From Rhodocollybia butyracea (taxonomy: Eukaryota; Basidiomycota; Agaricomycetes; Agaricales; Omphalotaceae), in assembly GCA_015501585.1 (NCBI GenBank), contig JADNRY010000276.1, positions 16,923 through 80,922 of the forward strand: DNA of 64,000 nt, read 5' to 3'. Below the pieces are notes generated by a model. The model searched no databases and was not told the DNA's origin. It worked only from the letters and a program-made list of their open reading frames with translations. The position numbers were made by a program, and so were the translations under genes. Below, one piece after another: positions 1 to 64,000 of the stretch. Numbering within the stretch: position 1 is the stretch's first letter; the number at the start of each line of letters is the position of its first letter.

Positions 1-22
1 GAGATCAGTTGAAGGTACATAC

Positions 23-194
23 CAAGACCAAACTTTATCTTATGGGATACAGACCTGGCAACCTGGCCCAACGGTGTCAACGGACCTTCAGCATCAAGGA
101 TTGTGGCCCAAAAAGCAAGATGGACACTGTCAGGCTCAGACGGCTTGACTGCATTCACTGCTAGGTTAATAACATGAGCAAGGCAGGGTTTTCC
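23..194 (-). pseudogene. hAT transposase catalytic-region exon
   Basis: A single open exon on the minus strand, bounded by a good acceptor (pyrimidine run then CAG, at 195-196) and a good donor (GTATGT, starting at 22). It encodes a CLAHVINLAV motif, the Cys/His region typical of the RNase H-like catalytic domain of hAT transposases, followed by a hydrophilic stretch ending KIKFG. The rest of the protein lies beyond the window's left edge or upstream in decayed sequence. hAT transposases cut and paste DNA elements and leave 8-bp target duplications. I see no flanking terminal repeat for this copy. Identification rests on the motif and the splice sites; whether the gene as a whole is intact cannot be judged. 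Confidence 0.5.
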
Positions 195-661
195 CTGGAA
201 AAAATAACAGTTACAGTGATATTATTCATGAAGACTGGAGAGAAGAAGAAAGAATCTCACGGAAAATGAAGTAGGTTTCAGCCCGTAAGCGAGGTCAGAT
301 GGTAGGTAGAGAATATCACTGGATAACTGGAGAATAAAGGGAAGTGGATGAAATAGGAGGTGGGGGAACAAAAGAACAGTATCCTGTTCAAGATGAGCAA
401 CAGCAACGGCGGCGGATATCATCTTAAGAGAATGTAGTGGAAGAAAATGAGAGCAAATGTTTAAGATAACGTGACTCGTAACTAGTATATTGACAATAGG
501 AAGTGCACAAGTTAAGGCAAAGCTATCAGGAAGACTAAGAAAGATGAGACACATATTCACAGCTTAAGAGAACAATGCTAGGTAACACGACGAAAGGAAT
601 CAAAGGCAGATATCCTGAAAACAAAATCAGTATTCAAAAATTACCAACCAAAGGGATGGAT

Positions 662-937
662 TCACCGGGGGAGGGCCAATGACATGGCGCATAGCTTCGG
701 AACGTCCAGGATCGTACCATGGAATATGAAGCCGGTAGCAGCGCAGAAGTGATGGCGGGAACAATGTTCTCGACGGGAGGCATAGAGGCGGCTGAAGACT
801 TTTGAGCATTTTCGGCAAATAAATACATGGCAAGCGTGGCCATGAACATCGTTGGAGACAATGGAGTCTGTGCTAAAAAAATCATGCATCGGCGTGGACA
901 TGGTGGAACGAGAGAAAGATAGTAAAGGAGTGAACAA
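662..937 (-). CDS. Possible N-terminal zinc-finger exon
   Basis: A 91-codon minus-strand ORF with a Cys/His-rich middle: C-x2-C followed about 12 residues later by further Cys and His (CRKCSKVFSRLY, then C and HH). It resembles a degenerate zinc finger and could be the DNA-binding N-terminus of the hAT transposase whose catalytic exon lies at 23-194. The sequence between the two (about 200-640) is open in scattered frames but shows no convincing exon. This is speculative; the ORF could equally be chance. Confidence 0.2.
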   Translation of the reverse strand: MFTPLLSFSRSTMSTPMHDFFSTDSIVSNDVHGHACHVFICRKCSKVFSRLYASRREHCSRHHFCAATGFIFHGTILDVPKLCAMSLALPR

Positions 938-1021
938 ACAAACAATAATGTTTCATAATATTAGTTCATGACCAGTAAACAAAGCAAAAAAATACTTCTA
1001 TATACAACTCTGGCAGGATAG

Positions 1022-3405
1022 CTAAGCAATGTTAGGCATAGCAGGTAAAGCAATGTGGGGGATGGAAGCAGGACAACGATATGTTTTAACAAACATACGC
1101 ACATAGTAATTAACCAGCACCTTCTCAACCGATTCTAGAGCACTCTGATTGACTTCAAGGGGAAAAGGCTGGCGCAGGAGAGCTGGCTTGGGACCGGGCC
1201 AAGACTGTACTACCTGATAGAATGCTTTAATGAATGGAATCCTCGAGGGAGGGCTGTGCATTGACGACGGGCCAGGATAACTGTACTGGGGACGATACGG
1301 AAGGCCAGGCCAGCAAAGGAGTATCTCAGCTTCCCTCTGCAACCAAATCTCCCTTGCCATGGCGTCCTCTTCAGTCTCTCCTTGGGGCTCAGGAACAAGG
1401 TGCGCATCAAGCGTAATAAATTCCATGCGATAATTGATCTCTCAGATGACCTCGCGAAACAACCTGATGAATTACCAAACCAGCAGCACTGAGAGAGACA
1501 GGAGCATTGTTCCACCAAGCCTTTGCATCCTCGAGATTGGTCACATCGATGGTAATGCCTATAGACTGCGAGTCAGATACAAGTTTTGTAAGTTCTTTAA
1601 GCATTCAAGCGCACCGCACGGAATTCGACAACTTGTAGCCACCGATGACTGTCTCAAACAGAGCTTTCCAGTCCTTGTTTCGATAGAATTTCCGGTTTGA
1701 GAGACTGAGCCGCCAGAGAAATGCGGGTTGGACACGAAGCCAAGCGAGAATGCGGTTGTTACGAATCACATTGGATGGGGTAAGGAACAACGAAGGATCA
1801 GGAACGGGACTAGGGAGCAAGGAGGGGCCGGTATGATTATAGAGATCGGCAAGCTTCTTGTTAGCCTCAGCCCACCAAGGAAGGCAATGAGGAAAGCTCA
1901 AATGGACAAGGACTTCAAAGCGATTGCGTGTCTCTGGATCCCCTGCAAAACGAAAATGTAATTAGCACAGTAGGACCCACAGGATACACAGAACGCACCA
2001 AGTTTAGCCTTCTTTGAAGGCGGCGGAGCTGTCACCCACGACAAACTCGTAACATCAACAGAATCTAACACCGGTGTTTTTGCCGCCCTAGCCTCCGCAG
2101 CACCTAACGTTGAGGCGACACTGGAACAAGAGGAAACGGGACCCCTGAAGCGCATGGATGTTGATGAGTCCAAGTCCTCGAAACTGCCAATTAAGGAGAT
2201 GGAAAATTGCTGGTGAACAAAGGTCGCCATCCGTATGTAACGCTTGTACCTGCCAGGAAGGCTACTGTAGATGATTGGATGCGGTGGATTACAATCAGAG
2301 ATGTCCAACTTCATGTCTGAGTCGCGAATCGGAAGTAAGTTGCCAGTAAAATCAACATCGAGGGGAGGGACAACACAACCAATCTCAACGCTCGCGTGGT
2401 CTGCCCATGGATGAACAAACCAAACAGGGATGCCAATGCAAAACAGGTCCGCGACGGAATCAACAATGTCTGTGAATGCACCAATCACCGACGAATCAAG
2501 AGGAAAGCTCTCGTCAATGTTTTCTAGTCGCGGTAGCCAGTCCTTTAGCCATTTTGCGCATGCATGCGTCTCTAAAAAAACACGCTGAAGACAGGCGAGC
2601 TGCAAAGAAACAATGTTGGGAGCACCGGGGGGCGAGAGTCGAGCCATCAGTTTGTTCAATTGGTCTCTTCCTCGCACAAGATAAGGGTCATTCCTAATGT
2701 CATTAGGAAGCTTCGACAACGTATCACGAAGGTCCATGCACATGTCATGCACATTGTGGGCGAGAGCATCAGAGATATGGACAACCCCCACCAAACCAGG
2801 CACCTCAACAGGAAGATAATCCCAAGCATCTAGTTGGTACCAGGCAAAACGAAGAGGATGACTGCTGGAGTCGTTAGGAGCTGGAATGATTGCCAGGTGG
2901 CCAATGCTTCTGTGAAAGGGCCGAGGCCACCAGCACGGGTCGTCTTTGCCAAAGTTATTGAGATGACGCAGACGTGTTTCGCACAGGGCGATTGGAGCAG
3001 GGATGAACATCATATTGGGAGTGGTTACAATAAGCCCATAGGATCGGATAGCTTGCCCCCTTCAGGATCTTTGATCTCGAGAACTGCTTTCAGTGTTGGC
3101 CGCCATTTCAAGTCATCGTAAGGTATAGTGGTACCACGATAAACATCTCTGAGCTGCTGTTCTACGACAGGAAAGGACAAGTCGGTTGTGGCGTAAGTAA
3201 GTAGAAGGTTCCAGCATTCCAGTTCTAATTCAGCTGGAGACAAGGGGTTCGATGGAATATCAAACATCGCGAGTGATGGATGTAGAGAACGACAGAGAAG
3301 TTGGATGTATGCAAGTGAAGCAACCAGAAGTCCTAAAGGCTGACACCAATAAAACAACGAGCACAAAAGGATGAATCCAATTGTGCGGTGAAGGGATGAC
3401 TCCAA
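1022..3405 (-). pseudogene. Decayed Agaricomycete orphan-family gene
   Basis: A multi-exon minus-strand gene. The reading runs from 3405 through a first block with a hydrophobic N-terminus, then a long block (1946-3013) rich in Trp/Pro (CWWPRPFHRS, WFVHPWADH) with a basic SKKAK stretch before a clear intron (GTGCGT...TTGCAG, about 1946-2001), then blocks at 1605-1945, 1407-1604 and 1022-1426. I recognise the pattern as an expanded Agaricomycete family of unknown function, often near transposons; I know of no assigned activity. Lesions: a one-base frameshift near 3030-3045, in-frame TGA stops at 1605-1607 and 1442-1444, and a frame change near 1450. The reading otherwise stays conserved across these breaks, so decay is recent. 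It could be a shorter functional gene starting at 3013, but the later stops argue against this. Confidence 0.55.
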
Positions 3406-3856
3406 TCACCGTTGGAGGCAACGACGAGCGCGAAATGGAGTGGGCGATGAACGACGATGGTGGGGGAAGAAGGACAAGTACGATAAGCGCTCAAACAGGT
3501 CACGCAAAACTTGCGAGTCAAGTCTCTGCTGGCATCTCGGCACTAGTGAAATCTGGGCGCTAACAGACTTGACAATTTTTCTAGTCGGGCGCTAACCCAG
3601 TCGCTCTTGTATTGCTACCGTCACTTGGTCTTGGTTGTCACCGCTGTTGACATCGTGGAAGACTCCTCTACACCCCAGAATTGGCGTCAGCCTTTTCGAC
3701 GCCTTGACAATTGGCTTCAGCCTTTTGTCATGCACTTGGAGCCATCCTTGTGCGCGGCGCAGTCGTTTTTGAGATGGAGACTGTGTTGATAGCTGTTTGG
3801 GAATATTTCGGGAAGTCTCCACAATGGATTGGACCACTTCGGTCATTGGTTTTTGC
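3406..3856. other. Spacer without supported gene
   Basis: Short overlapping ORFs occur on both strands, with no recognisable domain. The duplicated phrase GGGCGCTAAC occurs near 3556 and 3588. The missing 5' end of the hAT element at 3.9-7.2 kb is expected around here, but I could not find a partner for its 3' terminal repeat. Confidence 0.4.
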
Positions 3857-3863
3857 TATATAA
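3857..3863 (+). promoter_or_regulatory. TATA box of hAT transposase gene
   Basis: TATATAA lies 52 bp upstream of the ATG at 3915 and is followed by a pyrimidine-rich leader, as in many fungal promoters. The position fits the transposase gene; function is inferred. Confidence 0.4.
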
Positions 3864-3914
3864 GGTGCGGTTAATTCTTGTCTTTTCTTTTGTTCCTTTC
3901 TTACTTTCCTTATC

Positions 3915-6856
3915 ATGGGCACCTCTAAATGTACTCAAAAGAAGAAAGCTGTCCCTGCTCGTGCTTCTTCTCATTCTTCCATCTCGGTGGCCTCCTCTCC
4001 CGCACCTGCTACCACTGCTGTCTCTCGTCGCTCATCACAATCGAAACATCCTCGTGGGAGCTTGCCTGGTCAGCAGGCCTTGATGAAGGAAGTCAGTCAG
4101 ATGGAGGGACTCCTTCTTGTACAAAGAGGATTCGCATTGGAACGATCGTCGATAAGGCCTCTCATTTCACGGAAGGCTTCACTGAAGGCGCAACAAATGA
4201 GGAGATTCTTAGTACGTCCGTTAACACATCTTTTATTACTTTCACACTAACTTCTTTAGAGCTGCAGATGGCTGGTTGGAGTTCTCCGTGTTACAAGCAC
4301 TATTTCATGCCCCCTTCCATCGACGACGCTAATCCGGCTATTGTTTGATACAAGTTTGTCTGCAAAAGGTGCTAATCTATTTCAAATTATATTGCATTGG
4401 TGTCTACCTTTGTTTTCACAATTGGAGTCATCCTTTTGTGCCTTTCTAATTGGATTCTTCCTTTTGTGAATTCAGTTTCCTTGCCTCGCACACACCCTAA
4501 TTGAGGGCATCACAGCAATCCTAAGAAGTTTGTTGTCCGCGCTCGCCACGATGATGCAACAAGCAATCTTGCTTGTCATGTCAGAGTTTGTAATGCTCGT
4601 CATGCTGCCGCCCCTCCTGGTCAGCTCACTGTCCCAATGTTTGCTGGAGGATCGACGTATACGGACCAGAAGCTTTGCCTTCTGATCGTTAAGTGGTGCG
4701 CTTGTAATAGCCGTCCAATGCTTATTGTGGACGACGAGGCGTTTGTGGAAATTCTCCACATGATGTACTGTAATGTTATTATTCCAAGTTGCCAGACTGT
4801 CTCGCGCGACATCAAATCTGTATTTGACATCGCACAGAAACATGTGAAGACTTTCCTAGCAGATACTCCCAGTTGTAAGCATAGCATGTTGGATGTCTGG
4901 TCATCCCCCAATGTTATTTCTGTCCTTGGATTTGCTATCACGCTTCTTGACGAGAACAACAAAATGGCAAGTATTGTACTTGATTGTATTAGGTGAGGTT
5001 TCTATCTTTGTATATAGCTATGAACTGATCTTATGTTGCCTTAGGTTAACAAAATTGCACACAGGGAAATACTTGGCCAAAAAGGTAGCTGAAGTTTTTG
5101 AAGAGTACGGTTTGGTCAACTCGATGCTTGGCATGACCATGGACAATGCTTCCAACAATGATACCTTGCTCTATGAAATCCCCTCCCTTCTTCCTTCTAC
5201 TGCAACTGTTGGGAACAAGTATCATATCTGTTGCTTCGCCCACATCCTGAATCTTTGTTGGAAAGCCTTCCTCTCTCTTTATGATTCATCAAAAAAGGCC
5301 CTTCGCACGGATGGAGTAGCTCAACCAGCCGGTCCCACAAGTGGGAGTGACGGACACAGTGATGATGAGGAAGATGAGGAGATGAGTGACGGGGAGGATG
5401 GCACTGGCCTTGTTGAGGATCAGGCTGCTGACAGGGATGATGGCGACTGGGAGCAAATTGAGGACCTTTGTTGCTCATTAACGGAGGTTTCCTGGCTCAG
5501 TGCGGCTGATAAGGAATTTGGGCGTACCACAATCAAGAAGGTATTAAACCACTTAATTCTCTGGTTTGTTTCCTATGTTTAACCCTTTGTAGTTATGTTG
5601 TATAGGCACTAAGTTTCGCAATTCCTCCACTCTTCAAGATGAACTCAAGCAAGCTTGTGACTTTCTCAAGATTCCTCAAAAGAAGATGATCCGCCCAGTT
5701 GATACTCAATGGAATACCTTTGCAGATGTCATTCCCCGTGCGCTTGAACTCCGTCCAGCGCTGGATTGTCTCATGAGCCAGCCCAAGCATAATAAGGGTA
5801 AGGGTTGCCTTGGACACTTGAAGCTTTCTATCGCAGAGTGGGGTTTAATGGCTGAACTGAAGCCAATGTTAAAAGTTTGTTGTTCTATTTCTTATATTTC
5901 CTTTTGCTGACTTGATACAGATTTTTCAAGATATTACTACACGGATGTCTTTCTCAGCTCGGCCACTCGTGGCTGATGCCATTCCGCTCATTGATCTTCT
6001 TGAAGAACGACTCCAACAACTTGTACAGGACCCTTCTAAGTTGCTCATTCTACATGCATCCGCTGCCAAAGGTCGTGCTATCTTAAACAAGTATTACTCA
6101 AAAACCGATGATTCTAAGATGTATTACATGTGCATGAGTAAGTGATCCTTGCTCATTTGTTTTGCTTCTCACATTACTTGCAGTGTTACATCCTAAATAC
6201 AAGCTTGCTTATTTCCGCAAAGCCCAATGGGAGCCTGATTGGATAGAAACTGCACGTAACTTGCTCCGTGATGAGTGGGAGACACAATACAAGCCTACCA
6301 TCGATGCTTTCTTTCTCGAACCTCCATCTGATGTTCCTGCAGCTGATATAGTAAGTGTTGTTTACATCTAGGTGATATGTGTTAACTTTGTGTTTAGGAT
6401 GTTGATGGCCTTTTCAAGGAGCTTGACAGTTTTGGTCGCTCCAGTGCTGCAGATGTAGTCGATTCTTTTCTCAACACTCCCCCGGATGCCAAAACTGATC
6501 CTATCAAGTATCATGTTTCTCGATTGGACAATATTGGAGCCCGAGTTTCTCCCCATGGTGCTTTTGCTCGCATGGCTTTGGATTTTCTTACTGCCCCAGG
6601 TATAGTTCTAGATTATCTTAGTGATTTTTCTTCTGATTCACTTTGTTAGCTACTTCTACTGATGTTGAACGACTTGTTTCACATGGTGGTCTCCAAGTGC
6701 CCAAACGTCGTCACAATCTTGCCTTTGAAACTTTGCGCTGCCTCATGGTCCTGCGCTCATGGTGAAGCTGGCTTAGTTCCTCTTGATGTTGTTTTGGAGT
6801 ACTTTCGTAATTTGAAGAGTCGTCGTAAAGGCAAGGGTAAACAAACAATTGTCTGA
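3915..6856 (+). pseudogene. hAT-family transposase, decayed
   Basis: Exons can be followed through at least six short introns. Order: a basic Ser-rich N-terminus (KKK near residue 9); a BED-type zinc-finger region (YKFVCKR, then NPKKFVVRARHDD and NLACHVRVC); the catalytic start around 4880 (DVWSSPNV); MDNASNNDT and CFAHILNLCWKA near 5150-5260; an acidic insert (5340-5450); DTQWNTF (5701); ILHASAAKGRAIL (6045); LHPKYKLAYF (6183); and a C-terminal dimerisation segment with TDVERLVSHGGL (6660). This is the classic hAT order. Introns are clear, for example GTAAGTG...TTGCAG near 6137-6182. Lesions: a TGA at 4346-4348 inside the zinc-finger exon, frame changes near 4100 and 5600, and one near 6770 that splits the dimerisation segment. 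The copy is therefore probably inactive, but its 3' terminus is recognisable. Confidence 0.8.
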
Positions 6857-7160
6857 TACTGAGATTGAGGTTGTTTAATTGTGTTTGCACACCCTTGCTA
6901 ATTTGGTTTATCTCGTCATTTCCTATCTTGTCATCTCGTTGTATCCCCGCTATTGCCTGCTAACTTTGCTAACTTGTTAATCTGATCACTTTTAATATAT
7001 TGTTTATACATAATTTGTTCTTGAAATAGACAAGTACTTGCAAGTGTATACTTGTGTGACCCGTTAGGCAAGTACTTGTGAGTTTACTTGCGGTGGGACC
7101 TGCGAGTCAGGGATCCGTTTCCCACGAGTCAGGCCTTTTAGACCACAAGTACTTGCGCTC

Positions 7161-7187
7161 TTGGATCCGGACTCGTGGACATCTCTA
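7161..7187 (+). repeat. 3' terminal inverted repeat of hAT element
   Basis: The element appears to end ...GACTCGTGGACATCTCTA at 7187; read inward from the end this is TAGAGATGTCCACGAGTC, a hAT-type terminus. The preceding 130 bp hold repeated ACTTG(C/T)G and GGATCCG motifs, as expected of subterminal transposase-binding repeats. The following 8 bp (CATATAGC, 7188-7195) would be the target duplication, but I did not find the matching left copy, so the 5' end is missing or rearranged. Confidence 0.5.
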
Positions 7188-7322
7188 CATATAGCGCTAT
7201 GGTTAATGCATAATGGCGGCCTCTGAGCATAATGCTCAAGAAAAACAATGCATAACACCTTGACCCCCGCAAGTGTATGGTCATAATCATAGAGTAGCCT
7301 ATCTGTAGCCTGTGGATTCAAC

Positions 7323-7378
7323 ACATGGGAATGCCTGTCTGACCTGGATCCACAGGATCCAGGTACCCATTCCCATGT
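7323..7378. repeat. 56-bp foldback palindrome
   Basis: Two nested pairs of arms: ACATGGGAATG (7323-7333) with CATTCCCATGT (7368-7378), and CCTGGATCC with GGATCCAGG inside. The inner GACCTGGATCC and GATCCAGGTACC words recur inside the hAT MITE at 7952-8288, so this may be a collapsed relative. It sits exactly at the left edge of the minisatellite. Confidence 0.6.
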
Positions 7379-9342
7379 AGCCTATTTGTAGCCCTGATGT
7401 TGCCTACTTGTAACCTATCTGTAGCTTTTGTGTTGCCTGCTTGTAATCTATCTGTAGTCTATCTGTAGCCTATTTGTAGCCTTGGAGTAGCCTATCTGTA
7501 GCCCATCCATAGCCTATCTGTGCCCCTGGTGTTGCCTACTTGTAATCTATCTGTAGCCTATCTGTAGTATATTTTCAGCCTTGGTGCAACCTATTTGTTG
7601 CTTATTTGTCACTTTGGAGTAGCATATCTGTAGACCATGCATAGCCTATATGTACCTTTGGTGTTGCCTACTTGTAATTCATCTGTAGCCTATCTATAGC
7701 ATATTTAGAGCCTTGGTGTTGCCTGCTTGTAATCTATCTATTTGTAGCCTTGGAGTTGCCTACTTGTAACCTATCTGTAGCCTTTGTGTTGCCTGCTTGT
7801 TGCGGCAGCTTGTAATCTATCTGTAGCCTAGCTGTACCCTTGACGTAATCTATCTGTAGCCTATTTGTAGCCTCCAAGTAGCATATCTGTAGCCCATCCA
7901 TAGCCTATCTGTGCCCCGGGTGTTGCCTACTTTTAATCTATCTGTAGCCTATAAAGATGGACACAAGTCCAGCTCTTTACAGGTGACCCACTTGGTTTAA
8001 CCTGTGAAAAATACCCGCCTGACCTGGATCCAGTTGATCCAGGTACCTGTTCCCACAGGTGCAGGTCAGGTCACAGGTCAGCCCTTGGGGATTTTCAGAC
8101 CTATAAAGTATATTTTAAGTACAAATACCTACAAATACCTGCAGGTTGACCTGCATGGCCCGGATCCGGCGGATCCAGATACCCGTTTCCCACGGGTCCG
8201 GGTCAGGTCACAGGTTGTGTTTTTTTGGGTGCAGGCACCTGTGCAGTGGGTCCGGGTTTACTGGGATCTGGACTTGTGTCCATCCCTAGTAGCCTATCTG
8301 TAGTCTATCTGTAGCCTTGGTGTAACCTATCTGTTGCCTATTTGTAGACCATCCTCCTTGTGTTTCCTGCATGTAATCTATTTGTAGTCTTTGAACCCTT
8401 TATCAGTAGCCTCTCTGTAGCCCCTCCATACCCTATCTGCACCCCTGGTGCTGCCTACTTGTAATCTATCTGCGGTCTATCTATAGTCCATCTGTAGCCT
8501 TGTTGTAGCCTATCTGTAGACCATCCATAGCCTATTTATACCCCTGGTGTTGCCCACTTGTAATCTATCTGCAGCCTATCTATAGTCTAGTCGTTGCCTT
8601 GGTATTGCCTGGGGGTAATCAATCTGTAGTCTATCTGTAACATATTTGTAGCCTCAGAGTAGCCTATCTGTAGACCATCCATATCATATTTTTAGCCTAT
8701 CTGTACCCTTCATGTAGCCTATTTATACCCTACTCATAGCCTTGCCTATCTATAGTCTATTTGTAGCCTTGGTGTCACCTGTCTGTTGCATATTTGAAGC
8801 CTTGGAGTAGCCTATCTGAAACCTATCCATAGATTATGTGTAGCCCTGGTGTTGCCTACTTGCCTATTTGTAGCTTTGGGGTTGCCTTCTTGTAATCTAT
8901 CTGTAGTCTATCTGCAGCCTATTGTAGCCTTAGAGTAGCCTATCTGTAGACCTTCCATAGACTATTTGTACCCTTGGTGTTGCCTCCTTGCAATCTATCT
9001 GTAGCCTATCTATAGTCTATTTCTAGCCTTGGTGTAACCTATTTATTGCTTATTTGTGGCCTTGGAGTAGCTTTCATGGCACACTTCAATGTACCCCTGG
9101 TCTTGCCTACTTGTAGCCTTGGTGATGCCTACTTGTAACCTATCTGTAGCCTATCTATAGTCTATTTATAGCCTTGGTGTCACCTATCTGTTGCATATTT
9201 GTTGCCTTTGAGTAGCCTATCTGTCACTCATCCATAGCTTATGTGTAGCCCTGGTGTTGCCTACTTGTAATCTATCTGTAGCCTATCTGTAGCCTACCTG
9301 TGCCCTTGATGTAACCTATCTGTAGCCTCAGAGTAGTCTATC
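7379..9342. repeat. 11-bp minisatellite, left block
   Basis: Nearly 2 kb of imperfect tandem 11-mers built on GTAGCCTATCT, with variants such as GTAGCCTATTT, GTAGCCTTGGA, GTAGCCCATCC, GTTGCCTACTT and GTAATCTATCT. Variants recur in a loose higher-order order of roughly 100-130 bp, marked by GTTGCCTACTTGTAATC. Stops occur in all frames on both strands, so it is non-coding. It is interrupted by a MITE at 7952-8288 and by the chromovirus from 9343, and resumes at 16157. The two blocks were one array before the retrotransposon landed. Confidence 0.85.
7952..8288. mobile_element. hAT-type MITE in the minisatellite
   Basis: A 337-bp element whose ends are inverted repeats (TAAAGATGGACACAAGTCCAG at the left, CTGGACTTGTGTCCATCCCTA at the right). 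It is flanked by a perfect 8-bp duplication GTAGCCTA (7944-7951 and 8289-8296), itself a unit of the minisatellite. Inside are repeated GACCTG, GGATCC and GGTCAGGTCACAGGT words. It encodes no transposase; the terminal design resembles the hAT end at 7187, suggesting that a related hAT enzyme moved it. Confidence 0.85.
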
Positions 9343-9779
9343 TATCACAAATCTAAGCTCACCTGCTTAATGTGTTGATAGGGGAAGTAAGAAGCTAAGT
9401 GTGAGAGAGAGATGCTTGTATGAAGACAATAAGATGTTCTTGAGTCTGGGGACTGTAGGAGCAGACCCCACTACTTATATACATGTGTAACTAAATAGGA
9501 CCCAGAGTACTTTACTCTGGGTAGTTCCAGAAGGTTCTATCTACTCTGGGTAGTTCTAGAAGGTTCTACTGTCAAGGTGAAACTATCTGTCAAAAGATGT
9601 CACCATCTGTCAAAGGTGACACTGTCTGTCAAGGTTAGACAGTAATACATCTGGTATCTATCTACTTTAAGTAATAAATAAGATATAGATCTAATGTAAT
9701 GATAAGCCCATGGCACAGATAAGATATTGATAGATAAGATAAAATATAAGATAAAGCAAATGAATAGAAATCTGTGACA
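9343..9779 (-). repeat. 3' LTR of chromovirus copy 1
   Basis: 437 bp, read on the minus strand as TGTCACAG...TTTGTGATA. It matches the 5' LTR at 15715-16151 base for base as far as I can tell. It holds two perfect heat-shock elements (9524-9538 and 9553-9567 on the opposite strand), TGACAG repeats and no CG dinucleotide. Confidence 0.95.
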
Positions 9780-9782
9780 TCA

Positions 9783-9792
9783 CCCCCCCTTT
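9783..9792 (-). promoter_or_regulatory. Polypurine tract, copy 1
   Basis: A purine run ending in seven G's (minus strand) lies 3 bp before the 3' LTR, the expected position of the plus-strand primer of reverse transcription. Confidence 0.75.
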
Positions 9793-9821
9793 AGATTTGA
9801 GCTCCGTTGAGAAATCAGAGT

Positions 9822-12146
9822 TTAATCTTCAAATTCCATCATCCTCACAGCTTTGAGGCCTTTTGCTTTGTACTTTCTTATCATCTCCTGAGCATTCCTT
9901 AAATTTCCTTCAGGTTCCCAGGTATCGTGATCACGAGTGAATCCTTTCCATCGTACAAGGTATTGGGTGGTTTTTCCACGAACTCTGTGTTGGAGAATTT
10001 CTTCCACAACCCACTCCTCTTGTCCACCAATTGTAACTGGTTGAGGTGTGGGACTCTTTTGCCCAACAATAGTTGGTTCATTATAGGTGGCTAGTTTGCT
10101 GGCATGAAATACAGGGTGTATTGCACGGTACTTTTCTGGCAACTCCAGTTTGAATGTTACTTCAGACAACTTTTCAATAATTTTGAATGGTCCTTCATAT
10201 CTAGGCCGGAGTGCTCGTTCTGTAGTTTGGTAGTCCTTGAGATTTAGTAATACAAGGTCTCCAACTTTGAATGGAATGTTCTGTACACCCAGGTCATAGT
10301 ACCATTTCATCCGCTCAGCTGCTAACTTTAGAGCTGCTTTTGCCTGCTCTTGGGCTTCAAATCTTCTTTGCATCATGTCATTTAGGTCAATTGGAAGACC
10401 CTCCTTTAATAATGTTGGACCTGCACGGAGATGACGTCCATATTCCAAGAAGAATGGACTCTCCTTTGTGCCCTCATGTGCTAAGTTGTTGTAGGCAAAT
10501 TCTGCTGTACTTAACAGTTTTGCCCAATCACTGAGATTATAATCAACATAGCACCTAAGGTACTGTTCCAGAATCTGATTAACACGTTCAGTTTGACCAT
10601 CTGTCTGTGGGTGGTATGCAGTAGACATTGTGGATTGAATTCCAAGTAGTTTGCACCATTCTTGGAAAATCTCCCCTGCAAACTGTGGTCCTCGGTCAGA
10701 GATGATCTGTAATGGTAGTCCATGCAATGGATAGATCCTGTCATAGAGTAGTTGTGCCAGATCTTTGGCCGAAAATTTCACTGTAATGGGATAGAAGTGT
10801 GCTCTTTTTAATAGGCGGTCCACCACTACACATATTGCATTGTACCCATTAGATTCTGGTATCTGAGTGATCAGATCAATGGTAATGATCTCCCATGGTC
10901 CATTAGGCACCATGTTTGGTTGTAAGGTCCCAAAAGGCTTTTGTGGGCGGTTTTTCATCCGCTGACATGTGTCACAACCTGTGACATAATGTTTTACAAA
11001 GATTGACATCCCTGGCCACCAGTAATTTCTAGAGATGAGTTCATATGTTTTCCATCTGCCAGGATGTCCTGCAGAGGTTATGTCATGGTGGATTTCAACA
11101 ATTCGTCGTCGCAAGTGATCATTTGTGCTCTTTGGTATGTAAACTTTTCCACGGTAAAGTAATAGACCATTTTCATAGTTCCATTCTTCTAGAGATTTCT
11201 TAAACTCTCGTGGTCCTGACTTGAGCAGTGACTTGTAATCCTTTGTCACTTCATCAGAAAGTAGTGCTTCCTTGACCTCTCTTAGGATTTGATCGTCATT
11301 GACAGGCGATGCATGAGATGCCTCGATAGCCTGAATGGCAAAAAATTCAGGTTTGAGCAAAATTTGGTCATTGTTATCAAGGTCTATCCCCTTCTCATGA
11401 TCTGGCCTCCTGGACAGAGGGTCTTCGGCTTGCATTGATTTCCCTGGTTTGTGGTGTAGGGAGTAATTGAACCTTGTGAGGTACAGAGCCCATCGTGCTT
11501 GTCTCCGAGTTAACTTTTGAGCTGATTTAAAGTAAGTCAAATTCTGATGATCTGACCATATTTCAAATTTCTCTGGATGCCCTTCCAAATAATGTCTATA
11601 CTCTTCTAGTGCTCTAATAATTGCTAGGAGCTCCTTGTCATATATCTCATAGTTCCTTTCATGGACACTGAGTGACTTGGAATAGAAGGCTACTGGATGC
11701 CAGAGATTTTCATCTGGGTCCAGTTGAGACAAAACTGCTCCAACTGCGAAGTCACTTGCATCAGTTGATAGTCGGAATGGGTTAGAGTCATCCGGGATCC
11801 TTAAGATTGGGGCAGAGGTAAAAGCTTGTTTCAGTGCTTCAAATGTCTGTTGCTGTTCCTCTTCCCAGATCCAAGGTTGATCCTTCTTGGTGAGATTGGT
11901 GAGTGGTTGAGCAAGTTTAGCAAAATCTTTGATAAATCTGCGATAAAAATTTGCAAAACCTAAGAAAGCTTGAACATGCTTGACCTTTTCAGGTACAGGC
12001 CACTCTAGAACTCCAGACAGCTTCTTTGAGTCCATTGCAACATAACCTTGAGAGATGATCATGCCAAGGTACTCTATACTATCTTGTTCAAAGAAACATT
12101 TTTCAGCTTTTGCATACAAGTCATTGTCTTGAAGCCTTTTCAGCAC
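9822..12146 (-). CDS. Pol, RNase H-integrase-chromodomain part, copy 1
   Basis: A 774-codon ORF. In order: the thumb and end of reverse transcriptase; RNase H with STDASDF (first Asp), the YDKELLAI Glu, WSDHQNL and a final DPLSRR; a zinc-binding HHCC domain (HH...CDTCQ); the integrase core with D (TIDLITQ), D (IISDRG) and E (DGQTERVNQ); and a C-terminal chromodomain (WVVEEIL, YLVRWKGF, DTWEPE). The chromodomain defines a chromovirus and probably guides integration to marked chromatin. The ORF begins inside pol only because a 23-bp duplication just upstream breaks the frame; all its catalytic residues are present. Confidence 0.9.
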   Translation of the reverse strand: MLKRLQDNDLYAKAEKCFFEQDSIEYLGMIISQGYVAMDSKKLSGVLEWPVPEKVKHVQAFLGFANFYRRFIKDFAKLAQPLTNLTKKDQPWIWEEEQQQTFEALKQAFTSAPILRIPDDSNPFRLSTDASDFAVGAVLSQLDPDENLWHPVAFYSKSLSVHERNYEIYDKELLAIIRALEEYRHYLEGHPEKFEIWSDHQNLTYFKSAQKLTRRQARWALYLTRFNYSLHHKPGKSMQAEDPLSRRPDHEKGIDLDNNDQILLKPEFFAIQAIEASHASPVNDDQILREVKEALLSDEVTKDYKSLLKSGPREFKKSLEEWNYENGLLLYRGKVYIPKSTNDHLRRRIVEIHHDITSAGHPGRWKTYELISRNYWWPGMSIFVKHYVTGCDTCQRMKNRPQKPFGTLQPNMVPNGPWEIITIDLITQIPESNGYNAICVVVDRLLKRAHFYPITVKFSAKDLAQLLYDRIYPLHGLPLQIISDRGPQFAGEIFQEWCKLLGIQSTMSTAYHPQTDGQTERVNQILEQYLRCYVDYNLSDWAKLLSTAEFAYNNLAHEGTKESPFFLEYGRHLRAGPTLLKEGLPIDLNDMMQRRFEAQEQAKAALKLAAERMKWYYDLGVQNIPFKVGDLVLLNLKDYQTTERALRPRYEGPFKIIEKLSEVTFKLELPEKYRAIHPVFHASKLATYNEPTIVGQKSPTPQPVTIGGQEEWVVEEILQHRVRGKTTQYLVRWKGFTRDHDTWEPEGNLRNAQEMIRKYKAKGLKAVRMMEFED

Positions 12147-12172
12147 TTCTTTGACAATTTCCCTGTGTTCCT

Positions 12173-12218
12173 TCTTGTCATTTCCAAAAATTAGGTCTTG
12201 TCATTTCCAAAAATTAGG
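12173..12218 (-). repeat. 23-bp tandem duplication breaking pol
   Basis: Two adjacent identical 23-bp units (12173-12195 and 12196-12218) where copy 2 has one, just after the YLDD catalytic box. As 23 is not a multiple of three, the frame is lost and a stop follows. This single event separates the two halves of an otherwise open pol. Confidence 0.85.
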
Positions 12219-13588
12219 ATATCATCCAAATACACCATAACTTGCCCTTTCCTGATGAGATCACCTAATAAGTCATTCATCATAGACTGGAATGTGGCAG
12301 GTGCATTAGAGAACCCAAAATACATGACAGTTGCCTCAAAAAGACCCCTTTTAGTAATGAATGCTGTCTTCCATTCATCCCCTTCATGAATGCGGACATT
12401 ATTGTATCCCCATCTTAAATCAATTTTTGTGAAGATTGATGCCTGGCTTAGTGCATCAACCAGATCAGAGATCCGGGGAATTGGATAGCGATTTTTTACT
12501 GTTACATCATTCAGTGCACGGTAGTCCATACATGGGCGAAGTGATCCATCATGTTTTTTGACAAAGAAGAAAGGTGCTGCAACTGGGCTTTGAGAAGGTC
12601 TGATATAGCCCTTCCGGAGTTCTTCATCAATCCATTCATCCAATGAGTTCCTTTCTTTTGGAGATAGCGGGTAGACTTTTGCCGGTTTGGGAAGGGCAGA
12701 ACCCTCCACAAAATCAATAGGATGATCATACGGTTTACGTTCTGGCATTCGCTCTGATTTTTGTTTAGAAAAGATGTTGCCATATTCATGTAACCATGGT
12801 GGCACAAGGGACTTCCACTTAGTGGTGTCCTCATCCTCCTCACTGAGTTCCTCATCCATGTCCTTTTCATCAAACATGGATGCAATCACAGCAGCTTGTG
12901 TGTGTTCAGTTGGACTGTTGAGGTCAATCCAATTTAAATAAGGATTATCTGGATCCTCCTCTCCTAATGTGTCCAGTGAAGATTCCCAGGGTAAATCCTG
13001 TTCATTGAGCTCATCAGCTTCAGCTTCAATGATTTGTGTTTTACGGGTTCTTGCCTCACATGTCTCTGGGCACCTGGTGAACACCCATTCCCCTGATTTC
13101 CAGTTAATTTCTGGATTATGTTTATACAGGTAGGAGTAACCAATCATCATATCCTTATCACCAAGTTGTGTGACAAACAGGATTTGACGGGTTTTATGTG
13201 TGCCAATCTCAAGGTAGGCACTGACATATTCACTCACTTCTCCTGCTACATTAGGTGTTCCATCTGCATTCAATACTGGATACGGTTTTGCCAATTTATC
13301 AGTTACCAGGTGATTTCTTTCAACAAATGCTTTGTCAATGAAGTTTGTTGTGGCCCCAGAGTCAACAAGAGCCTCGGCCTGCGCTTTTGTACCATATACC
13401 CAAAGTGTTACTGGAAGTCTAAATGACATTTTCTTGTTACGAGCTATACTATTTACACAAGATTCCAGAACTACTTCATTATTATTAAGGCTGATATTAG
13501 GTATATAATTTCCAGACTGTAGATCACAGACATTCTCCTCTACAGTCCTTGTGGAAAATCCACTTCGTATTGTCGACTTCTGACCCAC
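12191..13588 (-). CDS. Pol, protease-reverse transcriptase part, copy 1
   Basis: A 465-codon ORF that overlaps the gag end by about 49 bp in the -1 frame, implying translation by -1 frameshifting. The aspartic protease has VDSGATTNF near residue 75-83 (DSG instead of the more usual DTG). Reverse transcriptase follows with [20 protein letters not shown] and the catalytic VYLDDILIF near residue 452-460. It ends prematurely after NDKT because of the 23-bp duplication; the remaining domains continue in the ORF at 9822-12146. Confidence 0.9.
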   Translation of the reverse strand: MGQKSTIRSGFSTRTVEENVCDLQSGNYIPNISLNNNEVVLESCVNSIARNKKMSFRLPVTLWVYGTKAQAEALVDSGATTNFIDKAFVERNHLVTDKLAKPYPVLNADGTPNVAGEVSEYVSAYLEIGTHKTRQILFVTQLGDKDMMIGYSYLYKHNPEINWKSGEWVFTRCPETCEARTRKTQIIEAEADELNEQDLPWESSLDTLGEEDPDNPYLNWIDLNSPTEHTQAAVIASMFDEKDMDEELSEEDEDTTKWKSLVPPWLHEYGNIFSKQKSERMPERKPYDHPIDFVEGSALPKPAKVYPLSPKERNSLDEWIDEELRKGYIRPSQSPVAAPFFFVKKHDGSLRPCMDYRALNDVTVKNRYPIPRISDLVDALSQASIFTKIDLRWGYNNVRIHEGDEWKTAFITKRGLFEATVMYFGFSNAPATFQSMMNDLLGDLIRKGQVMVYLDDILIFGNDKT

Positions 13589-15015
13589 TTGGGCTGATTT
13601 TTCAGTTTTGAAGTTCCCTCCTGCACATCATTGACTTGTGCAGTTGCCCTCTTTTCAGATGGCATGGGTTCGACAATTTCGGTGATGCTCGCATGATTGA
13701 CATTGAGAGTTTCAGTTGGGGTTGCTGACTCATCATTGTCAAGTTCATCAAATAATTCCAACAGCCGTGCTTTGAATGATTTTTTATCTCCATGCACAGG
13801 CTGCTTTCCTTTATGTCCCTGTCCACTGGTTGATGGAGTTGAATTAGAGGGTTTAGGAGCAGGGCGTTTATTCTCATTCCCAGGTTTGTCATAGCAGTCA
13901 TTGGTATTATGACTTTTTGCTTTGAATTTCAAACCCTTTGCAGAGCATATTTGGCAAAGTTTGCCTTTTGTCTCCTGGGAATTTATTTGTTCTGGTGTTT
14001 TACCCTTCCCTCTTTTTGCCATATCAATCTCCATAGGTTGTGGATCATTGTTGCCATTGCCATTGCCTTTACTGTTTCCAGTGCCAAAAATAGAGCCTTT
14101 AGTTTTCTCAGGATGTAAGCTTTTGTAGGCCAACAGGAGAAGCTCTAAGTACTCCTCCCATTTGGTAGGTGATTTTCCTACAACTTCAAGTAGCACAAGT
14201 GCATTACGCAATTCTTGTGAGATGACATTCCGCAGCTTGTCAATATGGATATTGTCCTGGTATTCAACCAGGCGTGCCAAAGTGCGGTATTGTTCAGCAT
14301 ATTTAATGAAGTCCTTATTGGCCAAAGTTTTATTGGTCCAAAGCTGAGTGAGCTCATCCTTTGCTCCTTCTTTGTCATCACGGCGGCCATAAATAGTGGT
14401 TAACTCCTCTACAAATTTATCCCAAAGTCCCAAGTCTTTTCCAAGACGGTTGTCATCAAAGTAGCGCTTCATGTATGTTGTGGCAGGTGAACGTAAGCGA
14501 GTCAGTGCAGTCACAATTTTTTGGTGATCTGTCACAATGCCAGATGATGAACAATACAGAGTGACTTGATTTAACCAATCCTCCAGTGACATTTTGTTAT
14601 CTGTCCCAGAGAATGTTGGTGGTTCAGGGACTTTAAGTCTAGTGATGGAGCCAGCACCAGTTCCAGCAGGGATTCTATCCAACTGGGTTTTATAGGCCTG
14701 AAGAAGTTGGGCCTGTGTGTCAACTAGTTGCCTGAGGTTTTTAATTTCCTCCTTGAGAGCATCCTGGGTATGAGCAGCCATACTAAAAGCTTCATTCATC
14801 CAATCAGAAAGCTCATCAATATGTTGGTCAACATAATTTTTAACAGTGCTACTAGTTGTCAAGTGGGCATTTCGGAATAACCGTCCAACCTCATTACGTT
14901 GGGCTTCAGAACCAAAGCCAATAGTAGTCATATCCACATTTTGAGCTACACTTTCAGCCCAGTTCTCTACATCAACCATCGAGATGTTAGGTTGGTAAGG
15001 TGTGAAAGATGACAT
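13540..15015 (-). CDS. Gag polyprotein, copy 1
   Basis: 491 codons, opening MSSFTPYQPN. A retrotransposon capsid domain occupies roughly residues 130-300 (FSGTDNKMSLEDWLNQV ... LTTIYGRRDD ... NVISQEL). A zinc-knuckle-like motif near residues 354-375 has C-x2-C-x11-H-x4-C spacing, longer than the usual C-x2-C-x4-H-x4-C. The C-terminus is basic and then acidic. Gag assembles the particle that packages element RNA. It is almost identical to the gag of copy 2, and the start is the ATG just downstream of the leader. Confidence 0.92.
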   Translation of the reverse strand: MSSFTPYQPNISMVDVENWAESVAQNVDMTTIGFGSEAQRNEVGRLFRNAHLTTSSTVKNYVDQHIDELSDWMNEAFSMAAHTQDALKEEIKNLRQLVDTQAQLLQAYKTQLDRIPAGTGAGSITRLKVPEPPTFSGTDNKMSLEDWLNQVTLYCSSSGIVTDHQKIVTALTRLRSPATTYMKRYFDDNRLGKDLGLWDKFVEELTTIYGRRDDKEGAKDELTQLWTNKTLANKDFIKYAEQYRTLARLVEYQDNIHIDKLRNVISQELRNALVLLEVVGKSPTKWEEYLELLLLAYKSLHPEKTKGSIFGTGNSKGNGNGNNDPQPMEIDMAKRGKGKTPEQINSQETKGKLCQICSAKGLKFKAKSHNTNDCYDKPGNENKRPAPKPSNSTPSTSGQGHKGKQPVHGDKKSFKARLLELFDELDNDESATPTETLNVNHASITEIVEPMPSEKRATAQVNDVQEGTSKLKNQPKWVRSRQYEVDFPQGL

Positions 15016-15714
15016 TTCTGCTTAATGGTAATTAGCCAATGTGTTTGTGATAAAAAACAAAGTTAGGATTGAGAAAATAAAGTGCCAATTAATTTTATGC
15101 CAAGTACAATTTATAGTGGGAGTTGAATATCTAACAGTGCAATAGTACTTCTAGGCATAGTGGCATAGTGGCATTATGTGGCATAGGTACTACAATGTTG
15201 CTTTTCAGCAGACAGAGTACAAAGGAAAAAATGTGGTGTCCAGTGTTGTGGTTGTCCAGGTCTTGATGTCTTCTTCGTCAAAGTGGCAAGTCTCTATGTG
15301 TGCACTTTCACATAGCAAATGGGTTTTGGCCCTTGTATAACACAAGCGACTCAATCTGCCCAAACTGGTTTAGCCGTCGATACCCGAAGGCTCATGGCAT
15401 GCTGAGTGACAAGAGCAGTGACCAGTCTGTTGCATCCTTCAACAATAAAGTTAAAATGCAGCAAATACCCCTTATGCCTAGGGCCCGGCAAATAGGTCAG
15501 CATGCAGCTCTCAGAGTTGAGCCACCCTTCAAGGAGAAGGTGCATCCCATAGAAGACACAGTCCTTTTCAGGAACAGCATCAAAGATCCCCCAGAACTGA
15601 CAGTAATCCCCCAGGACCCAAAGATGACAGAAGAAAGACTGGACAACCTGCAACAAAGGAACCTACCACCTGATGCAGTAGCAACAGGCAGCAAAGCAGC
15701 AAGACTCAAGAAAC
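15016..15714 (-). other. 5' leader of copy 1 with deleted pre-gag ORF
   Basis: A non-coding leader between the 5' LTR and gag. Compared with copy 2 it lacks roughly 690 bp, but keeps the first codon region and the last few codons (LDI-LPL then stop) of the pre-gag ORF at about 15108-15165, showing that the ORF was present in the ancestor. Long ORFs on the opposite strand here (15300-15728) are antisense to the leader and I treat them as fortuitous. Confidence 0.7.
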
Positions 15715-16151
15715 TATCACAAATCTAAGCTCACCTGCTTAATGTGTTGATAGGGGAAGTAAGAAGCTAAGTGTGAGAGAGAGATGCTTGTATGAAGACA
15801 ATAAGATGTTCTTGAGTCTGGGGACTGTAGGAGCAGACCCCACTACTTATATACATGTGTAACTAAATAGGACCCAGAGTACTTTACTCTGGGTAGTTCC
15901 AGAAGGTTCTATCTACTCTGGGTAGTTCTAGAAGGTTCTACTGTCAAGGTGAAACTATCTGTCAAAAGATGTCACCATCTGTCAAAGGTGACACTGTCTG
16001 TCAAGGTTAGACAGTAATACATCTGGTATCTATCTACTTTAAGTAATAAATAAGATATAGATCTAATGTAATGATAAGCCCATGGCACAGATAAGATATT
16101 GATAGATAAGATAAAATATAAGATAAAGCAAATGAATAGAAATCTGTGACA
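15715..16151 (-). repeat. 5' LTR and promoter of copy 1
   Basis: 437 bp. Promoter elements on the minus strand: TGACAG repeats; two perfect heat-shock elements at 15925-15939 and 15896-15910; a perfect 10-bp palindrome (ACCCAGAGTA/TACTCTGGGT, 3-bp spacer); then TATATAAG at 15846-15853. A strong splice donor CAG|GTGAGC ends at 15729-15737 near the LTR 3' end. Confidence 0.9.
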
Positions 16152-16156
16152 CTATC

Positions 16157-16375
16157 TGTATCCCTTCCATGGCCTATGATCTGTACCCCTGATGTTGCCT
16201 ACTTGTACTCTATTTGTAGCCTATCTGTACCCTTCATGTAGCCTATCCATACCCTACTCATAGCCTTACTATAGGCTGTAGCCTATTTGTAGCCTCAGCA
16301 TTGCCTATCTGTGCCCTTTGTGTAGCCTATCCATAGACTATCTGTACCCTCTTTGTAGTCTTGACTATATTTTAC
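16157..16375. repeat. 11-bp minisatellite, right block
   Basis: Continuation of the GTAGCCTATCT array after the chromovirus insertion, more diverged towards its right end, where it grades into AT-rich sequence. Confidence 0.75.
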
Positions 16376-17827
16376 TTCAACATAATATTCTTGTTTCACT
16401 TCAATCTTATAACCATCCTATTTCTATTTATCTTCTCAAACTTTTCACATTCATTTCCCATTTTCTATACATGCTCTTTCTTATTATTTTGATATGCCTT
16501 TAAATATTCTCCATGATATATCCCTCTTGTTTCCATAAGTCTTACTTCTCCAATATTAGACCCCAGGTGAACAATCTTGACATCATTAGCTATTCAAACT
16601 TCTCATAACATCCACATTTGCTCTTTGTATGTTTTCTGTCTGTTCATTCAAATGTCATGAGATAATGATCAATACACCTGAAAGTGCAGTTGTCATAATC
16701 CATCAAAATCATCTTGATGCCTTTGTGCTGCCCTATACCATAGCTTAACATAACTCTTTCACTATTTCTAGTGTTTGAGCTGCATGTTTTTTCAATAATG
16801 GTGCATCTTCATTCCAAACAGATAAGAAACTTAGAGGCACCAAATAGGTACAATAGTTCATACATTTATTCACTGTATGTCAGTAATCATGACATTCATA
16901 TTATGCTAATGACATACCTCATACTTTCTATATATCTTTACTAAAACCTGCAACATCTACAATGGATAAACAGGGACATTCACTTTTCATATACTCATTA
17001 TAGTTTTATTATTCATAGCATAACTTACATAAACCAGCATTCCGTAGTATCAGCATTGCATTACTGAAGATTCATAAAATTATGTTAAACATTATTTATC
17101 TTTAGTGTAATTCCAGCATATATTCTCCATGTTCTGCAATTAATAATGAAGATGTGTTTGCATGATTATGGCTCATTATAGGTAAAAAACTGGAGTATAA
17201 CTTGAGCAAAATTATAGCATATATATACCATTACTTTTTTGCATGTTGCTTATATATATATTACAAGCAATGAATGACATATAGGAGCTAGATATCTACA
17301 TTTGCTAAACATATATATCTCACAATTATGGCACATTATATGTAAAAAATCAAAAATCTACTTCTCATAAGTTCAGCAAAATTTATAGCAGACATTTTGC
17401 ATAACTTTTCCATACATCTTACAATTAATAGAAAACATATATGCATTATTTATATATGTTTGCTCAGCATACATATTTCATACTTCTTGCTCCTTATAAA
17501 GAAGAAACCAAAAAGCGGCTTCTCATAAGTTCAGCAAAATTATAGCAGATGTTTTGAATAATGTTTCTGTATGTCTTTTGTATGTCGCACCAGGAATGAG
17601 GGATATATAAGCATTATATATTGACTGGAAGCACTATGTTTCCACCATATGTTCAGGATCACTTTTGCCCCTTATACATATTTAATTGTAAATCTATATG
17701 TCTCAGCTTTAACATGATTTTACAATGTTTTCAATGAAAGCATTAGAAAATATGTGAATCCCACTTGGTGAGATTTTCACATTTGTTCAACATATATCAT
17801 GGCAAATCACGTGAACCTGCATCCAGT
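16376..17827. other. AT-rich non-coding stretch with diverged repeats
   Basis: No gene is supported. Three diverged copies of a unit containing CTCATAAGTTCAGCAAAAT-TATAGCA occur near 17170-17260, 17330-17420 and 17500-17590, a period of about 165 bp. The rest is low-complexity AT-rich sequence with many TATATA runs. Confidence 0.5.
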
Positions 17828-19839
17828 GTGTTGCCCCAGGCAGTTGCCGGCAAAGCAATAACCGTTGAATTCTTTTCATGTCCCTTGTAATATAAATTAG
17901 GTTAGGCCCTTGCACATGCCCATCTTGGCATCATAGCCTGCGTCTGTAACGATGTCTCCCACTCATGCGCTTGCGCTTATCCTGCTGCCGTCGTTCCTCG
18001 AGGACAGCCAGCTGGGGGTCATTTTATATATGCTTATGCGGTTGGATCTTGTCTGCTGCTCTCATTCTTCCTGCCTTGTAAATGAATCTAGTAATTAATT
18101 TATACTTCGTTGCTGAGCTTGCCCGAGAAATGTATATGTTCATTTCTTCTATGCTTAAAATCTTCACCTGTGATGTTGTTGCACTCATAATATGGCTCAT
18201 ACTACTGCTACTATAATCCTTTCACATCAATGGTGCCAAAATGGTGCCTTGAACATAGGATCTCTCACTCAAACCTGTCACTGGCCAGGACTAGCAAGAG
18301 AACTGGAAGGGGCTGGAAGGGAGTCCCACGCCAGGTCCCACACCATATTACTTACTATACTCCTGCCATACATAGGACCATAACATGCATGTAATGAGTC
18401 TTCCCCTGATATGCTGACTCAGGGCTGCACATGAAAGTGGTGTAAGAACAAGTCCAAACACATACCAACACACACACTCAAAATCAAACACAAGTTCGGA
18501 GGGTGCACAAAAAGATATAAAATTCAAAGTACAAATGCTTTTTAGGGGTTTAGAATACAAGGGATAGGTCTTATCTGTTAAGTTCCACTGAACTTGGGTG
18601 CAATAACTTTACTTTCTGCAGAATAACTTTACTATGCTGAACTGAATAACTTTACTTGAGCTGCACAAATAACTTTACTTTCTTTTGTTGTTACAAGTAC
18701 AATCTTTCAAATGCTATTCTGTTTCTGCTCTGCTATTCTTGCAATATAAATACAAGTTCTCTGCTAGGTGCCGAAGCGAACCCTTCACACTACTCTGGCA
18801 ATGAGTGGTATAACCTGGGGAGGTGGGTGCTTGCCTTCTTTGTAGACTTCTTATGTCTTTTATTATACCTGTGCAATGTAATTAAACACTTGTTCGGCAT
18901 GTTTTTGTGCTTCATAATGCAATACATATGGATAAATCCAATGTTACAGTAGTTCCAGGTCTAGCTTAGACGTGGGTTTGAATTGTTTTTACTAGTGGCA
19001 CTATATTGTGCCACACGGAACCACCACAACACTTCAACGGCGTCTATCATCATTGGTGGCACAATCCTCCATGGAGCCGAATATAGTATTCAATGCCGCC
19101 ACATGGAGCGGAGTTATCTCTCATTGGTGGCATTGCGTATGTATGTCAAATTGTACTTCATTGAACCAAACTTGGACTGTATAATGCAACACGAAGCTTG
19201 GGTTTTAATATTCTGAGGTATGGAACATGTGCAACTGTGTTGTACTAACAAGAATCCATTAGGAATCATTGTCAGTTGGTGTCTGTGCTCAGTTCTCTAT
19301 TGATAATATCAGAATACAACATACTGCACATAATCTGACTGTATCAGTGATACTGAAACATGGCCAATTAGGCATTTTGAGTCCAAATTATTATGGGGCG
19401 TATCACCCCATTCCCCAATATGAATGCCTTTTGGCAGAATTGTAGAGACCACACTTTCAAAGGTAGTAGTACTGTAGGCATCAAAAAACTCTTAGCTATA
19501 AATTCCTTTCAGACAATGTATCCTCAAGACCCTCAGTTGTTGTCAGCCTCTGATTGCTAGTATGATACTTGTTTGATACTCGTGCTCCGAATCTTCCGAT
19601 GCCTGACAGTGCAGCTTGAAAATGTTAATTGTTCATTCCTACAAATGACTCTCTGTCTCCTGAGACACACCAGCAGTCCACAAGGAGAAGTGAGCCTGAG
19701 CCTCGGAGAGATACCTCAGAAACGCTAAGATCATATTGAAGGAGCGCGTATGGGCGCTCCGTATCGGAGCTTACATTACAACAACAACTCAATTCAAGAA
19801 CCGGCTATATGCTTTGCCGGCAACTGCCTGGGGCAACAC
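17828..19839. mobile_element. 2-kb segment bounded by 29-bp inverted repeats
   Basis: A perfect 29-bp inverted repeat, opening GTGTTGCCCCAGGCAGTTGC at 17828-17856, recurs in reverse at 19811-19839. This looks like the ends of a DNA transposon, but I find no matching target duplication and no transposase motif inside; interior ORFs are short. It may be a non-autonomous or decayed element, or two inverted solo ends. Confidence 0.45.
18421..18850. repeat. Dispersed repeat, copy A
   Basis: A diverged direct copy of the sequence at 20336-20740. Shared words include GGCTGCACA, an (AC)-rich run, CACAAGTTCGGAGGG, AAAAAGATATA, TTCAAAGTACAA and later AATAACTTTACT. In this copy AATAACTTTACT is tandemly repeated (about 18602-18680). 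It may be a solo LTR or MITE; its ends are not resolved. Confidence 0.45.
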
Positions 19840-19954
19840 CTTTCAACTGCGTTAAATGCAGTTGCAATTCAACTGCCACGGTCCCTGCCCGCTGTGTAAG
19901 TGTGTTGGTAACGTGACCATACGTGAGATGCGTGTTCTCGGTGCTTTATACATA

Positions 19955-20270
19955 CTAACACATTATGGTCCCGGTCATGAAATGTTCTGACAAATGATTA
20001 TTAAGCCTAAACAAGGAGGCCTCCAACAGTCGTGACTGTTCACCTGCATCTTTTACTGTTTTCTCAAAACCTGAAAATGTCAATTGCTGGTTTGCATTTG
20101 AAATTATTTCATCATCATCAAGCAAAACCATTTGTGGTGAAGTACTTCTTCTTGCGTCTGGGGAAGCCACCTGCGGTGAACTACTCTTTCTTGCATCCGG
20201 GGAAGCTACCTGGAATGAGGCTGTAAACGCACCAACACTAGGTGGGGCAGCACTTCCACCTGCTAAATAA
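19955..20270 (-). CDS. Hypothetical protein fragment with SPDAR repeats
   Basis: A minus-strand reading that includes a duplicated QVASPDAR(K/R)S(S/T)SPQ unit followed by an acidic DDDE stretch and a helical C-terminus ending MTGTIMC. The open frame extends upstream of the first Met to about 20270. No family recognised. The internal peptide duplication and continuous frame favour real, perhaps former, coding sequence. Confidence 0.3.
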
Positions 20271-20335
20271 TGTTTGAGGCTGAATGTGGAGCCAGAAAGA
20301 ACAACTCACTTGCTTCCAGTATGGCGACATGCCGA

Positions 20336-20740
20336 CACGGGGCTGCACACGAAAGTGAATGAAAGTCTAAGTCTAACACACACCAACACACACACACACA
20401 CTAAAAATCAAGCACAAGTTCGGAGGGGTACACAAAAAGATATATAATTCAAAGTACAACTGTAATAGATTTTCTTTCACAAGTTCTATTGAGCTTCGGC
20501 GTGTTCTGTTCTTTGGACCTAATAACTTTACTTTGAAAGACTCCTAATAGCTTTAGTTATATTACTTCTTTCTTTAATACAAGTCTAATTGCCTAATACT
20601 GTCTTTCTTTTTCTGTTACTAAATCTGACTTCAAAACAAAACACTAGAAGCACCCTGAGCGCTACTAGTTGAGACTGGGAGCCAAAGCCAGAAGTGGGGG
20701 GTAAGAATGCTTGCTTCATTTTGTGGGGTATCCTTCCTTA
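20336..20740. repeat. Dispersed repeat, copy B
   Basis: The diverged partner of 18421-18850, including a short (CA)n run near 20381-20402 and the same CACAAGTTCGGAGGGG and AAAGATATA words. Confidence 0.45.
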
Positions 20741-21454
20741 TATTCTAAATTTGATCAATTACAATTATCAAACAAGTACAGCGGAAATACATGTGCTATT
20801 GTTATTCAATAGAAGCTCATGAAATAGTTATTTCACGCGCTGTCTTAAATCTGCGGGACGCCGCGGCATGATCTCGGAATGATCGCGGAACCTCGGCACA
20901 TCAATCTCCTCGCGCGGTATCATTAAAGCACACGGATGTTAATTGCTGATGACATCAAAACTGAGTCTCGGCAACAGAACACAGTTGTAATCAATGATAG
21001 TACAAGAATAGTGAAACCCACCACAAATAAAGACTAATACTCAGACTGTTGAAGCGATCCTAAGATATCTTATTGCAACTAGAAGACTTACAAATGAATT
21101 TATAGAAGAAAGAACAAGTATCAACGTTAAACAGTCCAAGCGGGACTTCCCATCAGAAATTGATGTGAGGAGATTAATGTATCGCCGACCCCGAGGAGAT
21201 TGATGTGGTAACGGCGGATTTCTAGAATACTTCCCCGACTCTGACCAAAGGGAAGGGAGGGTCTTGTAGGTGTCAAATGAGTGTTGGATTCTTCCAAAAC
21301 CGCCAGATCGGGTATTTCTTTCCCACCTGATGTTGAACCGACATGCCGGCTAATTTTGTGATCCCTATTTGATACAGTCATCGGCTCCTATTGAATCCTA
21401 TAGCACCAACTGCCGTGCCTGTGGTGTTCATGACCACAAGGCCCGCCCCGAGCG
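20741..21454. other. Spacer without supported gene
   Basis: An 84-codon minus-strand ORF (21127-21381) shows no recognisable motif. Nothing else supported. Confidence 0.4.
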
Positions 21455-22086
21455 TAGGGCTCTGCACCGGAACCGTATTTACGGTTTATACGGACGGTTT
21501 ATACGGTTACGGAACCGTACCGTATAGACCTCTGAAGCATCTTGATACGGTACGGCCTATGGTAAGGTAAATAGCCGTATTCACCGTATTTTGACGGCCG
21601 TTACGGCCGTAAATACGGTATACAAGATAAACTGAGCAAACACGGAGCCTGTTCACTAAAAGAATTATCTCTTAGGGAACTAGTTTATAACTAGTTTATC
21701 ATATCTTTCAGCTGTATATATATATTTTTATTAGGTGGTGAGACTTTGAGATGAGCCTGGACCGTCGGCATCTCCGGAACTCCTCATCAACCCCATATTC
21801 TTGCCATATTCTGTCTTGGAAGCAGGAATAATTGATTAAACCTACACCTAAGAGTATCTTCCGCTGATATAAACTTGATTGTAACTATTTTATGGACCCA
21901 TGGTACCCAAATTTTTTCTATCTAGTACCATACGCTGTATTGCCGTATTACGGCCGTACTTTTACGGTACCGTAACCGTCAGACACATGGAACTACAGTT
22001 GTACGGTATGGTCACGGCCCAATTGTAGCCGTATGGCACCGTAAAATATACGGCCGTAACCGTATACGGTACGGTGCAGAGCCCTA
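21455..22086. mobile_element. 632-bp hAT-type MITE rich in ACGGT motifs
   Basis: Ends are inverted (TAGGGCTCTGCACCG at the left, CGGTGCAGAGCCCTA at the right) and flanked by a perfect 8-bp duplication CCCGAGCG (21447-21454 and 22087-22094). Both subterminal regions are packed with (T)ACGGT/ACCGT words, probably transposase-binding sites. No transposase is encoded. The CpG-rich ends contrast with the AT-rich surroundings. Confidence 0.9.
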
Positions 22087-22094
22087 CCCGAGCG

Positions 22095-25000
22095 GCGCAT
22101 GCGCTTTGGATTTTGCAGCACTTGAGGACCCTTGCCCTCCACTGGGACTTCTTTTGAGACAATAACAAACAATAATCATGGTGAAGATATGCTTTTTGAT
22201 TCTTCAAATGATGGTTCAACTATTCCAAGGCCTTTGATCACCTCAAGAATATTGTGGTGCACCTTCCACACAGTAGAGTTGTAGACTCCATTATTATACT
22301 CATGCTATGCCAGCCTGAGATTGCATTCGCTGGTGAAAACACCTCCTGAGTCCTCATTTACCCTCCATGGTGTTGGGGAGCCATACAGTAACCAGTTCGG
22401 CTTGGATAATAGAAGTCCCGCCACCGTGTTTGACTTCGGGATAAGTATCATGTATGCGGGTATTGCTTGATCCCATCGTTTGTTTTATTCCTCGATCTTC
22501 TTTGGTCCATTATTTTCACATCTTATCTCTCATCCGAGCTTGCATATTTAACTTGTTACAAAGAAGCACCCCAGTTGTTGCACCCGATGTGTTCCTGGGT
22601 GCATATTTATTCTTTTTACTTTACCTACTATATCCAGTTGTGTCATGGCTTTGGCAAGTGCGCCGTTTGTCTGGAATTATCTCACTGTGAGAGATGATGT
22701 TAGTGTGGTTAGGGCGTTTCCGGATCTGGCGGTTGGTTCAAGTCGGTTTTTTCAGGTATTTGTTCACATGAAGTGCCCATTACTTATTTATATTCAACCC
22801 GGATTTTTTTTGTTGATTGATATTTGGTTCTAGCGACTTGTCGGTCAGCACAGTACATCATCGGGACCAAATACTGGACCTTGCAACTGGCTGGTTTTAG
22901 ATTTTATCTAGGGATTATTGACTATGCAATTCTCCAGACCACCATCATCCCCTTTGTTCTCCGGGTATCTTTCTGATGCCTGTGAAGTGCCAGGACGTGG
23001 CGCTTCTAAAGGGCTTCATGAAATGAGCGAAGATCAAGAAGGAGAGAGTAGAGAAGAAAGGAGGGAAAGAGAGGGCAGGAAATAAAGAATGGAAATAGAC
23101 AAAAAAGCAAAAGAAACCATTGTATCCGCTAATACGCAGATTTTGCGCTTAGGTTTGTAGCCATATATATTGACAATGTATATGTGCTACACATACAATA
23201 AGAGGGTTATACGGAGCCCGAACGTGATAACTGTAGCTAACGCTTAGTATCTCAGCGATAATACTCAGTTAGTCATGACAATACACCCACAAGCGTAGTC
23301 TGATACTAAACTAGCGAGGATAGTTGAGGTGCCCAGAGACATCAACACTAGATTGTCAGTCTAGTTCTACCCACCCCAATGCATACACGAATCCGCATAC
23401 TTGGATGTCTCAAAGTGGGATGAGTACTGGCGGCGGCATTACCCAGGGAAGGCATCAGAAGGCGAATGCAATCCTCGTACTGCGCTAGCGGAAAGATGGA
23501 CACCGGAGGATAAGATCTACAATCGCCTTACAGACCGGAAGGAAGATCTTAACATGTTACGATGACTAGTCAGGTTGCGATGCGGCACAGCTGCTAGATG
23601 ATTAAGCTAGGCGAATTTGATATTTGATTATCGGCTGACTATTGACTATGAAAGTCCTACTGCAATAAACCCGATGATCTTACGGTGGATAGGCTATCGC
23701 CAAGCCACAGCTCTGAGCATTGTGCTAGCACACATATCTCTGGGGTTCTTGGTATCTACTCAAAGCTAGCGAAGTGAATTATCACTGGGAAATGTTATTA
23801 TCTTAAAGGGATTGAGCTGGACTTGCTCAAACCTACCAGACAACTTTGAGGATAAACATGCAGACACATACCTGTGTGGAGCCATGAAACATCCGATGGA
23901 AGGAATGGTTATTTACGGTACGAGATTCCGCAAGAACCAGAATATGTTAACACATTTTAATTTCTTTTACTTTGATACCCAAATCAGGACCGTACCTAAA
24001 TTGGGACGACTTTCTAGATAAATGTACAATATGTCCGGGCTAGAGTTTCCTTTCTTAGCTAAATTCCTCTCTTTCTTGAATTTCCATCTTACTCCATTTC
24101 TATCCGACTCTGTTTCATCTCTTTTCATATTAAACTAGTAAAGACCCAGTATATAAGCGTGATGTATTTATCTTATAAATCAAGTTATCTTGCCACCTCT
24201 CATAACCACCCGTTGTGATGAAGTCGAAGGTCTCTTCACTGCCGGAGTCTGCTAGTCCTCTTAATTCCCCCTGGTTTAAAAGTACCGAGTCAATCAAACA
24301 CCGTAACTGGGCGTTTGTTTAGGGCATGTACGGAGTCTAGCTTTCACTTCGAAGTTAATATTATATTCTATCTTATAAAGTTTGGATTGGTGTAATAGAA
24401 GCTTCGTAACAGCTTTTGCGCCCGCTTGAGATTGAGTTAGATCTTTTGCGTGAATCTAGTTGCTTCCTTAGAGGGGATGGCTTCTAGTAAGGAATTATTT
24501 GGCTCCAGAGTGAGGGTTCCTTAGCTAGCTCTTAACGAGTATTAGCGAGCCACTAAGATTGTGGTATGAGTTCCTAGTGATTAAGGTCACTCACAGTTTT
24601 GTAGCTTGACCCAGAGTTTGGTCAGGGACGTTACGGCATTACGCTAGCTGGAGCCAGAGTTTGCCCAGGAGTGTCCTAGTAGTGTTGTATTGGTTTTGGT
24701 TTTGGTTATTGTTGGACACACACACACACACGGTTATTTGGTTATTTGGGTTTTTGGTTGGACATATGCACACAACTTAGACAATAGTCTAGGTTGGTGT
24801 ATCATCTTACATTTGATATCTTAACCTTCTTTGGGGAATCTTTGACAACCCAGCCTTGCTCCCTTTAAATAAATTGATAGTCTGGTTAGGCACGGTCTTG
24901 TATTTGTTAGGTTGTTTTCTAGCACCTTTCAATTCCAGTACAAACCAAGCCAATTACCTCATTGGCAATATCCCTTGTCCCTACTGACTACTGTACCAAT

Positions 25001-25900
25001 CTAGATATACCAAGTAGTTCTACAGTCTTTATCAATATACAAGTTGTTGCACTCTATGTGTTCCTGGGATATTATACTGAGTAGGTCTACACATGGGATG
25101 AACATCATTTCTCATACTTGGAGGCTTATTTTTATCTGCAGCACAGGTTGTTCCAACACCTGAGTTGATTTGCAATGTGACAGTGTGACGCTGGTGCAGG
25201 TTCACTGAGGGCAGCTCTAAAGTCAGTGGCAAGACAGCAGTGGTAGTTGCCAACTTGCTCTTCTCTGTTCAGTGTCATTACCCTTGAAATCAACTTGAAA
25301 ATTCTTGATTTTTTCCTACTTTGTCTCACTTATTAAGTAATGTGAGAGCTAGGGCCAGAGCCGTTGGGCAGCCTAGGCTATTTGAGCTAGGTCTGGCCAG
25401 ACTACTTATGTACTTAGAAGTTAGTGAAGCAAAATTTTCATGAAAAATTTGAGGGTCAGTATTAAGCTGCAGTAGGACTATAGGATACAATCAAATGTAT
25501 GTGCTGATGCTGCTGAGCAGTGCTAGGACATAGGATGATTTATATGTATACTCAGAGAGACATGTCATCAAATAGTGGAGCCTGGAAAGTTGTAGACAGG
25601 TGAAAAAGATACAAGTCCCTGAAGTCAACTGTCAAACTCAGTACATTGCCAGAAACTGCCCACAACCCGCTGCAGGTGTAGCGTTTGAGTAGAACAATAA
25701 AGTCACCTATTAAAGTGTATACCTGTGGGTGCAGGAAGAGACCCTGAAGTTACGAGAGGCTATGAGGACCATCCAAGTTGGCAGTTTACAATTTTCTGAG
25801 ATGGTATTGGCTGGGCTTGCTAGAGCTTACTTACTAGGTGAACTGAGGCATTAGGCTGCACTGTCTTGTAGGTGGGCAGCGCTAAAAGCGAGTTCCAGGT
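22095..25900. other. Gene-poor stretch
   Basis: Short ORFs (for example 22454-22690, hydrophobic) carry no recognisable domain. A short (AC)8 microsatellite lies at 24716-24731. Parts of 23.2-24.7 kb look like unannotated long-repeat sequence, but I cannot delimit it. Confidence 0.35.
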
Positions 25901-26070
25901 GTGCTGAACAATGAAACAATGAAATCAGTAATCAATTTCTATTGTTTTGTTGCAGGAAGACCTGAGAAAGTGAGCAGCTTACATCCTCAGATCAGCAAAG
26001 CGTGGGTGAACTGGAGCCGCTGTCAAGGCACCATACAGCCGGTTCAAGGGGCCCCCAGCACTGTACAGTG

Positions 26071-26400
26071 TCAGAAAGTGGCTTTCCGTTCATACATTTT
26101 GCTGATCAGCGGCAGCCTCTGGATATAAAGAAAGCGGCTGGTCCATAGCCAGTAGATTGTTGACACTTGCAAGTTCAACATCAACTCCCAAAGCAAAGCT
26201 ATGGTACAACTTGGCTGAAGCCTTTGACCAAGTTGTAATTGGGTGAGCGAAGCGAAACCCATTGATGGAGGTGCCGCTGTAAACAAGCACAGCCTCAATC
26301 TGCAGAGGCTGGAATGCTTTGACCGGCCAAAGCTAGTATGCGCAGCGCCCGAGCTGCCTGTTGACATGGATGTACTTCGCTCACCCACTCTGCATTACCT
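26071..26400 (-). CDS. Hypothetical coding fragment
   Basis: Two overlapping minus-strand frames. One (26090-26290) reads as a plausible globular peptide (GTSINGFRFAHPITTW, ASAKLYHSFALGVDVE). It follows the helicase pseudogene on the same strand and could be a decayed neighbouring gene. Family not recognised. Confidence 0.2.
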
Positions 26401-26426
26401 GGAGCCATAGGCTCGTAATGCAAAAT

Positions 26427-28900
26427 TCATATTCTAACTTGACTCAGACCGCTTAACAGAAGGAAGTGACAATGACTCATTTGTCCTGTAGTCGGGGATT
26501 GCTGCGCAGCAGCGTTAAGGATTGTATAGCACATGAGCTCAATGCAGTCTGATTTGATGCCGAAAACGCGTATACATTGCGTGTTTATGCCCAAATAATT
26601 CTGGGTCGTATCAATGGATTCATTGCTGGTTCTAGACTGTGACTCTTCAACGGTCCCACAGGAGATTTGCGATAATGGCGACCCCTTTGTTGTGCGTAAT
26701 TTGGACGGAGTAGGTGGGAAAGTCTGATGATGTGAAGTCATTATACCTCTGGAGCTTCCAATCATTTCAGTAGGAGGCGGAGCCAGTTTTCCAGCTCCAG
26801 CCTTGTGCTTCTTCTTTGGCAAGCAAACCCCTCCATCTCTATCACCAATTCTTCTCGTTGACATCTTTCTCTTGTTGGGTGCACTGGTATGTAGTAGCTT
26901 AAGAGCTTTGCCTACATTGGACTTGGGATTGATGAGATGTTGAGCGATTTCGGCTCCAACATCATGAGGAACATTTAATCCAGTAACAAAAGCATGTAGC
27001 TCCTCTTCAGACACAGACCCGGCGAGAAGAGATAATGTGGCTATATGTGCATTAAAAGAGAGCGGTAAATTTTAACTAGATTTGCTTACTTTCATTTTGG
27101 GGAATGAAAATGCAGCTTTTTCTTGCCCAAACCATTTGCTATCAACAGGACTTCCACTGTAGCAGATGCAATCAACTGGAAAATAAATGTTTCTCTTGTC
27201 TGTCCTCTTCTAAAAACACGACCATAAACTTGATGGGCCATTACAGCTGACCAGCTAGGCTCCTGGAAAATATTTGAGTGCGTTGTTAAGATATCAATAA
27301 TCAAGGAATACTCACAAATAAAACCAATGTCCTTGCAATGGTCAGGTTCAACCCTTGCATCCCAACATTGGACATCATGAGTACTTTGATGGTGGGATCA
27401 CTTTTGAACTGGTTGATATATGATGTTCTCTGTGCCATTGGTATGGCTGAGCTAATGGAGAGTGCTTTAATTCCAATGATAGCAAAGGCTTATTGAACAA
27501 TTAGGGGCCTTATATCCCTAGAATGGTCATAGCACGTACCTCAACCATATATTGATGGTATTTTGCATACATTGTGTACACCACAATTTCCTCATTGGCG
27601 GTGATTTTGGTTGGCTCAATTGTATTAGCAATGTAGTTTTGAGAGATGTCCGGAACGCCTAGCTCGGATACATTGACAATGTGGTCCCTGGCATGATGAT
27701 GCTCCTGGGGAACCACCTTAACAGGACCTTGAATGAGAAGGACTCTGCAAAATTCAACAAAATTTTTCAATTTTGAGCAGCGGTCGGCAAGAAACATCGT
27801 GCGAGAGTATGGATGTGGTGTCTGTTCATCGGGGAAGAAAGAGAGCCGCTGTCTGGCGTCATTGAAGAATTTCTTGTCAGTAAAGCACCCCTGGCCTTCC
27901 AAAAATTTACACCATGGGTTTTTGTGTCAAAAATTTTGGCCTGCACAGAGTCAGCCAGGTCTGCATCTGGTGCCCTCGATTCCTCCTCTGTAACTTCCAC
28001 CAATGCATGTAGAACAGTACAGGGAGGCAACTCCTGGAGAATTGCCCTCCACCACATGGTGGCAGCAGGAAGAGGTGTTTGTTCCACTAGCACCTGGTAT
28101 CCGAGAAGGGCAGGATGAATTGTAGCCAGGTTGGGGTCCCAACTATTCAAGCCAACAAAACCACCTTCACCCGTGAGCCTCGGGTTAAGGTAAAGGTGTC
28201 GTATGTCGAGTCCCTGTTCGGCGAGATGATGACGGATCTAGATCATGTTGAAAATGATGTCACAAATATTAATGGCTATCTTACCTCTGAATCCATTGTT
28301 GTGTCCCATCTTTTTGCCTTGGCAATATCCCGTACATTCTTCAATTCTGACCAGTCGAACTTATCCACGTCGCCAATGTGCGTAAAATTTGCCATTTTTA
28401 GGAGCTTATCGTGAATCTCCTTCCACTCTTGTCCCCACGCCGAGACCAGATAGGCTGGGCGGTCATGCTCCCAGAAAGGTACAACACCGTTGACGCTCAG
28501 AGCCGTGAGCAAGGGCCCGGGAGCCACTATCTGTGTTGAGTGTCCAATAAGCTCTTCGGCCTCATCTAGTAGTTCTGGACAGTTAAAGCAGAGTCAGAAA
28601 AGATGGGAGAGTTTTTTTGAGGTTTGTTTGCCAGCCGCCATCGCGGCAAAGGCTGCTCTAGTATACACCTTTAGTTTGCGCAGTCGAGTCAGGAGTGACT
28701 TACAGCGTAGATCTTCCTTGTCACAGAAGACAGAGAGTGATACTGGTTGTTGAGGGTCTAGAAAAATCCGCGACAGTAGAAAAGCATCCAATTGAAGCAA
28801 TGCATTCGTGGTACCGTTCGAGGCAAGTTTCCATACTGCCCGAAATAGTGGTTGTATATGTGAGATAATGAGCTAGCCACGTATCCCAAATTGGAAGGAA
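26427..28900 (-). pseudogene. SNF2-type helicase gene, broken
   Basis: Minus-strand exons can be joined through short introns. Reading downward from about 28900: an N-terminal block (LDAFLLSRIFLDPQQP; KLKVYTRAAFA), a block with WEHDRPAYLVSAWGQEW, then FDWSELKNVRDIAKAKRW, a block at 27767-28230, KLKNFVEFCRVLL, and then the C-terminal helicase lobe: EEIVVYTMYAKYHQYM, MSNVGMQGLNLT (motif V) and QVYGRVFRRGQT (motif VI). A Lys/Arg-rich tail ends at 26427. The Q-x2-GR-x2-R-x-GQ signature is that of SNF2/Rad54-type ATPases. Lesions: an in-frame TGA at 28594-28596 and a frameshift near 27890. The ATPase lobe with the Walker motif is not visible, so the copy is also N-terminally truncated or further decayed upstream. 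Confidence 0.7.
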
Positions 28901-30143
28901 GGAGATCTTATGAAGGGCATTGCGTGATTGCGAGTGCGTGGAAGGATGAGCCCAAATTCGTGGAAATCGGGCTTATCCTCCGACACTCACGCTCACTTAT
29001 GATAAATCAAACTGTTAATGTGTTCTGAGTGACTTTCATTCCTGTGAAAGCACTCTACACATGCATGTATGAAATCGGCCCTATCACTAGTATGGGACTT
29101 ATTGAGACCGAGAAGGGTCTGCTCTCTTAAGTAATGATCCGTTAGTTTGGGCAGGAAGATGTCGTAGCCTGACACATGAGTGTGGTATTTTAGTAAATAC
29201 CTCGAGAATCGACCTGTTCAGCTTCCAGTATATTTGTTATCTTTTCTTTTTTCGTTGCTAGACTTTGGTACCATGAGGTCAAGCATTCGCCGGTTCCGTG
29301 CGCACAATCGCTCCTATCCCTTCACTTGCTGGCAAAATCATAGGGTTGCTGCCCCATCTCAACCTTCAAACGCTGGATGCGCCGTCCGGTTTTGCCTTTA
29401 TCTGGTGAGTTCCATTAATCAAGTTATGCCGTCATTAAAGTATTTATTTGTTGCTCTCACTTACGGTAAATATCGAGATTGCAGCTAACGTTCTTTTCGT
29501 CAGATGATCCCACCCTCCATTTTTGGACCTTACGTCGCCAACCTCGGAAAGCGAAGAAAATTTGTTATTTACACAATGTTTCTGAGTAAGTAGCATTATA
29601 CACCGTGGCAAGAAAAATACACCCCACGATCCTTTGGCCTGTCAAATATCTTTGAAATTAATTTCAATTCTTACATACTTATTGTAGACGTATTGTTTAT
29701 CATATGGATCTAGACAGAACTCATGACGGAACTTACATTTCTATAAATATAAACTTCACATGTGTGTGGCATAAATACACAGCAATTGATTGTCACTGGG
29801 TGTTCCTAACCAATCATACCAGCTCACTGCAAAACCATAGGCGTCATTTGAGACAAATTTAGATGACAAATAAAAGGTCAACCACCTATATTTTCCTTCA
29901 AATGAATGCTCTTAGGCAACAGCCCCGCAAACAAAATCTTTCCATTTTAAGGGTTATATACTCGGGCCCCCAGAAAGTAACGGTCCGAGTATCTTTTGGC
30001 AAAATCTCAGCAACTGCGGTAGGCGGCATGGGCAAGGTTCAATATTTTTTGGAACCTTTGCAAAATTAATGCAAAATCTAGGGTCGGACTGATATGCCGT
30101 TTTTGATGAGTGTTCTGCACTGGTCCGCATTCGTTCCGGACTG
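28901..30143. other. Spacer without supported gene
   Basis: Short ORFs at 28993-29175 (-) and 29180-29488 (+) have no recognisable domain. Near 29600 an ACACCGTGGCAAGAAAAATACACC phrase resembles a DNA-transposon end but has no visible partner. Confidence 0.35.
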
Positions 30144-30341
30144 TATAATTCCAAGTCTTACACCCAAGTCTCAAGTCTAAGTAAATTACAAGTCTTATTC
30201 AAGTCTCAAATGAATGAACTCAAGTCTTGAAAATGGTCAAGTCGTAAAACGCAAGTCTTGTGCAAACGAGTGCACCCCTCAATGTTTGCCAAAACCGTTA
30301 TCATCGGTTGCCGATGACAACGGGAATAGTCCATTCATTTA

Positions 30342-30933
30342 GGGCTAGTCCTGCCAATTTTTCAGGGCGAAATTTTCGGGTATAAAAATATTTTAAGCCG
30401 GCGCTACAAGGCACTACGATCATATGATGGCGTAATGCAATCACCCTTTGTCACCTTTTGTCACGTAGAGAATTCCACACGATGAGGGATGCAGGAGGGA
30501 TGTCCTTCCGGAAGTACCATTACCATTGTAAAATTGTAAAGGGCACAGAAGAGTAAAAAATGAGGAGATCATCTACTTATGTCACAGCCACTCTTTTGTG
30601 CTATACATTCCCCTAGTATCGGCCCCATATGTCCCTCCTCATGTGTACAACCTTAATATGCCTTGAAGGACACAGATTACAGTGGAGCTGATACATAGGC
30701 ATCTTGATCACATTCACACTGAGCTTAGAGTTCAAAACAAGCAAAACAAGTGGAAAGAGGATGAAAACAGCCACAGACGAGCACTAATTACAAGAAATAA
30801 GAAAAGAGATGACGGTTGGTCACATACAATCACTCGTTACTGTAATATCATGTGTTCCGTTCCGGGCGCTCCGCTCATCCGAAATATTTTGACACCCGAA
30901 AATTTCGCACTGAAAAATTGGCAGGACTAGCCC
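30342..30933. mobile_element. PIF/Harbinger-like MITE
   Basis: 592 bp with long terminal inverted repeats that begin GGGCTAGTCCTGCCAATTTT and match over about 40 bp with a few differences. They are flanked by the trinucleotide TTA (30339-30341 and 30934-30936), the target duplication typical of PIF/Harbinger elements. No transposase inside. Confidence 0.75.
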
Positions 30934-31292
30934 TTACCGTTGTGCGCTATATTTGAATTCAATGTGAGCTAATCAATGCCATCAATTAGCTACCCATTGT
31001 GTCCAATGGATTGCCCAAGTCGATACTCAACGGTTTCAAGTCCCGACCTTCTGTAATACATAATAGACTAATGTTACGCTGTTCCATCTTCACGAGAAGA
31101 AGGATGCATGTTTGTTCTTTATTGTTGCATGAGGCGCATGTTCCGTAATAAAATGCTGTGATGCGCCTCCAGTCGGACTTCAAAATTTGAGACTTGTGGT
31201 GTAGGGTCACCTCTCCGAAACGGAATGATCACTATCAATTGGTATAAGGGCTTGACTAGTGTTCTGGATGAAATCCCCGTTCCTATCCTTGA

Positions 31293-31547
31293 CTATCTTT
31301 CTGTTATCAAGTCTTTCAGCATGCAGCACGTTGTGAGTTTCCTCAATTTGTTGAACAAGAGGAGGAACGCCATAAAGCAAAGAACCCGCCACCGCCTCTC
31401 TTGAAGCAGGCAAGGCCACAGCCAAAACTCCGGAAAAGAGTATTTGATGAAGATTTTGCCGAGGAATTGAGTACCAATGTTCCAAAAAAGGTAAAAATAG
31501 TGCATACAGCACCCAGGTCAAAGAAGGGCTCTGGGTCAAGAAAGTAA
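31293..31547 (+). CDS. Basic C-terminal protein fragment
   Basis: An open plus-strand frame with a proline-rich segment, then KLRKRVFDEDFAEEL, a PKKVKIV nuclear-localisation-like motif and a Ser/Gly/Lys tail ending at 31547. A splice acceptor (TTTCAG) at 31314-31319 could start the exon. It may be the last exon of a decayed transposon gene; family unknown. Confidence 0.3.
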   Translation, partial: LSFCYQVFQHAARCEFPQFVEQEEERHKAKNPPPPLLKQARPQPKLRKRVFDEDFAEELSTNVPKKVKIVHTAPRSKKGSGSRK

Positions 31548-31849
31548 AGATGATATTGTATGTATGTATTTGAAACTAGAGCTACCAATTGTCTGTAGGT
31601 AGGCAACTGGTTTCTACATCTACCTACGGACTTTAATATTATAATACTCATGTAACTCCACTATTTATATCAAGCTGTAAAGTACTTAGGAATGTTTTAA
31701 GCAAGATTTGTACTAGTTCAGGTTTTCAAACCCACAATGATATGGAGAAGGCATATACTCCACCTGTTGAAAACCACTGTATAGAACCGAGTGTGCACTC
31801 ATGCATCACCTTGGCTTGTGACCAATGTGACAGCCAAGGTGAAGAATGA

Positions 31850-32060
31850 CAGTAGTGCAAGACTTGAGTGAGACTTGAGCACAACGTGAGAAGACTTGAG
31901 AGATAGTTTGACCAAGACTTGGGTGAGACTTGACCAAGACTTGACTTAGACTTGACTTAGACTTGACTTAGACTCAAAGACTTGACCAAGACTTGAGTCG
32001 AGCTCAAGCCAGACTTGAGTTGAGTGAATTAGACTTGAGTTGGCTAAATCCCAAGTCTAG
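31850..32060. repeat. AGACTTG tandem-like array
   Basis: About 20 irregularly spaced (A)GACTTG(A/G) words, including three consecutive CTTAGACTTGA units near 31941-31975. It mirrors the CAAGTCT array at 30150-30270 on the opposite strand, consistent with the two subterminal regions of one transposon. Confidence 0.7.
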
Positions 32061-32429
32061 CTAGACTTGACCAGATTTGTATGAAGTTTCCCAATATATA
32101 TCCTTAGTTCAACATTAAAGTAGTATAGGTAAGATATTTTCATGGTGGTGTGTTGACTTAGACTTGTTTTTGATTGCCATCACTGTCCAACACCAATAAT
32201 GTCAATTCGTTGTAAGAACAACATCATTATAGGAGCTCTAGTGTATGTTAGTGTATGGTAGTATCATATTCAAGTCTTACTGAGCCATATCTCAGCCATA
32301 TATACCGTGCGAACTGCAATCAAACTCACATCAGTCACTTAGATGATCGATGTAAATGACAGCATTTACATTGATCAATACATTAGACTTGAGTCTCGAG
32401 TCTAGACTTGGGCTAGACTTGGAATTCTA

Positions 32430-33275
32430 TGTGCCGCATTAGTTCCCACCAGCTCTCGTTAATAAACATGGGGGCGTAAAAGTGTAAAAGACCGTGTACT
32501 GTCTTTGGGAATACTTAGTGGAAGTTCTTTGCTTGTGCTGTAACTTGTAAGCCATATTTGAATGAAAAAATGCGTAAGATAGGTGCATCACCGATACGGT
32601 CATGTCACATGTGTATGTATTTTGCTACATAAACGAGCTGCCTCGACGTGGCAGCCATGTGAATCTGGTATTGAACCTTTGAGAACCGAGTTAACATATT
32701 GTGCCATTACTAGCACTTTGAGTGAGATAGCTTGTTATTTATAATAAAGTCTACCTGTAAGGTAAGTAAACAAGCAAATATTGAAGGATAATCACTTATT
32801 TCAAGTTGGTAAGTAATACATATGGGTCAAGGATAAGTAGAGAAAGGGAGAAATATCACCCATGGGTGGACAGACTCAACTTCCCTGACCCGGACTATAC
32901 AGATAGTTGACAACCTCCCCTTGCGCTCTTTTGCGCTCTTCGTTGAGAATTAGCAAAAAATGAGACCGTGACTAGATCAGGAATGGATATTAAGATGAAC
33001 AGGGTGCAAGATGACAAGTATTCTCTTCACAAGAGACAGCTAGCTGCTAGCTAGGCTAACATGAATACGACATCCTATCCACTTCGAAGCATGTACTTTT
33101 CACAGTGAAGAACTCGGGACTTAGAGGTCCTAGTCTAACTCCGATTTGAATCTTCAACTTGAAATTTAGTGTAACAAAGTGATTTTTTTTACCAATAGTA
33201 TCTATATCATGCCATAGGTGATTCTTATTGGTCGAGAAGCCCTCTAGGAGCCTCGAGCTTGTTGTTCAAACCGAC
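32430..33275. other. Spacer without supported gene
   Basis: No ORF or repeat that I can support; mixed AT-rich sequence. Confidence 0.4.
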
Positions 33276-33853
33276 TAGTGATGTGCGGGCTGGGGCCGGG
33301 TTCAGGAGCCGCGGCCAAGGCCCACTCAGCCGCGGCCAAGGCTGACAAAAATCCTGAGCCCGGCCTTCCCCCAGGGCCAAGGCCGGCCAGGGCTGGGCTG
33401 AGGCTCAGGCCGCGGCTCAATGCCTTGTCCTTTTTGTTGGTGTATTGGTGAAAAACAAGTACATTGCGGTGAGTATTAGTAAGTAATTCACTCACAAACA
33501 TATAATTAGAGTCATACACCTCACAATTATGCCAGTATAAGCTCATGGGTAGTCACATAAAGTGACATCTGTTCCATCAAAACCCAATATACACTTGTGA
33601 TTATATAGTTTGAGCCCATGTATAGAGGGAATAGTCAAATAGACCGAGATTTAATGGAACATAGAAGGTTTGTATCCTATCTAGGCCACGATAATCCTTG
33701 AATTCACTCATTAATCCCAGTGCTGATGGCCCCGGCTGAAGGCTCAGAGAAATCTTCAGCCCGGCCTTGAGCCCTGCTTGAGCCTTGCCAAGGTCAGGTC
33801 GGGCTGGGGCTCAGAGGGCTCGAGGGCTCAGAGCCCTGGCCCGCACATCACTA
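33276..33853. mobile_element. GC-rich hAT-type MITE, family C copy 1
   Basis: 578 bp with 15-bp inverted termini TAGTGATGTGCGGGC and a perfect 8-bp target duplication AAACCGAC (33268-33275 and 33854-33861). Both ends carry dense GGCC/GCCGCGGCC and GGCTCAG words; the middle is AT-rich. It shares termini and subterminal design with the elements at 40797-41411 and 42350. No transposase encoded. Confidence 0.92.
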
Positions 33854-33919
33854 AAACCGACAAGCTTGAGCGGAGCGCCCACTAAGCGCCCATCAGACGA
33901 CCTTTCAGTACTCGTAAAA

Positions 33920-34063
33920 TGTTTTGAAGTTTCAATTTTTTTTCAACGCTGACAGATTGATTGACATATTGATTGGATTGATTGGTGCCTTCTAAAGATC
34001 CAAGTCGGCATCACTGCTGTGGTCAAAAGTAAAACTGTCAATCAGCGTTGAAACTTCAAAACA
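33920..34063. repeat. Small inverted repeat, possible MITE
   Basis: Arms TGTTTTGAAGTTTCAA (33920-33935) and TTGAAACTTCAAAACA (34048-34063), both adjoining CAACGCTGA/TCAGCGTTG. About 144 bp in all. No clear target duplication. Confidence 0.5.
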
Positions 34064-34410
34064 TAATGCAAACGGCTGTAACGGAAATAATTTTCAATAA
34101 TATGTCAAATAATCTGTCGATAAATACGTCATCATTCTGACATATTATTGAAACATTATCTTCGTTACCTGTTACTAATTTCAGGTAGTTTTAATTAATT
34201 CCCGGATATTACTCGGCGACCGATTTCCTGTTGTGGAGTTGAGAGGTTCTAATTATTATATCTGCAGCGGCCGTAATGACAATGGAACTGTATGTTTCGG
34301 AGTTTGGTCTATGTTCAGGCTTGGATGAATTGGAGGCTGTCATAGGTAGCAGCGGCCTGTTATTCAAGCATTAAGTAATAACTCGGCATAGTGCTCCGTG
34401 CGCTGCTAGA

Positions 34411-34849
34411 GTGAATGGGAAGGAGTCTGGTATTATTATCAATGCCATACATGTCGATGACATGACCAGCTTCGCGTCAGATGATGCCCTCACAGAGCAA
34501 GCCAAACTCGAAGTTCACTCAAAGTTTGATGTTCAGGAGTTAGGACCAGTCAGACAAATCTTAGGCATGGAAGGCACTAGAGACCCCGCATCCGGCTCTA
34601 TCGCGCTCACACAGACTCAGTATCTGAAGAAAATACTTGAGAGATTTGGCATGACTAACAGTCACCCCGTTACTACACCACTCGATCCTAATGTCAAACT
34701 GGAAAGGACTCCAGATCGCGGAGTTATGGAGTGAATACTCCCCCGCTGTTGGATCATTCAATTTTGTCGCCACCGCTACTCGACCTGACATGCAGCACAC
34801 TGTCCACGAATTAGCTCAGTACTTGAGTAATCCCTCACCGACTCACTAG
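34411..34849 (+). pseudogene. Ty1/copia reverse transcriptase fragment
   Basis: A piece of the copia-type reverse transcriptase domain: IHVDDMT (the xxDD catalytic box), then FDVQELGPVRQILGM, QTQYLKKILERFGM and PVTTPLDPNVKL, all typical of this family. A stop at 34732-34734 is followed in another frame by YSPAVGSFNFVATATRPDMQ, ending at 34847-34849, so one frameshift separates the two pieces. No gag, integrase or LTRs are found nearby; it is an isolated remnant. Confidence 0.85.
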
Positions 34850-35111
34850 ACATTATGAAATTTTCCAGGAAAAAATGAACGTTTTCAAGTTTCCGGGCCA
34901 AAAAAACGAATGTTTACCTGGGACATTAAGCTTTACAGTGGGTAATTTTTGTGCAATTTAAACAGGATAAAGAAGGGCTTCAATATTTATGACAACAACT
35001 GTACTCCCGAGAACACAAGGTGATATGTAATAAAACTTTTTCACGCCGCTTAAGCTCAACACTGAGCTTCATGAGGTACTTACATTGAAGAAATAGACAA
35101 ACATCAGGCCT

Positions 35112-36593
35112 TCACCTTCCTCTGTTCTGTTCTTGGAGGAATATAAACAACTGCAAAATCTCTTGTACCTGACCCCAGCCAGGGCCAATGCCTACAACTT
35201 GCACAATATCTGGGAAGATCTGAAACAGCCCTAGCGCAATGGCTGGGGCATGGGCGATTTCAGCCATCACATTACAATAGAATCTGTTTAATGGGTGCAG
35301 AGAGATCGTAGGGGGTATCTGAATCATGGATTGGAGAGCTGTGCAAGTTTGGATAGGATAGGAAAGGTCCTTCAAGTTGGCAGAATTTCTAGCGAAATGC
35401 ATCAGAGATTCAAGAGATGGTAAGTCATCAGTTGCAGTGAGAAATAACTCTTCCAGATGAGGCCACGCGCAGCTGATTCGCGCTGTGTTCTGGTCTGATA
35501 AGGGTAGTGGGATATCAAAATGAAGGTACACGAGACTTTTCAGTCCCAACAGTGGTTCAAATATCAACCAAAGGTGGACCTCATCGAGGTCCTGAAACGA
35601 CGTAGAACTCTTGGTAATTGTCAAACTCCGCAGGAAGGGAAATGAGGTAAAGAGTGGGGTAATGGCAGCAAAAGCTGCTAGAGGTGGGTTGCCAACATCC
35701 TGATACTCCCATTCAATGGTCAACTCCTGGAGTTCTTTGGGTCTGGTAGCATCAAAAAATTTGTTCAAATCCAAAGCTGACCCCTCGATTATCAATTCTT
35801 TCAATGATGGGAATCCACTCTCAACACCTCCATAATCAAGAACTCCTCCGCGTAACGACAGTGCAAGGTTGATTAACTTTGGTAATGCGGCAATAGCTCG
35901 AATGAAACCCTTCTCAAGACGAGACAGGCTCAACACATCGAGGCCTTCCAAAGCAAGGAGGCAGCTTAGTGAAACCGATAGTCCAGAATAATTATAATCC
36001 TGGAGAGTCAAAGACTTCAAAGCGGGAACATTTGAGACTAGAGCGGCCAAGGAATCCCCTAGATCATGCATCGGGTCGTCTTCTGGAAGCCATTCCAAAT
36101 ACCTTGGCCATGAAACCTCCCACAACGTGGTTGCCAAAAAGAGGGCAAATGAATCTGAGCTCCGTAAATGACTCGTACTAATTCGAAGCGTTCTTAGATT
36201 TCGGAATATGGGTTTTTGGGTGCCAAGGTATGAGTATACAGAGCAGTGTACAGCCTCCTTGCTGCCCTCGCGAGGTTCCCAATCATCAAATTCGCGGACA
36301 CGGGAAGTGTAGAAATTTAGACGGTCCCAAGAAGATGGATCAATTGGTTGTAGAAACATCTAATATCATGATTGGCAAAGCATTGACCCAAAGAGAGGTC
36401 TGCTACACACCTTCTGCCCATTGACCATCGTGGTTTCCGGTAGAACTGATAACACTGGGCCTATACCGTTTATCCTCTTCCATAAAATGTCCAAAGCAGG
36501 GTGAAGGAAAATCTTTGAAACAAGGCCCAGGGATAGAAGGTCTTGTTTTCTTGAGGTTTCTGCACATATAGTGACAATAATATCATAGTTCAG
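35112..36593 (-). CDS. F-box/leucine-rich-repeat-type protein
   Basis: Two exons (36593-36421 and 36359-35112) joined by a 61-bp intron (GTGTGT...ATTAG). The first has the look of an F-box C-terminal half (CAETSRKQDLLSLGLVSK, PALDILWKRI). The second, 415 codons, carries irregular leucine-rich repeats (LRTLRIS, LKSLTLQDY, LKELIIEGS, LQELTIEW, LRSLTITKS, LEELFLTATDD). The layout matches the large Agaricomycete F-box/LRR family, in which the F-box binds Skp1 of an SCF ubiquitin ligase and the repeats select substrates. An upstream exon is likely (another acceptor at 36594-36599), so the true start is uncertain. No internal stop is present, making this the best candidate for a functional cellular gene in the window. 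Confidence 0.75.
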
Positions 36594-36599
36594 CTGTAG

Positions 36600-37027
36600 A
36601 TATTAGACTCAGTGTATATTCAAATCACAAACATACTTTTAACAAGGCCTACCTCTAATGCAGCACGGACGTACCATCGTGGATGAGAAGGGAAATTTCC
36701 AATCTGTTGGTTGCCTGACGGAGCGGACCTCACAAATGCCGAAGACACATGGACACTAATGAAAAAGAAGAAGAGGGAGCAAAATGGCGATTCAGAGTCA
36801 GAATGGTAAGGAAATGGGCGTACGTCGGGTCAAGCTCGATTTCACTACGCCTAATCTCACTTGACATTTGAAAAGAAGAAGAAAACAAGGGGTATGAGAT
36901 GATTCGTTCGTTTTAAGTGAAAACAGGACCAGTAAGCCAGGTGGCTCTCAAGAAGACTGATAATTGCCGAGACTAGGGAGTTTCGCTAAAATCGAAGCCA
37001 GCATGCCACCATGCGGTATGTCAGTTA
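36600..37027. other. Upstream region of F-box gene
   Basis: It probably holds the first exon(s) and promoter of the minus-strand F-box gene. An open stretch ending at a donor-like GTAGGC near 36652 could be one exon, but I cannot place the start codon. Confidence 0.35.
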
Positions 37028-37284
37028 CTGTACCATTTCGAACACTTTGTAAGGGGTCTGACGTGTGACCCCACATCCCGAAATAAAATTTTGTAAGATC
37101 CCAATTGTATGTGTGACCACTACGAAATTTTAGTGCGCCCCACCGGAAGAAAATTGGTACATGTAGCGCCAATGACTCAATTTTGTATTCATAAGGTCAC
37201 TCCAATACCTTGACTAGGTGTGACCTTTCGGATGATCCAGGTCCCTTGAGACCCGTGACTTAGGAACTGCTCGAAATGGAACAG
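37028..37284. mobile_element. Small Tc1/mariner-like MITE
   Basis: 257 bp with inverted termini CTGT(A/T)CCATTTCGA(A/G)CA and TA on both sides (37026-37027 and 37285-37286), the target duplication of Tc1/mariner elements. A TA flank is weak evidence alone; the 17-bp terminal match is the main support. Confidence 0.5.
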
Positions 37285-37286
37285 TA

Positions 37287-38775
37287 ATAGAAGACTGAAT
37301 GATAATAGTGTTGACTTTTTGTTATTTAGTTAAGAAGTTAAAGCGTCTCGCAGCACGAACACCAGAGGTTCAAGCAAATTCCGGAGGTACGCTCTTCTTC
37401 TCCTTCGCATCTCTCCGTCAAACTCTCTCAAATTTACTGCACCAAGGGAATAATATACTGACATCACTCAACTCCCGGCAACGGCCTCGAATCTGAAGCT
37501 TGATAGCTCGCAATGTCACACCAACATATATGTATTTCCGAGACTAAACTTACATTCCGTGCATACTCGAATAAAATCTATATGCCTTGACAGCCATTTG
37601 TTCGGTCCTAGGAAGTGGAATACATACATTAAATGAAAGCCTGTCGTTCAGTTTCGAATGACATTTTTGCCTTGACAAACCGATTGATTTGGTGGGCGCC
37701 TATGAAGTGGAAAACGTTAGGTAATGAAGAGCTGTCAAAGTATGAGCCATGGAAGCCAAGCTAGGCTTCACGCCACGCCGCGACAGGATCTTGATAGCTC
37801 TACTTATTTACATTACACTTACTTTATTGTGAGTTATCCTCCCTTATCAGAGTAATTGTTGGCCAAAGCGTGGAAAAGTTCTTGACTGTACAAATAGCTA
37901 TGCCACCTGCTTGTACAGCATACAAATACGAGAAGTATGTAGTAGATGTACTCCCCAGCTCCAGATATGCAATATAAATTACGGGATTTATAAAGTGTCC
38001 CTACCCCATCTGCAAAACCTGGGATGAACTTTGGAACTTTGGAATGCACTGGAATGCTCTGGAGTGTTCTGGGCCTTAACAAAGTACCATAAACCAAAAG
38101 ACATTCACCGTCGCCCGCCGTCGCCTGCCGTCACCCAACCCTGACCGTTACGGCGGACTATGGCAAACGCTCCACTTTGCAAAGGGGCCCGCACCCTGTT
38201 GATTCTTCTCTTGCCCGTAATACTTACGTATCTGGATTCTGGACCAGGGACCTGATTCATTAATTGATACCCACCTTACATGATCCTGGAAATTGATTTC
38301 AGGTTTATTAAATCTGCAGGGAATCTACAGCCCCTTTCGGGAATACAGCTGTTTATGCCACTCATTCTAGGGGCTCCATATTATGGGACTTCTGTTAGGA
38401 GATCCAATCAGTGTCCAATCGGGCGGTCAGTCCAGTGATCTAACACAAGTAGTAAGTGCGGTTGAACAATTTATCAGCTACATCGGAAACGTATGAGTAC
38501 TATGGTACTACATGCCAGTATATACTGCACATCCCGTATAATATTTTGAATACAATGAGTAAGTATACGGACTCACAAACATACGGTTTCAGCTACCTAA
38601 ACACCGGAGTTGCCTTATGGGCAAATCTACAACACAGATGTTGCGCGACATATGTTCTGATGCAGTGTTTGTACTCAATGACAGGGGTTAAAACGAACGA
38701 AACACGGCAAAAAAATGGTCATCACGACCACCAAGCCTCGATGTTATGATATGAAATGTTCAATTTGCAGATGCG
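37287..38775. other. Gene-poor stretch
   Basis: Only short unassigned ORFs (37299-37496 +, 37834-38097 -, 38456-38749 +). Nothing else supported. Confidence 0.35.
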
Positions 38776-40524
38776 TTGGCACAGTTTGACAATGCCCGGG
38801 ATACGATGCTAGACGGAAGATCACCAGATGCCACATTTGAAGAGTTTCCCAAGGAGAGGGTTGAAGAATACATCAATTTGGTCCTTTGTGGTGGTTGCAG
38901 ATATTACACTCTAGATCCACCTGAAAATTGTGAGGACGGCTATAGAGGTGCCCAGTGCTTTACAGATATCGATTCTGCGCTCATTTTTGGAGACGATCAT
39001 TTTCCGTGGGAGGACACGTACGACATTTTTACGACTTATGCTCTCCGTAAGTCCCACGCCGGCAGCCTTCATATCCGTCTGAACTTTGTGGTACGCTCTT
39101 ACCCTTTTCTGAGAGAGAGCTTTCTGATCCCTGGTTCTGTTGTTAGTCAAATAACGAAGACGGGATCCAATCACAAGATCCTGGTAGTCACGCCAAGGTT
39201 TTGTGGGGGATATGTGGCAACAGGCATCGGATCTATCTAATGCTGCCCAATATTCCAAAAGAGCAGAATTTAAAGACCCTGCTCCCCTTGATATACAGTT
39301 CAACCCGGTCAGCAGCAGGTGATATCCTTCCTCGTACATCGAGCCCGACATACAGACAGAACTCATCATTTTACAACCAGTACCCAGGATACAGAATCAA
39401 GAAAGACAATTCCGGCCCAAGGTCTTGGGGTTGCATTTGCAAATGAAGCTCTGCATAACATCCAGAGATACCAATGGGGAAAACATGCGTACTGGTTTGT
39501 TCAGATGAGAGGAATCAAGGATAAATCGCGTCACTTAATCTTTTAGACTGAAACAATTGTGGACGATATTCTCCGTGATATTAACAGACAAACAAGCACA
39601 GTCATCCTTGATGTAGGGCTGGAGGTACATTTGGGAGCCAACTACGCAGGCCTACCAGCCCGTGGGCCTCATGTGCATCAGCTATTGGCTAACGACATCT
39701 GGGGTCTTACGACGGAGGAATGGCAAGATAGCCTGCCCACCTACCAGCCTGATGTATGGGCTTCAAATGCACATGTAGCGGGCTTCAGATGCAACTTCTC
39801 CCGCCATCCAGTCACAGAGAATCAAATTTATTATGCTCAGGTCTATGCATCAGATAAATTTCAGACCTACAATGCAGGGTCTTCCTCTGGTCTTCTCCTT
39901 CTTGCCTCCCAGGTGAGGTCCTGAAAATGAAGGGTCCAGATGATGCTCCGGTGCAGCTACAAAAATATATCAGGCAATCTCGGAAAATCAAATTGACCAA
40001 ACGCCACAGTTGTTTGTCTTGAAGTACGGGTCCCTTCCCACAGAGCAGCACTTGTTTATGATGAAGAGCTTGATGCTGTGGATTTAAGTGACTACATCTA
40101 CGCCATTCCTGTGGAATGTGTCTGGTAAAGCCTAGTGTTCTTTTTTGTATATTCAATGTTTTAACGGGAACAACCTTTCAATAGGGCATGGTGTCTGCAC
40201 CGCATTACAGCTTGTTTCATGCTACTCCGGTACTCTGCCTCACTGATGACAAGTAGCCGGAAAGACATCCAAAACCTTACTCTTGTTGCTACCACTGTCC
40301 ATTCTTTCAACTCTATTCATTACCGGCCTGGAACAATGATCTGGGACCGGCAATTGGCCGAAGCAATATTTTCAACTGCCAAACTTGCAGACGATCCTAC
40401 CCAGAGGGATCTCATGCTATGGTCTCCTATGAGCAATCAGGAATTGGTGCCGGTTTTATATCATGGGGCTCTATGGCTACCATCGATAGTTTATCCGGCT
40501 CAAACCAAGCCAGCGTGCTATTGA
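38776..40524 (+). pseudogene. Decayed Agaricomycete orphan-family gene
   Basis: Open blocks at 38776-39240, about 39250-39540, 39559-39924, 40000-40130 and 40185-40524 fit one plus-strand gene with short introns. The order (a D/E-rich N-terminus; NEALHNIQRYQWGKHAYWF; ILDVGLEVHLGANY; AQVYASDKFQTYN; CLEVRVP; a Trp/Arg-rich C-terminus) matches a large family I know from many Agaricomycetes, of unknown function. Lesions: a TGA at 39320-39322, a one-base frame change near 39410 and probably others. Decay seems recent because codon structure survives across each break. Confidence 0.5.
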
Positions 40525-40525
40525 A

Positions 40526-40690
40526 ACTATTGAAATAAAAGAGAGTTCTCAGCGACAGTGGTAGAACGACGCTTTATTATGTACCTATTGAAATAAAAGA
40601 GAGTTCTAGGTACATAGTCAGTAATAAGTACAAGAAATAAAGAATGTGAGTACTAACCTCAGCGACAGTGGTAGAACGACGCTGAGGTGC
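40526..40690. repeat. Local duplication with embedded hairpin
   Basis: Two sentences are each repeated: ATTGAAATAAAAGAGAGTTC (about 40527 and 40588) and CTCAGCGACAGTGGTAGAAC plus GACGCT (about 40549 and 40659). The second copy gains a terminal GAGG, so that CCTCAGCG...CGCTGAGG forms a short hairpin. Confidence 0.6.
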
Positions 40691-40796
40691 CAATATATGT
40701 AAAATACAATTAAAAGAATGTGTCACATGGACGTATGTAAGTAACGTAATGAAAGCAGAAAATATTCTGGTTTCGTTATGGCATGAATCCACGAAC

Positions 40797-41411
40797 TAGT
40801 GATGTGCGGGCCAGGGCTCGGAGCCTTTGAGCCTCTGAGCCCGGCCCTACTGAGCCCCAGCCGTCCTGACCTTGGTAAGGGCTCAAGAAGGCTCAAGGCC
40901 AGGCTGAGATTTTTCTGAGCCTTCAGCCCGGGCTTGAGCCGCGGCCTTCAGCACTGCAAATCATTTGTTAGTTGAGAGATTATTGAAGGTCAAATTGGAC
41001 ATATTTCTTCTAATTTTACTAGTCTTAGGCCACTTTGACGGCACCAGTCATACATGGGCTTAATATAGACAATCAGCAGTGTATATTGAGTTTCAATAGA
41101 ACTGATATCACTCTGTGTGACCATCCTATGAACCTCTATTTGCATGTTTGTGGGGTGTTTGACTGTTATATTGTTTAGTACTGAGAGGATTACTCACTAA
41201 AGGGTGACTAATATACCCCATAAGGAAGGTTTTTTTGCGCTCTATGCTAATATAAATCACAGAGCGCTGAGCCGCGGCTTGAGCCTCAGCCCAGCCCTGG
41301 CCGGCCTTGGCCCTGTGGTAGGGCCGGGCTCAGAATTTTTGTCAGCCCTGGCCGGGGCTAAGTGGGCCTTGGCCGGGGCTCCTGAGCCCGGCCCCAGCCC
41401 GCACATCACTA
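40797..41411. mobile_element. GC-rich hAT-type MITE, family C copy 2
   Basis: 615 bp with the same 15-bp termini TAGTGATGTGCGGGC as copy 1 and a perfect 8-bp target duplication CCACGAAC (40789-40796 and 41412-41419). Subterminal regions are rich in GGCTCAG and GGCCGGGGC words. The 73-codon ORF inside is a product of the GC-rich end and not a gene. Confidence 0.92.
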
Positions 41412-41523
41412 CCACGAACGTATAGATGACATAACAAGATAAGATCATTGAATTTTAACACGTGCTCCGTTTGAATGCAAAGGGTCCAGTGTCGAGAAAA
41501 GTCTCCTTGAGAGACTATTCCTG

Positions 41524-42330
41524 ATGGATTGGGCCAGTATAGAGAAGAAATTCTCTTTGAATCTTCTGCTTAATTGTTTTGCTTCTGGGCATCTTCACCA
41601 TAGGAAATGTGCTGCTTCAAGTGAGCCTATCAAACGGAAAATCAACCTTCCTGCTACAGTGACAGATCTCTCAGTAAAACGCCCAATGCTCCTCTATCAT
41701 GATAATGCTCCTGATATCCAAGAGAGGCCTCAATTAGAGTTGTCCCATCTAATATCAACCGTAGGAATGCATCAGAGTATTTTCTAGGGCTACTGTGCCA
41801 GATTCTGGAAAGGGTTGGGTGCACTAAAGCCGGTCAAGCCTACTGGAAGCTGACTGCTATGGAAAGAAGAGTAGTCAGCTTGGACACCTTTTGTGACATG
41901 AACCTTGGAACGTACTTTTACGTCATACCAATACACAAAAACCCCAAGTGACTGGGCATCATTGAAAACAATCCTCTTCCCTGGACCACATGACACTCCC
42001 CCCTCAATTAGTGATCCAAATGTTCAGGGATGGAGAGGTGTGCCTTATTACTGCAAACTTCTGGAACTTTGAAAAATAAACCCCGTAGAGTTCGACTATG
42101 TTCGCAGGACCTGTCTGGCACTATTTGACACCTTGAAATGGTTTATCAAAGTGCAGAGTCATAAAATGATTGAATATAAACTGCGATCAAGTTGGACCTT
42201 ATGTTTGCTGGTTCATTGCAGACCGGAGTTCCAATTACCATCAATCCAACCATTACAACTCGTGTTACATCCAAGGCAAAAAAATCCCCTGTTCTTGACC
42301 AGGATGCTCTTCATACACTGAGCAATATGT
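41524..42330 (+). pseudogene. Decayed orphan-family gene
   Basis: The coding frame can be followed from MDWASIEKKF (41524) through a likely intron near 41755-41775, then ASEYFLGLLCQILERVG, VSLDTFCDMNLGTYFYV, a one-base frame change near 41945-41950 (KNP to SDWASLKTI), DTPPSISDPNVQGWRGVPYY, a TGA at 42070-42072 and VRRTCLALFDTLKWF. It resembles another Agaricomycete family of unknown function found near transposons. A GC-rich MITE remnant follows at 42350. Confidence 0.45.
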
Positions 42331-42349
42331 GATGCCTTGAAATCACAAT

Positions 42350-42425
42350 TAGTGATGTGCCGGCTAGTGCTCAGAGCCGTTGGGCCCTACTTAAGTGGGC
42401 CTGGCCCCAGCCGTCTCTAAGAGCC
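42350..42425. mobile_element. Truncated end of MITE family C
   Basis: Begins TAGTGATGTGC, then CGGCTAGTGCTCAGAGCC and a GGGCCTGGCCCCAG segment, the same terminus and subterminal style as the two complete family C elements. The other end is missing. Confidence 0.6.
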
Positions 42426-42558
42426 TGTTTGGATCATTCCACAAAAATTTTGGAATGGTCCGCTTAGCGCCTAGGTATTACTTATTGTTCAAATGGGTTA
42501 TACGACAAAGTTAACGAGTGTACTAGTAAACGAAAGTATGATATTGTAAGATTAGTCC

Positions 42559-42840
42559 TCATTCAACATCACTCAATGAATTGAGCCCGAGTTCAGCAGC
42601 TACCCATGTCTTATGGTCAGGAGAACCAAGATCAGAATAGTAAATGTACGTATCAGCTTTTCTGCAGTCCATAAAATTGCTACCCAGTTCAATCCTCTGT
42701 CGACGTGTCAACCATGATATCTCCTGCATAATACTCTGAGCCTTCTGCAACCTGGCCGCATCCTCAGGGCTAACATTGATAGCTGCAGCTAGCCTAGCTT
42801 CTTGGTTCCACCTTCAAACTTTGTACCAAAATTATTGAGT
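42559..42840 (-). CDS. Hypothetical protein C-terminal exon
   Basis: A continuous minus-strand frame with LTRRQRIELGSNFMDCR, YIYYSDLGSPDHKTW and a short tail ending at 42559, extending upstream of the first Met to about 42840. It has the look of real coding sequence, but I do not recognise a domain. It stops about 340 bp from the LTR that begins at 42898. Confidence 0.35.
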
Positions 42841-43287
42841 CCAGCACTCAAAGTATGAGCCGATTTGAAACTTTTTGATACCATTTTCGAGGAGGGATGT
42901 CATGATATGACCTCGCCCCTATACGGCGTCTACTTACGCTATATACGTAGCTAGTCCCTGTTATGACCCGGATCTAAATCCTATACACCCAATCTTTTTT
43001 CTTCTGTAACCAACTATGAACACTATCATTAATACTTCTACTTAACATTTTACATTCATTAGTTATTCAACACCATTTGGGTTAATGCTGCACACATTCT
43101 TCCAGAACACCAGAATGATCTTTAACAGTCACTGCACAGTCTGCACAGTCATGACATCATTCTAGCTCCACAACTATGATGTCATCTTGCTACTCCACAA
43201 TCATGATGTCATTCCATTGCTCCGCAGTTATGATATCACATCACTGCTCCACAGCTATGACATCATTGCATAGCCTCTTTACATCAA

Positions 43288-43422
43288 TGACTCAATATCA
43301 GTCATTGCACAGCCAGATATCTGAGTCAACTACGGTTCCGCATACATGACTCAATATTAGTCATTGCACAGCATTACATAGTCAGACTGACTCATCCGCA
43401 GTATTTCCGCAGTTATGACTCA
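43288..43422 (+). promoter_or_regulatory. Cluster of five bZIP (Gcn4/AP-1) type sites
   Basis: Perfect TGACTCA or TGAGTCA heptamers at 43288-43294, 43322-43328, 43347-43353, 43388-43394 and 43416-43422. They are preceded by several ATGATGTCAT/ATGACATCAT words (43150-43265), and the last site is 47 bp before the TATA box. Such sites are bound by fungal bZIP activators of the Gcn4/Cpc1 type, which respond to amino-acid starvation. Function here is inferred from position. Confidence 0.55.
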
Positions 43423-43468
43423 AATCTAGTCATTCCGCAGCATTTCCTAACTAGTACACATTGCACAG

Positions 43469-43476
43469 TATATAAG
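43469..43476 (+). promoter_or_regulatory. TATA box of the 42.9-kb LTR
   Basis: TATATAAG immediately downstream of the bZIP-site cluster, giving the LTR a plus orientation and placing the hairpin array in the predicted transcript. Confidence 0.5.
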
Positions 43477-43576
43477 TAGTCTAGATTTACCAATGTACGT
43501 TAGACGTATTATTTTTCTTAAATCCAAACCCCCACTTGTTTGCTGTTATCACTTGTGTGAATCACCAGACCAACTC

Positions 43577-44022
43577 ATTGTATATTGTTGAGCTATCTCC
43601 AAGTTACAATACACATTTATACATCTTGTTGAGCTAACTCCAAGTTGTATCCACTAACATTCACCTGTTGAGCTATCTCCTAGTGAATACTTCTTTAATT
43701 GCCACTTGTTGAGCTATCTCCGAGTTGCAACTTCCTATTACTTGTTGAGCTATCTCCAAGTATTAGACATCACACTCACTATTACTTGTTGAGCTATCTC
43801 CGAGTACTAGACACCACACTCACTATTACTTGTTGAGCTATCTCCAAGTACTAGACACCACACTCACTATTACTTGTTGAGCTATCTCCGAGTACTAGAC
43901 ACCACACTCACTACTACTTGTTGAGCCATCTCCGAGTATTAGTTCTGATTCATATTACTGCTTGTCGAGCCATCTCCAAGGGTAATCTTATTATTATTTG
44001 TCGAGCTATCTCCAAATAATAA
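43577..44022 (+). repeat. Array of eleven covarying hairpins
   Basis: Eleven units, each a stem of about 10 bp closing the 12-nt loop TTGAGCTATCTC (variants CGAGCTATCTC, TGAGCCATCTC, TGAGCTAACTC). Spans: 43577-43610, 43619-43650, 43659-43688, 43699-43730, 43735-43766, 43779-43810, 43823-43854, 43867-43898, 43911-43942, 43954-43986 and 43991-44022. Stem sequences differ widely, yet each left arm stays complementary to its own right arm, for example TTATTATTTG/CAAATAATAA in unit 11 and ATACATCTTG/CAAGTTGTAT in unit 2. GAG and CTC inside the loop can pair, leaving a TT bulge and a CTAT tetraloop. Units 6 to 9 repeat with a 44-bp period. The pattern indicates a selected RNA structure. Confidence 0.8.
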
Positions 44023-44387
44023 CTTCTGTGAGTTTCGTATTACAAACTAGTTACTAACTTTACTTGAGCCTAGTTGTTTGAGTATATATTTTTTGCCTAG
44101 CGGTTTCAACGAACGGAAAGGCTTGCTCTATAATCTCATTAATTTCTCTTATCATTTTTACTGCCGAGTTACGTACTGTGAAGGTTTGGACGAGACTATT
44201 GATCGAGTCATAACAGTCCCGTACTTACATTCTTCTTATTGTTGTTGTCTTCGTCGTCTAGGTATGATACCTTACAGTACAATAGACACACTACTAATAC
44301 AAGAACTTCGTCGTCTAGGACATCTTCCACGCTTTGCGCTGCATTCAGGTCTGAACCTGACACTACAACAACAATCCAAAAGCCAGG

Positions 44388-44615
44388 ATGGCAGACCCTT
44401 TGGACCCATGGAGCCAAAACCCAAATCCACAATCCTCCACTCCCTCTTCATCCAGATCCTGGACACCAGTGTCATCGGTAGGCTCGGACTCTCAATTCAC
44501 AGCGCGCTTGCAAGCAATTCAGTCTGTTCAAGCAGAGGTTGCAACAGTGGGATCTGAGATGTCGAAGTTGCCAGGTGGAAGTAAGTGGACTGAAGGACAG
44601 GATGGGGATAGTTGA
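44388..44615 (+). pseudogene. Gag N-terminal fragment
   Basis: 75 codons starting MADPLDPWSQ, rich in Ser/Pro/Gln, followed by a helical stretch (ARLQAIQSVQAEVATV) and a stop. Its position about 170 bp after the LTR fits the start of a retrotransposon gag. After the stop the similarity is lost; only decayed sequence follows up to 45278. Confidence 0.45.
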
Positions 44616-45278
44616 GCAACAATCCCAAGAGCTCTACAGGGATCAACAGCAATACGCAGAGGACATTTGAAGCATACACCATCAAATGACCATCCTTGAA
44701 ACTTCTCGCCGAGCCCCACAACCCTCCCCTGACGTGGCCGAATTATGATGCGAATTGGTTGACCTCAATTTTGCTTTAGGTACCTACTGTACATCTATAA
44801 ACACTGTGTAGACTGCTATTAGGTAGAATACCCAAGCATAAACAATCTTTTAGGCCGCTTTGCTGGCATTCTAAATATGGTAATAAAGCAGCTTTGACCG
44901 CAGCTATCACTGTAATCTCGCTTCAGGGACCTCTTATATATATAAAGATCCTATCTGCACTCTTACTCGACATGAAGGCGGATTCCAAGGGTAGGGAGAC
45001 TTTCTGAAGGCCTCTGCAAACAACAGATCTATCTTGACAAGTAGAGAGCACAGTTCATCACCTTGGTGCACATGAACTCTCTCTGCTTTGTCCGCACTAC
45101 AGCATGCTTCGGTGTCTCTCTTCTGCCTTACAGACTATTTGAACAAGCTGAACCCCAGCATCAAAACACCTTTTATCTCTTGTTAATATCATCCTTTGCT
45201 GTTGAGCTATTCACAGTTCAAGTTGTGTAACACTAGAGCGACAAGTCACTGTAGGATCACACGAAGAGTGGGGGATTG
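44616..45278. other. Decayed retroelement interior
   Basis: No long ORF. The end (about 45210-45276) has a copia-like run: a Ser/Thr-rich phrase, then GAAGAGTGGGGGAT, a purine tract immediately before the LTR that follows. This could be the 3' end of another retrotransposon. Confidence 0.3.
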
Positions 45279-45511
45279 TTAGTAGGTGCTAAAGAACCGG
45301 TGTAACTGGGGGAGTTATGATTCTGAGAACCTGTTGTACTTACAGTTAACAGCAAGCTTATATACCTATCCAAAGACTATTACTATAAGTAGATACTATT
45401 CAAAAGGAAACGAGTAAGTAACAAGCGAGGAGACTATGATAAGATAAGTAAATGATAAGGAAAGTGTAGGCGCCGATGGGCGCTAGAGTCAAGAATAACC
45501 GTTCCGTTACA
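45279..45511 (-). repeat. 3' LTR of second gypsy element
   Basis: 233 bp, read on the minus strand TGTAACGGAACGG...CACCTACTAA. Next to it on the inner side is GGAGGGCG, a plausible polypurine tract. Its outer side continues CA, so the end could also be read as ...CTACTAACA. Confidence 0.85.
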
Positions 45512-45577
45512 TACGCCCTCCAGAGATCGTCCACGGGGATCTCTCTTCCTCTCTTACCACCATCCATGGCTAACAGG

Positions 45578-46703
45578 TCAAATATTCTTCATTGACATGT
45601 CGCTATTATCAATGCTGGCCGGAGTTTTGGGATTGTTAGGCAGTGAGGGCGGTTCCGGGTAGAAACCGAAGTCGTCGGTGACTTTCGGGTTCATGGACTG
45701 GATCATCGCGTCCAAATGCGATTCGTTGGCAGGCGTGAGTCTTCCTGACAAAGACCCGGAATTCTGAACTGAATTTGTCAAGGAGGAAGTCGAGGCGATA
45801 TTAGGAATTGAATGGATTCCAAAGGGTGGCAAAGGAGCGTTGGGAATGGATCCAAAGGATAGGATGGTATTGGTTTCGGGAGTAGATATGTTAGGTGAGT
45901 GATCTCTCGAAATGTAATGACCTTTCTGACGAGTGTTCTTTCCCTTTTCCATTCTAGTGTTTCTGTTGTTTACAGTAAAACCTTGTTCCGCCCCTGTAGT
46001 AGCAAGCGACCATATAAAGTTTGTTTCTTTTCATCAACCCTTGATAATCCCAGAGGGCGCAGGATGGGAGGCTGGCCATTGCCTCCGCAAAGGAATACCG
46101 CGAACATTTCGCGTTTACGGTTGGCACTGGAGTGTAAATGACGCCGGTTTCAAGATTGAACATGGCAAGTTTTCCTTGAACTAACGGATCGCTATTCACT
46201 TGTTCGGCAAAAAACGGATATACGGCGGGGATGTCCAACCTGGTGAGGCTGGTCTCCGGTTTTCGCAGCTGCGTATCAAGGTCAAGACAGCTCCAAACTT
46301 CCCGAGCATCAAGGAAGAAGGTACATCCGTGGTATTGGAGTAGGATTTTGTTGTTCCGGCCTTGCTGAAGCCAGTCAAGAGGGCGAGGTGATGATGAGTT
46401 TGATGATGTGTTGTTGGTGCTGGCCATGAAGGGGATTCCTAGAGAAGATGTGAGCGTTGAAAGTCCGTACTTATGGGTTTTCTCTGTTTCTGACCCTGAA
46501 TCTTTCAGGTTAATTTGCATGAAACTAACGAGTAGCGCAGATGCAGCCACTGTATCATCATTCGGATCCAAATTCGGATCTGCGACGTCGATGCGCCCTC
46601 CATCCGTAAGCTCACTAATGTCCAAAATTCCGATTACCTGGAAATAATTGCTGAGCGCATCTAGATGGTCAATTTTTTTCATAGGGTAACCAGGTAAGAT
46701 CAC
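45578..46703 (-). pseudogene. Pol C-terminal extension of second gypsy
   Basis: Continues the integrase reading after a one-base extra A at 46673-46679 (YEK then IDHLDALSNYFQVIGI). It is open to 45954, with a further ORF at 45578-45952. The TWLPY...YF pattern resembles the C-terminal module of Tf1/sushi-type integrases. The later part (Ser/Thr/Asn-rich, then SRYSFAEAMASLPSC) is not recognised. It may be a single extended ORF or two. Confidence 0.45.
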
Positions 46704-47860
46704 CAGATTTCCACTTTATCTGGAATAGTGCATTTGCCCTGGTTCCGGAGTGGGCAACGATGTGATCCACAGCCCACTCCCCTTCGGATTCGCCAAAGTC
46801 CGCTATTTGTGTCTCGAGTCGCCCTGGGAAGAGACGGTCATCATTTGGGATATGGATTCGCAACAGCGACGCGTGAAACGCGTTGTGAACACCTCGTTGC
46901 TTCAGCCTAGAAGGTAGGTCCATCTTAAAGGTAGAATTTCCGAAGTCCTTTAGTATTCTGTATGGCCCGGTAAACTTCGGTACTAATTTCCTCCCGTATC
47001 CTTTAATAAATGATATATTTTTAGTGGAAATGTAAGCCAGATCTCCTTCCACAAATGGAACAGCTCTACGGCGCCGATTAGTGTCATGAATTTGTTTGAC
47101 TCGAGCATTCAAGATGCTATCATGCGCCTGCATGACTGCCAGCTTCATCTTCTGAGCATATACTCGAATTCCGGGATATTCATTCTGATCCGCGGAGTTC
47201 CATAGGAATGAACGGGGCATCCGACCCGGATTCAAGAAGAATGGTGAGTATCCGGTTGTCTCTGAGCGTGCCAAATTAATCGCAAAAAGTTTCGTAACCC
47301 AGTCTCTCTGGTCAATAGCTATCCACTGACGAAGCATCTGGGTGACAGTGCGGTTTGCGCGTTCCGTCGATCCATCAGTCTCGGGATGGTACGCTCTGGA
47401 CATCTTCAATTCAATGATGCGAAAACAAGCTCAGCAATCTGTTTCGCTTTGTAGGTTGTTTTACTAGGAATACAGTGTACCATTCCTGTTAGTAAATCAA
47501 TGACCACCGTAATCATATCATACGTTCTGTTGCAATCTTTTGATTCTGGCAAAGGACCAACAAAGTCCATCGCAATCGACTCCCAAGGATAACTCGGGAC
47601 TGGTAGCGAATTCAGTAGCCCGTAAGGTCGGGCATTATTTGGTTTGGTGCGCTTACACGTACTGCAAGTCTCACAGTACGCGCCGACATCTGAAGCTATG
47701 TCTTTCCACCAGACATGGTCTCAAAGGTAATCCGTTGTCTTTCTGGCACCAAGGTGAGCCAATAGTGAATGTGCTTCATCAATGATACATTCCTTAATGC
47801 TCTGACCATTCAAGGTGAGTTTCGGGATGCACAAGACTTTCCGGTCTCGCAATTTCAGAT
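46669..47860 (-). pseudogene. Integrase of second gypsy, active-site deletion
   Basis: Zinc-binding region (DEAHSLLAHLG ... CETCSTCKRTK), then the core with the first catalytic Asp (AMDFVGPLP). After KAKQIAELVFASLN the sequence jumps to KMSRAYHPETDGSTERANR. Family members normally have about 40 residues between these points, including the second catalytic Asp in a VSDRD-type motif. That block is deleted, with a frame change at 47409-47420. A TGA at 47721-47723 also interrupts the N-terminal part. The enzyme cannot be active. Confidence 0.7.
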
Positions 47861-48241
47861 ATATCAGACCATTGGAGACCTCGAAGTTACGAAACTCCTT
47901 AGGTTTGTCAATAATCTTCTGAAATGTTGTATCGTTCTTGTCAGGATTACTTCGAGATCAAGCTTGGATTGGCTTGCAGCCAATGCAGTGAGCAACGACA
48001 TATTTGTTGACTCTTGTGGAATCACAGGTACTGGTTCAGCATCTAATTCAGAACCAGATGCATTCACAGGACTAGTTCCCTGCTCTTCCAAAATTGAAGG
48101 TAATGTCTCACTGGTTTCAGGATTTTCAGGCAAGTTCAGTACTGAATGGGTACTTCCGCCCTCCTTTCGTACTTCACGGGGACCATGCAAGACGAAACGC
48201 TTGCCCTTCATCCGACGAGCAAATTCCCAGCTGGTTTCCAC

Positions 48242-49873
48242 TCACTTTCCAGCATTCCAAGTGCTCATAGCAAACAACTCGGGCATCATGGATGCGGCTT
48301 CAATGCCAACAAGCACCGGCATGGTAACATCATGCTGGAGCAAAACATCGTTGTCAATGACATTGTGGTATGTGTACTCACTACGCGCACGTACTGTGCC
48401 TGGCTTATCATTAGAATAGATCCGTGACAACGCATCAGTGAGGATGTTATCCTCGCCTGGGACATACACCACCTCATAGGCGAACTCGGAGATCTTCTCC
48501 AACCAACGTGCTTGTCTCCCAGACAGATCTTTTTGTTTTAGCAAATGGACAAGGGCTTTATGGTCAGTGATCCACTTGAACACAACACCCTGTAAGATAT
48601 CACGGTGCCGTAGCATTGTTTCACCGCCTGCTAACATTTCAATTTCATGAACAGAATAATTTTGCTGAGCTGGGTTCAGCTTCGCAGAATAGAATGCCGC
48701 CGCTCTGGCGGTCTTCCAATTATCACCCTGACATACGGCACCGCCAACGCCAGTCGCACAACCGTCAGTGATCATCCAGACAGGCGGGGCATCCGTAGCG
48801 TAGCTCAACGGGACCCGATGGTGATCTTTCGCACCACCTGCCAGGCGTTTGACATCCTCAAATGCATGTTGCTCAACGTAAGTCCATCGGAACGGGACTG
48901 TGTCGCCCGTGATTGAACTCAGATGTCCCATAGGTATCCGTACCAAGCCAATATCATCAGCAAGATAGCCCACGGACCCCAGAAAACCTCGAAGAAGATC
49001 GCAATTCGTTGGGGTCGGCCATTTTAATATAGCATCAACTTTATGTGGGTCCATCCGGATCCCCTTATCATTGATAATACATCCTAATACCTTGAATTCC
49101 TTGGGCAGGAAATGGAGCTTTTCCTTACTCAGATAAAGCTTTTCACGTTTCAGAATGTCAATTATCAATTTAACATATTTTACGTGGTCCTCCAGCGTTT
49201 CAGAGTAGATGACTATGTCATCAAGATATACATCCATGAACCAACCAATATATTCTGAAAACAGATAGTTCATGAGCGCCTGGTAAGTCGCTGGGGCGTT
49301 ACAATTGCCTATCTGGATAACCAGACTCACCATATTTCCATCAGGTGTAGTCACAGCAGTGCGTGGCACATGCTCAGGGATGATACGGATCTGTTCATAG
49401 GCATCTTTCCCATCAATAATTGAATGATATTTTGCACGAGCAACTCGCCTTTTGATTCCCTCAATATCTGGCATTGGGGATGAGAGCTTCCGGGTATTGC
49501 CATTACAGGCTCGTAAGTCAACAACAACGCGTAGTTTTGTACTGCCAGGTTTGGGAATTAGCAACATAGGTACAGTATTGCTTGAGCTGGTAATTCTCCA
49601 CCTACCAGAGCGTAAGTAAGCATCCCGTTTCTCGGCCCACTGGCTACGAAATTTCTCCAGACATTTTGAGGGCCGCCAAGGCAAGATCTTCGACTCGTCA
49701 ATTAGAGGTATGCTGTGATTGATGGTTCGTAGAGGAGGTAAGTCTGAAACTGGGCTTTGATTCCCCAATTGATTTTTGAACGAGATCCTTGCACAGCAAG
49801 CTGCAGTGGCAAAAGGTTTAGTTAATTCTATTTTTTTGTAACCCGAGCTGGTCTGCAAAGGTCGATGATACAA
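48242..49873 (-). CDS. Reverse transcriptase-RNase H of second gypsy
   Basis: A 543-codon frame: PMLLIPKPGSTKLRVVVDLR, IIDGKDAYEQIRI, NCNAPATYQALM, the catalytic VYLDDIVIYS, VLGCIINDKGI and the thumb LRGFLGSVGYL; then RNase H with MITDGCATGVGGA, SVHEIEML, WITDHKAL and a final LTDALSRIY. It joins the protease in frame only if one A of an A7 run (49831-49837) is ignored, and ends at a TGA (48242-48244) after which the reading simply continues (VETSWEFARRMKG). Confidence 0.85.
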   Translation of the reverse strand: MYHRPLQTSSGYKKIELTKPFATAACCARISFKNQLGNQSPVSDLPPLRTINHSIPLIDESKILPWRPSKCLEKFRSQWAEKRDAYLRSGRWRITSSSNTVPMLLIPKPGSTKLRVVVDLRACNGNTRKLSSPMPDIEGIKRRVARAKYHSIIDGKDAYEQIRIIPEHVPRTAVTTPDGNMVSLVIQIGNCNAPATYQALMNYLFSEYIGWFMDVYLDDIVIYSETLEDHVKYVKLIIDILKREKLYLSKEKLHFLPKEFKVLGCIINDKGIRMDPHKVDAILKWPTPTNCDLLRGFLGSVGYLADDIGLVRIPMGHLSSITGDTVPFRWTYVEQHAFEDVKRLAGGAKDHHRVPLSYATDAPPVWMITDGCATGVGGAVCQGDNWKTARAAAFYSAKLNPAQQNYSVHEIEMLAGGETMLRHRDILQGVVFKWITDHKALVHLLKQKDLSGRQARWLEKISEFAYEVVYVPGEDNILTDALSRIYSNDKPGTVRARSEYTYHNVIDNDVLLQHDVTMPVLVGIEAASMMPELFAMSTWNAGK

Positions 49874-50060
49874 AATCCCCGAGAGATCCCGTATCTATCA
49901 ATGCACGCGCTGGGTGCCCATTCAATTTCACAACCACCACTAGTGGTTTGGGAATCTGACGTGAAAAATCCTTCGTTATAGCGGCGTTGCGCTGAACGGC
50001 AGGGTAAGTACCCTTGGGCACCTGAACACCATTTAACTCAATAGAGTAATTTTCCCAGTC
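49818..50060 (-). CDS. Aspartic protease of second gypsy
   Basis: An open frame that starts within the gag end in another frame (IELNGVQVPKG) and carries the active-site ALIDTGSLGDF with the DTG triad. It is closed after LGLQKNRIN by the A7-run shift; removing one A continues directly into the reverse transcriptase (LGLQKIELTKP). Confidence 0.7.
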   Translation of the reverse strand, partial: DWENYSIELNGVQVPKGTYPAVQRNAAITKDFSRQIPKPLVVVVKLNGHPARALIDTGSLGDFVSSTFADQLGLQKNRIN

Positions 50061-52378
50061 TCGGGAGGTTGCGTGTCATGCTGCTCAGACACAAACAAAT
50101 CCTGTAAGAACAATCTTGGTGTGAAGTAACATGCTTCATGGTCCTCACATATCTCCTGATATGCGCGGACTAGCTGCTTGTGGTACCACCGGATTAAATC
50201 AAATTTGCGGTTCCGCATGTGACTTCTTGGTAGTACCGCACAAAATTCCAGGTGTGCATCGAGAATCTGGTAATTCTCGGAATTGTATTGTTCAACATCG
50301 AATCGGAAGATGTCTTCTTCTTCAGAGTCACCAAGATATGGTTCACCAAGTCCCAAGCATTTCACAATGCCTAGTTCATAAGGTTTTTCCATCCTATGTA
50401 ATTTTAGGATTTCAAAATCTCGAAGACGAACTTTCCCATCCGTCATTCGAGCCCGTTCCAACGCATACCAGTAGGGTAACTGGAAATCAGGGTCCTCAAG
50501 CTGTGTCAAGTCACAGTACACATCTTCGAAGTCCTCAAAGTCAGGATGAATTTCTCCGAAGTAATCTGAATCGCTGATATAGTATTTCTTCCCATGGGGA
50601 GGAGGTTTCTTTCCCTTCGCCAAGACGGGCTGATTCAGATTGTTATTGCTTTTTCCGCTACTGGAACTCATGGTAGATTTGTCCGATTTTTTCTTTGGCG
50701 GTTCATCTCCTGGATCAACATTCTCAATAATTTCAATGAGTTCAGCCGCACTGGCAATCTCATTGTAGGACGAGTACTCAGGATTGGGCTTCTCTCTCCA
50801 GAGACCTTTCTGGATTTTTCGGTTCAACCCAGACCATAATTTATGTACCTTTTCACGCTCGTCAATAAGTCCAATGGTGTTGAACAGATCATTGAGTTTG
50901 GCAAGGTAATCGCGCACAGATTTATCATTCTGGAAGGTGCGCTTCAATTTGCGGCGTTGGTCCAGTCGATATGTCAACGGGAAGCAATAATTGTATAGCT
51001 CAGTGAAGAACTTTTTGAGTCTCCAATCAAACGGAGAGTCTGCGACGGAGGTCAGGTAAAACTGATAAGCTTTTCCTTTCAGATATTTGGAGAGTTTTAA
51101 TACTCGTCGGTTTCTTGGTACATAGCCATCACGAACATAGGCCGTACCTTCCGTTACAAACTTAATGAAGGCTCGTACATCGACAGATCCATCATATGAT
51201 TCTGGTGGGTCTGGTTTAAGCAACATTTTTTGTTTCTTTTTAACACTTCGCCGCTTACGGTGCTTCTCACGGCGCCTATATTCGGAATCGGAAGATTCTG
51301 AGCTTGTGTCACTCTCCGAGTCATCGGAGTCTGACTCTGACAAAAAACTAGAATCGTCACTGGAAGAGCTGGAAGAAGAATCAGATGATCCCCCGGGATT
51401 TCCCCGATTGCCATTCTTATGCTTCCCGGCTCGTTTCTTGTTTTTGGCCGGTGTCAGTAATTTTGCCAAGTGGTTGGTAGGAGGTAAAAGTTCGCTCGGG
51501 CGCACAACATGCCCAATGCCTTGAACTGGCAGTTTCTTTGAGCTTTTCGGCCTCCTAGGCCATTGCTCAACAATATCCCGAATATGGGATTCAACCAGGT
51601 CAGTTACTGCTTCTGACCCTGCACGGTGGTTCACCCGTTTCTTGGGTTTCTTTGCCTTAATTTTAATTTTCTTAGGCTTATCCCCTTCTACTGGGGTATT
51701 TTCGGCATCACGGAGTGCTCTAAAATTTTCAAGAGCCTCTCTTTGATTGTCAAGATTGACATCACTATCCGACATATCGGAAATATTGACCGCTCCCCAA
51801 TTCTTTGGGTCCGGTCCCTTCCCTTTGTCTCGAGAAGCCCCTTCTCCCCTCGAGGAGACAGACTCATCACTGCTCTGGTCATTGCCAGCAGCGTTATTCT
51901 CAACGACCTTCATGCGTCGCTGGATTGCCTTTCGTTGGGCTTGAGAGAGCTGCATTTCGGCTTCCTTAATAGTGGCTCCTTGAGCCATGGTCAACGGTAC
52001 GGGTTTCTTGGCCCATGCCTGCCGAGCAATTGGTTTAACAATATTCGCAGGGCGTTCAAAGTTTCTATTGGTAAAACTACTATCCAAGCTTGTGGCTCTA
52101 CGACGAGAACCATGATGGACAGTAATCCACTCATTTGTATCATCGGCGAGGTCATTAACCGTGACCTCCGGCGACGATTGCTGAATGCCTTTGACAGCAC
52201 CAGCCCAATCTCTTTCGGAGTTCAAATGAGATTCCGTTCCTGCCTGGGGGCTCAGTCCGCGGTTAGCAGTCTGATCATTCCCAGCAGTGACCTCTGGCTT
52301 TTGAAATTGCGCAGGGCCGTGTCGAAGGTTGTAGCAACTATTGTCGCGGTGTTGTTGGGTTGTCGAGTTGTTGGTCAT
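50033..52378 (-). CDS. Gag of second gypsy
   Basis: 781 codons, MTNNSTTQQH at the start. The N-terminal half is disordered and charged, with a basic KPKKIKIKAKKPKKR segment (possible nuclear signal) and a Ser/Asp run with SESDSDDSES. A retrotransposon capsid domain lies around residues 420-570 (PPESYDGSVDVRAFIKFV, YNYCFPLTYRLDQR, LNDLFNTIGL, HKLWSGLN). It has no zinc knuckle. Unbroken despite the damage in pol. Confidence 0.85.
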   Translation of the reverse strand: MTNNSTTQQHRDNSCYNLRHGPAQFQKPEVTAGNDQTANRGLSPQAGTESHLNSERDWAGAVKGIQQSSPEVTVNDLADDTNEWITVHHGSRRRATSLDSSFTNRNFERPANIVKPIARQAWAKKPVPLTMAQGATIKEAEMQLSQAQRKAIQRRMKVVENNAAGNDQSSDESVSSRGEGASRDKGKGPDPKNWGAVNISDMSDSDVNLDNQREALENFRALRDAENTPVEGDKPKKIKIKAKKPKKRVNHRAGSEAVTDLVESHIRDIVEQWPRRPKSSKKLPVQGIGHVVRPSELLPPTNHLAKLLTPAKNKKRAGKHKNGNRGNPGGSSDSSSSSSSDDSSFLSESDSDDSESDTSSESSDSEYRRREKHRKRRSVKKKQKMLLKPDPPESYDGSVDVRAFIKFVTEGTAYVRDGYVPRNRRVLKLSKYLKGKAYQFYLTSVADSPFDWRLKKFFTELYNYCFPLTYRLDQRRKLKRTFQNDKSVRDYLAKLNDLFNTIGLIDEREKVHKLWSGLNRKIQKGLWREKPNPEYSSYNEIASAAELIEIIENVDPGDEPPKKKSDKSTMSSSSGKSNNNLNQPVLAKGKKPPPHGKKYYISDSDYFGEIHPDFEDFEDVYCDLTQLEDPDFQLPYWYALERARMTDGKVRLRDFEILKLHRMEKPYELGIVKCLGLGEPYLGDSEEEDIFRFDVEQYNSENYQILDAHLEFCAVLPRSHMRNRKFDLIRWYHKQLVRAYQEICEDHEACYFTPRLFLQDLFVSEQHDTQPPETGKITLLS

Positions 52379-52545
52379 TTTGTTGGTTGTTGATGTCGGT
52401 GTCAGTGTCCGCGTTGATCAGACGAGGAGTGTGCCGTCGAAGACAGTTAAGAGAGTATTAAAGAGTAGAAAGAATTATATGTTGGAGAAGGAAGGTTGGA
52501 GAGAAGAGCCACAAAAAGATTTTTTCGAAGCTGAGCTTGTAGAAT

Positions 52546-52778
52546 TTAGTAGGTGCTAAAGAACCGGTGTAACTGGGGGAGTTATGATTCTGAGAACCTG
52601 TCGTACTTACAGTTAACAGCTAGCTTATATACCTATCCAAAGACTATTACTATAAGTAGATACTATTCAAAAGGAAACGAGTAAGTAACGAGCGAGGAGA
52701 CTATGATAAGATAAGTAAATGATAAGGAAAGTGTAGGCGCCGATGGGCGCTAGAGTCAAGAATAACCGTTCCGTTACA
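52546..52778 (-). repeat. 5' LTR of second gypsy element
   Basis: 233 bp, three substitutions from the 3' LTR (at the CCTGT(T/C)GT, CAGC(A/T)AG and AAC(A/G)AGCG positions). The leader to gag follows at 52379-52545. Confidence 0.85.
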
Positions 52779-54953
52779 CCGAGTGACGTGTTTGACGACG
52801 TTCAGAAGTTACTCTGAACTGATATAAGCAGTGAGCTGACTATCCACTCTATTCCTACTGTTGTGATGTTCCTTTGTCGTGGTTGATACCATTAGTACCG
52901 TCACGACGAAGTTATGAACAACACGATGTTTCGCTGTATTTATACCATCTTCTCTGCGGCAGTTCTACGGCGATTGGAGGTTCTTATGTAACGAAAAGAA
53001 GAGATGAGTGTTGAGAAAATAAGCGCGTACCTTCCTAATAAGTATATATTACTCTTGCCTCAGCGCTCAGCGGGATGGCATGGTTGACTTTACAGCTTTA
53101 CAGCGAGACCCGGAAAACTCACAGGTGACAATTCTGGGTAATAGGTGCGCAATTTATCGGTGATTGAAACGTTGAACTGTTTTGAATATTTAGCTAGAAT
53201 AAGCCGGCAACTCAGCAAGTAGGATGAAGGAAGAAACGAAGGATTCAGGAAGAGAATTGCCTTCCTTACGCCGAGGACGACCCGGAAATCAATCAGCATC
53301 TAACCCTGTAAATGATACCGATAATCCTCTTGGTCGACGTCAGAAGAGATCTCAGTCTCCAAATGGACCCGCTCAGCCCTGCCGCTTCCGCGAGGAAAAT
53401 CCTTGACAGATGCCGCGAATGCCGTTACCGCACCCATCAAGCTCAAGCCGGATGCGTGTTTGCCAAATCTCCCTAATCCCGTGCTGCAATGCCCAACTTT
53501 TCAATCCCAAGCTCAAGCCGCCACTCCATCTGCTCCATTTCCATCCGCCTCTGGTCCTTTCTATCGCGTTCGTCTTGTTGCTCATCGTGATTACAGTAGA
53601 TCATTCTGGTTCGATGCTATCGCACGCGATATGCGAGTCGGTGGTCCAGTTTTACAATTACATATGTCGCTTCGCAGATAACGGCGGATTCAATAACGAT
53701 GACCCCATCGCCAAAATGGCGCAAAGATTGGGATACTGTACGATGGCAATAGAATCCCATGAGCAACTATTTAGGGGGTTTGAATTCAGCTAGACTAAGG
53801 CTATACCACCGATACGATCGCCTGAAATAGTCTCTGGTACTCTAATTGCTACTGAAATGCAAAAAAATTATATAAAACGAATTTCAGAGGAATAAAACAC
53901 TAATAAAACACTAATAAAACGGTAATAAAACGGTAACAAAGCACTAGTAAAATACTGGGATGACTTGTTGTGCCGCCTATTGGGCATTTCATCGCGTTTG
54001 AAGGAGTTTTAGCAGGTACTAGTGGAGTCTGATCAATCTTCTAATGCATACTCTGGAGTTTGGAGAGATATCCGGGCATTTCAATGCGATGAAATAGTAG
54101 ACTATAGGTATTTTTTCTCTCTATCATGTTGCTCTCACCTATCTTATATGTCATCTGAAGTCAGAACTACAAGATACTTACAACTTTCAGCGACGGTGCG
54201 AAGATGCCGCGTCGCCGCCCCACAACGGACCGCTTGCTCATTCGGAATTTCCGGCCCAGCGCGCTTATGTTTGTTTATACCACCGCAATCCTGTTTTTGC
54301 GGTGGTACAAACAAACTCACACAGCCCCTCAATTACCTTTGCTAGCATCATTATCGCTGTGTTCGAAAGGTCAGCTTAAAGTTACAGAAAGCCAAAACAG
54401 TCTGACAAGATGCCTGCTTGGCAATGACTCAACGACTTTCACATAATGTTCCGTGTTTTCCACAATGTGCCTAATTGTCGCTGGACCGTTGGGACGTGGA
54501 TATGAGCCGGCGTGTTATCTCTTCGTCGCCGTTGTCATTGGGCCTCTGGAATTTTACTACTACTTGTGTGTCTTTCATACAAATCTATATTTTCGTGTTG
54601 ACATTGTTTTTTTAGGATTCTCCTTGTGCCAACTCAAGTGGATAACAAATGCTACATCTTCAACGGTTGACCCGAAACCAAACAAAGGTCAAGGATCTAC
54701 GCAATACCACAATACCAACTCCAATTCCACTGCCGATTCCAACGCTACTGACTCAAATTCTGACATCTCGATTCCAAGTCCATTTCATACATTCCGAGGA
54801 TGCCTCTTCATTGGACATGCAACTGCGTACAAATGTGAACCTGGTCTTCTGTTCACTGGGGTGTCTGGACAGTACTGCTATGATGCACACTCCCTTGCCA
54901 ATTGCAGGAGGTGAAGGTATCAGTACTTTCTTAGATACTTAGTGCCAGAGATG
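52779..54953. other. Region with only weak coding signals
   Basis: Plus-strand ORFs (53224-53406 basic; 53403-53793 in two frames; 54453-54914 with hydrophobic segments and an Asn/Ser/Thr-rich stretch) show no recognised domain. A tandem ACTAATAAAAC-type 11/12-mer lies at about 53893-53960, and a strong hairpin at 54269-54316. Confidence 0.3.
54269..54316. repeat. 20-bp-stem hairpin
   Basis: Arms at 54269-54288 and 54297-54316 are complementary at 19 of 20 positions (GTTTGTTTATACCACCGCAA against its partner), with an 8-nt loop. Possibly a foldback remnant or a palindromic regulatory site. Confidence 0.65.
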
Positions 54954-55163
54954 TTACAGACCCAGGTCATTGTCATTGTTATGTACCCCTTCTCCGTCTT
55001 CTGGGTCTAACCAAGCCTCATTATCTACTCTCACCTTGTCCTCGCTCTCTTCCTCGCTCTCTTCCTTGCTCCCTTCCTCGCTCCCTTCCTTGCCTTCTTC
55101 CTCTGACCTCTCCATATCAAGATCAGTGTCCACATTGACTTGTTCTCCCTCAGACACTGTATT
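54954..55163 (-). pseudogene. 3' end of transposon-linked gene split by chromovirus
   Basis: The C-terminal acidic tail (EEEGKEGSEEGSKEESEEESED, given by tandem CTCGCTCCCTTCC-type repeats) and stop (54954-54956) of the gene whose upstream part lies at 61981-64000. The reading joins exactly across the chromovirus once its GTATT target duplication is counted once (ASNDN then TVSEGEQ). Confidence 0.75.
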
Positions 55164-55581
55164 TGTCACAGATTTCTATTCATTTGCTTTATCTTATATT
55201 TTATCTTATCTATCAATATCTTATCTGTGCCATGGGCTTATCATTACATTAGATCTATATCTTATTTATTACTTAAAGTAGATAGATACCAGATGTATTA
55301 CTGTCTAACCTTGACAGATGGTGACACCTTTTGACAGATAGTTTCACCTTGACAGTAGAACCTTCTAGAACTACCCAGAGTAGGTAGAACCTTCTGGAAC
55401 TACCCAGAGTAAAGTACTCTGGGTCCTATTTAGTTACACATGTATATAAGTAGTGGGGTCTGCTCCTACAGTCCCCAGACTCAAGAACATCTTATTGTCT
55501 TCATACAAGCATCTCTCTCTCACACTTAGCTTCTTACTTCCCCTATCAACACATTAAGCAGGTGAGCTTAGATTTGTGATA
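55164..55581 (+). repeat. 5' LTR and promoter of copy 2
   Basis: 418 bp. Against the 437-bp LTR of copy 1 it lacks 19 bp within the TGACAG repeat region. It carries two perfect heat-shock elements (55357-55371 and 55386-55400), the ACCCAGAGTA palindrome, TATATAAG (55443-55450) and a CAG|GTGAGC splice donor at 55559-55567. Confidence 0.93.
55357..55400 (+). promoter_or_regulatory. Twin heat-shock elements in LTR
   Basis: 55357-55371 reads AGAAC CTTCT AGAAC and 55386-55400 reads AGAAC CTTCT GGAAC: each is three contiguous alternating nGAAn/nTTCn pentamers, the consensus bound by heat-shock factor trimers. The second ends 43 bp before the TATA box. Function is inferred; both are also present in copy 1, while the 3' LTR of copy 2 has lost one. 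Confidence 0.6.
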
Positions 55582-56148
55582 GTTTCTTGAGTCTTGCTGC
55601 TTTGCTGCCTGTTGCTACTGCATCAGGTGGTAGGTTCATTTGTTGCAGGTTGTCCAGTCTTTCTTCTGTCATCTTTGGGTCCTGGGGGATTACTGTCAGT
55701 TCTGGGGGTTATTGCCAGTTCTGGGGGATCTTTGATGCTGTTCCTGAAAAGGACTGTGTCTTCTATGGGATGCACCTTCTCCTTGAAGGGTGGCTCAACT
55801 CTGAGAGCTGCATGCTGACCTATTTGCCGGGCCCTAGGCATAAGGGGTATTTGCTGCATTTTAACTTTATTGTTGAAGGATGCAACAGACTGGTCACTGC
55901 TCTTGTCACTCAGCATGCCATGAGCCTTCGGGTATCGACGGCTAAACCAGTTTGGGCAGATTGAGTCGCTTGTGTTATACAAGGGCCAAAACCCATTTGC
56001 TATGTGAAAGTGCACACATAGAGACTTGCCACTTTGACGAAGAAGACATCAAGACCTGGACAACCACAACACTGGACACCACCTTTTCCCTTGTACTCTG
56101 TCTGCTGAAAAGCAACGTTGTACTTATGCCATTTGCCACAGTGCCACT
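55582..56148 (+). other. 5' leader of copy 2
   Basis: Transcribed leader between LTR and pre-gag ORF. A 125-codon sense frame (55587-55964) lacks an ATG start and differs from copy 1 by a 20-bp duplication near 55694-55735, so I do not call it a gene. A tRNA-type primer-binding TGG is not obvious after the LTR end. Confidence 0.4.
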
Positions 56149-56871
56149 ATGCCAAAACAGTACCATGATCGCCGAACCTTTGCCAGAGATATTAATACTG
56201 GTCTATATGAACGCATCATCATTCATAGGGCAACACGCCAGAAGTTTGCCCGAGTGGGGGCGCCACGCCGCATCACAATCCCTTCCCAACTCCCTCCAAA
56301 AATCCGTCCACTTACCCTAGAGGAACGGATCTCCTTCTCTAACTACCATGAAGAGGAGAGAAACACACTCAGCCTTCTGTCTCGCCTCACCCAGGAAAAA
56401 TCCAAATTGGAGGACAGAATTACCAACTCACCAACTCCCCTTGTTGATCGGATTACAGACCCACTTCCCTTTCCATCCATTCACATTCCTCCTCCTATCC
56501 CTTCAGAAATCAAATTCCGGAAGGAGAAATTCCTATGCCGCATCAAGGAATTCCGACCAATGGTCTTAGCCACTATAAATCGGTACCTCCCTCTGTTTGA
56601 TCTATTAAATGAGGATGATGAAATGGAATGGACTGGAGAATCATTCAGGGTCCCTCATGATACTCGGAATGAGTTATGGAGATGGTTTCTAGAATTACAG
56701 AGATTTGAGATGGACATGAATTCTGTAGGACACACTCTCACTCATGCACAGTGGAGACAACTCAAAAGGGAACTTAAGCGGCTGGGGAAGTTTGAACTAA
56801 AAAGTCTAAATAGTCAACTCCCTGAGATTTGTACTGCACTCATGGCATTAGATATCACACTACCACTATAA
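56149..56871 (+). CDS. Pre-gag ORF of the chromovirus
   Basis: 240 codons from MPKQYHDRR to a stop just before the gag leader. The N-terminus is basic (HRATRQKFARVG), the middle proline-rich (IHIPPPIPSE), and the C-terminal 100 residues predominantly helical and charged (RNELWRWFLELQRFEMDM, WRQLKRELKRLGK). No zinc finger, protease or known retroelement accessory domain seen; function unknown. Copy 1 keeps only its first and last codons, so the ORF is ancestral and was deleted there. It lies within a predicted intron (55562-56965), so unspliced RNA could express it and spliced RNA gag. Confidence 0.65.
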   Translation: MPKQYHDRRTFARDINTGLYERIIIHRATRQKFARVGAPRRITIPSQLPPKIRPLTLEERISFSNYHEEERNTLSLLSRLTQEKSKLEDRITNSPTPLVDRITDPLPFPSIHIPPPIPSEIKFRKEKFLCRIKEFRPMVLATINRYLPLFDLLNEDDEMEWTGESFRVPHDTRNELWRWFLELQRFEMDMNSVGHTLTHAQWRQLKRELKRLGKFELKSLNSQLPEICTALMALDITLPL

Positions 56872-56967
56872 ATTGTACTTGGCATAAAATTAATTGGCAC
56901 TTTATTTTTTCAATCCTAACTTTGTTTTTTTATCACAAACACATTGGCTAATTACCATTAAGCAGAA

Positions 56968-58443
56968 ATGTCATCTTTCACACCTTACCAACCTAACATC
57001 TCGATGGTTGATGTAGAGAACTGGGCTGAAAGTGTAGCTCAAAATGTGGATATGACTACTATTGGCTTTGGTTCTGAAGCCCAACGTAATGAGGTTGGAC
57101 GGTTATTCCGAAATGCCCACTTGACAACTAGTAGCACTGTTAAAAATTATGTTGACCAACATATTGATGAGCTTTCTGATTGGATGAATGAAGCTTTTAG
57201 TATGGCTGCTCATACCCAGGATGCTCTCAAGGAGGAAATTAAAAACCTCAGGCAACTAGTTGACACACAGGCCCAACTTCTTCAGGCCTATAAAACCCAG
57301 TTGGATAGAATCCCTGCTGGAACTGGTGCTGGCTCCATCACTAGACTTAAAGTCCCTGAACCACCAACATTCTCTGGGACAGATAACAAAATGTCACTGG
57401 AGGATTGGTTAAATCAAGTCACTCTGTATTGTTCATCATCTGGCATTGTGACAGATCACCAAAAAATTGTGACTGCACTGACTCGCTTACGTTCACCTGC
57501 CACAACATACATGAAGCGCTACTTTGATGATAACCGTCTTGGAAAAGACTTGGGACTTTGGGATAAATTTGTAGAGGAGTTAACCACTATTTATGGCCGC
57601 CGTGATGACAAAGAAGGAGCAAAGGATGAGCTCACTCAGCTTTGGACCAATAAAACTTTGGCCAATAAGGACTTCATTAAATATGCTGAACAATACCGCA
57701 CTTTGGCACGCCTTGTTGAATATCAAGACAATATCCATATTGACAAGCTGCGGAATGTTATCTCACAAGAATTGCGTAATGCACTTGTGCTACTTGAAGT
57801 TGTAGGAAAATCACCTACCAAATGGGAGGAGTACTTAGAGCTTCTCCTGTTGGCCTACAAAAGCTTACATCCTGAGAAAACTAAAGGCTCTATTTTTGGC
57901 ACTGGAAACAGTAAAGGCAATGGCAATGGCAACAATGATCCACAACCTATGGAGATTGATATGGCAAAAAGAGGGAAGGGTAAAACACCAGAACAAATAA
58001 ATTCCCAGGAGACAAAAGGCAAACTTTGCCAAATATGCTCTGCAAAGGGTTTGAAATTCAAAGCAAAAAGTCATAATACCAATGACTGCTATGACAAACC
58101 TGGGAATGAGAATAAACGCCCTGCTCCTAAACCCTCTAATTCAACTTCATCAACCAGTGGACAGGGACATAAAGGAAAGCAGCCTGTGCATGGAGATAAA
58201 AAATCATTCAAAGCACGGCTGTTGGAATTATTTGATGAACTTGACAATGATGAGTCAGCAACCCCAACTGAAACTCTCAATGTCAATCATGCGAGCATCA
58301 CCGAAATTGTCGAACCCATGCCATCTGAAAAGAGGGCAACTGCACAAGTCAATGATGTGCAGGAGGGAACTTCAAAACTGAAAAATCAGCCCAAGTGGGT
58401 CAGAAGTCGACAATACGAAGTGGATTTTCCACAAGGACTGTAG
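56968..58443 (+). CDS. Gag polyprotein, copy 2
   Basis: 491 codons, nearly identical to copy 1 gag (one clear difference, NSTSST for NSTPST). Same capsid domain and C-x2-C-x11-H-x4-C motif. The ATG follows a CAG acceptor-like site by 2 nt. Intact, in contrast with the damaged pol. Confidence 0.92.
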   Translation: MSSFTPYQPNISMVDVENWAESVAQNVDMTTIGFGSEAQRNEVGRLFRNAHLTTSSTVKNYVDQHIDELSDWMNEAFSMAAHTQDALKEEIKNLRQLVDTQAQLLQAYKTQLDRIPAGTGAGSITRLKVPEPPTFSGTDNKMSLEDWLNQVTLYCSSSGIVTDHQKIVTALTRLRSPATTYMKRYFDDNRLGKDLGLWDKFVEELTTIYGRRDDKEGAKDELTQLWTNKTLANKDFIKYAEQYRTLARLVEYQDNIHIDKLRNVISQELRNALVLLEVVGKSPTKWEEYLELLLLAYKSLHPEKTKGSIFGTGNSKGNGNGNNDPQPMEIDMAKRGKGKTPEQINSQETKGKLCQICSAKGLKFKAKSHNTNDCYDKPGNENKRPAPKPSNSTSSTSGQGHKGKQPVHGDKKSFKARLLELFDELDNDESATPTETLNVNHASITEIVEPMPSEKRATAQVNDVQEGTSKLKNQPKWVRSRQYEVDFPQGL

Positions 58444-61400
58444 AGGAGAATGTCTGTGATCTACAGTCTGGAAATTATATACCTAATATCAGCCTTAATA
58501 ATAATGAAGTAGTTCTGGAATCTTGTGTAAATAGTATAGCTCGTAACAATAAAATGTCATTTAGACTTCCAGTAACACTTTGGGTATATGGTACAAAAGC
58601 GCAGGCCGAGGCTCTTGTTGACTCTGGGGCCACAACAAACTTCATTGACAAAGCATTTGTTGAAAGAAATCACCTGGTAACTGATAAATTGGCAAAACCG
58701 TATCCAGTATTGAATGCGGATGGAACACCTAATGTAGCAGGAGAAGTGAGTGAATATGTCAGTGCCTACCTTGAGATTGGCACACATAAAACCCGTCAAA
58801 TCCTGTTTGTCACACAACTTGGTGATAAGGATATGATGATTGGTTACTCCTACCTGTATAAACATAATCCAGAAATTAACTGGAAATCAGGGGAATGGGT
58901 TATCCAATTCCCCGGATCTCTGATCTGGTTGATGCACTAAGCAGGCATCAATCTTCACAAAAATTGATTTAAGATGGGGATACAATAATGTCCGCATTCG
59001 TGAAGGGGATGAATGGAAGACAGCATTCATTACTAAAAGGGGTCTTTTTGAGGCAACTGTCATGTATTTTGGGTTCTCTAATGCACCTGCACATTCCAGT
59101 CTATGATGAATGACTTATTAGGTGATCTCATCAGGAAAGGGCAAGTTATGGTGTATTTGGATGATATCCTAATTTTTGGAAATGACAAGAAGGAACACAG
59201 GGAAATTGTCAAAGAAGTGCTGAAAAGGCTTCAAGACAATGACTTGTATGCAAAAGCTGAAAAATGTTTCTTTGAACAAGATAGCATAGAGTACCTTGGC
59301 ATGATCATCTCTCAAGGTTATGTTGCAATGGACTCAAAGAAGCTGTCTGGAGTTCTAGAGTGGCCTGTACCTGAAAAGGTCAAGCATGTTCAAGGCTTTC
59401 TTAGGTTTTGCAAATTTTTATCGCAGATTTATCAAAGATTTTGCTAAACTTGCTCAACCACTCACCAATCTCACCAAGAAGGATCAACCTTGGATCTGGG
59501 AAGAGGAACAGCAACAGACATTTGAAGCACTGAAACAAGCTTTTACCTCTGCCCCAATCTTAAGGATCCCGGATGACTCTAACCCATTCCGACTATCAAC
59601 TGATGCAAGTGACTTTGCAGTTGGAGCAGTTTTGTCTCAACTGGACCCAGATGAAAATCTCTGGCATCCAGTAGCCTTCTATTCCAAGTCACTCAGTGTC
59701 CATGAAAGGAACTATGAGATATATGACAAGGAGCTCCTAGCAATTATTAGAGCACTAGAAGAGTATAGACATTATTTGGAAGGGCATCCAGAGAAATTTG
59801 AAATATGGTCAGATCATCAGAATTTGACTTACTTTAAATCAGCTCAAAAGTTAACTCGGAGACAAGCACGATGGGCTCTGTACCTCACAAGGTTCAATTA
59901 CTCCCTACACCACAAACCAGGGAAATCAATGCAAGCCGAAGACCCTCTGTCCAGGAGGCCAGATCATGAGAAGGGGATAGACCTTGATAACAATGACCAA
60001 ATTTTGCTCAAACCTGAATTTTTTGCCATTCAGGCTATCGAGGCATCTCATGCATCACCTGTCAATGACGATCAAATCCTAAGAGAGGTCAAGGAAGCAC
60101 TACTTTCTGATGAAGTGACAAAGGATTACAAGTCACTGCTCAAGTCAGGACCACGAGAGTTTAAGAAATCTCTAGAAGAATGGAACTATGAAAATGGTCT
60201 ATTACTTTACCGTGGAAAAGTTTACATACCAAAGAGCACAAATGATCACTTGCGACGACGAATTGTTGAAATCCACCATGACATAACCTCTGCAGGACAT
60301 CCTGGCAGATGGAAAACATATGAACTCATCTCTAGAAATTACTGGTGGCCAGGGATGTCAATCTTTGTAAAGCATTATGTCACAGGTTGTGACACATGTC
60401 AGCGGATGAAAAAACCGCCCACAAAAGCCTTTTGGGACCTTACAACCAAACATGGTGCCTAATGGACCATGGGAGATCATTTACCATTGATCTGATCACT
60501 CAGATACCAGAATCTAATGGGTACAATGCAATATGTGTAGTGGTGGGACCGCCTATTAAAAAGGGCACACTTCTATCCCATTACAGTGAAATTTTCGGCC
60601 AAAGATCTGGCACAACTACTCTATGACAGGATCTATCCATTGCATGGACTACCATATTACAGATCATCTCTGACCGAGGACCACAGTTTGCAGGGGAGAT
60701 TTTTCCAAGAATGGGTGCAAACTACTTGGAATTCAATCCACAATGTCTACTGCATACCACCCACAGACAGATGGTCAAACTGAATGTGTTAATCAGATTT
60801 CTGGAACAGTACCTTAGGTGCTATGTTGATTATAATCTCAGTGATTGGGCAAAACTGTTAAGTACAGCAGAATTTGCCTACAACAACTTAGCACATGAGG
60901 GCACAAAGGAGAGTCCATTCTTCTTGGAATATGGACGTCATCTCCGTGCAGGTCCAACATTATTAAAGGAGGGTCTTCCAATTGACCTAAATGACATGAT
61001 GCAAAGAAGATTTGAAGCCCAAGAGCAGGCAAAAGCAGCTCTAAAGTTAGCAGCTGAGCGGATGAAATGGTACTATGACCTGGGTGTACAGAACATTCCA
61101 TTCAAAGTTGGAGACCTTGTATTACTAAATCTCAAGGACTACCAAACTACAGAACAAGCACTCCGGCCTCGATATGAAGGACCATTCAAAATTATTGAAA
61201 AGTTGTCTGAAGTAACATTCAAACTGGAGTTGCCAGAAAAGTACCGTGCAATACACCCTGTATTTCATGCCAGCAAACTAGCCACCTATAATGAACCAAC
61301 TATTGTTGGGCAAAAGAGTCCCACACCTCAACCAGTTACAATTGGTGGACAAGAGGAGTGGGTTGTGGAAGAAATTCTCCAACACAGAGTTCGTGGAAAA

Positions 61401-61550
61401 ACCACCCAATACCTTGTACGATGGAAAGGATTCACTCGTGATCATGATACCTGGGAACCTGAAGGAAATTTAAGGAATGCTCAGGAGATGATAAGAAAGT
61501 ACAAAGCAAAAGGCCTCAAAGCTGTGAGGATGATGGAATTTGATGATTAA
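58395..61550 (+). pseudogene. Pol of copy 2, deleted and frameshifted
   Basis: Begins in the -1 frame inside the gag end. The protease part (VDSGATTNF) is intact to about 58905, where the sequence jumps from GEWV to the [11 protein letters not shown] region of reverse transcriptase, deleting about 600 bp present in copy 1. Further one-base changes follow (near 58944, 59093, 59394, 60412, 60485, 60548, 60700-60715, 60802), so the rest is split into ORFs at 59103-59447, 59386-60462 and 60711-61550. These retain YLDDILIF, RNase H, integrase and chromodomain motifs. The last ORF, ending in the chromodomain, is undamaged. Confidence 0.9.
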
Positions 61551-61579
61551 ACTCTGATTTCTCAACGGAGCTCAAATCT

Positions 61580-61588
61580 AAAGGGGGG
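61580..61588 (+). promoter_or_regulatory. Polypurine tract, copy 2
   Basis: AAAGGGGGG, 3 bp before the 3' LTR; one G shorter than in copy 1. Confidence 0.7.
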
Positions 61589-61591
61589 TGA

Positions 61592-61980
61592 TGTCACAGA
61601 TTTCTATTCATTTGCTTTATCTTATATTTTATCTTATCTATCAATATCTTATCTGTGCCATGGGCTTATCATTACATTAGATCTATATCTTATTTATTAC
61701 TTAAAGTAGATAGATACCAGATGTATTACTGTCTAACCTTGACAGATGGTGACACCTTTTGACAGATAGTTTCACCTTGACAGTAGAACCTTCTAGAACT
61801 ACCCAGAGTAAAGTACTCTGGGTCCTATTTAGTTACACATGTATATAAGTAGTGGGGTCTGCTCCTACAGTCCCCAGACTCAAGAACATCTTATTGTCTT
61901 CATACAAGCATCTCTCTCTCACACTTAGCTTCTTACTTCCCCTATCAACACATTAAGCAGGTGAGCTTAGATTTGTGATA
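61592..61980 (+). repeat. 3' LTR of copy 2
   Basis: 389 bp. Shares the 19-bp absence of its 5' LTR and additionally lacks 29 bp containing the second heat-shock element; otherwise identical to the 5' LTR. The shared 19-bp gap shows that it predates this insertion; the 29-bp loss came after. Confidence 0.93.
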
Positions 61981-64000
61981 GTATTGTCGTTGCTGGCAAC
62001 CGTTTCCCCATCCGAATCATAAATGGGAAGATCTTGTTCTGTCAAACCCGCATCAATGGCAAATGGTCGGAGGTGTTCACGAAGATGCTGGTGGCCAATT
62101 CCTCCACCCAGGAAGAGTGAAAATAGGTCGCGATCAGCAAAACTTTGTTTGGCGCCAGTCAGTCTTTTACATGTATGGCATATATTGCACTCACATGTTC
62201 ACGTAGTATCTGCTCCAATCCTCCTCTTCAAGCTCTGGTTTCCCTGCCAAAAGTGACATTGCCTCATAGGACTCGACAAATGGACAATTTTGGCAGCTCC
62301 AATGATGGATGCTCATCTCGAACATCTGAGTGCTCAAATCCTGGAACTATATGAGCTGCTCGAACAATATCAAGTGGGTCTAGGAAGTTGAAAGCAGCAT
62401 TATCCTTGGGATTGTGGAAATATAAACAAGGTTGGTGCTTTGCAACAAATCCAGATGCGTAAGTTGTGTCACGTTGATATCAGCTTACCCATAAGCAGTC
62501 GATGCATTTTGAATCTATAGGCATGATGGACCCTATGCCTGTAAAGGAAATGTTCACATGGAAAATTCCAATGACACGCCCATAGGTGAATGGATGCGAA
62601 CACCCATCTGGAGAAAGGGTAATTATGTCGGGACGGGTTCTAGGGTTGATTGAGTCCTGTTCCTTTCGAAGGTCATATGTAGTGTAGTTTATACGAACGA
62701 CTTTGTGCCGATAGAGTTTGTTGCCTTTAATGATCAGGGCGTTGCACATTTCCTCGGTTATAGCTTGAGGAGCATCTAAGCCCAGCTCTTGAGCAAACAG
62801 TTGATACAGGATCTGACGCCGTAGCTTGGGATAAAACTCCTATATGTTATGATTAATCAACGTGCTATCAGTTTTAGCCATGACTTACCTTCATAGCAAG
62901 ATCATTTTTGTTTTCCTGTATTAAAACTTGAAGATCAATGGGAAACTTTTGGCTTGTGGCCATATGATATGGCTTACTTGGGTCAGAGCAAGGAAGGGTT
63001 CTTCATCGTCAAAACCAACAGTGAGTGTTGACTTTTTTTGCTTTTGAAGTTGATGTCAGATTTTTTGCAGAAGGCAACTGCGATACTCATGCATGGCAAC
63101 CTGACCCACAAAATGTCGTCGATTTGTCTGCCTATACAGTTTTTTTGGTTTGCCGGTGCTCTGATTCACCCTATACAAGCAAAGGGTCAGTGGAACGCAG
63201 CTTGAATATAGTCAAATTTTATACAATGCGTGTATCATACCCATCTGTGGTACCAAAGTACCTGATACTGTGTGGAAAGTCTCCGAGGAAATGTGTTTTC
63301 ATGGTTGAGTTGTTGAATTTTACTTGCTTTGACCATTTTTGGATTTTTGTCATAACCACTTGTTTACTAGATTCTTTGGCTTTCGAAGCCCGCTGTTCGC
63401 AAACTGATTTTTCCCTTGGTAACTCTTTGGTGTCGTATCATTCATTCAACTGTTCAAGTGCACGGAACGATTCACCTAGCTCCCCAGTCCAATCTGTGTA
63501 ACGAGAGACCATTGCATCAATATGCATGCGAAGTTTGCCAAAGGCATGCCAAGTTGCGCAAGTAAAGAGCAAGTCTTGTACAAATGCATCGTCTTCTTGC
63601 TTGTGGAAGAGTCCTTTGAAACAGGGAAGGGAACACTTAAAAACAAAACAGGATTGGTTCATGTTCATATTCTACTGAAGAGTTTCATACCTGTAGTATA
63701 TTCTCAAGATCATGGCCCACCAGCTGCTTCAACTCCGAAACGTTGTTGTGAAACCGGCGTACGCACACCGTCCAAATGGTGGAACCCAATGGAAGCTATA
63801 GTACTAATAAGTTGTTAACATATCCAAAAATCAGACCTCATACCGTTGATCCAGAATCTGAAGTAAATTGTCTTTCAGGGACTGAAGGAGCCGTAACAGA
63901 GCCTTTAGGATATCCTTCCACTTTCCGCCCCACTCATGAAGCATATCTGGAGCATACATTTCAAAATGGTCAAAAACCGTGTTCAAAAAAGACGTTGGAG
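61981..64000 (-). pseudogene. 5' part of transposon-linked gene split by chromovirus
   Basis: Exons can be followed on the minus strand from the window edge: MYAPDMLHEW (63950s), donor at 63843, exon 63691-63795 (RRFHNNVSELKQL), exon from 63635 (CSLPCFKGLF, DLLFTCATWHAFGKLRMH), then FGTTDGYDTRI, GESEHRQTKK, FPIDLQVLIQENKNDLAMK, EFYPKLRRQIL, KLYRHKVVRINYTTYDLRK, PFTYGRVIGIFHVN, FNFLDPLDIVRAAH and YYVNM/FADRDLFSLFLGGGIGHQ. This order is that of a very large Agaricomycete family associated with KDZ/Plavaka-like transposons; which transposon type it belongs to I cannot say. Lesions: TGA at 63438-63440, an A7 run (63140-63146) that shifts frame, a frame change near 62270, and the chromovirus insertion. 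Confidence 0.7.

Follow-up and report, generated by a model that had tools for sequence, protein, structure and literature searches.

Retroviral packaging signals, such as those in the MLV and HIV leaders, contain several stem-loops, and to our knowledge the ways in which an RNA 5′ end is brought to a primer-binding site (PBS) hundreds of bases away, and an RNA is marked for packaging, are known in detail for few elements. In the accessible parts of the published reports, Tf1 and its relatives are described as self-priming, with the RNA 5′ end complementary to the PBS (PMC4600332, PMC7175516, PMC10085805). Self-priming was also proposed for Tcn1 (PMC7175516, as far as its accessible text goes); for SM-Tcn1, the accessible text of PMC2864245 states that neither tRNA priming nor self-priming was found. 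Here, we analyzed an array of eleven hairpins with a near-invariant loop located at positions 43577–44022 (+ strand) of the window, by which we mean the whole 64,000-nt stretch of Rhodocollybia butyracea contig JADNRY010000276.1. Our preferred reading, which we regard as moderately probable, is that the array belongs to the R-U5 leader of a Ty3/gypsy element that self-primes, where it would fold the leader and probably bind Gag.

The array is contained in a 1257-bp solo LTR (TGTTATGAC...GTCATAACA; 42959–44215, + strand), the ends of which match those of L031, a complete copy of the element, and which is flanked by GTCCC target-site duplications at 42954–42958 and 44216–44220. On the + strand, a TATA box (TATATAAG, 43469–43476) is located 33 nt upstream from the predicted RNA 5′ end, where the predicted self-primer AGACGTATTATT starts (43502–43513), and the folds of other copies placed the two arms of a U5-IR-like duplex, TCCAAACC and GGTTTGGA, at 43523–43530 and 44183–44190, bearing out the original prediction of an LTR leader downstream from a TATA box. 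In complete copies, the PBS AATAATACGTCT lies directly 3′ of the 5′ LTR; the window copy is regarded as a solo LTR because no PBS of its family is found 3′ of it, and the array thus stands there without its own PBS and gag downstream. The solo LTR was seemingly inserted within another element, represented by the flanks at 42800–42953 and 44221–44450; on the 5′ side, GAGGAGGGA-TGTCATGATATGACC resembles a polypurine tract joined to the start of an LTR, after which comes an ATG like that of gag (ATGGCAGACCC). Repeats in U3 (43141–43447) consist of the words TGACATCA/TGATGTCA/TGATATCA and TGACTCA, of which L031 has more; they resemble what we take to be bZIP sites (CRE/ATF and Gcn4/AP-1), and a stress-responsive enhancer is possible.

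Several other repeats were noted in the window. The minus strand carries a Ty3/gypsy element at 45279–52778 with LTRs at 45279–45511 and 52546–52778 (98.7% identical), gag at 50033–52417, and RT-RNase H at 48242–49894. Two copies of an ~6.8-kb element lie in opposite orientation at 9342–16151 and 55164–61982, their pieces being 94–99% identical and their terminal direct repeats ~0.4 kb long, with 100% identity in one pair and 93% in the other. A decayed satellite with the 11-bp unit TGTAGCCTATC and higher-order periods of 33, 44, 66, and 99 bp occupies 7376–9328 and 16158–16359, and the GC-rich stretches at 40794–42410, which contain several inverted repeats (among them GCCCCAGCCCGCACATCACTA), are related to 33276–33853 in reverse.

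The loops of the eleven units (43588–44012) all lie on the + strand and differ from TTGAGCTATCTC by two changes at most. The window contains 15 such matches in total, four of them scattered outside the array, compared to a mean of 6.0 in the shuffled window, in which 15 matches were reached in none of 100 shuffles. Thus, the eleven near-identical loops of the original prediction were recovered, and its coordinates and stem sequences were found correct on re-reading. The hairpins, all on the + strand, occupy 43578–43609 (hairpin 1), 43619–43650 (2), 43658–43689 (3), 43699–43730 (4), 43735–43766 (5), 43779–43810 (6), 43823–43854 (7), 43867–43898 (8), 43911–43942 (9), 43954–43986 (10), and 43991–44022 (11), with a unit spacing of 41, 39, 41, 36, 44, 44, 44, 44, 44, and 36 along the array. 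In straight register, the stems of units 1–11 pair at 8, 9, 7, 9, 9, 9, 9, 9, 9, 6, and 10 of 10 positions, with two inner mismatches in hairpin 3, an asymmetric inner loop in hairpin 10, which pairs well after a one-base offset, and a perfect 10-bp stem in hairpin 11. The predicted stems of about 10 bp are therefore present as paired structures but are not all clean 10-mers. Single hairpins have folding energies of −6.4 to −10.0 kcal/mol. Units 5–9 represent a single type expanded as a 44-bp repeat (hairpins 6–8 being the 44-bp expansion units), which leaves ~7 independent stem types in the array.

When the 3′ arms of the seven stem types were permuted, with unit 5 representing units 5–9, the true pairing of the arms ranked first of 5040 permutations, and this rank was unchanged without the shared inner CTTG/CRAG; with the outer arms alone, true pairing was reached by none of 20,000 shuffles. 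In the alignment of the 11 units (10 distinct rows), six of the ten stem pairs had changes on both sides, 85% of the pairing cells were paired compared to 72% in shuffles, and pairing fell to 35–46% when the partner columns were slid by 1–3. The claim that complementarity was retained across units was supported by the permutation rank and by these double changes. The covariation score of the alignment was reached by none of 500 shuffles, which, as with the other shuffle results, is not a probability because the array units have common ancestry. The number of pair types in the same alignment was ordinary, as 194 of 500 shuffles reached the observed count.

The sequence directly after the 5′ LTR of the element reads T-AATAATACGTCT, and AATAATACGTCT is the exact complement of AGACGTATTATT. 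A PBS for the CCA end of a tRNA would begin with TGG, which is absent at the start of the sequence after the 5′ LTR. Primer and PBS pair at 12 of 12 positions in 24 of the 35 loci with a recognizable PBS, at 11 positions plus a G-U pair in three, with one mismatch in six, and less well in two; the PBS variation is under-sampled in this set since 30 of the 35 loci were exact matches to the PBS search pattern. In L048 and L083, both primer and PBS were changed and full pairing was kept, although these double changes could represent CpG decay because both fall on CpG sites. Judged by its sequence, the element is of the self-priming Tf1/sushi type, with a PBS complementary to the RNA 5′ end, the latter being itself a predicted end. 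A second PBS-like word, GTCATAAAATAATRAWACATC, was observed at 23 of the 81 places listed by the PBS search, for example at L032:4870 (minus strand; C136), and lies ~2.9 kb 3′ of the true PBS in some copies (C136, C472, C495); it may have been left behind by an internal rearrangement or by template switching.

To describe the leader structure, 34 leaders of 509–715 nt from the primer to the LTR end were each folded with their own PBS; the 35th locus, L080, was left out of this set since its primer match failed. Of the 34 leaders, 32 formed the primer-PBS helix with a mean pair probability greater than 0.7. All 34 had at least five expected pairs between the stretch following the primer and the final 80 nt of the LTR, and in 32 the two arms of this U5-IR-like duplex matched TCCAAACC and GGTTTGGA exactly. 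In every folded leader, the array was located between the self-primer and the PBS, within the U5-IR-like duplex, and 240 of its 307 hairpins had at least five expected pairs; the middle units folded less reliably because near-identical neighboring units can pair together. In the whole-leader fold of L031, the 17–18-nt tail included after the PBS was unpaired, with no sign of the third pretzel duplex, which would involve the sequence directly 3′ of the PBS. These folds place the array in the loop of the structure named pretzel in the Tf1 literature. Taken together, primer, PBS, and arms strongly support a predicted leader in which the RNA starts at ~43502, the 12-nt primer pairs with the PBS, the U5-IR-like duplex lies inside this helix, and the array fills the remaining loop.

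Folding of the whole array compared to 100 shuffles per strand gave a z-score of −3.3 on the + strand and −1.0 on the − strand, and the folding energy of single units hardly differed between the strands. The similar energy of the hairpins possible on both strands, together with the factor-binding-like repeats that U3 has of its own, would agree with a feature acting at the DNA level, such as a cruciform, protein-binding repeats, or promoter architecture. We consider such a DNA feature very improbable, given that the array lies 3′ of the predicted RNA 5′ end and inside an ATG-free leader, that its stems vary where a fixed DNA site would not, and that the folding of the whole array is exceptional on the + strand only.

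The leader of the window copy (43502–44215, + strand) contains no ATG compared to ~10 expected, none of 2000 shuffles being as low, and the last upstream ATG is found at 43493, nine bases 5′ of the predicted RNA 5′ end. In a set of 35 leaders comprising 34 loci and the window copy, 28 had no ATG between the predicted 5′ end and the PBS, where ~10 were expected; six had a single ATG, which fell inside a changed primer or PBS in five cases, and L048 had four. The depletion was not matched in any of 2000 shuffles for each of the three leaders tested. On the opposite strand, ATG (read as CAT) occurred 9–13 times per leader. GAT was likewise rare (2), and AGT, TAG, TGA, and GTA occurred 9–17 times each. 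Taken separately, the array and the non-array parts both lacked ATG (P of 0.003 and 0.010), and the 75 nt 5′ of the array were uninformative by themselves (P of 0.41). The 540 nt 5′ of the leader contained 10–17 ATG, although U3 is not a neutral yardstick, being itself ATG-rich (15 compared to 6.5 expected in the window copy). The first ATG was located 9–17 nt past the PBS in 33 of the 35 leaders, at a distance of 17 nt (16 leaders), 12 nt (15), 16 nt (1), or 9 nt (1); the other two had no ATG in the stretch read after the PBS, including the window copy, from which this region is missing. In L031 and L032, this first ATG is the gag start, and we infer the same for the other leaders.

Read in the simplest way, the lack of ATG puts the array on the + strand of an mRNA 5′ leader that is probably scanned by ribosomes. 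The original prediction that the array belongs in the transcript is thus favored by the self-primer at the predicted 5′ end and by the ATG-free leader. We suggest that a transcript leader may be read in this way from genome sequence, as the ATG-free stretch extending from the self-primer to gag. The ATG-free leader up to 9–17 nt past the PBS (33 of 35) implies selection by scanning and would be compatible with translational control, in which hairpins of −6.4 to −10.0 kcal/mol act as mild brakes that slow or meter scanning to the gag ATG, or in which the array serves as an internal entry site. However, the array shares its place with the priming signals, and overall we view a role in translational control as distinctly unlikely. 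A leader with an internal ribosome entry site does not have to be free of ATGs upstream of the start, and the 28 of 35 ATG-free leaders, compared to ~10 ATG expected, speak indirectly against this form of the translational control element that had been proposed.

The array-bearing element is abundant in the genome. The exact loop TTGAGCTATCTCC had 992 + 853 = 1845 matches in the whole genome (95.6 Mb, 1381 contigs), compared to 0 + 2 matches for its reversed control, which corresponds to ~340 arrays by a rough division of 1845 by 5.47 exact matches per array, a value taken from a biased sample. Among 45 distinct arrays from the fetched places, counted after exclusion of clusters with fewer than four loops, the size ranged from 5 to 12 units and was most commonly nine (20 of 45). 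The complete copy L031 has two 1252-bp LTRs that are 100% identical and a 5-bp target-site duplication (ACAGG). Its internal region of 4.2 kb contains gag, the product of which matches PF03732 at 1.5e-6 and, in translation, shows a CX2CX4HX4C zinc knuckle. No pol was found among the seven ORFs listed for this internal region, of which the two long ones were scanned for domains. Based on the paired positions of PBS and polypurine tract, C1, C472, C574, C578, and C180 are short copies with ~3.4–4.2 kb of internal sequence, and C481, C591, C1012, and C496 are long copies with ~8.8–9.5 kb; the 8.7-kb span of C465 may be explained by an insertion since its gag lies in two far-apart pieces. The 9.5-kb copy C481 (L064), the LTR array of which has nine units, encodes RT, RNase H, and an integrase zinc domain in the Ty3/gypsy order, as read from one fetched piece (L105) inside this copy, the one copy examined for pol. 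Therefore, this LTR is common to the gag-only copies and to at least one copy with pol. Among the 120 pol relatives listed, several carry the chromodomain PF00385, and they include polyproteins named Tf2-9 in the source and one named Ty3-I; the Gag has eight relatives among public proteins, with six from Dendrothele bispora and one from Paramarasmius palmivorus.

The loop core AGC.A.CTC was nearly fixed across 101 distinct units and the stems differed, with the loop conservation biased upwards because the copies were fetched by the loop. The T of AGCT in the loop was replaced by C in 16 of the 101 units, and these AGCC loops make the previously suggested dimerization, which would proceed through AGCT kissing loops, a disfavored function. 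Outside CpG sites, the diversity among 50 copies aligned to the window LTR was 0.012 in the loop, 0.021 in the stem, 0.022 in the linker, and 0.033 elsewhere in the leader; U3 reached 0.17–0.22 in a poor alignment. Non-CpG single changes in the stems of orthologous units comprised 10 G-U, 10 A-C, and 23 other mismatch variants, with only two restoring double changes, and no RNA-strand bias was detected in the variation between copies of these orthologous array units. Once inserted, most copies thus seem to undergo neutral decay, and the covariation stems from the differences between units and between families. The variable number of units (5–12) argues against the need for an exact count.

The near absence of restoring changes and of strand bias, the expansion and contraction of the 44-bp unit, and the existence of a related family (F3) without such an array are the observations that would be expected if the array were a functionless by-product, that is, a U5 tandem repeat that owes the complementarity of its stems to template switching in the course of reverse transcription. 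This origin appears quite improbable to us: among the ~7 stem types, the true partners give the best pairing around a constant loop, the loop is the least variable part, a second related family (F2) has retained hairpins at this position, and 10 of the 11 window units retain a mismatch or an offset that correction from a template would remove.

The families F2 and F3 were recognized among 19 places with divergent gag (38–48% identity), the upstream stretch being examined at 18. At 14 of these 18 loci, the leader appeared to self-prime through other sequences, AGACTTCTTATT in F2 or (CTTT)AGTCTCTATATT in F3, with the primer at most 60 nt after a TATA box in 14 of 14 and the PBS preceded by CA-T, as at the LTR end of the array-bearing family (F1); L092 had one mismatch in the primer/PBS pairing. 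We regard this recurrence with other sequences as far stronger evidence of self-priming than the matched double changes in L048 and L083. No primer/PBS complementarity was found in L086, L101, or L103, with L101 covering 303 bp only. The F2 and F3 leaders contained no ATG in eight of 14 and a single one in six, compared to 4.1–7.8 expected. TTGAGCTATCTC within two changes was absent from the first four gag-related leaders tested. Between primer and PBS, the F2 leaders have a hairpin series of their own, closed by YTG/CAR and with loops such as AGCATATTC, AGCCTTTC, and ACGTCAATCC, and they partly share the YTG-A..C-CAR pattern with F1. Seven such hairpins were read from the fold of L090, two of which pair together in the minimum-energy structure, and four from that of L088. 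Between L088 and L091, one F2 stem stayed paired although a T-A pair was replaced by C-G in a double change and a C-G pair by T-G. The folds of the F3 leaders (320–330 nt from primer to PBS) showed assorted hairpins and no repeated loop; F3 self-primes without the array, which is thus not needed for self-priming as such. Searches with the pattern YTGAGCNNNTTCCARTA were barely enriched (16 matches compared to six for the reversed control). A search of viral contigs gave no match, the bacterial and archaeal genomes searched gave one, in a Vibrio contig and taken as chance, and Rfam covariance models had no match in 43300–44400 up to an E of 1.

The occurrence in F2 of hairpins with different stems and loops in the same interval, the freely varying number of units, and the position of the array between primer and PBS in 34 folded leaders are also compatible with a purely structural spacer, in which the hairpins shorten the loop between primer and PBS and no protein reads their loops. 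We find this rather unlikely, because a spacer leaves unexplained that the loop is kept while the stems differ between units, and that the YTG-A..C-CAR pattern is partly common to F2.

According to our preferred reading of the array as a leader-folding and Gag-binding element, each hairpin would remove ~32 nt from the 450-nt stretch, and this compaction would keep the RNA 5′ end near the PBS and away from wrong partners. Such a leader-folding step is supported by the position of the array and by its predicted folding. The kept loop (AGC..TC) would provide a repeated ligand site, and the CCHC Gag of the element itself is the most likely ligand, as we infer from the loop conservation and from general knowledge of Gag. 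The loops may gather Gag on the leader and couple packaging to self-primed reverse transcription, and the gag-only copies, sharing the LTR with the pol-bearing form, would use the same signal. In a more far-reaching form, which we put forward tentatively as a possibility, the leader would be a multivalent scaffold in which up to a dozen hairpins each bind Gag, making packaging, compaction, and the start of reverse transcription one assembly step while remaining passable for scanning ribosomes, with a version of its own in the related family. The ~340 arrays of 5–12 units, with ~7 stem types, a single loop, different sequences at the same position in F2, and no array in F3, constitute a natural series that makes the role of stem-loops in LTR-element leaders directly testable through unit counts and through stem or loop swaps. 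The interpretation made originally from the window was right about the LTR leader, the transcript, and the pairing, and missed that the copy is a solo LTR and that the array lies between a Tf1-type self-primer and the PBS.

Self-priming and leader stem-loops are both known, and the literature searched did not reveal a loop-invariant tandem array within a leader that self-primes; no hairpin array in an LTR leader was described in the titles and abstracts covered, most subscription papers being out of reach. By analogy, the array resembles the packaging signals of MLV and HIV in having multiple 5′-leader stem-loops near the PBS, with kept loops as possible Gag sites; it differs from them in that a single unit is present in as many as 12 nearly identical copies, which are located 5′ of the PBS. 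Tcn1 and the Tcn1-like chromoviruses of fungi and plants are comparable as fungal chromodomain gypsy elements with a self-priming proposal made for Tcn1, and a leader hairpin array is not mentioned in the accessible text of PMC2864245. A close likeness is also seen to the Tf1/sushi elements with a pretzel leader (Tf1, Tf2, Tj1, Tosmo, Tcry1), for which the accessible descriptions give an RNA 5′ end complementary to the PBS after the 5′ LTR, a further duplex between the leader and the PBS-proximal sequence, an LTR ending in CA, and a Ty3/gypsy pol. Further marks of this group are a chromodomain integrase, an RT in the Tf1/sushi clade, and RNase H cleavage of the RNA between nt 11 and 12. The present element shows the primer-PBS duplex in 32 of 34 leaders, the second duplex in 34 of 34, and the RT-RNase H-integrase order in one copy. 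The third pretzel duplex was not seen in one whole-leader fold with a 17–18-nt tail. The element differs from the Tf1/sushi elements in having gag-only relatives and, across 34 copies, a 509–715-nt leader with tandem loop-invariant hairpins.
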